Shown here in pieces: positions 1 through 47,381 of a DNA stretch of 47,381 bases. A program made the position numbers and the translations under genes. The stretch's first letter is position 1; the number at the start of each line of letters is the position of its first letter. Source of the DNA: Clostridia bacterium (GTDB lineage Bacteria; Bacillota; Clostridia; Oscillospirales; Acutalibacteraceae); assembly GCA_017507805.1 (NCBI GenBank), contig JAFWAC010000001.1:87695-135075 (forward strand). The letters are read 5' to 3'. The notes beneath the pieces are model-generated. The model was not told the origin of the DNA, did not search any database, and saw only the letters and a list, made by a program, of their open reading frames with translations.

Positions 1-1
1 G

Positions 2-619
2 GCAGAGCTTTTCCGCGATTTGGGTGTGGATACCATTGTCAACGGCGGTCAGACAATGAACCCCAGCACAGACGATATATTGAAGGCTATCGAAGCTACT
101 CCTGCCGAGACGGTCTTTGTGCTTCCGAATAATAAGAATATCATAATGGCGGCTGAGCAGACAATCCCGATAAGCACACGCAAGGTTATCGTGCTTCACA
201 CACGCACAATTCCGCAGGGTATCACCGCGATGCTCAATTTTGATCCCGATGCCGAGGCGGAGGCTAATGCCATCGCGATGGAGCGCGCCGCAGAGCAGAT
301 TACCACAGGTCAGATAACCTTTGCTGCAAGAGACTCTGAGTTTGACGGTCACAGCATTAAAAAGGGTGAGCTTATGGCGCTGCTCGGAGGTAAAATCACC
401 TTTGTTGATACCGACCTTGAAAAGACCGTTATGAAGCTCCTGAAGCAGATGATTAAGCGCGACAGTCAATTTGTTACCGTTATCTACGGTGCAGATGTGA
501 CCGAGGAGCAGGCGGCGGCTATCGAGAGTCAAATTCAGCAAAAGTATGGTTCAAAGACAGAAATTACCGTGATTAACGGCGGTCAGCCGATATACTATTA
601 TATTATTTCCGTTGAATGA
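2..619 (+). CDS. fakA: Fatty acid kinase FakA (DAK2/YloV family), 3' part only
   Basis: The reading frame is open from base 2 and the N-terminal part lies outside the window; about 205 C-terminal residues are visible. The stretch VNGGQTMNPSTDDIL is a hallmark of the YloV/FakA family. FakA uses ATP to phosphorylate fatty acids carried by FakB, feeding exogenous fatty acids into phospholipid synthesis; the DAK2 kinase domain is N-terminal and therefore not visible. What remains is the conserved C-terminal regulatory/FakB-interaction region, ending in VINGGQPIYYYIISVE. The TGA stop is 11 nt before the chosen recG start, suggesting co-transcription. The family call is firm; kinase integrity cannot be judged here. 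Confidence 0.88.
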   Translation, partial: AELFRDLGVDTIVNGGQTMNPSTDDILKAIEATPAETVFVLPNNKNIIMAAEQTIPISTRKVIVLHTRTIPQGITAMLNFDPDAEAEANAIAMERAAEQITTGQITFAARDSEFDGHSIKKGELMALLGGKITFVDTDLEKTVMKLLKQMIKRDSQFVTVIYGADVTEEQAAAIESQIQQKYGSKTEITVINGGQPIYYYIISVE

Positions 620-629
620 GGTGTTTTCC

Positions 630-2654
630 ATGATGACAGCTTCCACCGATATTCAGTATCTCAAGGGTGTTGGTGAAAAAAGGGCTGTTGTTCTTAAATC
701 TAAGGGCATCGATACTGTCGGTGCCCTTTTGCGTTTTTATCCCCGTGCCTATCTCGATTGGACTGACAGGGTGAAAATCGCAGAAGCGCCCTTTTATCAC
801 GAGTGCTGTATAAGGGCAAAAATCATCACCCCGATTGAGGAAAGCAAGAAAAAAGCGGGAATGGTGATTTACAGATTTATTATCGAGGACGATACCGACA
901 GGGCAGAAATTGTGATTTTCAATCAGCGCTTTTTGGCGCAAAGGCTCCGCGAGGGCAGAGAATATCTTTTTTACGGCAAGATAACAGGCAGCTTTATTAT
1001 GCGGCAGATAAGCTCCCCCTTGATAATGGAGACGGGCTTCAGCGGTATACAGCCTATTTACCCTGCAAGTCAGAGCCTTTCCTCAAAAGCTACCGAAACC
1101 CTTGTGCGCAATGCCATTTCGGCATCAGGCTTACCCGAAACACTGCCCGATGAAATCCGCGAGCGAAACGGGCTTTGTGACATCAAGTATGCCATAGAGA
1201 ACATTCATTTCCCCAAAACCCCCGAAGCCCTTGAAAGGGCAAAAAACCGCCTTGTTTTTGAGGAGCTTTTCATCCTGCAGGCAGGACTTTCCTTTCTTAA
1301 AAAGCACTCGCGCGGCAAGGCAGGCTGTGGGATACAAAACAGCTTTTTTGAGGAGTTTCAGCAAACCCTGCCCTTTTCGCTGACGGCGGCGCAAAAAAGG
1401 GTTGCAAGAGAATGCTTTGAGGATATGTCCTCGGGCAGACCGATGAACAGACTGATACAAGGAGATGTGGGAAGCGGTAAGACCGCCGTTGCGGCAGCCC
1501 TTATGTTTGCGGCGGCAAAAAACGGATTTCAGTCTGCCTTGATGGCACCCACCGAAATTCTTGCCGAACAGCATTTTAAAACCCTTTGCGCTATTACCGA
1601 AAACAGCGGTATAACCTGTAAGCTGCTTACAGGCTCGCTGACAAAAAAGCAAAAGACTATCATAAAAACCGAGCTTTCAGAGGGTGAAATTGATGTTATT
1701 GTGGGTACACACGCCCTTTTGAGCGATGATGTTAATTTTAAAGATTTAGGGCTTGTCATAACAGACGAACAGCACCGCTTTGGTGTAGCACAGAGAAGCC
1801 GTCTTTCATCAAAGGGGGAAAATCCGCATACACTTGTTATGTCGGCAACACCCATTCCAAGAACATTGGGGCTTATAATCTACGGCGACCTTGATATAAG
1901 TGTGATAGACGAGTATCCCAAGGGCAGACAGCTTATTGATACATACTGTGTTGACAGCTCTTACAGACAAAGGATTTATAATTACATTAAAAAATTCCTG
2001 AACGAGGGCAGGCAGGCTTACATCGTCTGCCCCTTGGTTGAGGAAAACGAAATGATGGATATAACCCCTGCAACCGAATATTACCAAAGGCTTTGCGAGG
2101 GTGAGTTTAAAAATTATTCTGTGGGACTGCTTCACGGAAAAATGCCTGCCAAGGAAAAGGACCGCGTGATGCGCAGCTTCTCTGAGGGGGAGATACAGCT
2201 TCTTGTTGCCACCACCGTTATAGAGGTTGGTATCGATGTGCCCAACGCAGTGGTAATGGTGATAGAAAATGCCGAGCGCTTCGGGCTTTCACAGCTACAT
2301 CAGCTAAGGGGCAGAATTGGCAGAGGCAAATATAAATCAAGCTGTGTTTTAATTTCGGACAGCAAGGCGCGCGACACCAAAAAAAGATTGGAAATCATTA
2401 AAAAAAGCTGTGACGGCTTCAAAATTGCCGATGCCGATTTGGAGCTACGCGGCCCGGGCGATTTTTTGGGCTCGCGTCAGCACGGACTTCCCGATATGAA
2501 AATAGCCGACCTTTTTGCAAACCGCGATGTTTTGCGGCTGGCGGGTAATGAGGTTAATCGGCTTATAGCAGACGACCCGCGGCTTCAAAATCCGCAAAAT
2601 GCCGGCTTAAGGGCGGAAATTTCTGCCCTTTATAAAAAGCTTAATAGTAATTGA
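630..2654 (+). CDS. recG: ATP-dependent DNA helicase RecG
   Basis: 674 aa from ATG 630, close to the usual RecG length. This start is preferred because TGAGGTG at 617-623 sits 6 nt upstream; an upstream TTG at 612 has no ribosome binding site. Order of parts: N-terminal wedge/OB-fold region (LKGVGEKRA, a helix-hairpin-helix-like start, then about residues 50-160), Walker A GDVGSGKT near residue 280, the RecG-type DEQHRFG box, MSATPIPRT, and helicase-C motifs ending in QLRGRIGRG. RecG remodels stalled replication forks and branched recombination intermediates in the cytoplasm. The order fakA-recG is common in Firmicutes. Nothing looks broken. Confidence 0.97.
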
Positions 2655-2663
2655 GGTGCTTTT

Positions 2664-3158
2664 ATGTTCAAAGAAATATCTGCAAAGGAAATAAAGGATA
2701 ATCTTATTAAGGCAATTTCCGAGGAATGGATGCTCGTTTCTGCAGGAGACCAAAAGGGCTATAATATGATGACCGCTTCCTGGGGCTTTGCAGGTGAAAT
2801 GTGGGGTAACGACTCTGTTATCGCAATGATAAGGCCTCAGAGATACACAATGGAGTTTGTCGATAAGAGCGATTATTTCACACTTAGCTTTTATGGGGAT
2901 AATAAGGAAATTCACAAGATTTGCGGCTCAAAATCAGGCAGAGAGGTTGACAAAACCGCCCTCACGGGGCTTTCACCTGTTTTTTCGGACGGCACCGTTT
3001 ATTTTGAGCAGGCAAGAATGGTTTTAATCTGCAAAAAGCAGTATGTGGGAAGCATCACCGAGGAGGGCTTTACCGATAAGGAGCCGCTTAGGTGGTATGC
3101 GGAAAAGGATTTCCACAAAATGATAATCGGAAAAATAGAAAAGGTTTTGATTAAATGA
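2664..3158 (+). CDS. Flavin reductase-like / FMN-binding split-barrel protein
   Basis: 164 aa with a GAGGTG ribosome binding site just before ATG 2664, 9 nt after recG. The sequence MLVSAGDQKGYNMMTASWG followed by VIAMIRPQRYTMEFV and a late KMIIGKIEKV is the pattern of the flavin reductase-like (FMN-binding split barrel) family. Such proteins bind FMN and can reduce free flavin or act as small oxidoreductases; the true substrate is unknown. No signal peptide or membrane segment, so cytoplasmic. It overlaps the next gene by 4 nt (ATGA), implying translational coupling. The family call is fairly safe; the specific activity is not known. Confidence 0.8.
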   Translation: MFKEISAKEIKDNLIKAISEEWMLVSAGDQKGYNMMTASWGFAGEMWGNDSVIAMIRPQRYTMEFVDKSDYFTLSFYGDNKEIHKICGSKSGREVDKTALTGLSPVFSDGTVYFEQARMVLICKKQYVGSITEEGFTDKEPLRWYAEKDFHKMIIGKIEKVLIK

Positions 3159-3703
3159 GGCTACTAATCGCATCTGATATACACGGCTCGGCTTATTACT
3201 GCAAGATGCTTGCCGATACCTTTGTTAAAGAAAATGCCGACCGTTTGCTGTTGCTTGGAGATATTCTTTACCACGGGCCGCGCAACGACCTGCCGAAGGA
3301 TTATTCTCCCAAAGCGGTTATAGAAATTTTAAACGGCTTGAAGGATAAAATTTTCTGTGTGCGCGGAAACTGCGATACCGAGGTTGACCAGATGGTTTTA
3401 CAGTTTCCGATTTTGGCTGATTATTGCATTTTGCCTGTTGGCGGGAAAATCATTTATGCTACACACGGTCACAGCTATAACTGTGATAACCTGCCGCCTC
3501 TGCAAAAGGGGGATGTGTTGCTTCACGGTCACACACATATACCGATTTGCGACCAAAAGGAAAATTACACCTATATAAACCCGGGCTCGGTTTCCATTCC
3601 AAAAGAAAACAGCCCTCACAGCTTTATGCTGTTGGAGGACTGCAAGCTATTATGGAAAAATCTTGAAAACGGTGAAATATATAACCAATTAATTATTCAG
3701 TAA
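3155..3703 (+). CDS. yfcE: YfcE/MJ0936-family metallophosphodiesterase
   Basis: 182 aa. The calcineurin-like metal site is readable in order: SDIHG (D-x-H, residues 8-10), LLLGDILYHGPRN, VRGNCD, THGHS and HGHTHIP. The GDxxxxGPRN and GNCDxEVDQ spacing is typical of the YfcE group, which hydrolyses model phosphodiesters with Mn; the physiological substrate is not settled. The start codon overlaps the upstream stop (ATGA at 3155-3158). The 3' end overlaps the convergent pseudouridine synthase gene by 15 nt (3689-3703), leaving no room for a separate terminator. Confidence 0.9.
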   Translation: MRLLIASDIHGSAYYCKMLADTFVKENADRLLLLGDILYHGPRNDLPKDYSPKAVIEILNGLKDKIFCVRGNCDTEVDQMVLQFPILADYCILPVGGKIIYATHGHSYNCDNLPPLQKGDVLLHGHTHIPICDQKENYTYINPGSVSIPKENSPHSFMLLEDCKLLWKNLENGEIYNQLIIQ

Positions 3704-4666
3704 CCGTTTATAGCCGTCACCGAAAAGCTTTTCGGCAAACCACACACTGCTCACGGTGAATTTTTTGCCCGAAAGGTAGTTTAAAATTCCTGCATCGGTT
3801 TTAAAATCAAATTTTAAGCTGTAGGAGTAAAGCGCCTGCTTGTCAAAGCCGAGCTTCTTATCGTCCGACTTGCTGTATTTCCCCTCACCCAAAAGGGGAT
3901 GCCCGATTGCCGCCATGTGGGCGCGGATTTGGTGTGTTCTGCCGGTAAGCAGTTCGATTTCCAAGAGGGAAAGCCCGTTTCGGCTTTCAAGCACAGTGTA
4001 TTTTGTTTGCACCGATTTTGAATTTTCGTTTCGGTTTTTGGACATAAAGACGCGGTTTTGGTCCTCGTCCTTTTCGAGGAAGCCCTCAAGCAGTGCAGTT
4101 TTCTTTTTTGGCACGCCGTGAACAACCGCTAAATACCGCTTGTCAAGCTCGCGGTCCTTGATTTTGTCACAAAGAATACGCAAAGCCTCGGCATTTTTTG
4201 CCGCGATTACAATTCCGCCTGTATTGCGGTCAATTCGGTTGGCAAGGGCGGGACGGAAGCTGTTTTCGTTCTTGGGGTCATATTCACCCTTTTTGTAAAG
4301 GTAGTGCTGTATTCGGGCGATGAGGGTGTTGGTGTACTCGTTTTTATCGGGGTGAACAAGCAAGCCCTGCCGCTTGTCAGCCAATAAAATATTTTCATCC
4401 TCATAAACAATGTCAAGGGTTGCCGGCGCCGAAAGAAAGTCATAAAGAGGGGTGACCTCGGCAAAAAACTCGTCCTTGATGTAGGCGGTGACGGTGTCAC
4501 CCTCCTTGAGACGGGTGCTTATCTCGGCGCGCTTGCCGTTTACCTTTATGTGCTTTGTGCGGATGTACTTGAACATCAGCGAGGTCGGCAATGCCGGACA
4601 GCTTTTGCTTAAAAACTTATCAAGACGCATTGAAGCATCGTTTTTTGTGATTACAAATTCTTTCAT
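3689..4666 (-). CDS. RluA-family 23S rRNA pseudouridine synthase
   Basis: 325 aa. An N-terminal S4 RNA-binding domain (about residues 10-65, MRLDKFLSK...KHIKVNGKRAE) is followed by the RluA catalytic domain. The catalytic block reads NRIDRNTGGIVIAAK, with the Asp of RID as the predicted nucleophile; the family consensus is RLDxxTSG, so the Gly-Gly is a mild variation. Later motifs LLTGRTHQIRAHMA and GHPLLGE are diagnostic. It isomerises uridine to pseudouridine, most likely in 23S rRNA (RluC/RluD-like); the exact site cannot be told. AAGGAG precedes the ATG on the minus strand. It is divergent from radC and convergent with yfcE. Confidence 0.92.
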   Translation of the reverse strand: MKEFVITKNDASMRLDKFLSKSCPALPTSLMFKYIRTKHIKVNGKRAEISTRLKEGDTVTAYIKDEFFAEVTPLYDFLSAPATLDIVYEDENILLADKRQGLLVHPDKNEYTNTLIARIQHYLYKKGEYDPKNENSFRPALANRIDRNTGGIVIAAKNAEALRILCDKIKDRELDKRYLAVVHGVPKKKTALLEGFLEKDEDQNRVFMSKNRNENSKSVQTKYTVLESRNGLSLLEIELLTGRTHQIRAHMAAIGHPLLGEGKYSKSDDKKLGFDKQALYSYSLKFDFKTDAGILNYLSGKKFTVSSVWFAEKLFGDGYKRLLNN

Positions 4667-4725
4667 CTTTTCTCCTTGGGACTAAAAATTAAAAATATAG
4701 ATAATAAATGAAAAGGACAGGAAAT

Positions 4726-5436
4726 ATGCCGGAAAATTTACATAAAGACCATCGTCAGAGAATGGTTAAGGAATTTTTGAGCAAGGGTATTGAAAACGGC
4801 ACACCGCCTCATAAAATAATGGAAATGCTTTTGTTTTACAGTATCCCCAGAAAGGATACAAACGAGATTGCTCACAGACTTATCAACCGCTTTAAAAGCT
4901 TTTCGGGTGTTTTTGATGCCGATATAGAGGAGCTTATGCAGGTTGAGGGTGTGGGTGAGCGCACCGCCGTCTTTTTAAAGCTGATTTCAACCGCCTCAAG
5001 GCAGTATCTCAGCGACCAATACAAGCCCAAGGATTTAATCAGCGATAATATGAGCAGGGTGTGCAATTATATTATGGGAAGGTATACGGGATATACCAAA
5101 GAGGCATTTGCCGTGACCACCTTTGACAGAAGCGGTAAGCTGATAAAATTCGATATGCTCGGACAGGGCGATGTCGATGCGGTTAATGTCTCGATAAGAG
5201 AGATTATCGAGCTTGTGATAAAAAGAAATGCCACGGCAGTAATTCTTTCGCACAATCATCCGGACGGCTTTGCCATTCCCAGCGAATCAGACAAGAAAAT
5301 GACACAGCGCATTTGCGGCGTGCTGAACAATATAAGGGTGAAGCTTATCGACCACATCGTAATTTCGGACGGGGATTATGTTTCGATGTGGCAGACCGAG
5401 GCTGACCGTTGGGTTTTTAATCCCGAAAAGGAATAA
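4726..5436 (+). CDS. radC: RadC-family JAB/MPN-domain protein
   Basis: 236 aa from ATG 4726 (AGGACAGGAAAT just upstream); an ATG at 4708 would add six residues but lacks a ribosome binding site. An N-terminal helix-hairpin-helix region (VEGVGERTAVFLKLI, about residues 80-95) precedes the MPN domain. The JAMM metal motif is intact: SHNHPDGFAIPSESD gives H-x-H-x7-S-x2-D. Despite its name, RadC has no proven repair activity; a metallo-isopeptidase-like or DNA-related role is assumed. It shares a short divergent region (4667-4725) with the pseudouridine synthase and is convergent with the response regulator, 14 nt apart. Confidence 0.93.
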   Translation: MPENLHKDHRQRMVKEFLSKGIENGTPPHKIMEMLLFYSIPRKDTNEIAHRLINRFKSFSGVFDADIEELMQVEGVGERTAVFLKLISTASRQYLSDQYKPKDLISDNMSRVCNYIMGRYTGYTKEAFAVTTFDRSGKLIKFDMLGQGDVDAVNVSIREIIELVIKRNATAVILSHNHPDGFAIPSESDKKMTQRICGVLNNIRVKLIDHIVISDGDYVSMWQTEADRWVFNPEKE

Positions 5437-5450
5437 AAAGCCTTGCTCCT

Positions 5451-6158
5451 TTAAGTGCTGACTTGGTTTTCTGCCGCGCGGTAGCCGATACCGTTTTCGG
5501 TCAGTATATATTCGGGGCGCAGGGGGTCGGCTTCAAGCTTTCTGCGCAGATTTGTCATATTAACCCGCAGTATACCGGTGTCACCGCCCACCTGCGGTCC
5601 CCAGACAGAGCGCATTATATAATCATAGGTCAATACCTTTCCGGCATTTTTGCAAAGCAGTGAAAGGATTTTAAATTCGTTTTTCGTAAGATGAATACGC
5701 TCGCCCTTCAGGTAAACATTATGGGCTTCGTGCTCAACCCGCAGACCGCTGTTTTCATAGCAGCCCTCCGCCGCTGTCAGGGCAACGGTGTTAAGGGCTG
5801 AAATGCGCCGCAGATAAGCCTTTATTTTTGAAAGCAGCTCGCCCGAAAAAAAGGGCTTTCTTATATAATCGTCTGCTCCGGCATCCAGAATGCTCACAGC
5901 CGCAAGCTCGGTGGAATTTTCGGAAAGGGCGATGATATAGCAATCGCTCCACTCCCTGACAGAGCTTATAAAGGCAATGCCCTCTTTTTTTGGAAAAAGG
6001 GGGTCGATTATAACAATATCGGGGTTGTTTGCCGTCACAAGGGAATAGCCCTCGCTGATACCATGCGCCGAAAGAAGCTCATAGGTATTGCCGAGAAGCC
6101 CTTTAAGCAGGCGCTCGGTGCGGCGGTCGGAATCAATTATAATAATTTTATTTTTCAT
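5451..6158 (-). CDS. Orphan OmpR/KdpE-like response regulator
   Basis: 235 aa. Receiver domain (1-120): acidic pocket D9 and D11, phospho-acceptor D52 (VIIDPLFPKKEG), S79 in place of the common Thr, and K101 (RKPF). C-terminal winged helix (about 135-230) with LTKNEFKILSLLCKNAGKVLTYDYIMRSVWG and VNMTNLRRKLE. Receiver wording (FISSVREWSDCYIIALSE, LDAGADDYIRKPF) is closest in my memory to KdpE. No histidine kinase or kdp genes are adjacent, so the partner kinase and target genes are unknown. The start has no Shine-Dalgarno sequence and lies very close to the predicted promoter (see promoter entry). Confidence 0.92.
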   Translation of the reverse strand: MKNKIIIIDSDRRTERLLKGLLGNTYELLSAHGISEGYSLVTANNPDIVIIDPLFPKKEGIAFISSVREWSDCYIIALSENSTELAAVSILDAGADDYIRKPFFSGELLSKIKAYLRRISALNTVALTAAEGCYENSGLRVEHEAHNVYLKGERIHLTKNEFKILSLLCKNAGKVLTYDYIMRSVWGPQVGGDTGILRVNMTNLRRKLEADPLRPEYILTENGIGYRAAENQVST

Positions 6159-6167
6159 AATGCTTTA

Positions 6168-6196
6168 AGTATAACCCATTGTTAAGAAACTGTCAA
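6168..6196 (-). promoter_or_regulatory. Sigma-A promoter of the response regulator gene, near-leaderless
   Basis: On the minus strand TTGACA (6196-6191), a 17-nt spacer and TATACT (6173-6168) form a near-consensus promoter. Transcription would start around 6160-6161 and the initiation codon begins at 6158, so the 5' leader would be only a few nucleotides. No ribosome binding site is present, consistent with leaderless translation. Confidence 0.7.
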
Positions 6197-6200
6197 GAAA
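6181..6200. promoter_or_regulatory. Possible OmpR-family operator (11-bp-spaced direct repeat)
   Basis: GTTAAGAAA at 6181-6189 is repeated as GTCAAGAAA at 6192-6200, one helical turn (11 bp) apart. OmpR/PhoB-type winged-helix regulators typically bind two direct half-sites at 11-bp spacing. The repeat overlaps the -35 element of the regulator's own promoter, so autoregulation is a reasonable inference, not shown. Confidence 0.4.
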
Positions 6201-6295
6201 AAGGAAATTGGAAGAAACTCCAATTAAAATATTGGCGGAATTGATTACAAACTGACCTGTCTGTGCATAATAGTTTTAAAACCAAACTTTAATGC

Positions 6296-6325
6296 TTGAC
6301 AAGTGTATGTAAATAATTGTAAAAT
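6296..6325 (+). promoter_or_regulatory. Sigma-A promoter for the rnj-rplI-dnaB-tilS-hpt-ftsH operon
   Basis: TTGACA at 6296-6301, an 18-nt spacer and TAAAAT at 6320-6325. Expected start near 6332, giving a leader of about 70 nt that ends in GGAGGAAA (6388-6395), 8 nt before the rnj ATG. The genes downstream are closely spaced and same-stranded up to the terminator at 13825-13855. Confidence 0.7.
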
Positions 6326-6403
6326 AAAATGATAAACTGAAACTTTTTATATCTTGGGTGTGAGATATATTACATATAAATATTTACGGAGGAAATTTTT
6401 TTA

Positions 6404-8242
6404 ATGAATGAAACACCTATAAAGAAAAAAACCGCAGAAAAGGAGAATTTTCAAAAGAAAAGAACAACCGGCAAGCCTTCGGCTTCGGGTAAAAAGAGCT
6501 ACGGCACAGGCAGAACGGCACAGGCAAAGAGCTCTAAAGCTCCTGCGCCCCGCAAAAGGACATATAACAAGCCTGCTCCCCCTAAAAAGCCGATAAGGAT
6601 TATACCGCTTGGCGGTCTTGGAGAAATCGGAAAAAATATCACCCTTTATGAGTATGAGGGGGATATGCTTCTTGTCGATTGCGGAATGTCCTTCCCCGAT
6701 GAGGAAATGCCGGGTATTGATATTGTAATCCCCGATTTTTCCTACATTCTGGAAAACAAGGAAAAGATTAAGGGCTTGGTTGTCACCCACGGTCATGAGG
6801 ACCACATCGGCGCAATTCCCTATTTGCTCCAGCACTTCAATGTCCCGATTTATGCCACAAGGCTTACAATCGGGCTTATCGAGGGCAAGCTTAAGGAGCA
6901 TAAGCTTTTGTCGGATGCAAACCTTAACACGGTAAATCCGGGCGAAAAGAGGGATTTCGGCAGGTTCACGGTCGATTTCATCCATGTCAACCACTCAATT
7001 CCCGATGCGGTCGGCTTTGCCATAACCTGCCCTGCAGGTACGGTTGTGCACACGGGCGATTTTAAGATTGATACCACCCCCATTGACGAATATGTTATAG
7101 ATATCGGTCGCTTTGCCGAGTACGGTAAAAACGGGGTTCTTGCGCTTTTGGCAGACTCCACCAATGCCGAGCGTCCGGGCTACACCGCCTCCGAAAAGCT
7201 GGTTGGCGGCTCCTTTTCAAATCTGTTCAACAAGGCGGAGGGGCACCGCATTATAGTTGCAACCTTTTCGTCCAACATTCACCGTATTCAGCAGATAATT
7301 GACGAGGCGGTCAACTGCCACAGAAAGGTTGCCGTTTCGGGCAGAAGTATGATAAATGTCGTAACGGTTGCGGCAGAGCTTGGGTATCTGAAGGTGCCTG
7401 ACAATGTGCTTATCGATGTTGCCGATATAAGAAGCTACGAGCCGGGCGATATTGTGATTATCACAACCGGCAGTCAGGGCGAGCCGCTTTCGGCGCTTCA
7501 CCGAATTGCCTTTTCCGACCACAAGCAGATAGATATTGCACCCGGGGATATGATTATAATATCAGCCACACCTATTCCGGGTAACGAGAAGCTTGTGAGC
7601 AAGGTAATAAATGAGCTTATGAAAAGCGGCGCTAATGTGGTTTACGAAAGAATGTACGATGTGCATGTTTCGGGACACGCCTGCCAAGAGGAATTAAAGC
7701 TGATGATGAGCATTGTGAAGCCTAAATATTTTATTCCTCTCCACGGTGAGCAGAAGCACCTGATGAAGCACGCAATGCTTGCCGAGCAGATGGGTATCCC
7801 CGAGGAAAATATCCTGATTACGGTCAACGGAAGTGTGATTGAGCTTTCCGAAAAGGAAATGAAATGCACCGAAACGGTTACCGCCGGCAGAGTTCTGGTG
7901 GACGGTTTGGGCGTTGGCGATGTCGGAAGCATTGTTTTGCGTGACCGAAAGCATCTTGCGGATGACGGTATAATCGTGGTGGCGGTTTCTATTGACCGCA
8001 TCTCTCACGAGGTGGTATCGGGTCCCGATGTGGTTTCAAGAGGCTTTGTTTATGTCAAGGAATCCGAGGAGCTTATGCGCGAGATTACCGAGCTGGTCTG
8101 CGATATTTTAGAGCGTTGCTATATGCATAATATAAGAGATTGGAATACAATAAAAACCCGTATCAAGGATGGCGTTTCAAGATTTTTGTTCACCAAAACC
8201 AAGCGCAGTCCGATGATACTCCCTGTGATTATGGATGTATAA
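6404..8242 (+). CDS. rnj: Ribonuclease J
   Basis: 612 aa. After a basic, Lys/Pro/Thr/Ser-rich extension of about 65 residues comes the beta-lactamase fold: RIIPLGGLGEIGKN, VDCGMSFPDEEMPGID, and the metal motif THGHEDHIGA (H-x-H-x-D-H). The beta-CASP part follows with LLADSTNAERPG, GSQGEPLSAL and VSGHA. RNase J combines 5'-3' exonuclease and endonuclease activity and drives mRNA decay and rRNA processing in Firmicutes. RNase J of Bacillus is about 555 residues, so the extension is extra and may bind RNA or partners. Strong ribosome binding site GGAGGAAA. It heads the operon. Confidence 0.96.
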   Translation: MNETPIKKKTAEKENFQKKRTTGKPSASGKKSYGTGRTAQAKSSKAPAPRKRTYNKPAPPKKPIRIIPLGGLGEIGKNITLYEYEGDMLLVDCGMSFPDEEMPGIDIVIPDFSYILENKEKIKGLVVTHGHEDHIGAIPYLLQHFNVPIYATRLTIGLIEGKLKEHKLLSDANLNTVNPGEKRDFGRFTVDFIHVNHSIPDAVGFAITCPAGTVVHTGDFKIDTTPIDEYVIDIGRFAEYGKNGVLALLADSTNAERPGYTASEKLVGGSFSNLFNKAEGHRIIVATFSSNIHRIQQIIDEAVNCHRKVAVSGRSMINVVTVAAELGYLKVPDNVLIDVADIRSYEPGDIVIITTGSQGEPLSALHRIAFSDHKQIDIAPGDMIIISATPIPGNEKLVSKVINELMKSGANVVYERMYDVHVSGHACQEELKLMMSIVKPKYFIPLHGEQKHLMKHAMLAEQMGIPEENILITVNGSVIELSEKEMKCTETVTAGRVLVDGLGVGDVGSIVLRDRKHLADDGIIVVAVSIDRISHEVVSGPDVVSRGFVYVKESEELMREITELVCDILERCYMHNIRDWNTIKTRIKDGVSRFLFTKTKRSPMILPVIMDV

Positions 8243-8274
8243 TTTAGTTAAAACACAGTTAAGGAGAATTTAAA

Positions 8275-8715
8275 ATGAAGGTTGTATTATTGGCAGATGT
8301 AAAGGGGCAGGGCAAAAAGGGCGAGCTTTGCAATGTTTCGGACGGCTACGCCCGTAATTTCCTGTTCCCCAAAAAGTTAGCTGTTGAGGCGGATAATGCC
8401 GCTATGAATGAGCTTAAAAACCGTGAGGAGGCAAAGGCTCACCACAAGCAGGAGGAGATAAATGCCGCGAAGGCGACCGCCTCCAAGCTTGACGGTAAAG
8501 AGGTTGTAATCAAGGCAAAGGCAGGCTCTGCCGGCAGACTTTTCGGCGCTGTCACCTCAAAGGAGATTGCCGCGCAGATAAAGCAATCCCTTGGTATAGA
8601 GATTGACCGCAAGAAAATGACCGTTGCCGATATTAAAAATTTCGGTGAATACACGGCAGAAATTAAGCTTTATCAGGGCATTGTTGCAAAGCTTACTGTA
8701 AAGGTTACGGAATGA
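8275..8715 (+). CDS. rplI: 50S ribosomal protein L9
   Basis: 146 aa, normal bL9 length. The N-terminal rRNA-binding domain is clear ([30 protein letters not shown], given here by its ends VVLLADVKG and GYARNFLFP), followed by the long connecting helix and the C-terminal domain with [25 protein letters not shown] precedes the ATG. One nucleotide separates its stop from dnaB, the standard rplI-dnaB pairing. Confidence 0.98.
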
Positions 8716-8716
8716 T

Positions 8717-10090
8717 ATGAGTGAAGAAAAGGTAATTTATAATCTTGATGGTGGGAGACTGCCCTACTCGGTAGAGGCGGAGCAGTCGGTGCTGGGCGCT
8801 ATACTTATAGACCCAAAGTGTCTTAATGATATTGCGGTTGAGGTTAGACCTGAGTATTTTTACATCCCCCAGCACAGGGAAATTTACACCGCAATTTCCT
8901 CTATGTATGAGCTTAGCCAGACCATTGATTTGGTTTCATTGCTGGAAAAGCTTAAAAAGGACGGCGTTTATGATGAGGCAGGAGGTAAAGCCTACCTCAC
9001 ACAGCTTATTCAGATTGTACCCTCGGCGGCAAATGTGCTTACATATGTTGCCATTGTGCGCGAGCGTTATTATGCCCGTTCGCTTATGACCGCCGCCCAA
9101 GGGATAATCAAGGATGTAAACGAAAATTCAATGGATTCGGGCAAGCTGATTGATGCGGCGGAGCAACGGATTTTTGAAATCCGTCAGGGCAGAGAGGTAA
9201 GCGGACTTACCCACATTAAATCGGTAATCGAAAACGAGACCTATGACCGACTTACCAAAATGGCTGACCCTGCCACCCGAAACGATTATATCGGTATCCC
9301 CTGCGGTATCAGCGCGCTTGATAAGATGATAACCGGGCTTAATAAGTCCGACCTGATAATTTTAGGTGCCCGTCCCGGTATGGGTAAAACCTCCTTTGCC
9401 CTTAATATTTTGCGCAATGTTGCGGTTGGAACGGGTAAAACCGCCTGCTTTTTCTCGCTGGAAATGACACGCGACCAATTGGCCCAGAGAATGCTGTCAA
9501 GCGAAGCCGGCATTAAAAGCGAAAAGCTCCGCACAGGCGAGCTTGACGAGGGCGAGTGGGCAAGACTCGCACAGGCAGGCGAAAATCTTTCCAAGGCTAA
9601 TATTTATTTCGATGAAACCTCATCCATAACAGTACCGCAGATGAAGGCAAAGCTCAGACGAATGAAGCCTGCGCCCGATTTGGTTATTGTGGACTACCTT
9701 GGACTTATGAAGGCGGCAAAGTCTACCGAAAACCGTGTTCAGGAGGTTTCGGAGATAACCCGAAACCTGAAAATTATGGCTAAGGAGCTTAAAATCCCCG
9801 TAATTGCCTGCGCTCAGCTTTCGCGCGGCACAGAGGTTAAGGGAAAATCCCACCGACCAGCCCTTTCCGACCTGCGTGAATCGGGCTCTATTGAGCAGGA
9901 TGCCGATATCGTGCTTTTCCTTTACAGAGAAAAGTATTATGACAGCGAAAAAAACGAGGACGAGGATAAGGGCAATCCGAACAAGGCAGAATGTATCGTA
10001 GCCAAAAACCGTCACGGTGAAATCGGCACGGTTGACCTTTATTGGGACGGTCAATTCACAAGATTTACCTCGGTGGATGTGTTCAGATAA
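8717..10090 (+). CDS. dnaB: Replicative DNA helicase DnaB/DnaC
   Basis: 457 aa. The N-terminal domain starts with LPYSVEAEQSVLGAIL; the RecA-like core has Walker A GARPGMGKTSFALNI near residue 220, the FFSLEMTRDQLAQRM segment, Walker B VIVDYLGLM, and LSRGTEVKGKSHRPALSDLRESGSIEQDAD. It is the hexameric helicase of the replication fork (called DnaC in Bacillus). It follows rplI after one nucleotide, and its stop shares a base with the tilS start (TAATG), so the three genes are tightly coupled. No intein or insertion. Confidence 0.98.
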   Translation: MSEEKVIYNLDGGRLPYSVEAEQSVLGAILIDPKCLNDIAVEVRPEYFYIPQHREIYTAISSMYELSQTIDLVSLLEKLKKDGVYDEAGGKAYLTQLIQIVPSAANVLTYVAIVRERYYARSLMTAAQGIIKDVNENSMDSGKLIDAAEQRIFEIRQGREVSGLTHIKSVIENETYDRLTKMADPATRNDYIGIPCGISALDKMITGLNKSDLIILGARPGMGKTSFALNILRNVAVGTGKTACFFSLEMTRDQLAQRMLSSEAGIKSEKLRTGELDEGEWARLAQAGENLSKANIYFDETSSITVPQMKAKLRRMKPAPDLVIVDYLGLMKAAKSTENRVQEVSEITRNLKIMAKELKIPVIACAQLSRGTEVKGKSHRPALSDLRESGSIEQDADIVLFLYREKYYDSEKNEDEDKGNPNKAECIVAKNRHGEIGTVDLYWDGQFTRFTSVDVFR

Positions 10091-11415
10091 TGGAAAGCTA
10101 TGTTTTAGAGGCAGTAAACCGCTTCGGGTTGATTTCTGCAGGCGACCGTATCACGGTTGCCCTTTCGGGCGGAGCCGATTCAATGGCACTGCTTAATGCC
10201 TTAATTTCTTTGAGAGAAAGGCTTGACATAACGGTTGACGCGGCGCACCTCAATCACGGAATACGGGGCGCAGAGGCTGACCGTGATATGGAGTTTGTGA
10301 CAGACTATTGTAACAGCCGAGGGATAGAGCTTTTTTGCGAAAGGGTGGATGTACCTGCCTTTGCAAGGGAAAACTCATTGAGTACCGAGCTTGCGGCAAG
10401 GAAGCTTCGATATGAATTTCTTGAAGGGGTTGCGCGCGGCAAGGTTGCAACCGCCCACACCGCAAGCGATAATCTTGAAACGGTGCTTTTCAACCTCACA
10501 AGGGGAGCCTCGCTTGACGGGCTTTGCGGAATACCGCCTAAGAGGGATATTTTTATCCGTCCGTTATTGCTTTGCACAAGGGGGCAGATTGAGGAATATT
10601 GCGAGAAAAAGGCAATCCCCTTTGTGACCGACAGTACAAACCTTTCGGATGAATACACACGCAACAAAATCCGCCACAGCGTGGTGCCTGTTTTAAAGGA
10701 GATTAATCCTGCGGCGGAAAGGGCGGTTTTGAAAACCTGCGGTCTTTTGCGTGAGGATAAGGAGCTTTTAAGCCGCAGTGCCGAGGAGCTTTTGTTCGCA
10801 AATCTCACCGATAACGGCTGTCTGCTTTTAACAGAGCTTCGGTTGTTGGATGCGGCATTGGCAAAAAGGGTGATTAAAGCCTTTATTGAAAAATGCGCCG
10901 GGGGTGTAAGCCTTGAAACGGTGCATATAGAGGCGGTTTATAATATTGCCCTGTCCTGCGGCAGGACGAGCCTGCCCTTGAATTTGTCTGCCGTTTCGGA
11001 AAATAAGATGCTTTATATTATTGATGAATGTGAGAATGCACAAAAGCAGCCCGAATATGTAGTGCAGATATCCGAAACTGCAAATAACTTTTTTGAAAAT
11101 GGGCAAAAAGTTAATAATTTGTTATTAAAAAATTTGCTTGACTGTGATAAAATTATAGGAAAATTGGTTTGCAGGACAAGGCAGTCGGGAGATAGTGTAA
11201 GACTGAAAAACCGCGGTTGCACAAAGCTGCTCACCAGAATTTACAGCGAGGAGCGCATACCCGTTCATTTAAGGGACAGCCTGCCCGTTATTGCGGACGA
11301 TAAGGGTGTTGTCTGGATTTACGGCGTGGGAGTGGCACACCGTTGTGCGGTTTGCGGGAAAACGGCAAGGATTTTTAAAATAGATGTCTTTGAAAAGGGA
11401 GAGAATGTTAAATGA
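10090..11415 (+). CDS. tilS: tRNA(Ile)-lysidine synthetase
   Basis: 441 aa from ATG 10090, which overlaps the dnaB stop by one base. The PP-loop SGGADSMALL (near residue 28) and DAAHLNHGIRG are diagnostic, as is RNKIRHSVVPVL. The C-terminal TilS domain is present (SGDSVRLKNRGCTKLLTRIYSEERIP). The enzyme converts C34 of the CAU-anticodon isoleucine tRNA to lysidine using ATP and lysine, an essential step for AUA decoding. It overlaps hpt by 4 nt (ATGA), the widespread tilS-hpt-ftsH arrangement. Confidence 0.97.
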   Translation: MESYVLEAVNRFGLISAGDRITVALSGGADSMALLNALISLRERLDITVDAAHLNHGIRGAEADRDMEFVTDYCNSRGIELFCERVDVPAFARENSLSTELAARKLRYEFLEGVARGKVATAHTASDNLETVLFNLTRGASLDGLCGIPPKRDIFIRPLLLCTRGQIEEYCEKKAIPFVTDSTNLSDEYTRNKIRHSVVPVLKEINPAAERAVLKTCGLLREDKELLSRSAEELLFANLTDNGCLLLTELRLLDAALAKRVIKAFIEKCAGGVSLETVHIEAVYNIALSCGRTSLPLNLSAVSENKMLYIIDECENAQKQPEYVVQISETANNFFENGQKVNNLLLKNLLDCDKIIGKLVCRTRQSGDSVRLKNRGCTKLLTRIYSEERIPVHLRDSLPVIADDKGVVWIYGVGVAHRCAVCGKTARIFKIDVFEKGENVK

Positions 11416-11954
11416 GCAAGGAAATTGCGGAGATTTTAATTTCTGAGGAGGAGCTTAAGGAAATATGCGCCCGTCTCGGAAAACAGATTTCGGAGGATTA
11501 CAAGGATAAAAAGCTTTTTCTTGTAAGCGTGCTTAAAGGCGCTGTGGTTTTTATGGCTGATATTATGAGAAACATTACCTGTCCGTGTGAAATTGATTTT
11601 ATGTCAGTCTCGTCCTACAGCGGCACAAAAACAACCGGTGTGGTTAAGATTAAGAAGGACTTGGACATAAATCCCGAGGGCTGTGACATTCTCCTTGTAG
11701 AGGATATCCTCGATTCGGGAGTAACCCTTTCTTATTTGAAGCAGATGCTTTTACAGCGTAATGCAAGAAGCATTAAGGTTTGCACCCTTCTCGATAAGCC
11801 TGAAAACCGTCAGGCAGACATTGCCGCTGACTATGTGGGTAAGGTCGTTCCCGATGAGTTTGTTGTCGGCTACGGGCTTGACTATAATGAAAAATACAGA
11901 AACCTGCCCTTCGTGGGGATTTTGTCGCCTGAAGTTTACGGCGGCAAGGATTGA
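11412..11954 (+). CDS. hpt: Hypoxanthine phosphoribosyltransferase
   Basis: 180 aa. The PRPP-binding motif [16 protein letters not shown] (about residues 95-110), the flexible loop [13 protein letters not shown] and the C-terminal [22 protein letters not shown] are classic HPRT. It salvages hypoxanthine and guanine to IMP and GMP using PRPP in the cytoplasm. In Bacillus it also interacts with FtsH, and the gene pair is conserved; ftsH follows here after 14 nt. Confidence 0.97.
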
Positions 11955-11968
11955 AAGGAGCTAATCCC

Positions 11969-13807
11969 TTGAACAAGAATTTGAAGAATGTATTGCTGTA
12001 TATAGGCATACCGTTGGTTTTCATTTTTACCATAATGTCGGTATCCTATCTTACAAAAAACACAGCCGAAACAAAGTATTACGAGATTGTAAACCTCATT
12101 AAGGAGAACGAGGTTTCCGAGTTCGAGCTTAATCTTTACAGCGGCGAGCTTGAATATGTTAAGCGCGCGGACGGTAAGAAATACCGCTACACCGTGGCAG
12201 ACGCATCTATTTTTTATAATGATGTAAATGAAGCGGTTATGGCTATAAACGAGGAGCATGCAGGCACCTCAAAAGAGATTAAATATGACTACAAAAGCGG
12301 CGGTCAGGCGGCTTGGCTTATGAATTTGCTGCCCACCGTGGTTTTGCTTGCCGTTATGGTCATTTTCTGGATATTCATAATGCGCAGGATGAATTCCTCA
12401 ATGGGAGCCGACAAAACAATGGGCTTTGGAAAGTCCAAGGCGAGAAAGGCGGACGGCAAAAAGAAAACCACCTTTGCCGATGTTGCCGGCGCTGACGAGG
12501 AAAAGGAGGAAATGGCAGAGATTGTTGATTTCCTTAAGGACCCCAAAAAGTTTAACGATTTAGGCGCGAGAATACCCAAGGGCGTCTTGCTTGTTGGCCC
12601 TCCCGGAACGGGTAAAACCCTGCTTGCAAGAGCCGTTGCAGGTGAGGCAGGCGTGCCCTTTTTCTCGATTTCGGGCTCGGATTTCGTTGAGATGTTTGTA
12701 GGTGTGGGCGCTTCGCGTGTGCGCGACCTTTTCGGTGAGGCTAAGAAGGAAGCCCCTGCAATCATCTTTATTGATGAAATTGACGCTGTGGGCAGACAGC
12801 GCGGCGCAGGCTTGGGCGGCGGTCACGATGAGCGCGAGCAGACACTTAACCAGCTTCTTGTTGAGATGGACGGCTTCGGTGTAAACGAGGGTGTTATCGT
12901 TATGGCGGCAACCAACCGCCCCGATATTCTTGATAAAGCACTTCTCCGTCCCGGCAGATTTGACCGTCAGATTACGGTTAATTACCCCGATGTCAAGGGC
13001 AGAGAGGAAATCCTGAAGGTACATTCACGCGGAAAGCCCTTGGGCCCCGATGTAAACCTTGCAACCATTGCAAAATCAACCTCGGGCTTTACGGGCGCAG
13101 ACCTTGAAAATCTGCTTAACGAGTCGGCTTTGCTGGCTGTTCGTCACGGTAAAAAGGCGATAACCCAGGAGGAAATCGAGGAGGCTACCATCAAGGTTGT
13201 GATGGGTGCTGAAAAGAAATCCCATGTGGTTAACGATAAGGATAAAATGGTTACCTCTTATCACGAGGCAGGTCACGCAATCGTTTCCTATTTCCTGCCC
13301 ACACAGGACCCCGTTCATCAGATTTCGATTATCCGCAGAGGTATGGCGGCAGGCTATACGATGTATCTGCCGGTTGAGGAAAAGGGACACACCTCCAAAA
13401 AGCAGATGCTTGAGCAGATTTGCTCACTTTTGGGAGGCAGAGCCGCAGAACAGCTCACTCAGGACGATGTTTGCACCGGCGCTTCCAACGATATTGACCG
13501 CGCAACCGATTTGGCGCGCAAAATGGTTACAAAGTTCGGTATGAGCGACCGATTGGGGCTTGTTACCTACGGCAACGATAACAGCGAGGTATTTTTGGGC
13601 AGAGATTTCTCCTCCACACCCAACTATTCCGAGAAAACCGCCGCTGTTATAGACGAGGAAATCGAAAATGTGGTTATGAACCAATACGCCAAGGCATTGG
13701 AGCTGCTTAAAAACGCAATGCCCAAGCTTCACAAGGTGGCACAAATTCTTTTTGAGCGCGAAAAGATTTCGGGCGATGAGTTCCGCGAGATTATGGCGGC
13801 AGAATGA
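11969..13807 (+). CDS. ftsH: ATP-dependent zinc metalloprotease FtsH
   Basis: 612 aa from TTG 11969, chosen because AAAGGAG at 11954-11960 lies 8 nt upstream; no ATG fits. Two membrane segments (about residues 9-27 and 102-124) flank an extracytoplasmic domain. Then the AAA domain with [21 protein letters not shown] and the second region of homology ending RPGRFDRQI, and the peptidase domain with zinc motif HEAGH. It degrades misfolded and regulatory membrane or cytosolic proteins. Last gene of the operon, followed directly by an intrinsic terminator. Length is slightly short but all motifs are intact. Confidence 0.97.
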
Positions 13808-13824
13808 TTGATATTTAAGCAATT

Positions 13825-13860
13825 AAAAATGCGGCAGAAATCCTGCCGCATTTTTGTTTT
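13825..13860 (+). terminator. Intrinsic terminator after ftsH
   Basis: A perfect 13-bp stem (AAAAATGCGGCAG at 13825-13837 with its complement at 13843-13855), a 5-nt loop, and a T-rich tail TTTTTGTTTT. The A-run on the left arm makes it able to work in both directions, which suits the convergent ECF gene, though a repeat lies in between. Confidence 0.88.
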
Positions 13861-13890
13861 ACCGCATCCTATTCATTTTACAAATTATAG

Positions 13891-14163
13891 TTTATTGGGG
13901 TTGTTCGTAGGGGACGATGGGTCTCGTTGCGGCTCGGTCACTTTTTGGCTCTGACAGTCCACCGGACTGTCATTCACTACCAAAAAGCCGCTTCGCTACC
14001 CACATCGTCCCGCCAGGATTTGCAGAAACCAAACGGGACGATGTGGGCATCGTCCCCTACAAAATGTCAATTTAATTAGTGCGCTAAACTATAATTTAGT
14101 TGGATATTGATAAATTTTAAAGGAACGACACACAGGTCGTTCCCTACAAGTAACCCCAATAAA
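13891..14163. repeat. Hairpin-rich intergenic repeat with inverted ends (MITE-like)
   Basis: This explains most of the 363-bp gap between ftsH and the ECF gene. TTTATTGGGGTT (13891-13902) recurs inverted at 14152-14163. Nested inside: GTAGGGGACGATG (13907-13919) inverted as CATCGTCCCCTAC (14048-14060); GGGACGATG (13911-13919) inverted at 14003-14011 and again direct at 14035-14043; a 9-bp hairpin TGACAGTCC/GGACTGTCA (13952-13972); an AAATTATAGTTTA pair (13882-13894 with 14085-14097); and GGAACGAC/GTCGTTCC (14122-14143). No coding frame or transposase. Probably a non-autonomous mobile or palindromic repeat, perhaps two nested copies. Confidence 0.65.
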
Positions 14164-14170
14164 GGATAAT

Positions 14171-14716
14171 TTATTTTTTCAAAATCCTTTTGAGTAAATC
14201 TGTCAGGGGGATTATAAGCAGGCCTGTAGCGAGATTTCCTAACCCGTGGATAAGGTCAAACGGCAAGCCTGAAATAACCCAAGCAACGGTTTGCTCAAAA
14301 TTAAATCCGAAAAACAGCGCTTGAGAGGGAGCATAAAGTATACCGAAGCAAAGTCCGTGCAGACAGCAGACGGCAGGATAAATGATTAAAGCCGCCCTTT
14401 TCGGGAGCTTTTTCGGTAAAAGCATTGTGATACCCCAAAGCACCGTCCAGATATAGAGATAGGGCACCCACCACATAGTAAAGCCGGCGTAAAGCCCGTT
14501 TAAAAGCACATAAACATAAATAGGTATCAGCGCTTTGGTGCGAAATGTGAGGGTGAAAACCATTGTAAACATTCCGAGCAGGTGAATGTTTGGCAAGGGC
14601 TCCATAATTATTTTGGAGCAGAACATAAGGGTGCCGAGCAGTGCGAATATCACCGTTTCATATATTTTAAGCCTGCTCCTTTTCGGGGAACCTTCCTTAT
14701 TCCTTTGTGTAAACAA
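14171..14716 (-). CDS. ECF transporter S component (probable cobalamin/corrinoid specificity)
   Basis: About 181 aa, a hydrophobic protein with five to six membrane segments (IFALLGTLMFCSKIIM, HLLGMFTMVFTL, IYVYVLLNGLYAGF, YLYIWTVLWGITMLL, LIIYPAVCCLHGLCFG, LATGLLIIPLTDLL). The late pattern GLPFDLIHGLGNLATG resembles S components of energy-coupling-factor importers, which bind one vitamin and dock on a shared EcfA-A'-T module (not present here). No ATG fits; TTG 14716 lies inside the upstream gene with GAGGGAG 12 nt before it, and GTG 14653 is an alternative. It is downstream of a DUF4430 lipoprotein and a cobalamin riboswitch, hence the substrate inference. Confidence 0.75.
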   Translation of the reverse strand: MFTQRNKEGSPKRSRLKIYETVIFALLGTLMFCSKIIMEPLPNIHLLGMFTMVFTLTFRTKALIPIYVYVLLNGLYAGFTMWWVPYLYIWTVLWGITMLLPKKLPKRAALIIYPAVCCLHGLCFGILYAPSQALFFGFNFEQTVAWVISGLPFDLIHGLGNLATGLLIIPLTDLLKRILKK

Positions 14717-15134
14717 GGCTGTATGTTGCTCCCTCGGTTATGTCGGTAGTGTCAACACCTGATGTTGCATATTCTCCGTCAATATAAAAAGCCCAATAGC
14801 TTTTGTCAACATCGTAATCTGCGGTGATGCCGTTTACCGACTTTATATAAAGTCCGTATTCGCTTTCCTCGCCTGCGATAATGTCGTTTTCAAGCAAAGC
14901 CTCACCAACGGTGGTTTTATCGGTTTTAACGGTAAAGGTAATGGTGTTGTCCTCTGCTTCTACCTTGCAAACTACAGTTTTTTCGCCCTCACCGAGCTCG
15001 GTATCCTTAAGATATACCGCATTTTCCCAGACGCCTGTTTGGCTTACATTGTCGGAATTGCCGCAGGCGGCAAGACACAGCATAAAAGCAACCGCAAGCA
15101 TTACCGCAAGTACAGAGTTAATTGTTTTTTTCAT
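14697..15134 (-). CDS. DUF4430 (transcobalamin-like) lipoprotein
   Basis: 145 aa. A signal peptide with lipobox LAAC (lipidated Cys24) is followed by a small beta-rich domain: FTVKTDKTTVGEALLENDII, YGLYIKSVNGITADYDVD, KSYWAFYIDGEYATSGVDT and TYSLVYTKE. This is the DUF4430/transcobalamin C-terminal-like fold as I know it. It is anchored outside the membrane and probably presents a corrinoid to the adjacent S component, whose gene it overlaps by 20 nt. AAAGAAAGG precedes the ATG. The upstream leader contains a terminator-like hairpin, a repeat and a cobalamin riboswitch. The ligand is inferred from this context, not seen. Confidence 0.8.
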   Translation of the reverse strand: MKKTINSVLAVMLAVAFMLCLAACGNSDNVSQTGVWENAVYLKDTELGEGEKTVVCKVEAEDNTITFTVKTDKTTVGEALLENDIIAGEESEYGLYIKSVNGITADYDVDKSYWAFYIDGEYATSGVDTTDITEGATYSLVYTKE

Positions 15135-15214
15135 TTTTAATCAATCCTTTCTTTTTTTAGGCAGGTAAGAGTTAAATCAATTACGGTTTCGCTATCACCC
15201 GCCTGACAAAAGGA

Positions 15215-15280
15215 TAAAATAAAAGTACCCTTCTATGGGTACTGTGAGTAAGCACCTTGGTATCCTGCCATACCAAGGTG
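15215..15280 (-). terminator. Terminator-like hairpins in the leader of the B12-linked genes
   Basis: On the minus strand a perfect 11-bp hairpin (CACCTTGGTAT with its complement; 15280-15270 and 15263-15253, 6-nt loop) is followed by AGTACCC/GGGTACT (15243-15237 with 15230-15224, 6-nt loop) and the tail TTTTATTTT. The second has the form of an intrinsic terminator about 80 nt before the lipoprotein start. It could be the displaced expression platform of the riboswitch, an attenuator, or a terminator carried in by the repeat. Confidence 0.6.
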
Positions 15281-15306
15281 AAGGGAAGGGCATAAAGATA
15301 CCCTGA

Positions 15307-15526
15307 AATGAATAGTGAATGATGAATATTGAATAATTATTGTGTCGCAAGTATCCCTCCACCGCAAGCGGTCCCCCTCCTGACGGGAGCCGTCCCCTCT
15401 GTCCTACGGACATCTCCCCACACTGTGGGGAGTCACCCTTTAGGCAAGGGAGGCAAAGCCGACAGATTATAAGTCTGTGCCGAAGGCACTCCAAAACTAT
15501 TCAGTATTCTTTATTGATTATTCATT
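15307..15526. repeat. MITE-like repeat with 32-bp terminal inverted repeats
   Basis: AT-rich ends at 15307-15338 and 15495-15526 are inverted copies; by hand 26 of 32 positions match. The 156-bp interior is a chain of small hairpins: ACCGCaaGCGGT, CTCCtgacGGGAG, GTCCtacGGAC, CTCCCCACACTGTGGGGAG, GACAGATTATAAGTCTGT and TGCCgaaGGCA. No protein-coding function is apparent. I have seen this style of element repeatedly between genes of gut Clostridia. It lies between a cobalamin riboswitch and the gene it should control. Confidence 0.75.
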
Positions 15527-15579
15527 TTTCAACCCTTTATTTACACATCTCCCCAATTGCCCAAGAGACCTTTATGCAT

Positions 15580-15735
15580 CACAGACCGATAAGCATTCCG
15601 ACTTGACCTGTCCGAAATTTCGGCAGGAGTTACGGTAATGGCTGTTGCCGCGGATTTTCACCGCAATTCCCTTATCACCTGACACACCGTCCTGCGGTGC
15701 GCTCGGTAACAAACATTTATGTTTGATGACCTGTG
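15580..15735 (-). promoter_or_regulatory. Cobalamin riboswitch
   Basis: The minus-strand transcript carries the cobalamin aptamer landmarks in order: GGGAATTGCGGTGAAAATCC (15671-15652), CAGCCATTACCGTAA (15644-15630, the B12-box region), a CCGAAATTTCGG hairpin (15623-15612), and AAGTCGGAATGC (15604-15593). The closing P1 helix pairs CACAGGTC (15735-15728) with GGTCTGTG (15587-15580) with G-U wobbles. It should bind adenosyl- or another cobalamin and repress the DUF4430 and ECF genes. The B12 box (GCCATTACCGT) is a divergent form of GCCACTGT. The first downstream gene starts about 445 nt away because a MITE-like repeat intervenes. Confidence 0.82.
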
Positions 15736-15754
15736 TTTATTCTTTTGCGTGGCT

Positions 15755-15783
15755 ATTATAGCACACATGGTGAGCCTTTGCAA
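15755..15783 (-). promoter_or_regulatory. Sigma-A promoter of the cobalamin riboswitch transcript
   Basis: Minus strand TTGCAA (15783-15778), a 17-nt spacer and a perfect TATAAT (15760-15755) with TGTGC before it. Start expected near 15748, just ahead of the riboswitch P1 helix. Immediately upstream of the -35 is a 7-bp dyad, GACCGAA (15784-15790) with TTCGGTC (15803-15809), which could be an operator or chance. Confidence 0.75.
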
Positions 15784-15872
15784 GACCGAATGTTAGCTTC
15801 AGTTCGGTCAAATCAGGATTTTCAGGTTGATAAAATCATAATATATTCCATAAGGAATGATATTTTCGACCA

Positions 15873-15901
15873 TTGTATTAATGACTAAAATAATATATAA
15901 T
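15873..15901 (+). promoter_or_regulatory. Candidate promoter of the GH110-dockerin-DUF4832 operon
   Basis: TTGTAT at 15873-15878, a 17-nt spacer, and TATAAT at 15896-15901. It would give a leader of about 155 nt before the GH110-like start. The region 15810-16062 is otherwise AT-rich without a recognisable gene; a second weaker pair (TTGCAA 16007, TAAATT 16029) is possible. Sugar-dependent control by the nearby AraC regulator is plausible but no binding site is evident. Confidence 0.4.
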
Positions 15902-16062
15902 TATCAGCAGAGCATTGGGCGAGTTTGTTAAAATAACCTGTAATTAAGTAATTGCTGTGCTTGATAGTCCTGTTTCTTGTTTGATTGTTGAATACTGCCC
16001 AATACCTTGCAAAATACATATAGCTTATTAAATTTGTTCTAAAGAAAAGACGGGTGTGGATT

Positions 16063-17763
16063 ATGAAAAAAATTTATTTGCGGGATTTTGGTATACAGGC
16101 AAATTCTGCCGCAGACGCTGTTCCTGCCTTTAAGGCGGCAATAAAAGCCGCGGCACAGTTAAAGGAGCCATGCGAAATATTTTTTGACGAGGGGGTATAC
16201 AACGCCTGCCTGTCCGATTTATCTCATTTGGATATCCATGTGAGCAATACCATTGCCGAGGGAAATGACCGCACAAAGGGCGAATGTAATTCTATCAAAA
16301 GAAACACTCCTTTTTTATTGGAGGGTATGTCGGATATTGTGATTAACGGTTGCGGCTCGCTGATAAAAAGCCGCGGTAAGATGACACAGATTATTTTAAA
16401 GGACTGCGAAAATATAACCTTTAAAAATATAAGCTTCGATTATCTTAATCCAACCGTTACCGAAATGACGGTTATTGCCGTTGGAGAAAATTATTTGGAT
16501 TGCAAAATTTCCGATGAATACCCATATAAAATAGTGGATGAAAAAATTGTGTGGTGTGGTGAGGGCTTCGAGTTTTCTGACGGAATTTCCCAGCTTTTTG
16601 ACCCTAAAAGTGGCTTTACCTGGCGCTATCCAAGCCCATTGCAGGATAAAAATGCTCGCTTTGTGGAGCTTGGCAAGGGTAAAATACGGCTTTATTTCAA
16701 TCCCGATGCTAACGGTAACAATCCGTACGGCGCAAAATTGGGCTATGTTTTTCAAATGCGCGATGCCATAAGGGACGAGTGCGGAATAATTATAAGCGGT
16801 TGCAAAAACACCGCTTTTATAAATACCACGATGCATTTTATGGCGGGAATCGGCTTTATTGTTCAAAATTCGGACGGGATAACTTTAAACGGCTTTAATG
16901 TCTGCCCCCCGATAGGCAGGACTGCCTCCTGCGCGGCTGATTTTATGCACTTTTCGGGCTGTCGCGGAAAAATCACAATCGAAAACGGTTTTTATCTTGG
17001 CGCGCACGATGATGCGGTTAATGTTCACGGAACGCATTTAAAAATTACAGAGGTTGAAGCTGCCGCCAATAAAATCAAGGTCAGGTTTATGCATTCCCAG
17101 ACCTACGGAATAGGCGGCTTTGCGGTAGGGGACGAGGTTGCTTCAATCAATCCCGACACCCTGCTTGAAATTGCCAAAGCAAGGGTACTTGAGGTCTGCG
17201 AGCTTAACCCTTATGAAATTGTTTTAACACTTTCATCGACCGAGGGCTTCGAACAGGCTTTGATGGTTGAGAATATTTCCTCCACAGCCGAGGTGCTTAT
17301 CCGAAATAACCATTTTGAGAGAATACCCACAAGAGGGATTTTGATGACAACCAGAAAGCCCGTTGTGATAGAAAATAATGTCTTTGAAAAGGTGAAGGGC
17401 TGTGCCGTGCTTATTGCCGATGATGCGCGGTCTTGGTATGAGTCGGGCCGTGTTACCGATGTGACAATAAAAAACAATATTTACAGGGACTCTGCCAATC
17501 GGTTTGTTGTTGTGGCTCCCGAGTGTGTCGAGGGTGCTTCACAAGCAGTTCACAAGGGTATAAAAATAACAGATAATCTCATTGAGCTTTCCTACACTGA
17601 TGAGGTAATTTCAATCAAAAATACCGATGGTGTGTTGTTTGAAAACAATATCATATACGGTGCAAACGAAAACTGCCGTGTGACCTTGAACAGTGTTCAG
17701 AATGCAGTGATAAAAAATAACATCTATAATGGATGCTATATGACGGAAAGGGAAAAATTATGA
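16063..17763 (+). CDS. GH110-like alpha-1,3-galactosidase (parallel beta-helix)
   Basis: 566 aa from ATG 16063; GTG 16054 is an alternative with three more residues. The N-terminus (YLRDFGIQANSAADAVPAFKAAI) and many xxITFKNISFDY/VIENNVFEKV repeats indicate a right-handed beta-helix of the pectate-lyase type. AADFMHFSGCRGKI (D293) and GAHDDAVNVHGTHLK (D316, D317) match the GH110 signature; from memory, three catalytic Asp residues in GH110 have the same 23-plus-1 spacing. GH110 enzymes remove terminal alpha-1,3-galactose, for example from blood group B antigen. No signal peptide is visible, so it would act inside the cell on imported sugar. The stop overlaps the next start (ATGA). Substrate linkage is not proven by sequence. 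Confidence 0.72.
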   Translation: MKKIYLRDFGIQANSAADAVPAFKAAIKAAAQLKEPCEIFFDEGVYNACLSDLSHLDIHVSNTIAEGNDRTKGECNSIKRNTPFLLEGMSDIVINGCGSLIKSRGKMTQIILKDCENITFKNISFDYLNPTVTEMTVIAVGENYLDCKISDEYPYKIVDEKIVWCGEGFEFSDGISQLFDPKSGFTWRYPSPLQDKNARFVELGKGKIRLYFNPDANGNNPYGAKLGYVFQMRDAIRDECGIIISGCKNTAFINTTMHFMAGIGFIVQNSDGITLNGFNVCPPIGRTASCAADFMHFSGCRGKITIENGFYLGAHDDAVNVHGTHLKITEVEAAANKIKVRFMHSQTYGIGGFAVGDEVASINPDTLLEIAKARVLEVCELNPYEIVLTLSSTEGFEQALMVENISSTAEVLIRNNHFERIPTRGILMTTRKPVVIENNVFEKVKGCAVLIADDARSWYESGRVTDVTIKNNIYRDSANRFVVVAPECVEGASQAVHKGIKITDNLIELSYTDEVISIKNTDGVLFENNIIYGANENCRVTLNSVQNAVIKNNIYNGCYMTEREKL

Positions 17764-18041
17764 AAAAGATTTTAAGCCTCCTGTGCGCCTTAATGCTTCT
17801 CCTGAGCAATAATATTTTCGCTTCGGCGGTTGTTGATGTGCCCGATGTTTTCGGTGAAAGATATGCCGAATTTGATGTGAATGTTGACGGAGCCTTTAAT
17901 ATCCGCGATTTGGTTAGGATTAAAAAATATGTCAGCGGTGCGGCGGTGATTGTCAACCGTAATTGGGTCAATAATAGCTTGAGCGATGCTGAGCTTTTGG
18001 TAATGATGATGCAGGCGCTTTTGAAGGGGGATGGAGAATAA
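17760..18041 (+). CDS. Small secreted dockerin-like protein
   Basis: 93 aa from ATG 17760, overlapping the GH110 stop. A signal peptide of about 23 residues is followed by one good dockerin calcium loop, DVNVDGAFNIRDLVRIKKYVSG (D-x-N-x-D-G...N-x-x-D-L), and a second, degenerate half (NNSLSDAELLVMMMQALLKG) lacking the D-x-N-x-D ligands. There is no catalytic or binding domain: the whole mature protein is about the size of a dockerin. Dockerins bind cohesins in cellulosome-like assemblies; no cohesin was recognised in the window. Its stop shares one base with the start of the 1704-aa gene, so the three genes are translationally coupled. Confidence 0.75.
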   Translation: MKKILSLLCALMLLLSNNIFASAVVDVPDVFGERYAEFDVNVDGAFNIRDLVRIKKYVSGAAVIVNRNWVNNSLSDAELLVMMMQALLKGDGE

Positions 18042-21000
18042 TGAAGCTGTGTTTGAAAATTTTATCCGCAATCCTTGCAATAACAGTTTTTTTAACGGTT
18101 TTCCAAATTCCTTTCTCGGTTTTTGCGGATGATTTATCCCAAACCTTTGAGGAAAATCCGCTGATCGTAAAGCCCTTTACGGAGTGGGAATCCTTCGGCG
18201 CAGCAAGCAAATCAAGGCAAGAGGTTGTAACACCTCTCGGCTGGACCGATACAAAGGGATTGATGCTGTCTGCCACGGCTCAGTATACAAACGATTATCC
18301 GGCTTCATCGAATGCGTATGCAAGATATAAAACAGACGGCAATTTTGTGCTGGGCGATACCACACATATTATTATGTATGTTAAAACCGATAGCGCAAAT
18401 ACTGTTTTGCCGACAATCTGTTATAACGGTGCATTTATAAATACAGGATATGATCCGTCTATGTCTGTCGGTGTGGGAAAACCCTATTCGTATTTACCCA
18501 TCAACTCGGACAAATGGATTTCTGCCAAGACGGTTGAAGCCTGGAAAGCCGCCAGCGGAGACACAGACGGTGACGGTGTGAGTGATACATATTTCGGCGG
18601 AATGCGCTTTGAGCAGGCGTTTGAGGGTTACATTAAATTCGCAATAGCTGACCTTTCAAACGATAATGCAAGGATAAACAGGCTTGACCGCGCAACTACA
18701 AGGATTTCAATGTTCAATCTTTCGGTTGCAAGGATTGGCGGAGAATACGGTACCGTCACGGCAGGTCCCATATTCCTGACTGACAGTGACAGCGATTCTG
18801 CCGACTTGCTAACCCCTGAAATTGAGGCGGTTGGGTTTGAGGGCTTTACCGTCAAACGCTCCGGCGGTTACGGAAACAGCGTTTATCCGATCGAAGGCAG
18901 CAGTCTGTCGGGCGAAAGCCTTAACCGAAATTTGGAGTGGGATGTGCCGCAAACAAAATTTACTGAAACATCCTCCTGTTATTTGCAGTTTACCGATATA
19001 GGTATGACTATGAAGGATACAGAAGGGTATATGTTTTATCTTTCTGTCCCCGAAAAAACCACTACGACATTTGTGATGGTTCTGGAGGACCCGAAGGACA
19101 CCTCGCGCTGGAAATTCAGCTATCTGCCTTCCTTGATGCCGTTGGCGGGTGAGGATTATTATTTTCTGTCCGAGGGTGACAATGTATGGCATTCGGGAGA
19201 ATTGGTCTATACAAACGAAAGCGGTTCAAAATACCGCGGAGGAATTTATTTTGAGGAGGGCTTTTCGGGATATGTAAAAATACCCTACTCCTCCTTGGGT
19301 AACGATTCGGGCTTTAAGTTTAACCCGCAGTTGGATACGCTTGGCAGTCTCGCCTTTTATTTTGACCGATTTGGCGGTAAATACGGGCAGGTTATAGCGG
19401 GCCCTAATTTCCTTGTTTTAAATGACGGTATAAACGGCGAGATAGCTTTAAAAGAGGACACCTTAAATTCTGCGCTTGAGCTTGATAATTACAGTGTTGA
19501 CAAGGGTATTGAAATAGGGGAAATCAGCACCGATGTAATTGTCAACAAGGAGCTTAAGCTTAAGGGTATATCGGTTGATAACACCTCGCTTCTTGAATAC
19601 ACAAGCAATGCCGAGGTTGGAGCCCAAAGCGACCGATTTGTGAGCTTGAATTACAATAATGAGGAATTGACCGATACAAGCGGTTTGCTTTTGTATATAA
19701 AGCTCCCTGCGGAAAATCTTGTCACGCTGAGCGCTGTGCTTGAATGCCCCGAGGACACAAGCCGTTGGAGCTTGAGTGAAGCGCCAACCCTCTCGCTTTA
19801 CGAGGGAGAAAGCTGTTATGTCTTGCCCTTGGATGAAAATGAATGGCAGGAAAAAACGGTGGTTAAAGCTTCGGGCAATGCCTATAACGGCGGTGTTGAG
19901 TTTGCTTCCGACTTTGAGGGCTTTATAAAGATACCCTATTCCGCTTTAAGGAGTGACCAAAATTCAAGCTTCTCTGTCAGGGAGGATATTTTAAACTCAC
20001 TTACCCTGCGCTTTAAGCGGGTGGGCGGCAGTTATGGCAGTCTCTCGGTTTCAAACGCCTATTTGTTGGAGAAAAGCTCCTCCTGCGCGGAAATTTTATT
20101 GATTTCAAAGGGCAAAATCAATGTTGCCGAGTGCCAAAACGGTACCGTCAGCGTGGGCAACGCCTCCGAATACAGCGGAGAAAAGGTAAGCGTGACCGTA
20201 GCCCCCGATGAAGGCTACACCCTCAAGGCAGACGGCTTGTATATAGAATATTGCGATTATTTAGGTAATAAAAAGCAGATATTTGCTGATTATGATAGCA
20301 ACAATAAAGCATTTTCGTTTGTGATGCCCAAAACCGCTTCGGTAACGGTCAGCGCGGAATTTGTTTCCGCCCAACAGCAAAATTTTGCTTTGCTTGAACC
20401 GAAAGTATCGGGTGAAAATTCTTTGGAATTTACATTCAGGGAATACCAAAATGCTTATTCAGCCTCAAAAAAGGGTGTTCTGATTGCGCTTGAGGCTTCG
20501 CTTGGCGGAAAAGAGCTTTCCGCGGATTTGAACGCAGTTGATGTTATTGATGTTGTATTTTCCGAGGCTGACAGCACCTTTGAATTGCAGGAAAATAAGG
20601 TCTATTCCGATTTCAAGGTCAGAATAGATGATATTAAGACCGAAAATCTAAAGAGAAACTATGTTGTAAGGGGATATAGCGTCATAGACGGGGAATATTC
20701 CTATACGCAACCCGTTACCGTAAACTACAATGACACAAAAGGTATGCTCGGGCAATATGAAAGCTTTTCTGAAGCATATAAAAACGGCTCATACAGTAAA
20801 ATTTACTGCTCGTATGTTGACACGCCTTGCGGTGAGCTTAATTTCACACAAGGTATTAAGGCGCAAGCCCTGACCACGGCAGAGACCTCGTTAGAGTATG
20901 TCCGTGATTCTGCCTATTGGTTTTCAACCGGCTTTAATCCGATAGAAATTTCTGAATTTTACTATATCGGAATTTATATTAAGGCGCCTACGGCAAAGGA

Positions 21001-23155
21001 TAATATACTTTACCTCAATTTCACCGATACTAACGGTCAGGCATATAAAATTATGTCGGGTAAGGAGTATATCCTGATTGATAAATCCGCTTCAAATACC
21101 GAGCGCCGCACGGTTCTGGAGGGCGGAGATAAATATTACGGAGTTTTAACAATTCCGGCAGGCTTTGAGGGACTTGTCTGCATACCGATATCCTCCCTGT
21201 ACCCGCAAAGCCCCATTAAACCAAACACAAAATTAGTTACTGCTACATATAGGTTTGGTTATCTTGGTAAAGGTGAAAATGCAGTTACAGTAGGTCCAAT
21301 GGTAGGCTTTAAGCAGAATACAAGGGTTATTAACGACAAAGAGCTTCTGTCCGACCTGCCTGCAGGCTCCGCCGATTTTGCAATTAATCATTCTTTGACC
21401 GAGGCTAAGGACGACACAGCAATTTTTTATTGGGACTCCTACCCCGATGCAGAGAATTATTTAATCAAGGCTTATAAAAGGGTGATTGGCGGCTATCTTT
21501 GCGTTTCGGAAAACACCCACTATTCAAACAGCGGTTCTGTCGGCTCGCTTGCCGAGGGTGAGGAATACCTGCTGACACTTTCTGCAAGGGACAAGCGCGA
21601 TAATGTGCTGGCTGAATATGGGACGAGTGAATTTGTATTTAATCCCTCAAAGAATTATGTGGATATAAAGCAGGAGGGGATAATATACGATGCTGTGGAT
21701 TATACTGCAGGAAATGTTAAGGGAAGCCCCTTTGTAAACCGCACCTACACAACCCTGAATGCTTATAATTCAAGCCTTTTGAATAGCAATCCAAACCGCG
21801 GATTTAGAGGGGTTATTGATTTCTTCCATTTCAATCTGACCGAGGATGCCGTAAAATCCGAGATTGAAAAGGATATAAAGCAAATAAAACAAAACGGCTT
21901 TAATTCAAATGTTTATGTCTGCTATTTTTATCCGGGGGATTACTTGGGCAAGGATTTAACACCCGAATTTTTTGAAACGGCACAAAAAATCTTTGATTAT
22001 TTCCGCGAAAACCAAATTCAGATTTTGCTTAGATTTGCCTATTTTGATGTTAATAATTTTAATCAGAGAACACCCACGGCAGAGGAAATAGAAAAGCATA
22101 TATCACAGCTTGCAGATAACGGATTAATAGAAAGAAATAAGGATGTTCTGCACGCATTTCAGGTCGGCTTTGCCGGAAAATACGGCGAATGGCATTCGGA
22201 TATACCTGCATTTTCAAATGATGCAGAAAGAAAAGAGAACAGACAAAGGGTTTTGAATGCTTTTGTTGAAAAGCTGTTGCCCGACAATGTATATGCACAG
22301 CTTCGAATGCCCAATTTCAAGGATTTCCTTACCGCCGAAAATTTAACCGAGTACGGCAATCGCTTCGGCTTCCATTTGGATAGCTTTTACGGTATAATGG
22401 ACGGTAGCGAGTCGGGCTCGGGACAGTACAGCTATGGCTATGCCGATTGGGACAGGCATATCGCAGAGGCCTGCGTCACACCTAACGATGCAGAGGTTTA
22501 TTATTGGTCGCAGTTTGACGATGTGGGCATCTATCCGCAGGGGTATGCCTCGATTATCGGGGCTTCACAGCTCAGATTGACAACCTTTAGTGCCGTAAAT
22601 GGATATTTAGACCAGAATGTTAATGCATCGGGATGCTTTAATGAATGGAAAAAGACGGTTGTGACCGAAAATTGGTTAAGGTATAATAATTTACCCGTTA
22701 CGGACGGTTGGTTGACCGATAACAGCTCTGACAAGGTAAATCGAAATGCATACGAGTATATGAGGGATTATCTGGGCTACAGAATATCTGCAAAGGAGCT
22801 AACCGTGACGGGCACTGACAAGGGAATGAGGGCTTCTCTCGATTTGGTCAATTACGGTTTTTCTGCCGCCTTTAACATTTCCTCAAAATTGGTTGTGCTT
22901 GATAAAAATAATAATGTTATCTGCTCAAAGGAAGTGGGAAATCCTGCAGAGTGGTATGGCACTGAAACGGGACTTGTCCCTGACGGTGAGCTTCTCACCC
23001 ATAACCTGACTGCCGATTTGGAAATTCCCGACACAAGCGGCGAATATAAAATTGCTTTGCAGCTTGTTTCAAAGTCGGGCGCCGCGGCACGCCTGGATAA
23101 CAATATCCCTTATGAGGACGGCTACAATATTCTCCACAGCTTTGTTGTGGAATGA
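18041..23155 (+). CDS. Giant secreted modular protein: FEGY modules, InlB-like, FN3-like, DUF4874-DUF4832
   Basis: 1704 aa with an N-terminal signal peptide (LSAILAITVFLTVFQIPFSVFA) and no C-terminal anchor seen. Order: three FEGY modules with central motifs at about nt 18616, 19259 and 19911; a divergent InlB-type repeat (NGTVSVGNASEYSGEKVSV...FVMPKTASVTVSAEF); a long spacer; a fourth FEGY module (motif 21162); an FN3-like domain (AIFYWDSYPDAENYLIKAY); then DUF4874 plus DUF4832 from residue 1234 to the end. The last part has conserved FRENQIQILLRFAYFD, GEWHSD (E1383) and RLDNNIPYEDGYNILH and may be a glycosidase-like TIM barrel. Module 1 carries a DTDGDGVSD calcium loop. Role inferred: surface glycan binding and processing. 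Confidence 0.75.
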   Translation: MKLCLKILSAILAITVFLTVFQIPFSVFADDLSQTFEENPLIVKPFTEWESFGAASKSRQEVVTPLGWTDTKGLMLSATAQYTNDYPASSNAYARYKTDGNFVLGDTTHIIMYVKTDSANTVLPTICYNGAFINTGYDPSMSVGVGKPYSYLPINSDKWISAKTVEAWKAASGDTDGDGVSDTYFGGMRFEQAFEGYIKFAIADLSNDNARINRLDRATTRISMFNLSVARIGGEYGTVTAGPIFLTDSDSDSADLLTPEIEAVGFEGFTVKRSGGYGNSVYPIEGSSLSGESLNRNLEWDVPQTKFTETSSCYLQFTDIGMTMKDTEGYMFYLSVPEKTTTTFVMVLEDPKDTSRWKFSYLPSLMPLAGEDYYFLSEGDNVWHSGELVYTNESGSKYRGGIYFEEGFSGYVKIPYSSLGNDSGFKFNPQLDTLGSLAFYFDRFGGKYGQVIAGPNFLVLNDGINGEIALKEDTLNSALELDNYSVDKGIEIGEISTDVIVNKELKLKGISVDNTSLLEYTSNAEVGAQSDRFVSLNYNNEELTDTSGLLLYIKLPAENLVTLSAVLECPEDTSRWSLSEAPTLSLYEGESCYVLPLDENEWQEKTVVKASGNAYNGGVEFASDFEGFIKIPYSALRSDQNSSFSVREDILNSLTLRFKRVGGSYGSLSVSNAYLLEKSSSCAEILLISKGKINVAECQNGTVSVGNASEYSGEKVSVTVAPDEGYTLKADGLYIEYCDYLGNKKQIFADYDSNNKAFSFVMPKTASVTVSAEFVSAQQQNFALLEPKVSGENSLEFTFREYQNAYSASKKGVLIALEASLGGKELSADLNAVDVIDVVFSEADSTFELQENKVYSDFKVRIDDIKTENLKRNYVVRGYSVIDGEYSYTQPVTVNYNDTKGMLGQYESFSEAYKNGSYSKIYCSYVDTPCGELNFTQGIKAQALTTAETSLEYVRDSAYWFSTGFNPIEISEFYYIGIYIKAPTAKDNILYLNFTDTNGQAYKIMSGKEYILIDKSASNTERRTVLEGGDKYYGVLTIPAGFEGLVCIPISSLYPQSPIKPNTKLVTATYRFGYLGKGENAVTVGPMVGFKQNTRVINDKELLSDLPAGSADFAINHSLTEAKDDTAIFYWDSYPDAENYLIKAYKRVIGGYLCVSENTHYSNSGSVGSLAEGEEYLLTLSARDKRDNVLAEYGTSEFVFNPSKNYVDIKQEGIIYDAVDYTAGNVKGSPFVNRTYTTLNAYNSSLLNSNPNRGFRGVIDFFHFNLTEDAVKSEIEKDIKQIKQNGFNSNVYVCYFYPGDYLGKDLTPEFFETAQKIFDYFRENQIQILLRFAYFDVNNFNQRTPTAEEIEKHISQLADNGLIERNKDVLHAFQVGFAGKYGEWHSDIPAFSNDAERKENRQRVLNAFVEKLLPDNVYAQLRMPNFKDFLTAENLTEYGNRFGFHLDSFYGIMDGSESGSGQYSYGYADWDRHIAEACVTPNDAEVYYWSQFDDVGIYPQGYASIIGASQLRLTTFSAVNGYLDQNVNASGCFNEWKKTVVTENWLRYNNLPVTDGWLTDNSSDKVNRNAYEYMRDYLGYRISAKELTVTGTDKGMRASLDLVNYGFSAAFNISSKLVVLDKNNNVICSKEVGNPAEWYGTETGLVPDGELLTHNLTADLEIPDTSGEYKIALQLVSKSGAAARLDNNIPYEDGYNILHSFVVE
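18224..18780 (+). repeat. Duplicated FEGY module, copy 1
   Basis: Encodes VTPLGWTD through AGPIFLT of the 1704-aa protein. It aligns end to end with 41247-41785 of the 1882-aa protein, including the shared run YARYKTDGNFVLGD and ADLSNDNARIN. The 18-nt length difference is one six-codon insertion that creates the DTDGDGVSD loop (residues 174-182, nt 18560-18586). Confidence 0.85.
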
Positions 23156-23168
23156 AAGAGGTAAAACT

Positions 23169-23858
23169 ATGAGATTGGTGTTTTTTGGCGACAGCGTTAC
23201 AGAGGGCTGCTTCGAGCTTTTTGACAATCATTGCGGAGGCTTTGATACCGTTAAGGATATTCCTTCGGGTTATTCTGCATTGACAGAAAAACGGCTTAAA
23301 GAGATATTCCCCGATACCGAAATTGAGGTGATTAATGCAGGAATAGCAGGAAATTCATCGGGTGACGGATTGGCAAGGCTTGATGCCGATGTTATAGAGA
23401 AAAAGCCTGACATAGCGGTTGTTTGCTTCGGGCTTAACGATGTTGGGCAGAGAAAACCGGATAATTATAGAAATAATCTGTCCGAAATTTTCAAAAGGCT
23501 AAAGAATGCCGGCTCAGAGGTAATCTTTATGACGCCTAATATGGTCAATACCTATGTTCATCCTATGAATTTGACAATACTTCAAAAAACTGCTATGAGC
23601 TGTGCCGAATGTCAAAACGATGGGACTATGGATTTGTTTATGGATACCGCCCGTGAATGTGCGGAGCAAAACGGAGCAGAGGTTTGCGATGTCTATGCTA
23701 TATGGAAAAAAATGAAGGAATACGGCATTGACACCACCGAATTGCTTTGCAATTATATAAATCACCCTACCCGACAAATGCACAGGCTTTTTGCCGATGC
23801 GTTGGAGCCCTGCCTGACGTCAAAAATTAAAAAAATGCTGTCCGAAAAGGCTGATTAA
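23169..23858 (+). CDS. Small cytoplasmic SGNH/GDSL hydrolase
   Basis: 229 aa from ATG 23169 with AGAGG upstream, 13 nt after the giant gene. Block I FFGDSVTEG (Ser9), block II glycine in NAGIAGNSS, and block III FGLNDVGQR are clear. Block V reads CNYINHPTRQMH: the His-Pro is there but the usual Asp three residues before His is Tyr, so it may work as a Ser-His dyad. No signal peptide, so probably an intracellular esterase removing acetyl or other acyl groups from imported oligosaccharides. Substrate unknown. Last gene of operon A, followed by a long hairpin terminator. Confidence 0.85.
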   Translation: MRLVFFGDSVTEGCFELFDNHCGGFDTVKDIPSGYSALTEKRLKEIFPDTEIEVINAGIAGNSSGDGLARLDADVIEKKPDIAVVCFGLNDVGQRKPDNYRNNLSEIFKRLKNAGSEVIFMTPNMVNTYVHPMNLTILQKTAMSCAECQNDGTMDLFMDTARECAEQNGAEVCDVYAIWKKMKEYGIDTTELLCNYINHPTRQMHRLFADALEPCLTSKIKKMLSEKAD

Positions 23859-23881
23859 TCCTATTGAAGCCTTAAAATCAC

Positions 23882-23960
23882 AAAAAGAGCGTATTTAACC
23901 CCTGTTTACGGCTAAAATTGATGCCGTTTTAACGAATAGCGGGTTAAATACGCTCTTTTT
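23882..23960. terminator. Bidirectional long-stem terminator between convergent genes
   Basis: A perfect 20-bp inverted repeat: AAAAAGAGCGTATTTAACCC at 23882-23901 with its complement at 23941-23960, then further Ts. The 39-nt loop holds a second hairpin (ACGGC...GCCGT). It sits between operon A and the convergent AraC gene and has T-runs for both directions. Confidence 0.85.
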
Positions 23961-24086
23961 TTAATCGATATATCGGAAGGCGTTGCTCTAAAATGCCGCA
24001 AAATCATACTTTCTTCCATATAAATTAAATAATATTTTCCATTGTTTTGGCGGTTGAAAAAATGTATAATTGAATTAGTGAAAATG

Positions 24087-24944
24087 CTATGTTTCGTTGG
24101 TGAAATTATTTGAATTTTGAAACTTTTGTCTGTATTCGGTGGGAGTGATACCAACGATTTTCTTAAACCGTTTGCAGAAATACATAGAGTCGGCAAAGCC
24201 TACCAGATGTGAAATTTCCATAATTTTATAATCGGTTGTGATTAGGAGGTTTTTGGAATTTTCAATTCGGGTGTTAAGAATGTAGCTTTGCGGTGTGGTG
24301 CCGGTCACGCTTTTGAATTTTGCGAGGAAGTGCGGCACGCTCATATTACAGAATTTTGCGTACTCCTCGTTTGGGATATTTTTAAAAAAGTTCATATTCA
24401 TTTCTTTGCAAAGCTTTTCGATTGCAAGGTCGGAATTTTTCTTGGAGGCGTTTTCTGCTTCGCGGTTAAGCTCTATCAGAGCGAGCTTTGCATAGCTTCT
24501 TGTTGCACGGATGTAGGCGGTGGGCTTGTTTTGAAATTCCTCCAATATTCTTTTCAGATACTCTTTAAGAATGTATCCGTTGTTTACGGGGATTACCTTT
24601 CTGTCATAGAGCTTTAATTCCTTAAGGATATTTTCCACATCTTTGCCGGAAAAATGAATCCAATAGAGTGATGTTGAATCCTTTTTATAATATTTATATA
24701 TCTGCGGCTCGTGGGGCTTGAAAAGAATGACGGTTTTGCCCGAGATTTTTTCATAAGTATCTCCGAATTTAAAATAGCCGTAACCGCTTTCGATGTATAT
24801 CATCTGGTAGTCGGGTAAACCGTGCGGTCGGTCTACTGTGGGATCGTGCTCCTTAACGACAGAACGCCCCACACAGTTGACCTCTAAGCTTGCTTTAGAG
24901 GGCGTATGGTCAAAGAAATTGTTTAAAGGGATGTTAATATACAT
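24087..24944 (-). CDS. AraC-family transcriptional regulator
   Basis: 285 aa. N-terminal cupin-type sensor half (YIESGYGYFKFGDTYEKISGKTVILFKPHEPQIY is its core, about residues 50-85) and C-terminal double HTH (about 185-280) with EEYAKFCNMSVPHFLAKFKSVTG, QSYILNTRIENSKNLL, ISHLVGFADSMYFCKRFKKIVG and TPTEYRQKF. Such proteins usually sense a sugar and activate neighbouring uptake genes. It is transcribed divergently from the solute-binding protein with a 123-bp gap, the usual layout for direct control, and lies between the two glycan operons. AAAGGTGG precedes the start. The inducer is not known. Confidence 0.93.
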   Translation of the reverse strand: MYINIPLNNFFDHTPSKASLEVNCVGRSVVKEHDPTVDRPHGLPDYQMIYIESGYGYFKFGDTYEKISGKTVILFKPHEPQIYKYYKKDSTSLYWIHFSGKDVENILKELKLYDRKVIPVNNGYILKEYLKRILEEFQNKPTAYIRATRSYAKLALIELNREAENASKKNSDLAIEKLCKEMNMNFFKNIPNEEYAKFCNMSVPHFLAKFKSVTGTTPQSYILNTRIENSKNLLITTDYKIMEISHLVGFADSMYFCKRFKKIVGITPTEYRQKFQNSNNFTNET

Positions 24945-24965
24945 AAGCTCGCCACCTTTGGTTGG

Positions 24966-24994
24966 ATTTTATCATACATTTATTTTATTGTCAA
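24966..24994 (-). promoter_or_regulatory. Sigma-A promoter of the AraC regulator gene
   Basis: Minus strand TTGACA (24994-24989), 17-nt spacer, TAAAAT (24971-24966). Near-consensus, so the regulator is probably made constitutively. The opposite strand of this 123-bp gap has no comparably good promoter for the solute-binding gene, which fits an activator-dependent promoter. Confidence 0.72.
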
Positions 24995-25067
24995 TAGTGC
25001 AACAGAAGGCTTGAAGGACTAAAAAATAAACAATTTTGAAAATAACGGGAAGGTTGTTGATTGTTCG

Positions 25068-27908
25068 GTGAAAAAAATAATTTCTTCCATTTTAACTGTT
25101 TGCGTTTTGCTTTGTCCGTTACTTACTGCTGTTACCGCCGCTGAAGCGACAGCCGACAAAGCCGACACCGTTTCAATAAATAACACCGAGACGGGCAATT
25201 ACCGCACTTACCTGTCAAAGCTTGATTTATCGCTTAAGGGCGGGGATATTGAAATACCCTGCCACTCGGCAACCGCCCTTTACGGGGGTGCTGAGCCGGA
25301 GGCTTCCTTTGTTGTTTTTCCTGATGAGGACAGCAGTGCCGAGTTCACCTTTAATGTTGAGGCAGAGGCGAATTATTGCGCAGAGCTTACCTTCGTGCCT
25401 TTAAGCGGCAGTAATTTTGGTAACAGCTCAATCGGCTTCAAGGTCAACGGTGAGTACCCCTTTGATGAAGCGAGGGAGCTTGACCTTTTCTGGCGCTGGC
25501 AAAATTCCGAGCGCGCGACCGATAAAAGAGGAAACGAAATCCTTTCCTCAATGACCTTTGTTGAGGACGAAACTGCCGTTTCGCTTGCAGATCCTTCGGG
25601 AAGGCAGGAGCTGCCGTTGCTTTTTAAATTCTCAAAGGGCATTAACACGGTGACGGTAGTTGCAAACACAGGCAATTTTAAGCTTCTTGGCATAAGGCTT
25701 TACAGCCCTTCGCAGGTTAAGAGCTACGAGGAGTATTCAAAGCAAAACAGCGGCCTTTCTGCCGTGACAAATCAAAACCTTGTTTTAGAGGCAGAGGATT
25801 ATTTGGAGGCTTCCTCAACCACACTCACTCCCGATTATGACAAGAGCAGTGTTGACACCTCTCCCAATGACCCCGTTAAGCTGCTTTATAATTACATATC
25901 CGATGATAAGTACCGTTCGCCGGGACAATGGCTTAAATGGGAGTTTGTTCCCGAGCAGACGGGAATGTACGAAATATCCATGAGGGTAAGGCAAAACTCA
26001 AAAAGCGGCTTTTCCGTTGCGAGAAGGCTTTACATTAACGGTGAAGTGCCCTTTGAGGAATGTGAAGAAATCCGATTTGATTATCGGAGTGATTGGTATG
26101 TCAAGGATTTGGGCGGAGATAAGCCCTACAGCTTCTATTTTGAGGCAGGGAAAAAGTACACACTAATTCTTGAGGTTACCGCAGGCTCGCTTTCGGAAAT
26201 CACAGGCAGAATTGACGATTTGGTTTACAGGCTTAATTCCTTTTACAGAAGCGCAGTTATGGTTATCGGCAATGACCCCGATACCTACCGCGATTATCAG
26301 CTTCACAAGGTAATCCCCGACTTTGAAAAATCCATATCCGATTTTTACGAGGAGCTAAAGACTATTGTTGAGGCGCTTGAAAACCGCAATTCAGGTCGCT
26401 CGGGAAGCTCGCTTTCAAGCTTCCATTCGCTGATGAACCGTTTGCAGAGATTTAAAAAGAATCCCGATTTGTTTGCCAAAAATATGTCCTCCTTTAAGGG
26501 AGAAATTCAGGCGCTTTCCTCCTGGAATCAGGATGCCAAGGAGCAACCCTTGGATATTGATTACATAAGCATCCATTCACCCGACCAAAGCACAGGTAGA
26601 GGCAAAGTGCAATTTTTCAGACAGCTTGCCTTTGATTTAAAAAGAATAGTAGCCTCATTCACAAGCGATTATGGCGTAGTTGGCGATATTTATGACCAAA
26701 GCTCCTCCCTCAAAATTTGGATGAGCTCGGGCAGAGACCAGATGAATATTCTTAAAAAGCTTGTTGATAATTCCTTTTCAACAGAGTACGGAATAAAAGC
26801 CAATATCTCGCTCGTTACGGTTGATATCAGAACGGCGGTCCTTGCCGGCACAGCACCCGATGTTTCGCTTTTCCTTTCGGGGGATATGCCTGCAAGCTTA
26901 GCTATGCGCGGTGCGATAGAAAACCTTTCGGAATATGAAGGCTTTGCCGCTGTTGCGGAGAGATTTTCCGCACATTCACTCAAGCCCTTTGAGCTTGACG
27001 GCGGTTGTTACGCTTTGCCCATAAGCGAAACCTTTAATATGATGTTTGTAAGAACCGATATTTTTGAGGAATTGGGCTTGAGCATACCCGAAACATGGGA
27101 GGAATTTTATCAGGTTTCCACCATTCTGCAACGGAATAATCTTGAGGTGGGTATTCCTGCCAATATAGGTATGTTTGCCACACTGTTATTCCAAAACGGC
27201 GGCGAATTTTATAACAGCGGGCTTAACCAAACCGATTTTGGAAGCGAGGCCGCTATTGAGGCATTTAAGACATGGACGGGACTGTTCGCAAGGTACGGCT
27301 TCCCCTTGACCTATGATTTTTATAACCGCTTTAGTTCGGGAGAAATGCCCCTTGCTATCACCGATTATACGCAGTATCTCAAGGTTGAGGCGGCCTCGCC
27401 CGAGCTTTCGGGCAGATGGGAAATGTGCCTGATACCCGGCACCGTGGGTGAGGACGGTTCCTTAAACCGTGCTGTTTCCATAAGCGCCGCAAGCGGCAGT
27501 GACACAAGCCCCGGACTTGCGCAATCGGTAACCTCCGCGGTTATGTTCAGCGCTTCCAAGCACAAGGAAAAGGCATGGAAATTCCTTAGTTGGCTTACCT
27601 CGGACGAAATCCAAAGCGCCTACGGCAGAGAGCTTGAGGATGCGCTCGGCTCGATTTCAAGGTATACCTCGGCAAATATCAATGCCTTTAAAACCTTACC
27701 GTGGAGTAAGGAGCAGAGAACACTTTTGGAAACTCAGCGCAGCAGTATTGTGGCGCTGAATGAGATTTCGGGTAATTACAGCGTTACCCGAGAGCTGATA
27801 AACGCCTTCCGCAAGGTGGTTTACAATAACGCAAATGCAACCGATACAATTTATACCTATAACAAGCGGATTAATAAGGAGCTTGAACGGAAAACAAAGA
27901 AAAACTGA
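25068..27908 (+). CDS. Solute-binding protein with two N-terminal beta-sandwich-like domains
   Basis: 946 aa, about twice the size of ordinary sugar-binding proteins. GTG start with GGGAAGG upstream. A cleavable signal peptide ends near TAVTAAEA; no lipobox Cys and no C-terminal anchor are visible. Two beta-rich regions follow (about 45-215 and 237-395); the second opens NLVLEAEDYLEAS, like CBM6/35-type AEDY domains, and both contain a similar NGE(Y/V)PF(D/E)E motif, suggesting a duplication. A helical linker leads to a family-1 solute-binding domain from about 545 (LKIWMSSGRDQMNILKKLVD, GTAPDVSLFLSGDMP, ETWEEFYQVSTILQ, SAYGRELEDALGSI). It should deliver a saccharide to the permeases encoded next. 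The beta domains may pre-bind polymer. Confidence 0.85.
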   Translation: MKKIISSILTVCVLLCPLLTAVTAAEATADKADTVSINNTETGNYRTYLSKLDLSLKGGDIEIPCHSATALYGGAEPEASFVVFPDEDSSAEFTFNVEAEANYCAELTFVPLSGSNFGNSSIGFKVNGEYPFDEARELDLFWRWQNSERATDKRGNEILSSMTFVEDETAVSLADPSGRQELPLLFKFSKGINTVTVVANTGNFKLLGIRLYSPSQVKSYEEYSKQNSGLSAVTNQNLVLEAEDYLEASSTTLTPDYDKSSVDTSPNDPVKLLYNYISDDKYRSPGQWLKWEFVPEQTGMYEISMRVRQNSKSGFSVARRLYINGEVPFEECEEIRFDYRSDWYVKDLGGDKPYSFYFEAGKKYTLILEVTAGSLSEITGRIDDLVYRLNSFYRSAVMVIGNDPDTYRDYQLHKVIPDFEKSISDFYEELKTIVEALENRNSGRSGSSLSSFHSLMNRLQRFKKNPDLFAKNMSSFKGEIQALSSWNQDAKEQPLDIDYISIHSPDQSTGRGKVQFFRQLAFDLKRIVASFTSDYGVVGDIYDQSSSLKIWMSSGRDQMNILKKLVDNSFSTEYGIKANISLVTVDIRTAVLAGTAPDVSLFLSGDMPASLAMRGAIENLSEYEGFAAVAERFSAHSLKPFELDGGCYALPISETFNMMFVRTDIFEELGLSIPETWEEFYQVSTILQRNNLEVGIPANIGMFATLLFQNGGEFYNSGLNQTDFGSEAAIEAFKTWTGLFARYGFPLTYDFYNRFSSGEMPLAITDYTQYLKVEAASPELSGRWEMCLIPGTVGEDGSLNRAVSISAASGSDTSPGLAQSVTSAVMFSASKHKEKAWKFLSWLTSDEIQSAYGRELEDALGSISRYTSANINAFKTLPWSKEQRTLLETQRSSIVALNEISGNYSVTRELINAFRKVVYNNANATDTIYTYNKRINKELERKTKKN

Positions 27909-27923
27909 GGGGAGTGACGGTAA

Positions 27924-28829
27924 GTGAAGGATAATAATAGGCTTCTGTCTCGAATGTTTAAATATAAAGAATGCTACTTACTTGTTGCACCTTTTTATAT
28001 TATTTTCAGTATTTTTGTTATAGCACCGATTGCTATTGCCATATTTTTCGGATTTACCGATTTTAATATGCTTGAACCGCCGGAATTTATCGGGCTTTCA
28101 AATTATTTGACATTGTTTTTTGAGGACGATGTGTTTTTAGTGGCGGTAAGGAATACCCTTATATTTGCCGTAATAACAGGCCCTGTCAGCTATTTTTCCT
28201 GTTTGCTTTTCGCGTGGCTTATCAATGAATTGCCGCGCGGACTGCGTTCGGTAATGACCTTTGTTTTCTACGCACCCTCAATGTCGGGAATGCTGTATGT
28301 TATCTGGGCTTACATTTTTTCGGGCGATATGTACGGTCTGTTAAACCAAATCTTGATGTCCTTCGGATTTGTTAAGGACCCTGTGCAGTGGCTTACCAAT
28401 ACCGAGACAATGCTTGGCTGCATAATCATTGTGCAGATTTGGATGAGCTTGGGAACCTCATTTCTTGCCTTCATCGCCGGACTTCAGAATGTGGACAGAA
28501 GCCTTTATGAAGCAGGTGCGGTGGACGGTATACGAAACCGGATACAGGAGCTTGTCTATATAACACTGCCCTCAATGGGGCCGCAGTTGCTTTTCAGTGC
28601 AGTTATGCAGATAAGCGCCGCATTTTCGGTCAGCAGTGTTTGTATGACCTTGGCAGGCTTCCCTTCAACCGATAATGCCGCGCTCACGGTTGCAACCCAC
28701 GCTTACGACTTCGGTATGATTCGTTTTGAAATGGGTTATGCCTGTGCGGTTACCACCGTTTTGTTTATTGCAATGATGGCGGTTAATAAGTGGATACAAA
28801 AAATTATCAGTAAATATGCTGATGTTTAG
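27924..28829 (+). CDS. Sugar ABC transporter permease (MalF/UgpA type), pair 1
   Basis: 301 aa, six membrane segments, beginning with GTG 27924 after a GGGGAG site. The cytoplasmic EAA loop is YEAGAVDGIRNRIQELVYITLPSMGPQ (core YEAGAVDGI...ITLPSMGP), which contacts the ATPase. It forms a heterodimeric channel with the next permease and works with the large solute-binding protein upstream (15 nt away). No ATPase gene in the window, so a shared MsmX-like ATPase is inferred, as is usual for CUT1 importers in Firmicutes. Confidence 0.93.
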   Translation: MKDNNRLLSRMFKYKECYLLVAPFYIIFSIFVIAPIAIAIFFGFTDFNMLEPPEFIGLSNYLTLFFEDDVFLVAVRNTLIFAVITGPVSYFSCLLFAWLINELPRGLRSVMTFVFYAPSMSGMLYVIWAYIFSGDMYGLLNQILMSFGFVKDPVQWLTNTETMLGCIIIVQIWMSLGTSFLAFIAGLQNVDRSLYEAGAVDGIRNRIQELVYITLPSMGPQLLFSAVMQISAAFSVSSVCMTLAGFPSTDNAALTVATHAYDFGMIRFEMGYACAVTTVLFIAMMAVNKWIQKIISKYADV

Positions 28830-28843
28830 CGGGGGGCTGTTAT

Positions 28844-29704
28844 ATGAAATTCAAGAGAAGTAAAACCGGTCCTGCACGCTCTACGGCGGGGGATACAGCA
28901 GTTTTTATGATACTTATTATTGTCGGATTGTTTATGCTGTTGCCCTTTGTTTATGCAATTATACAGTCATTAAAGCCCACCGAGGAGATTTTTGCCTATC
29001 CTCCCAAATTTTTTGTCAGAAATCCAACCTTTGATAATTACAAAACACTTTCTCAGTTGGTGGACAGTCTTTGGATACCCTTCGGGAGATATTTTATTAA
29101 CAGCGCTGTTGTAACAGTAGTCGGTACAGGCGCAAACCTGCTTTTTAGCTCTATGGCGGCATTCGCCTTTGCAAAGTATAATTTTCCGGGCAATAAATGG
29201 ATGTTTTCCTTGGTTGTTGCCGCACTTTTGTTCTCGGGTACCGTAACGGCGTTACCACAGTATATAATTATGTCGGGGTTAGGGCTTATTAACACTCTGT
29301 ATTCCCTGATTATCCCTGCCGCCGCGACACCGTTGGGACTTTTCCTGATGAAAAACTTTATGGTGCAAATACCCGATACTGTTATCGAAGCGGCAACCAT
29401 TGACGGTGCCGGAATTTTGAAAATTTATTACAGGGTGTGTATGCCCCTTGTTAAGCCTGCGGCACTAACCCTTGTGATTTTCTCATTCCAAGGGCTTTGG
29501 AACTCAACAGGCGGCAGTTATATATATGAGGAAGCCTGGAAGCTTTTGCCCACCGTTTTGAACGATGTGGCTTCTGCAGGTATAGCAAGGGTAGGCTCGG
29601 CTTCGGCGGCATCGGTTCTGATGATGCTTCCGCCCTGTGCGCTGTTTATATTCACGCAAAGCCGCATAGTGGAAACCATGGCTTTTTCCGGAATAAAGGG
29701 TTGA
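28844..29704 (+). CDS. Carbohydrate ABC transporter permease (MalG type), pair 1
   Basis: 286 aa with six membrane segments. MalG-type wording: MLLPFVYAIIQSLKPTEEIF, FINSAVVTVVGTGANLLFSSM and the EAA loop IEAATIDGAGILKIYYRVCMPLVKPA. ATG 28844 follows a GGGGGG-like site, 14 nt after its partner. Function as for pair 1 above: import of an oligosaccharide across the cytoplasmic membrane. Confidence 0.93.
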   Translation: MKFKRSKTGPARSTAGDTAVFMILIIVGLFMLLPFVYAIIQSLKPTEEIFAYPPKFFVRNPTFDNYKTLSQLVDSLWIPFGRYFINSAVVTVVGTGANLLFSSMAAFAFAKYNFPGNKWMFSLVVAALLFSGTVTALPQYIIMSGLGLINTLYSLIIPAAATPLGLFLMKNFMVQIPDTVIEAATIDGAGILKIYYRVCMPLVKPAALTLVIFSFQGLWNSTGGSYIYEEAWKLLPTVLNDVASAGIARVGSASAASVLMMLPPCALFIFTQSRIVETMAFSGIKG

Positions 29705-29746
29705 TATTTGCTGATTTGAACCCACTTTTCAAGAAAGGAAAAGAGT

Positions 29747-31840
29747 ATGAAAAAAATTGTTAAAAGACTGATTTCAGTTCTTGCGGCAGCAACGGTACTC
29801 ACCGCCTTTGCACCGACTGCTTCGGCGGATGTACCTTACAGGTCATATAATTATAATTCATACGGTGAGGCAGTTGAATCCGCAAATATATACGAGCCAT
29901 ATTTAGTGTTGAGTGGCGAAAAAATCAATGCGGGCGGATTTATTGCCCCAAACGATGTTTTTGTTAAGGGTGACATTTTATATATTTTAGATTCGGGAAA
30001 CAATCGCATTGTGAAATACGGCTTGACCGATAAAGCCGTGTCAGAATATTTGGTTTCCGATAACGGTAATTCGGTTGAGCTTAACAAGGCAACAGGAATT
30101 TATGTTGATGACGGCGGCACCGTCTATATAGCGGATTCGGGCAATCAATGTGTTTGGGTTTGCGGTGCGGACGGTGCTGTTAAGGCTCAGGTTACTAAGC
30201 CTGAAACGGAATATTTCCAAGAGGGGCTTGAGTTTCTGCCGCGAAAGGTGGTTGGAGATGCAGTAGGCAACATCTATGTTCAGTGTACGGGTGTTTATGA
30301 GGGACTTGTGATATTTGACAGCGAGCTTGACTTCAGCGGATTTTTCGGCAGTGAAAAGGTGCAGACCACTGCCCAGCTTTTAAGAAATTATTTTTGGAAG
30401 CAGTTTATGACCGGTGAGCAAAAGGAAGCTATGGCAAACTATGTCCCGAGTGAAATTTACAGTATGGATATGAGTGCCGATAATTTTCTTTACACCATAA
30501 CCCCCGGCAGTCTGGTAAGCGGTTTAAGCTACAAGCAAAGCGCTGACAGCATCAGGTGTCTTAACCCCAAGGGCTCGGACATACTTGAAAGCTTTATGTC
30601 GAAGGATGTGAGCAGAGCCTTTGACAATGAGAACAGATACCTTAATTTTATAGATATTTGCTATTCCGAAAGCGGCTTTATTAATGTTATAGATAATAAG
30701 CAGGGCAGGATTTATCAGTTTGATAATAATATGCAGCTTGTCTCTGCCTTCGGCGGAGTGGGTGATTATACAGGCACCTTCCAGCAACCGATTGCGGTTG
30801 AAAGCTACGGCGATGATATTCTTGTTCTGGATTCGATAAAAAATACCGTTACATTTTTCTCCCTCACCAAAACCGGTGAAACGGTACACAGGGCATTAAC
30901 CCTTTATAATGACGGTAATTATACTGCATCCATTGAGCCTTGGTATGAGGTTATGGAAGCAAACCCGAATTTTCAATTGGCCTATATCGGTGTCGGAAAC
31001 GCACTCTTTAATGAGGGTGAATATAAAAGGGCGATGGAATATTATGAAATTGCCCGCGATACTACGGGTTACAGTAACGCATACCGCGAATACCGCGTAA
31101 TGTTTATGCGTGAAAATTTCATTTGGATTGCGCTGTTGCTTGTGGCGGTTTGTGTGATTTTCAAGGCTTTTAAGGCTATATTGAACAAAAAGGGAATTTT
31201 TCTTTCAAAAAGGCTTTATGCAACGGATTTTGGGATGGTGCTTTATTCATCCTTCCACCCGATGGTAGGGTTTGACAGGCTTCGAACCCGAAAAATCAAG
31301 TCGAACGCATTTTTAGTCTTTGTCTACCTGTTGCTTGTTTTATTGGGTGTATGTGAGCAACAGTATATGGGTAAGGCATTCGTTATAATCGATTCCTCAG
31401 AAGTGAATATCATAAGCGTTGCTTTGGTGCGGCTGGCGCTCCTTCTGCTTTTCGTTGTTGCAAATTGGGCCTTCAGCGAGCTTATGACGGGTAAGGCGAC
31501 CTTTTCTCAGATATGCACCTTCACCGCCGCCTCGCTTATGCCATACATAATCAGCGGATTTATAAGGGTTATAATGAGCAGATTTTTGGTTGAAAATGAA
31601 GCAGTATTTATGTCGGTTGTTTTGTCGGTTGGCATTATTTGCAGCTTTGTAGTCCTTATGGTAGCTTTTGCTGTTTTTCATGAGTTTGAGCTTGGGAAAT
31701 CCCTGTTTTCGTTTGTTGCGACCGCAATAGGAATGCTGTTGATAGTGGTGTTGGTTTTCCTTATTTACAACCTCACCCAGAATGTTATAGATTTTATTAA
31801 AACCTTATTCAGTGAGCTGATGTTCAGGATAAATTCTTAA
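29747..31840 (+). CDS. NHL-repeat / TPR / YIP1-domain membrane protein
   Basis: 697 aa. Signal peptide ending near TASADVP; an extracellular NHL-type beta-propeller (about 50-385) with repeats such as PNDVFVKGDILYILDSGNNRIVKY, GIYVDDGGTVYIADSGNQCVWV and IAVESYGDDILVLDSIKNTVTFF; a TPR-like pair (about 390-440, AYIGVGNALFNEGEYKRAMEYYEIA); one membrane segment near 459-478; then a YIP1-type domain (about 490-690, FHPMVGFDRLRTRKIKSNAF) with five more membrane segments. From memory, YIP1 and DUF5696 genes accompany sugar ABC transporters in other Firmicutes, with no defined role. It could gate, organise or sense at the importer. AAAGGAAAAG precedes the ATG. Confidence 0.8.
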   Translation: MKKIVKRLISVLAAATVLTAFAPTASADVPYRSYNYNSYGEAVESANIYEPYLVLSGEKINAGGFIAPNDVFVKGDILYILDSGNNRIVKYGLTDKAVSEYLVSDNGNSVELNKATGIYVDDGGTVYIADSGNQCVWVCGADGAVKAQVTKPETEYFQEGLEFLPRKVVGDAVGNIYVQCTGVYEGLVIFDSELDFSGFFGSEKVQTTAQLLRNYFWKQFMTGEQKEAMANYVPSEIYSMDMSADNFLYTITPGSLVSGLSYKQSADSIRCLNPKGSDILESFMSKDVSRAFDNENRYLNFIDICYSESGFINVIDNKQGRIYQFDNNMQLVSAFGGVGDYTGTFQQPIAVESYGDDILVLDSIKNTVTFFSLTKTGETVHRALTLYNDGNYTASIEPWYEVMEANPNFQLAYIGVGNALFNEGEYKRAMEYYEIARDTTGYSNAYREYRVMFMRENFIWIALLLVAVCVIFKAFKAILNKKGIFLSKRLYATDFGMVLYSSFHPMVGFDRLRTRKIKSNAFLVFVYLLLVLLGVCEQQYMGKAFVIIDSSEVNIISVALVRLALLLLFVVANWAFSELMTGKATFSQICTFTAASLMPYIISGFIRVIMSRFLVENEAVFMSVVLSVGIICSFVVLMVAFAVFHEFELGKSLFSFVATAIGMLLIVVLVFLIYNLTQNVIDFIKTLFSELMFRINS

Positions 31841-31853
31841 AGGGAGTTGCGTT

Positions 31854-34064
31854 ATGAAAAAAATTATTGCTTTGGCATTGACAATTTGCATTGCGTCAGT
31901 CTCCCTGACCGCCTGCTCCTCTGAGGAAATTGCAAAGGAAGCGGCGGTTGACAGCTACAGCCTGCCAAAGGGTGAGAGCTATACCGATATTAAAAGCAAC
32001 GAGTTTGTTCCTTGTGCCCAAAGCGGTGACCTTAGCCTTAGCTTTCAGCCCAGCACCACACAGTTAAAGGTGGAAAACTCAAAGGACGGCTCGGTTTGGT
32101 ACAGTAATCCCCAAAATGCTTCGGAGGATATTAATGCAAAACAGCTTGTCAAGCTGCGTATGATGTCCACCTTGGAAATTGAATATACAAATCTGTCCAC
32201 CAAGAAACGGACTACCATTAATAACTACACCTCAAATGTGAAGTCGGGAAAATATGAAATCTCGATGATTGAAAACGGCGTTATTTTTAAATATCCCTTT
32301 ACCGAGGTTGGCAAAAATGTCTTTCTGGCGGTATATTTCGAAAAGGGCGCTCTGCTGACCAGATTTTGGTACGAGGATTTTGATGAGAAAAAGCCCGATG
32401 TTGAGATAAGCGCGGTTTCGGTGTTGCCCTACCTTGTGCGCGGCTTTATGGGTGAGGAGGGCTATCTCTTTCTGCCTGACGGCTCGGGCGCTACGGTTGA
32501 TTTCTCAAATATTGTTTACTCGGGAAATGCTTACGCAAGAAATATCTACGGCTATGAGCCCACACTGATAACCTCTGATTATTACCTCGATGTAAATAAA
32601 AATTCGGTTTATTTACCCGTATACGGAGCAAAAGTGGGGGAAAGCGCCGTAATGGCAATATGCGAGAAGGGTGCGGAGTACGGTGTCCTCACAGCGGAGG
32701 CTTGCGGTCAAACATCATCCTATGCAAGGGCTTATGTGAGCTACAAGCTTTTAAACTCGATTGAATACAAGGTGGGAAACACAACCACCGAGCTGTTTGA
32801 TAAGGTTGGCTCCTCTTTAGATTATATAACAACGCGCTATATTTTCCTTGATGGCGAGGATGCCGATTACAGCGGAATGGCAAGAGCCTACAGGGATTAT
32901 CTGATTGGGGATTTGCAATTAAAGGATACCGCAACCGCTTTGTATACAGATATTTATGCTTCGGTTATAAAGAAGGCTTCAACGGTTGGCGTTCCGCACA
33001 ATAAAACGGTTTCGCTCACCGATGCGGCGGAGCTTGAGGGTATTATCGAAAGATTGAATGCTGAGGGGATAGAGGACATCACCGTAAGATACCGCTTGTG
33101 GAATTCGGATGAAATCAAGGGCAAAAAAATTAAATCTGCCAATTCGGCGGCAGGAATATCCTTTAAAGCAATCAAGAATATAAAAAATGCTGAGATTTAC
33201 CCTGCTGTGCTGAGCCTGCACACCTATTCTAACGGAAGCTATTTTGACAGGCTGATTAATGCCGCGAAATCTATCACACAGCTACCCTTTTCATGGAAAA
33301 AGCATAAGCTCAGCAACCTGAATGAGACGGGTGAAGCGGAGTACAGGGTATCAATCGATTGGTTTTGCAAAAATTCCGATAAGCTTATTGAAAGGCTTAA
33401 AAGCAAGGGCATCAGCAAGCTTGCGTTGGGTGATGTGGCAAACAGTCTTTATTGCGATTTTAAGGGTGAGGGCGCTAAAAGAGACAAAACCCGTCTGGTT
33501 ATGAGTGAGTTTATAAAGCAGAGCGATGAAGCCTTTGAAGGGCTTATGCTTGATGCGGCTAACGCCTATGCCGCACCCTTTGCGGATATTATTTATAACG
33601 CGCCTGTCTGCCACAGCAATCATGACATACTTTGCAAAAGCGTTCCTTTTTACACAATGGTTATGAGTGGCATTGCCGATTGCGTTGCTCCTGCTTACAA
33701 CAGCGGTGTGGCTGATAATGCACTGCTTAATACCGTGGCTTCGGGCGCAGGCTTCTGTGTTGCCTGGATGTCTGCGGAAATGACCGAGCTTTCGGGCACA
33801 CAGCTCAGCGGTCTTTCAAATGTTAATTTCGCACAGACGGTGGATGATACCGTATCGTTATACAAAAAGGTGGATGCGGTATATTCCAAAATAAACGGAA
33901 GCCGTATTTACGCGCACAATTATATTAATGACTCTGTCAGCCTGACAGAGTATGAAAACGGGCTTCAGATATATGTCAATTTCGGCAAGGAGCCGTTTGT
34001 TCTTGAGGACGGCACACAAATTCCTGCCGAGAGCTTTACAGCAAGGGAGGGTGAAGGGCAATGA
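31854..34064 (+). CDS. DUF5696-family lipoprotein
   Basis: 736 aa. Lipoprotein signal with lipobox LTAC (Cys21). The N-terminal beta-rich part (LSLSFQPSTTQLKVENSKDGSVWYSNP) is followed by GYLFLPDGSGATVDFSN and a C-terminal half (about 360-680) with alternating strand/helix blocks ending in short acidic motifs (VSIDWFCKNSDKLIERLKSKGI, KLALGDVANSLYCDF, FEGLMLDAANAYAAPFADII), suggestive of a glycosidase-like TIM barrel. The DUF5696 call is from memory of its setting and wording. It is exposed outside the membrane and overlaps the next permease by 4 nt. Likely role: glycan trimming or handling beside the transporter; no catalytic residue can be assigned with confidence. Confidence 0.72.
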   Translation: MKKIIALALTICIASVSLTACSSEEIAKEAAVDSYSLPKGESYTDIKSNEFVPCAQSGDLSLSFQPSTTQLKVENSKDGSVWYSNPQNASEDINAKQLVKLRMMSTLEIEYTNLSTKKRTTINNYTSNVKSGKYEISMIENGVIFKYPFTEVGKNVFLAVYFEKGALLTRFWYEDFDEKKPDVEISAVSVLPYLVRGFMGEEGYLFLPDGSGATVDFSNIVYSGNAYARNIYGYEPTLITSDYYLDVNKNSVYLPVYGAKVGESAVMAICEKGAEYGVLTAEACGQTSSYARAYVSYKLLNSIEYKVGNTTTELFDKVGSSLDYITTRYIFLDGEDADYSGMARAYRDYLIGDLQLKDTATALYTDIYASVIKKASTVGVPHNKTVSLTDAAELEGIIERLNAEGIEDITVRYRLWNSDEIKGKKIKSANSAAGISFKAIKNIKNAEIYPAVLSLHTYSNGSYFDRLINAAKSITQLPFSWKKHKLSNLNETGEAEYRVSIDWFCKNSDKLIERLKSKGISKLALGDVANSLYCDFKGEGAKRDKTRLVMSEFIKQSDEAFEGLMLDAANAYAAPFADIIYNAPVCHSNHDILCKSVPFYTMVMSGIADCVAPAYNSGVADNALLNTVASGAGFCVAWMSAEMTELSGTQLSGLSNVNFAQTVDDTVSLYKKVDAVYSKINGSRIYAHNYINDSVSLTEYENGLQIYVNFGKEPFVLEDGTQIPAESFTAREGEGQ

Positions 34065-34948
34065 AAAAGCTTTCTTACGAGCGCAAAAAGGCATATTACG
34101 GATATTTGTTTATATCGGTCTGGGCTATCGGTTTTATATTTTTCTTTCTATCACCCTTTATCACCTCTGTCAGGTACAGTCTTGCAGAGGTAACTATACA
34201 GCAGGGCTATGTAGGGCTTAATTCCTGCGGATTTAATAATTACATAAATCTTTTCATAAAAAATCCCGAGTTTATGCCCGCCTTCACCGATACAGTTACT
34301 TCTGTTGCGGTGAAATCCCCCTTAATAATAATTTTTTCCCTTTTTGTGGCGGTTGTACTCAACCAAAGCTTCAAGGGCAGAACATTTTTCAGGGCAGTTT
34401 TCTTTTTGCCGGTTATAATCGCAGGCGGAATTGCCATTGAAATCATTAACGGAAACTATTATTTGGGGCTTATCACCACCGGGGGACGGTCAGATTCACT
34501 GTTTGAGTCCCAATCAATAGCCCAAATGCTTGCAAATTCGGGTGTTCCGCAGACAGCGGTGGATTACATTATTAAAACCGTTAATGAAATATTCGGACTT
34601 TTGTGGAATTCCGGAATACAGATACTTATTTTCATAGCAGGACTTCAATCAATTCCCACAACACTTTACGAGGTGGCAAATGTGGAGGGCTCGAACGGGT
34701 GGACAACATTTTGGAAGGTAACCGTTCCAATGCTGGCGCCGATGCTTATTGTAAATGTTTTTTACACGGTTGTTGATAATATGATAAGCTTTTCCAACGA
34801 AATGTTTAAGCTTATAGACGGGTACCTCAACAATCTCAAGTTTGATGAAGCCGCGGCGATGGCGATTATCAATTTTGTGATAGTGTTCGTAATGGTTATT
34901 TTAATTTATGTAATCGGAAACAAGAGTGTTTATTACGCGGTTGATTAG
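34061..34948 (+). CDS. Sugar ABC transporter permease (LplB/MalF type), pair 2
   Basis: 295 aa, about six membrane segments. Opening RKKAYYGYLFISVWAIGFIFFFLSPF and the EAA loop YEVANVEGSNGWTTFWKVTVPMLAP are typical of CUT1 permeases. ATG overlaps the DUF5696 stop (ATGA), giving strong coupling. Partner of the next gene; the cognate binding protein is probably the lipoprotein at 37665, since the first solute-binding gene precedes pair 1. Confidence 0.92.
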   Translation: MKKLSYERKKAYYGYLFISVWAIGFIFFFLSPFITSVRYSLAEVTIQQGYVGLNSCGFNNYINLFIKNPEFMPAFTDTVTSVAVKSPLIIIFSLFVAVVLNQSFKGRTFFRAVFFLPVIIAGGIAIEIINGNYYLGLITTGGRSDSLFESQSIAQMLANSGVPQTAVDYIIKTVNEIFGLLWNSGIQILIFIAGLQSIPTTLYEVANVEGSNGWTTFWKVTVPMLAPMLIVNVFYTVVDNMISFSNEMFKLIDGYLNNLKFDEAAAMAIINFVIVFVMVILIYVIGNKSVYYAVD

Positions 34949-34960
34949 GTCGCGGGGAAG

Positions 34961-35974
34961 GTGGAACAGAAATTGAGCTTTATTGATAAAATTCAAAAAC
35001 AGCCTGCCCTGAAGCCCTCGGTGAGTATTCTTGAAAATTCCAATAAAAAACAGGTCATTAATCGGGCATCAAATTTGATTTGGGCGATTGTGAGACTGAT
35101 TTTGCTGATAGGGCTTTCCTATATCGTGCTTTACCCGATTATATTTTGCCTGAGCCTGAGCATCAGACAGCCTAATGATATGATAGACCCAACGGTTATA
35201 TGGCTGCCGAAAAATCTGACCTTTGATAACATTAAATTCGTCCTCGAAAACATTGGTTTTCCCGAGGCGTTCGGCAAATCAATGGCGATTTCGCTTTCCT
35301 GCTCATTTTTGCAAATGATGAGCTGTGCGATAACGGGCTATGGCTTTGCACGCTTTAAATTTAAAGGAAGGAACATTATTTTCCTTTTGGCGCTTATGAC
35401 ATTCATAGTGCCGCCACAAATAATTTCAATGCCGCTGTATATACAGTATTCAAAAATCACAATAACCACTTCACAGCTTTTCGGCGGAGACGGTATTCAG
35501 CTTATTAACACGGTAACGCCGATAGCCCTTGCTGCAGTATTTGCGCAGGGTATAAAATCGGGACTTTTCATATATTTGTTCAGGCAGTCCTACAAGGGAA
35601 TGCCAAAGGAGCTTGAGGATGCCGCTTATCTGGACGGTTGTGGCCCGATAAAGGCTTTCACAACCATAATGTTCCCCAATTCAACCCCGATTTTGTTGGT
35701 TACCTTTGTGCTCAGCTTTGTGTGGTATTGGAATGATTATATTAACATCTCGCTGTTTTTCAACAAATCAAAGCCGCTGTCGGTGCTGCTTGCAAGTGTT
35801 ACCGATATGTTCGGCAGAATGATTTCTCCTGCCGGAGGCGGATATACCTCTATTGAGGTGACGGTTTACGAAACAACATTTTGCCTTATGTTTATACTGT
35901 TACCGATTATTTTATATGTGTTTTTACAAAAGAAATTCACTGAATCGTTAATGAGCACAAGTATTGTAGGATGA
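34961..35974 (+). CDS. Carbohydrate ABC transporter permease (MalG/YtcP type), pair 2
   Basis: 337 aa from GTG 34961 with GGGGAAGG upstream. A hydrophilic N-terminal stretch of about 40 residues is longer than usual; then six membrane segments and the EAA loop LEDAAYLDGCGPIKAFTTIMFPNSTP. It forms the second channel with the gene just upstream. The extended cytoplasmic N-terminus is the only oddity. Confidence 0.92.
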   Translation: MEQKLSFIDKIQKQPALKPSVSILENSNKKQVINRASNLIWAIVRLILLIGLSYIVLYPIIFCLSLSIRQPNDMIDPTVIWLPKNLTFDNIKFVLENIGFPEAFGKSMAISLSCSFLQMMSCAITGYGFARFKFKGRNIIFLLALMTFIVPPQIISMPLYIQYSKITITTSQLFGGDGIQLINTVTPIALAAVFAQGIKSGLFIYLFRQSYKGMPKELEDAAYLDGCGPIKAFTTIMFPNSTPILLVTFVLSFVWYWNDYINISLFFNKSKPLSVLLASVTDMFGRMISPAGGGYTSIEVTVYETTFCLMFILLPIILYVFLQKKFTESLMSTSIVG

Positions 35975-36014
35975 TTTAGAGGATATATGATTTTTCAAAA
36001 AGGAGGTTGATTTT

Positions 36015-37475
36015 ATGAAAAAAGCACTTATATTTATATGTTGTTTTGCATTGTTGGTGACAGTTTGCTCCTTTGCCGTTTCCGCAGAAACAAGTGTGTT
36101 TAAAATTTCTGATATTGAAGGAAAATATAAGACGCAAGGCAGAACGGAATTAGTAGATGATACTTTATTTATGGATTGGTCTGCTTCGGGTATAGAATTT
36201 AGTGCTAACTGTTCGGGTGATGTATCCATTAAAGTTAATACAACCCGAATCAGAATTACTTCCGGTGATACGGGCGGAATTTATTTTACTGTTGTTATTG
36301 ACGGGGTTGTTCAATATAGCGAGTTGCGAATACCCAAAGACAATAATGCAACCCGTTGGACATCTAATTCAACAAAATATCCGTTTGTAATCAGAAATAA
36401 AGGGATAACCGAATTTGTAATAGCCAAGGATCTTAGTCCGGGTGTGCACAAATTTGAAATTTATAATCAAACAGAGGCTAATGACGGAGCTTTCGGTATT
36501 CAAAGCATTTCATTGAATGGTGAAATTTTAACTAAAAAAGGCAATAATGAGTTATTAATTGAATTTGTGGGCGATTCAATTACGGCAGGATATGGCAATA
36601 TATCTGTAGGAGGTAAGGGTCGTCCGCTTTATCAGGATGCCACAAGAGGGTGGCCGTATCTTACGGCAAAAAAACTCAATGCCGATTGGTCTGTAATTGC
36701 TCAAAGCGGAATTACAGCAAGCAACGGAGTGGGTTGGTCGGCAGGTGCGGTCTCAATGCAGACAGTATACCCAAAGCTACGATACTATTCAAATAATATA
36801 ACAAATTATGATTTCAAACGAACAGCAGATATTGTTGTGTTGGGGCTTGGAACAAACGATTTGTGGACATATCAAAACTCCGGAAAGTCACTCGATTATC
36901 TTAAAGGTGAGTTTCAGGAAATGATAAAGCTTGTTAGAAAACACAATCCAAATGCCAAGATTATCTGGATTTACGGTATGATGATAAATACTGCTGACGG
37001 GCTTATTAAAGGTGCGGTTAAGGAATTAGGCGGTTCAAAAAACGGAATATACACTTTATCGTTACCAAGGAATGTAGCAGGCGGTGAGGGACATCCGGAC
37101 CTTTCGGCACAGCAAAGCTATGCGGATTCGTTATCAAGCTTTATTAAAGCTGTATTGAATAATACCGTGCTTGACGATGAGCCTGTGAGTGTGCCAAATA
37201 ACTCGACCAATAATTCGGGAAATTCTACTGTTGAGAGTGAACAGCAGAGCGCTTCGGATTATACAAGCGAATCATCCGGCAGTATTTCTAATGATAAAAC
37301 AACGGTTGATAATCAAGACGCACAGGAAGAAAGTGTAGATACTGCAACTAACACAGAACAAAATAAAACAGCGAAATCCCCGGACAATTTTTTAATTATT
37401 ATTTCGATTATTGCTTTTATTTTGATTGCCGGTCTTATATTTATCATTTTTAGTCTGATTAGAAAACCAAAATAA
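36015..37475 (+). CDS. Membrane-anchored CE2-like SGNH esterase
   Basis: 486 aa, AAAGGAGG before ATG 36015. Signal peptide (1-25), a beta-rich jelly-roll-like domain (about 30-175), then an SGNH domain: GDSITAGYG with Ser188, GLGTNDLW, and GGEGHPDLSAQQSYADSL. The Asp of the usual triad is missing before the His, which from memory fits carbohydrate esterase family 2, known to use a Ser-His dyad and to have the same jelly-roll plus SGNH layout. A Ser/Thr/Asn-rich linker (about 390-455) leads to one membrane segment (about 457-479) and a KPK tail, so the enzyme stands on the outer face. Expected activity: deacetylation of plant or host glycans. Confidence 0.82.
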   Translation: MKKALIFICCFALLVTVCSFAVSAETSVFKISDIEGKYKTQGRTELVDDTLFMDWSASGIEFSANCSGDVSIKVNTTRIRITSGDTGGIYFTVVIDGVVQYSELRIPKDNNATRWTSNSTKYPFVIRNKGITEFVIAKDLSPGVHKFEIYNQTEANDGAFGIQSISLNGEILTKKGNNELLIEFVGDSITAGYGNISVGGKGRPLYQDATRGWPYLTAKKLNADWSVIAQSGITASNGVGWSAGAVSMQTVYPKLRYYSNNITNYDFKRTADIVVLGLGTNDLWTYQNSGKSLDYLKGEFQEMIKLVRKHNPNAKIIWIYGMMINTADGLIKGAVKELGGSKNGIYTLSLPRNVAGGEGHPDLSAQQSYADSLSSFIKAVLNNTVLDDEPVSVPNNSTNNSGNSTVESEQQSASDYTSESSGSISNDKTTVDNQDAQEESVDTATNTEQNKTAKSPDNFLIIISIIAFILIAGLIFIIFSLIRKPK

Positions 37476-37664
37476 TATAACCTTAAAATTACTGCAAATG
37501 CAGGTCGGATATTTGCCGACAAATCAATGACGGTAGTTTCAGCAAAGATTTTTCTGACGAATGGAAGGTGCTTTGCTGTGACGATATATTAAATGATTGT
37601 TGTATTTCAGGTGCAATGCTCATTTAAGCTTACAATACGAATTTTTTAAAAAGGAGTTTTTGTT
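37476..37664 (+). other. Intergenic gap splitting operon B
   Basis: A 189-bp gap, the only large one in operon B. It contains no strong promoter or terminator; TTGTAT (37598) and TTTAAG (37621) 17 nt apart are weak. A short open stretch without a start (ending at the TAA near 37626) may be chance or a decayed remnant. The ribosome binding site AAAAAGGAG precedes the next gene. Confidence 0.3.
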
Positions 37665-39077
37665 ATGAATAAAAAAATATTACGCCGATTAAGCTGTTTT
37701 CTTTTAGCCGTGGCAATGCTTTTCCTTGCCGCCTGCGGAAACGGCGCTGCCTCTAAGCCTGCAGGGGATAACGATTCGTCAGCAGGTACATCAAGCGGTT
37801 CTCAGAATGTTTCGGAAATTGAAATGCCCACAGCCGACCTTTCTGATAACTCAAAGGTTTTAAAGGTTTTCGGTTGGTCAACAATGGCTGAAAACAACAC
37901 AGACGGTGAAGCGGCAGAGTATTTTAAGGAGGAATTCGGTGTTACCATTGAGGAGACCGTTTCCACCCACGAAACCTATTGGACAGACCTTGCCAAAATG
38001 GTGGCGGCAGGTAATGCTCCCGATGTGGTTGACTGCTCCTACGATAAGTTCTGGCCCGTTCCCGTTTCGGAAAACCTGCTTGAGCCATGGGACGGTTTAA
38101 TTGATTTCGATTCTCCCCTTTGGGCAAACACCAAGGAACAAACCGAGCAGATGAAATGGAAGGATAAAATTTATTTCCCCATAATCAGCGAGTTTGTTCA
38201 AAGCTGGGTATATTACAATAAAAATATGTTCAAGAACTACGGTCTTGAGGATATGACCCCCAGAGCCTTGTACGAGAGAGGCGAGTGGACACTTGATAAG
38301 CTGATTGAAATTTCGGATAAATTCATTGAGAAAAACAACAAAAACGAAATCATTCAGTGGGGCTTTACCCCTCAGAACCTTGAGCCTATCAGTATTTCAG
38401 GAGTTCAGATTGTTGAAATCATTAACGGCAAGGAGTACAAAAACAACCTTAAAGACCCACGCATTGCAAAGGTAATGAACGCTTTTTATACCATAAGCGG
38501 CGCAGGCTCGGGCTCAATGTCGGTTAAGGATGCCTGTCCCTTGTTTGAGCAGGAAAAGGTTGCAATGCTTTTCTCTCATGCTGATATCGTGCTTCAAAGA
38601 CGCTTTGAGCATCTCCGTCAGGCAGATGCGCTTGGCTTTGCCCCCATGCCAAAGCTTGATAACGAAAGCGGTCACAATGTGGAAATTTCGCTCGACCCCG
38701 GCTACGGTCTTATCAAGGGTGCCAAGAACAAGGAGCTTGCAACCCTTTGGGTAAACTATCTCAAATGGTTCCGTTTGGGCGAAAACCTTTGCGTTGAAAT
38801 TCCTGCTGCCGAAAAATCGCCCGCAGCAGAGCGCTACAATATCAAGCCCAAGGCAGGAAGCGCCACTTTAAGCCAGGAGGATGTTGATTTTATTAACGAA
38901 TTTTTGGCTACTAACCCCACCAAGGTTTACACAAACTATCGCAGTATCATACGGAACTTTGGCGAGATGCTTGATGTTTACAAGTGGCAGGTTTTTGCAG
39001 GCTCTGCACAGTGGTCGGCGGTTGTTCAGCAGTTGTATCCTACCTATGAGACACGGCTTAAGGATTATATAAAATAA
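37665..39077 (+). CDS. Extracellular solute-binding lipoprotein (family 1)
   Basis: 470 aa. Signal peptide with lipobox LAAC (Cys24) and a low-complexity Ser/Gly linker. Solute-binding features: VLKVFGWSTMAENNTDGEAAEYFKEEFG, WTDLAKMVAAGNAPDVVDCSYD, WVYYNKNMFKNYGLED, GEWTLDKLIEISDKF, and a C-terminal lid LATLWVNYLKWFRLGENLC. It should catch an oligosaccharide and hand it to a permease pair, probably pair 2 (genes at 34061 and 34961). AAAAGGAG precedes the ATG. The following giant gene begins only 21 nt later. Confidence 0.92.
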   Translation: MNKKILRRLSCFLLAVAMLFLAACGNGAASKPAGDNDSSAGTSSGSQNVSEIEMPTADLSDNSKVLKVFGWSTMAENNTDGEAAEYFKEEFGVTIEETVSTHETYWTDLAKMVAAGNAPDVVDCSYDKFWPVPVSENLLEPWDGLIDFDSPLWANTKEQTEQMKWKDKIYFPIISEFVQSWVYYNKNMFKNYGLEDMTPRALYERGEWTLDKLIEISDKFIEKNNKNEIIQWGFTPQNLEPISISGVQIVEIINGKEYKNNLKDPRIAKVMNAFYTISGAGSGSMSVKDACPLFEQEKVAMLFSHADIVLQRRFEHLRQADALGFAPMPKLDNESGHNVEISLDPGYGLIKGAKNKELATLWVNYLKWFRLGENLCVEIPAAEKSPAAERYNIKPKAGSATLSQEDVDFINEFLATNPTKVYTNYRSIIRNFGEMLDVYKWQVFAGSAQWSAVVQQLYPTYETRLKDYIK

Positions 39078-39098
39078 AAAATGAAGGTAGCTGATTAT

Positions 39099-42000
39099 AT
39101 GAAAAAAGGTTTTAACCGTATAACAGCCATACTTTTAACAGCAATTTTGGCGGTGAATAGTATGCTTATTGTTATGCCTACATTGTTTGCTGAAAAGGCT
39201 GTTGAAAAAACCCCGGTTTTGCCCTTGTCGCCCTTTAATGCAAACGGCATCGGCGGAGCTGACGCAGAGGTTAAGACAAACACAAAGCTTTTTGCTCAGA
39301 CCGATTCGGTCGTAATAAGCTCGGATACATATTTGCAGGGTATCATTGCCGAAGCCCCCAAAAAAGACAACAGTGTAAGCTCGGTTGTTAAGGTAACACC
39401 TATGATGGGAAGCTCTGCTATAACCTACAATTATGCAACCGTTACCCATTTGTTTGAAAAAACAATTAATTTAACCGAGGAAAAGGGCCTGAAAATCGAA
39501 ACGGTTTCGGGTAGTGAATATTCCGTTGCGGACACTACGGCAAGTCAGGCTTATGCCAATATTGCATATTCCAAGCGCAACAGCTTCGTTGGCGCAGACG
39601 GTGTTATGTTTTATTTGAAAATAGATGGCGCTAATATCGTTGCACCCAACTTTGCGGCATTTGTGCCTGAAACTGCAGGGCGCTGGACCTATGATTTTGA
39701 CCCCGTTTTAATGCTGATGGTCGGAAAAACATATTCATATAAAGCCCTCAACGCAAATTCCTGGACCACTGCAACTGCGATACAGGACAAGGAAGGCAGT
39801 GTCTACTTTGGCGCAATGAAATTCGACTCTGCCTTTGAGGGTTATGTTAAAATTCCGCTTGACTCCTTGGGTAATGATTTAGGGTTCAAGTTTAAGCCCA
39901 ATCAGGACTCATTCAAGCTTATGTGCGTTAAGGCAAGAGGTCTTGGCGGAAAATACGGCACAATAACGGCAGGCCCGTATTTTGTCATTAATAAGGACAG
40001 CACCTCTGCAAAAATCGAGGTTAATAATGCTTCCTTTTCGGCGGCACCTGCAAACATAGGTGCTAAGCTAAGCGGCTTCAAGCAACCTCTTAAGGATACC
40101 GATGCTTTGCTCGTTTATGTTAAAACAGATTCCGCCAACCGCATAACGGTCAGCGCCAATATGTGGGACGATTATCTTGGCGATATTCCGTCCTTAATGT
40201 TAAAGTCGGACGCGGTCGTTTATACAGCCGCTTTGGGCGCAGAGAAATGGACTAAAACCAAAACGGTTAAAACCGAAACAGACGGTGCGGTGCAGTTTGA
40301 CAAGGCTTTTGAGGGATATATTAAAATCCCGATTTCGAGCCTTAAGGAACAGGAAGCAAGCCCGTTTATAGCAATTTATCCCGAAATAGATTACATTACG
40401 GGTGTTGAAATCTCTGCCGCAGGAATTGGCGGAAAATTCGGAAAAATTGAAGCGGCACCCTTCCTTATCAATGATGATAAGGGCACAACGGAGTTCGAAA
40501 TTTCCGATGAATACAAACCGCCCGTTGTTCAGGCAACAGAGGTTGTTCCCGTTATGAACACAGAGCTTCAGCGCGGAAATTGGCAGACAGTAACCCATAC
40601 CGAGGTTAAGCCTCTTGATTACACCAATGCTACGGCAAGTCAGATGACGGCAAAGGCGGCAGAGGGCTATGAACGCCCCGATGATATAACTTCGTCTCAG
40701 GCTTATGCTAATTTTAAGCTTAATGATATTTCGCTGAACGGATATGAGGGTTTGGTGTTCTATGTTAAGCTTGAAAGCGCAAATACCGTAATGCCGCAGA
40801 TAGCGCTTAATATACCAAGTGACACCACCCGCTGGAGATATTCCTGGGACCCGATAATGGTGCTCAAGGTGGGCGGGTATTATGAATATATACCCATAAC
40901 CGGCGGAGAATGGAAGACCGGCACAGCCGTTGCAGGCAAGGCAGGAAGCGAATATTCCGGAGCAATGCAATTTGATACCGCCTTTGAGGGCTATATTAAG
41001 ATTTCCTTCGATAGCCTTGATAATGACAGCGGTTTTATTATGGACACCGCTTTGGATACCGTTAAGAACATTGTTTACAGAGCAAAGGGCTTGGGCGGCA
41101 GCTACGGTCAGGTGACATTAGGCCCGACAATGCTTGTCACCAACGATGGCTCCGAAGGGATTAAGCTGAAGGAAGCAGACCCCATTATTGTTGAGCCTGT
41201 AACAGATGTAGAGTCCAATCCAACATCTAATAAGGTCACCCAAACGGTTGTCACACCCCTTGATTGGACCGATGCGATTGGACTTAAGATTACAGCCACC
41301 TCGCAATATACAAACGATTATCCTGCAAATTCCTTGGCTTACGCAAGATATAAAACAGACGGTAATTTTGTGCTTGGTGATGCCACTCATGTTATCTGGT
41401 ACATCAAGACCGATTCTGCAAACACCGTTTTGCCGAGAATAGGTTATGCAGGCTCAGAGCTTAATATAAGCTATGACCCTGAAATGACCTTGGGTGTCGG
41501 TAAATCCTATTCCTACCTGCCAATCGGCGGAGACAAATGGATTTCTGCCACCTCGGTTCCGACATGGAAAAACGGCAACACAGTAAGCAATACCTATTTT
41601 GGCGGAATGCAGTTTGACGGGCCTTTTGAGGGATTTGTAAAAATCGCCGTAGCTGATTTATCTAACGATAACGCAAGAATTAACAATGCAGACCGCGCCA
41701 CCACAAAGATTTCAAACTTTATTGTGTCGGCTTCAAAAATCGGCGGAAGCTACGGCTCGGTTACAGCAGGCCCGATTTTTCTGACAAGCAACGATACCGA
41801 CTCCCCCGTAATAAAGCTTTATGAAGCACCCAACGAGAATGCGGATGTTGCCATTAATGCAACCCCCATTTCGGGCGAGCCGACCGTTAAATGTGAGACT
41901 GTAACCCCATTCAGGGGACTGACACTTCAAGGGTATAAGGTTTCGGGAGATAGCTTTGGCATTAACACAAATACACAGCTTAACGGCTCGAACGGATTGC

Positions 42001-44747
42001 TTATCTATGTTAAGACCGAGAAGGATGCGGTTATAACACCGAATATTAACGGAAGCTTTTATTTAACCGCCGGCGGTACTTATAGCTTGCTGTCCTTCAG
42101 CGATGTTAAATGGACAAAGGCAACAGCAACCGCCAATGGCTCGGTTGAATTAGAAGCAGGCTTTGAGGGATATATAAGGCTTCCCCTTACCTCGCTTGCA
42201 GATAATAAGCAGGATAACCCCAACGGTATACTTTCATCGGTAAGCTTCGGTGTTGAGAGTGGTAATACCATGATTTTGGGCCCGATAAGTCTTATCACGA
42301 ATGTGGGCGAGGGCACAGAGGTAATTTATCCTGCTTCCTACGATTCCACAGACCCTTATGAGCGTATTCAAGGTATTTTTGAACGCAGTAAGGCAGGGCT
42401 GGCGCAGGGTTATTACTATATGATAGGTGACAGTACGCGCCATTTGTACGGCTACCCGATTTTCCGTATAGTAAGGGATGCTTTGAAGCAAAAATATAAT
42501 ATGAACTGTACCGTTCAGGCACTCAGCGGCTTGAAGGCGGAGCATTGGAGTGGTTATACCCCCGGTCTTGACGGCCCGCTTTTCCCGACCGTTGAACAGC
42601 TCATAGAGCAAATCCCCGGAACAGGCAGAAACTGCATTGTTGATTTGGCGCTTGCCATTAATGATGCGGGTAAGGGACCCGAAAAGATTTATGAATTCCT
42701 TATGCTTGGTATCAACAAAATAAGGGAAGCAAAGCCCGAAGCAGTTATAGTTTATACCTGCCCGAGCCTTATCGCATCAAATGCCGCCAACAAGAGTATT
42801 CATGATGCGGCAGAGATGGTTTGGAAGGATAAGAGTATATATAAAATTGATACTATGATGAATGTGTTTGACGGCTACTATTCACAGTACTATGTTGACA
42901 CACATCACCCGAATTCGCTCGGCTACAAGCTTTTAGGTCAATATATTGTTACACAGTATGTTGAGGGAATGTCCTTTGAAAAGATTTATGATGTTGATAC
43001 AAATTCTTACACCCTGCCCTCAGACGCAAAGCCTATTGAAGCTGAATTGAGTGTGGACGCTACCTATAATATGACTGCCGGTGTTTACAGTATGAATGTA
43101 AACGGCACGAATGTGGGCTCAATAAAGCTGAACGGCAGTAAGGCTTTCACAGGCTCAGCGCCCTTCAGCACACAGAACTATATCCAGACCAAATTGTCTA
43201 AGGATATTACAGGCAGTGATTACATAGCCTTCTATCTGAAGCTTCCGAGTGCTAATACGGTGGGACTGCGGGCATTTAATATGCTTGAGGAAAAGCAGGT
43301 TGAAATCATATTCAAGCGTGATATGAAGTATTACATAATGCCGTTAGGCTCAAACAAATGGACCGAAAAGATTAGTGTTGCAGGCAGAAACGATGACATT
43401 GAAACATACGGCGGTCTTAAGTTTGACAGCGGCTTCGAGGGTTGGGTTAAGCTTCCTCTCAGCAGCTTTTACGGCTCACCCTCAACCTCAATAGGCATTA
43501 ACGGTATCACCTTCAGATTTTCGGAGCTTGGCGGCGATTACGGTGAGGTACGCGTAGGCTCATTCTTTGTAACCAACGATAAGCCCTATACCGCATCGAA
43601 TGTTTGGGCGGAGAAGGACCTTCCCGTTATGGAACCCCTTACAGCAATTGGAAAGCTTGATTCTGCTCCTTGGGTAAATAAGGATTATATCGCAAGTCCG
43701 CTTCCTTCGCTTACCAAAAATCCCGCGCTCGTTATCAGCTCATCACCGGCTGCTGATTATCAGGGCTTGGATTACGGCAGTTCCACCCATTGGGTATCAA
43801 CCGAATATGATAATGTGCCGATCGGTAAGTATTCGCATCTTGCATTTTATGTAAAGGTGCCCAAGACTAAGGAAAATGCATTTATATTGCATATGTGGAC
43901 CGATTCTGAAAACGGTGATAACGGAATATTCCAGATAATGGCGAATTCCTCTGTTCAGTTGTTGCCGATGGGTGAAACCAAATGGCAGCACATTGTCACC
44001 GAAAGGGTTGTAAACAGTATCGGCGGAGTGCCTCTGCCGGCAGGCTTTGAAGGCTTGGTCAAGATTTCCTACGCAAGTATGTTCCCTGCCAACAGAGTCA
44101 GTGAGGACGCCCGTTTGTCAAAAATCGCCTATCGCTTTAAGTATATAGGTATGGGTAGCGAAAGGGTAATTGCCGGCCCCGTGTTTGGTATATTGCAGGA
44201 TAACGATACAGGCCCTGACGAGCTTGTTTATACCTCTATGCCGGAAGCCACAACCATAAAATCTCTCTACCAAATAGAGGATAGTGACAGGTTTGTTGAC
44301 AGCGTTATGCTTTATTGGGAAGCCTTCGAGGGTGCTAAATACTATATTGCTGAGGCATATTCCATAACCAAAACCGACACCGGCTTTGAATACCGCTTGG
44401 TGTCAAGCAACAGATGCGTTCCTAACAGCGGTGTAATTACCGACCTGATGCCCGGAAAAAGGTATGCGGTGCTAATTAAGGCATACGATATCAGCGACAA
44501 GCTTTTGGCAATATATGATTATACAACTGTTGAAACCCCCGAAACCGAGGATTATACCTATGCATCGGTTTCCGACAAAATGGAGTATGATAAGGTTTAC
44601 TATGCCGATAAAAACGCAGGTAGCAGTGACAATACATCAAGGTCGGTTGTACGGTATCTGGTAATAGGCGGCGTGAGCATGGTGTTGCTTTCGGGCGCGG
44701 CAGTAGTATTTGCAGTTATTAATAAAAGGAGGAAGAAGAATGTTTAA
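39099..44747 (+). CDS. Giant surface protein: seven FEGY modules, internal SGNH domain, FN3-like domain, TM anchor
   Basis: 1882 aa from ATG 39099 (GAAGG 11 nt upstream; ATG 39081 lacks a site and would lengthen the signal peptide). After the signal peptide come five FEGY modules (central motifs near nt 39831, 40302, 40980, 41622, 42160), then an SGNH-like domain with YMIGDSTRHLYG (Ser1112), ALAINDAGKG and VDTHHPNSLGY (Asp1267, His1270), two more FEGY modules (43431, 44043), an FN3-like domain (VMLYWEAFEGAKYYIAEAY), and a C-terminal membrane segment with a KKRRK-type tail (NKRRKKNV). It is therefore cell-anchored. Likely a glycan-binding scaffold with built-in esterase activity; the modules match no family I recognise. 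It overlaps the next gene by 8 nt. Confidence 0.75.
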   Translation: MKKGFNRITAILLTAILAVNSMLIVMPTLFAEKAVEKTPVLPLSPFNANGIGGADAEVKTNTKLFAQTDSVVISSDTYLQGIIAEAPKKDNSVSSVVKVTPMMGSSAITYNYATVTHLFEKTINLTEEKGLKIETVSGSEYSVADTTASQAYANIAYSKRNSFVGADGVMFYLKIDGANIVAPNFAAFVPETAGRWTYDFDPVLMLMVGKTYSYKALNANSWTTATAIQDKEGSVYFGAMKFDSAFEGYVKIPLDSLGNDLGFKFKPNQDSFKLMCVKARGLGGKYGTITAGPYFVINKDSTSAKIEVNNASFSAAPANIGAKLSGFKQPLKDTDALLVYVKTDSANRITVSANMWDDYLGDIPSLMLKSDAVVYTAALGAEKWTKTKTVKTETDGAVQFDKAFEGYIKIPISSLKEQEASPFIAIYPEIDYITGVEISAAGIGGKFGKIEAAPFLINDDKGTTEFEISDEYKPPVVQATEVVPVMNTELQRGNWQTVTHTEVKPLDYTNATASQMTAKAAEGYERPDDITSSQAYANFKLNDISLNGYEGLVFYVKLESANTVMPQIALNIPSDTTRWRYSWDPIMVLKVGGYYEYIPITGGEWKTGTAVAGKAGSEYSGAMQFDTAFEGYIKISFDSLDNDSGFIMDTALDTVKNIVYRAKGLGGSYGQVTLGPTMLVTNDGSEGIKLKEADPIIVEPVTDVESNPTSNKVTQTVVTPLDWTDAIGLKITATSQYTNDYPANSLAYARYKTDGNFVLGDATHVIWYIKTDSANTVLPRIGYAGSELNISYDPEMTLGVGKSYSYLPIGGDKWISATSVPTWKNGNTVSNTYFGGMQFDGPFEGFVKIAVADLSNDNARINNADRATTKISNFIVSASKIGGSYGSVTAGPIFLTSNDTDSPVIKLYEAPNENADVAINATPISGEPTVKCETVTPFRGLTLQGYKVSGDSFGINTNTQLNGSNGLLIYVKTEKDAVITPNINGSFYLTAGGTYSLLSFSDVKWTKATATANGSVELEAGFEGYIRLPLTSLADNKQDNPNGILSSVSFGVESGNTMILGPISLITNVGEGTEVIYPASYDSTDPYERIQGIFERSKAGLAQGYYYMIGDSTRHLYGYPIFRIVRDALKQKYNMNCTVQALSGLKAEHWSGYTPGLDGPLFPTVEQLIEQIPGTGRNCIVDLALAINDAGKGPEKIYEFLMLGINKIREAKPEAVIVYTCPSLIASNAANKSIHDAAEMVWKDKSIYKIDTMMNVFDGYYSQYYVDTHHPNSLGYKLLGQYIVTQYVEGMSFEKIYDVDTNSYTLPSDAKPIEAELSVDATYNMTAGVYSMNVNGTNVGSIKLNGSKAFTGSAPFSTQNYIQTKLSKDITGSDYIAFYLKLPSANTVGLRAFNMLEEKQVEIIFKRDMKYYIMPLGSNKWTEKISVAGRNDDIETYGGLKFDSGFEGWVKLPLSSFYGSPSTSIGINGITFRFSELGGDYGEVRVGSFFVTNDKPYTASNVWAEKDLPVMEPLTAIGKLDSAPWVNKDYIASPLPSLTKNPALVISSSPAADYQGLDYGSSTHWVSTEYDNVPIGKYSHLAFYVKVPKTKENAFILHMWTDSENGDNGIFQIMANSSVQLLPMGETKWQHIVTERVVNSIGGVPLPAGFEGLVKISYASMFPANRVSEDARLSKIAYRFKYIGMGSERVIAGPVFGILQDNDTGPDELVYTSMPEATTIKSLYQIEDSDRFVDSVMLYWEAFEGAKYYIAEAYSITKTDTGFEYRLVSSNRCVPNSGVITDLMPGKRYAVLIKAYDISDKLLAIYDYTTVETPETEDYTYASVSDKMEYDKVYYADKNAGSSDNTSRSVVRYLVIGGVSMVLLSGAAVVFAVINKRRKKNV
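41247..41785 (+). repeat. Duplicated FEGY module, copy 2
   Basis: Encodes VTPLDWTD through AGPIFLT, the fourth module of the 1882-aa protein, and aligns with 18224-18780 at DNA and protein level without gaps except the 18-nt insertion present in the other copy. Here the loop reads WKNGNTVSNTYF, with no calcium-type ligands. Confidence 0.85.
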
Positions 44748-46308
44748 AAAATATTTTAAACCTATGCTGTCTGCTCTGCTTATAGTATTTTTAGTGCTTT
44801 CGGTTGCAGGCTGTGGAAATGTGAACACTTCCTCTGATAATACAGGCTCCTCTCCGGAGGAGCTGCCCACCCTTGATATTGACATAAGCGGAAATAAAGA
44901 GGGAAGCGCGGTTGTTGAAAGGAGCTACACAACCCTTTATTCTGACAGCGACAACCTGCTTCACCAAAATCCCGAACGGGGACTGAGAGGCTTCTTTTCC
45001 TTGATGCATTTTAATGTGAGCAAGGATGAAATTATTGACGAATTGCAAGGTCAGTTGGATAGCTGGTATCCCAGAACACAGACACCGATAGCGGTTTGTT
45101 ATTTCTTCCCCGGCGACTATCTCGGAAAAAAGCTTGATGACGACTTCTTTGCCTCTGCGCAGGCGGCATTTGATTTTTTCCGCGAAAACAAAATTCAGAT
45201 ACTTTTAAGATTTGCATACTATGATGTCAATGTGTTTAACGAGCGCACCCCCACCACCGAGGAGCTTTTACTCCATATTGACCAGCTTGCCGAAAACGGA
45301 ATTATTGAACGCAACAAGGATCTTTTACATGTGTTCCAAGCAGGCTTTATCGGTCAGTTCGGTGAGTGGCATTCGGATGTTCCGCGTGCTGACAGAACCG
45401 CGGTTTTAACCGCATTCGCAGATAAGCTCTTGCCTGACGGTGTTTATTCTCAGTTGCGAAATCCTAAATATAAGGATTTCCTTGCTGACGATAACCCAAA
45501 GAAAAATATGATAGGCTTCCATAATGACGGTTGGTTTGGTATTCAGGATACCACCGGACTTGGCAATCAGGATTATAGCTACGGCTTAGAGCCTTGGAAC
45601 CGACAGGTTAAAGAGGGCGCCTATGTACCGAATGACGGTGAATTTTATTACTATTCACAGTTTGAAAGCTCAATCGGTTACTATCCTGACGGCTATGCCT
45701 GTATCCTCGGTATGTCGGAGCTTAGATTTACCACCTTCAGCGCTATAAACGGATGGCTTGATAACGGCGGACTGAAGGACGGCGTTATGGTTAATTGTAT
45801 GAAGCAGCCCATAACAACCAAATGGCTTGAGGAGTACGGCTTGCCCTATTCCGAAAATTGGTTCAAGGATGCAGAGGGAAAGGCTGTAAGACGCAATGCC
45901 TACGAGTATATGCGCGATTATCTCGGCTACAGGCTTACCGCCAACACACTTTCGGTTAAAGAAAAGGATAAAGAGAATTTGCTTGTCACCTTAACCCTTG
46001 AAAATCACGGATTTTCTGCGGCTTTTAATATGACAAGCAGGCTGGTTATTCTTAATTCTGATAACAAAGAGATAAGCAGTGTAAGTTTCGGGGACCCGAA
46101 AACCTGGCACAGCACAAATCCCGATGATTATAAAGACCGCAAACAGCTTGAGCACGCGATTTCTGCCGATATTAAGCTTCCTAATGATAAGGGCGAATAT
46201 AAGCTTGCTTTACAGCTAAAGTCAAAAGGAGGTGGAACAGCTCGTCTGGATAATAACATTCCTTTCGAGGAAGGTTATAATATTTTGCATACCTTTAAAG
46301 TAAAATAA
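44740..46308 (+). CDS. DUF4874/DUF4832 lipoprotein
   Basis: 522 aa from ATG 44740 with the strong site AAAGGAGGAAG; it overlaps the giant gene by 8 nt. Lipobox VAGC (Cys25). The mature protein is essentially the same unit as the C-terminal third of the 1704-aa protein: RSYTTLYSDSDNLLHQNPERGLRG, VCYFFPGDYLGKKL, FFRENKIQILLRFAYYD, FGEWHSDVP (Glu209), EFYYYSQFE, RRNAYEYMRDYLGYRL, NHGFSAAFN and RLDNNIPFEEGYNILH. DUF4874 looks like a TIM-barrel glycosidase fold and DUF4832 like an accessory beta domain; the invariant Glu in GEWHSD is a candidate acid/base. No activity is established to my knowledge. Confidence 0.82.
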   Translation: MFKKYFKPMLSALLIVFLVLSVAGCGNVNTSSDNTGSSPEELPTLDIDISGNKEGSAVVERSYTTLYSDSDNLLHQNPERGLRGFFSLMHFNVSKDEIIDELQGQLDSWYPRTQTPIAVCYFFPGDYLGKKLDDDFFASAQAAFDFFRENKIQILLRFAYYDVNVFNERTPTTEELLLHIDQLAENGIIERNKDLLHVFQAGFIGQFGEWHSDVPRADRTAVLTAFADKLLPDGVYSQLRNPKYKDFLADDNPKKNMIGFHNDGWFGIQDTTGLGNQDYSYGLEPWNRQVKEGAYVPNDGEFYYYSQFESSIGYYPDGYACILGMSELRFTTFSAINGWLDNGGLKDGVMVNCMKQPITTKWLEEYGLPYSENWFKDAEGKAVRRNAYEYMRDYLGYRLTANTLSVKEKDKENLLVTLTLENHGFSAAFNMTSRLVILNSDNKEISSVSFGDPKTWHSTNPDDYKDRKQLEHAISADIKLPNDKGEYKLALQLKSKGGGTARLDNNIPFEEGYNILHTFKVK

Positions 46309-46328
46309 AATTTTAAGGAGCGATTTTT

Positions 46329-47381
46329 ATGAAAAAAACTTTAGCATTGTTGCTTACAGTAGTATTGCTTTGCACATCATTATTCACTGCAATACCCGTT
46401 TTTGCAACAACAGAAAACTCTGCCCCCATTAGCGCAATCCCACTTGTTGGATTTACAAAGGGCACATATTGGAGTGAGGTGGCAACCCATGATTTGGTAA
46501 TGCCTGAAGCTACCCAAAAATTTGCCATTGCGGACGGTATAAAAATGACATCCGCAACGGGCGCACAGCAGGAATTTGAAACCTTTACAGGCGGCAAAAT
46601 TTTGGCAACAGCGATTTATGACGAGAATACCTATACAATGCCCGCAGATTTTGCGACTAACGGAAGCTTTATTATTTATGTAAAGGTTGACGGAGCAAAT
46701 AAGATGTATTTTGCTGCAAGAACCGATTGCCCTTCCGGTTGGTATACTACAGCCTGCCTCAAAGCCGGCGCGGATTATAAGTTTGCCGCTATCGGTGACA
46801 GCGCTTGGACAACTGCAACAGCAGATGAAAACGGTATAATTGATTTTGCACAGGCGTTTGAGGGATATATTAAAATTTCTGTGGCATCACTGAAAAGTGT
46901 GGACGGTGTTGCAAGAACATTTAAATATTTGAGCCAAGCATCACTTTATTTCAAAGGAATTGGCGGAGATTACGGTAATATAGTTGCAGGCCCCTTCTTT
47001 ATAACCACCGAGGATTCCACATCTACAAAAATCACCGTTCCCGAGGAGTACAGACCTCAGCCAATTAATGCAACACCCCTTACAGGTTATACAGCATCAC
47101 AGGTTTTTGATAAAGTGAATGTCAGCTTAACAATGCCCGAAGCAACAAAGAAATTCGTTACTGCAGACGGTATAAAAATCATCTCTAAAACTACAGCTGG
47201 CTACAGCTACGAAACAACATCTGCCAGTCAGATTTTGGTACGAATGGGATACGATTTAACATCTGCAAAGCTCGGTTACAAATTACCTGCCGATTTCAAA
47301 TCAAAGGGTAGCTTTATTATGTATGTAAAGACCGACAGCGCAAATAAGATGCATTGGCAGTTTACAACCACTTGGGGAGCA
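46329..47381 (+). CDS. Secreted FEGY-module protein, 5' part only
   Basis: Open from ATG 46329 (AAGGAG upstream) to the window edge, 351 codons without a stop. Signal peptide ending near IPVFATTEN. One complete FEGY module (SFIIYVKVDGANKMYFAA, core QAFEGYIKI at nt 46855, GIGGDYGNIVAGPFFIT) is followed by the start of a second (SFIIMYVKTDSANKM-like, with the run SFIMYVKTDSANKMH). It lies 20 nt after the DUF4832 gene and is the third repeat protein of the locus. Total length and C-terminal domains are outside the window. Confidence 0.85.
   Translation, partial: MKKTLALLLTVVLLCTSLFTAIPVFATTENSAPISAIPLVGFTKGTYWSEVATHDLVMPEATQKFAIADGIKMTSATGAQQEFETFTGGKILATAIYDENTYTMPADFATNGSFIIYVKVDGANKMYFAARTDCPSGWYTTACLKAGADYKFAAIGDSAWTTATADENGIIDFAQAFEGYIKISVASLKSVDGVARTFKYLSQASLYFKGIGGDYGNIVAGPFFITTEDSTSTKITVPEEYRPQPINATPLTGYTASQVFDKVNVSLTMPEATKKFVTADGIKIISKTTAGYSYETTSASQILVRMGYDLTSAKLGYKLPADFKSKGSFIMYVKTDSANKMHWQFTTTWGA

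Follow-up and report, generated by a model that had tools for sequence, protein, structure and literature searches.

A recurring FEGY module with a predicted CBM-like beta-sandwich fold in a putative clostridial glycan-utilisation locus

The solved structure 8SMQ, one of the closest known counterparts of the repeated module considered here, is the N-terminal domain of Clostridium difficile CD630_25440 (CASP15 T1176), a surface domain without known function that forms a strand-swapped dimer within an octamer, according to the accessible part of its source (PMC10792529). DUF4832, a domain associated with the module, has been found beside Pel exopolysaccharide synthesis genes, as the available portion of one report describes (PMC7112168), and a rumen Ruminococcus protein with DUF4874, DUF4832 and dockerin is placed in a cellulosomal setting in the accessible text of another (PMC7480376). 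Searches of the literature returned nothing for DUF5696 by name, little for DUF4832, and nothing combining Yip1, NHL repeats and ABC transporters with polysaccharide utilization. FEGY was absent from the matches listed, and the novel-CBM and Oscillospiraceae literature among the matches listed was unrelated.

The window, meaning the whole stretch of 47,381 nucleotides that was analysed, corresponds to C31:87695-135075 and runs to the contig end in a Clostridia genome that is 87.6% complete. Where scanned, positions 612-13807 hold housekeeping genes (RecG, pseudouridine synthase, RadC, RNase J, DnaB, a TilS-like protein and an M41/AAA FtsH-type protease). The genes upstream encode a GLAA-B barrel and beta-helix protein, a GDSL esterase and a divergent AraC regulator; GLAA-B barrel and beta-helix domains are known from GH110 enzymes. 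A seven-gene cassette (25068-35974, + strand) comprises a solute-binding protein (SBP, 946 aa), two ABC permeases, a Yip1/NHL protein, DUF5696 and two more ABC permeases. It is accompanied by a CE2_N-GDSL carbohydrate esterase-like protein (36015-37475, +) and an ABC-type solute-binding protein (37665-39077, +). Further on, contig C24 encodes a SASA esterase, a trehalase-family protein, GH35 and GH43. Inferred from family names, the whole reads as a Gram-positive glycan-utilisation locus.

Five further instances of the cassette order occur in this genome as judged by ORF lengths and the position of DUF5696 (L089, L090 6127-17366, L091, L092 and L093), with the window copy (25068-35974) being the one scanned gene by gene. 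At least seven DUF5696 genes are present in this one 2.3-Mb genome. Contigs C35, C27, C7, C5, C30 and C13 carry nine cohesin matches over the cut-off, which one control genome exceeded too, along with several dockerin proteins; together these perhaps represent a cellulosome-like system.

Three proteins of the locus carry the FEGY units. The 1888-aa surface protein (39081-44747, +) has a hydrophobic N-terminus, five units, an SGNH-like domain, two further units, an FN3-like stretch recognised by eye (Pfam gives at best E 0.015-0.033) and a C-terminal transmembrane helix with a basic tail. It had been described in a first-pass annotation as 1882 aa, which is its length if the Met at 39099 is used, although the ORF itself encodes 1888 aa. 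Its units, all on the + strand and each given with its E-value against a profile from which it was held out, are unit 1 (39351-40043, E 6.4e-39), unit 2 with a short N-terminal part (40050-40523, E 5e-23), unit 3 (40515-41189, E 2.1e-41), unit 4 (41169-41840, E 6.2e-52), the short unit 5 (41823-42350, E 1.8e-12), unit 6 (42993-43628, E 9.9e-19) and unit 7 (43629-44246, E 6.4e-25). The SGNH/GDSL-like domain between units 5 and 6 (42351-42992, +) shows GDS and DTHH blocks by eye, and PF13472 matches this stretch alone at E 0.0023 (18.9 bits, under the cut-off of 32.9) and at E 0.11 within the whole protein.

The 1704-aa protein (18041-23155, +) has a hydrophobic N-terminus, three units, an InlB B-repeat-like domain (PF18998, E 3.9e-6), a fourth unit and a DUF4874-DUF4832 part (21731-23152, +; PF16173 E 2.2e-24, PF16116 E 4.8e-12). 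Its units, also on the + strand, lie at 18140-18832 (unit 1, held-out E 1.4e-59), 18809-19471 (unit 2, an FSGY variant, E 2.2e-34), 19457-20122 (unit 3, E 3.3e-36) and 20705-21364 (unit 4, E 2.3e-16). A stand-alone DUF4874-DUF4832 protein (44710-46308, +), 51% identical to the fused copy and with a lipobox-like N-terminus by eye, separates the 1888-aa protein from the third one that carries units. No PDB sequence matched DUF4874-DUF4832 at E<=1, and a fold model built from the two sequences was poor (pLDDT 52.7) and was set aside.

The third unit protein (46329-47381, +) holds one complete unit (46389-47060, +; held-out E 5.1e-30) and the N-terminal part of a second (47055-47378, +; E 4.5e-5). 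It is cut by the assembly, because the first 76 bases of contig C24 (L009 1-76) are exactly the last 76 of the window (47306-47381). The remainder of the cut unit (profile positions 79-222) and one further unit follow on C24, and the protein ends there in a weak dockerin-like stretch (PF00404 E 0.014, under the cut-off). The window thus contains 13 units in three ORFs (seven, four, and one complete plus one cut by the contig end), and the locus contains 14 with the C24 continuation counted.

Hold-out profiles connect these units across the proteins. A profile of the seven units of the 1888-aa protein recovered all four units of the 1704-aa protein (E 1.4e-59 to 2.3e-16) and both units of the third (E 5.1e-30 and 4.5e-5), and the reverse profile recovered 7/7 units of the 1888-aa protein (E 6.2e-52 to 1.8e-12), while neither the forward nor the reverse profile matched any of 900 residue-shuffled copies. 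When single units were compared, 57 of 66 pairs among 12 units gave E<1e-3, with the database size set to 12. By profile comparison, the units in all three window proteins are one homologous family, in agreement with the first-pass annotation, which had counted about 13 copies of a recurring module and had placed seven, four and at least two of them in the respective proteins. Unit 4 of the 1888-aa protein (41169-41840) and unit 1 of the 1704-aa protein (18140-18832) are far closer to each other than other pairs are, with shared stretches seen by eye, and look as they would after recent copying between the two genes.

The motif order proposed earlier, [FY]Y[VL]K-x-x-[SG]AN-x-[VI]-x-P, then Trp, then FD-x-AFEGY[VI]KI and GG-x-YG-x-x-x-AGP-x-F[LV]-x-x-[DN]D, holds with minor amendments. 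All 12 aligned units keep the Tyr of FYVK, a Gly placed four positions ahead of FD, the Phe and Gly of FEGY and the leading Gly of GGxYG, and the K, W and E are conserved in 11/12, but [SG]AN occurs in only 8/13 units. The conserved Trp lies 35-50 residues downstream of FYVK rather than at about 60 as had been suggested. A regular spacing of 150-200 residues had also been suggested; where units adjoin, the FEGY-to-FEGY distance is 158-225 residues, and two gaps of 424 and 417 residues correspond to inserted other domains.

Pfam and NCBIfam searches with the three whole proteins and 27 single units produced noise-level touches only and no named family for the units. FN3, Big, cohesin and SLH gave no Pfam match at E<=0.1 in the 27 single units, nor over the units in the whole proteins, and the 1888-aa protein alone matched no PDB sequence at E<=1. 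The earlier failure to match the module to a CBM, cohesin, Big or FN3 family is therefore borne out, as no significant match to a named carbohydrate-binding or adhesin family emerged, and as judged by these profiles the unit is a module outside the Pfam and NCBIfam models searched. The surface location of the 1888-aa protein, with its hydrophobic N-terminus and C-terminal transmembrane helix, would suit a role as adhesin or S-layer modules, fixing the cell to a host or to its own wall. However, no SLH, Big or cell-wall-binding family exceeded the cut-off in whole proteins or in the 27 single units, the touches to WxL (E 0.074, 1/27), Big_4 (E 0.018, 1/10) and NCBIfam adhesion_FAF (E 0.06 with the whole proteins; E 0.029, 1/27, with single units) are at noise level, and such a role is considered very improbable.

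Relatives occur elsewhere in the same genome. The window profile found further units on C7 (best E 3.0e-10) and marginal matches on C5, C34 and C13 (E 0.003-0.015). A broad 27-row profile, which itself contains rows from C31, C7 and C5, gave 22 matches at E<=1e-4: 12 on C31, seven on C7, two on C24 (one of them the remainder of the cut unit) and one on C5. The C7 proteins combine units with DUF4874-DUF4832, dockerin or fn3, and this second set includes an NHL-type protein, two further DUF4832-type genes (by eye) and DUF5696. On C22, an 871-aa frame lies beside another DUF5696 gene and is truncated by the stretch examined. The frame taken whole matches at E 9.3e-13, and none of its single units scores better than 0.0018.

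Across other genomes, and with the own genome included in each count, the window profile A1 at E<=1e-3 matched 5/200 family genomes and 2/391 class genomes, and profile A3 at E<=1e-4 matched 2/295 order genomes and 1/299 phylum genomes; two same-genus genomes searched with A1 gave 0/2. The broad profile A7, to which the own genome, G059 and G104 contributed rows, matched 9/150 family genomes, again with the own genome included, six of them new (G010, G042, G054, G061, G068 and G095; best E 2.0e-10 to 8.8e-5). The module is rare, at 5/200 family genomes with the own genome included, and it extends beyond this locus; the restriction to one glycan locus that had been claimed is contradicted by the relatives on C7, on C5 (broad profile) and in other genomes. 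The close and divergent unit groups are linked by hhalign through the FEGY motif (96.8% probability, E 2.9e-10), a value favoured by the choice of the divergent rows, which had been picked up with a profile and trimmed according to the motif.

Partner domains of the divergent units, for which part of the evidence rests on weak unit matches, include a GH97 N-terminal domain (G059), BNR with CHB_HEX and a weak dockerin (G153), a putative esterase (G176) and dockerin (C5 and C34 of the own genome). In G042 a GDSL hydrolase (E 5.7e-22) follows one unit and precedes a second recognised by eye. Several unit proteins, e.g. those of 969 and 500 aa in G059, of 770 aa on C13, and those in G095 and G068, showed no named partner over the cut-off. 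In G059, DUF5696, two unit proteins, DUF4874-DUF4832 and an SBP stand in a row. All five family genomes positive with A1 are among the 12/200 with three or more DUF5696 matches (hypergeometric 3.1e-7), a figure for which the threshold of three was picked with the data already in view, the five include the own genome, kinship is ignored, matches (scored apparently up to 6 per genome) may be pieces of one gene, and the sample is apparently the same 200 genomes. Plain presence of DUF5696 over the cut-off (88/200 genomes) gives 0.015. In a 365-aa frame of G061 (L127, C13), a single unit was detected together with a Ser/Pro/Thr linker and a C-terminus that is hydrophobic; a DUF5696 gene lies some 14 kb away on that contig. 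Two genera have similar frames of 411 aa (L125 in G095, L129 in G054), in each of which a single divergent unit was detected, along with a stretch of hydrophobic character at the C-terminal end.

Fold prediction of unit 1 of the 1888-aa protein (39351-40043), modelled as a monomer, gave one compact domain, a beta-sandwich with pLDDT 86 and pTM 0.86, and the nearest solved folds among the matches listed are 8SMQ and CBM11. The module probably helps the cell to hold glycan, because its shape is predicted to match that of established sugar-binding modules. The unit is predicted to be a discrete folded module and is joined to carbohydrate-active domains, in which it agrees with CBMs as a general class: the partners are GDSL, esterase, GH97_N, BNR, DUF4832 and dockerin in relatives, and, as candidates, the SGNH-like domain (under its cut-off) and DUF4874-DUF4832 in the window. 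On balance, the favoured reading is a CBM-like beta-sandwich module, repeated in tandem so as to direct surface proteins to a glycan. The earlier suggestion of a new carbohydrate-binding or surface-layer module is retained in its first part, on the grounds of a recurring module outside the searched families, the CBM-like predicted fold and the carbohydrate-active partners, but not in its S-layer part, as the Pfam search of the whole proteins gave no SLH domain.

We infer glycan binding, its ligand and multivalency from here on. Each CBM-like beta-sandwich module, of about 150-230 residues, would contribute one of several weak glycan-binding sites that act at once on secreted and membrane-anchored proteins, and repetition would raise avidity. 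In the 1888-aa protein the units would keep an SGNH-type esterase attached to a decorated polysaccharide or glycoconjugate, its presumed substrate, and they would likewise keep the DUF4874-DUF4832 protein of 1704 aa and the module-only protein with the weak dockerin-like end on that glycan. The SGNH, DUF4832 and dockerin partners would act on or gather the bound glycan, in a presumed order of events that ends with trimmed products entering via the neighbouring SBP/permease systems. If the units do bind glycans, they would constitute a domain family that the searched Pfam and NCBIfam versions lack, provide annotation for large surface proteins of glycan-degrading bacteria, supply a first functional lead for 8SMQ, a solved but orphan domain, and open a way into DUF5696 and DUF4832. 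A broader reading is advanced tentatively and is rather doubtful: that the units found a CBM family binding a specific glycan, that the same fold explains 8SMQ, and that an undescribed Gram-positive system for glycan capture, used several times per genome, consists of the units together with DUF4832 and the Yip1/NHL-DUF5696-double-ABC cassette.

Among named CBM families, CBM11 of Clostridium thermocellum Lic26A-Cel5E (6R31, 1V0A), a family that binds mixed-linkage beta-glucan, shares the beta-sandwich fold and provides the best Foldseek matches of the model. These matches would fit an extreme branch of CBM11, CBM4/9 or a similar family, as would the touch of 1 of 10 divergent relatives to the CBM_11 profile (E 3.9e-4) and that of one whole protein to CBM_4_9 (E 0.0086, under the cut-off). 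However, the CBM_11 profile (PF03425) has no match at E<=1 in the three window proteins and none in the own genome at E<=0.001, and four CBM11 sequences (matching PF03425 at E<=5.1e-63) are without FEGY and GGxYG at the units' position and have DFEG near the N-terminus instead. Membership of CBM11 by sequence was rejected, with hhalign giving 1.1% probability (P 0.046) for the units and 0.8% for the divergent relatives against these four, a test that is weak for remote links because the shallow CBM11 alignment had only four close rows. CBM29, CBM86, CBM30 and CBM28 are fold matches with Z within the range common to unrelated models and had no sequence match in the PDB searches. Derivation from a named family is thus improbable, and on its model the unit is filed among CBM-like beta-sandwich modules, not in CBM11.

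8SMQ shares the beta-sandwich fold, is the closest of the matches listed by VIA-align and is the only PDB sequence match listed among 177,635 sequences (E 0.05 with a 21-row profile, E 0.0046 with a 27-row profile), but differs from the unit in having only about 10% identity. It is the closest solved candidate relative by sequence and by VIA-align fold and, in the accessible part of its source, is oligomeric (PMC10792529); together with long tandem arrays of up to seven units per protein, this is what stalk or self-assembly modules that space out or oligomerise surface proteins without binding glycan might look like. This is the main rival to the CBM-like reading, although an unlikely one: the units are paired with carbohydrate-active domains in several genomes, some frames (365 and 411 aa) have one detected unit, which is odd for a stalk, and oligomers seen in a single, distant crystal structure need not form here. 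As for the Ruminococcus DUF4874-DUF4832-dockerin protein, the accessible text of its source names no FEGY-like module (PMC7480376), but the unit-DUF4874-DUF4832 protein on C7 resembles it in carrying a weak stretch of dockerin type (E 7e-4, under the cut-off).
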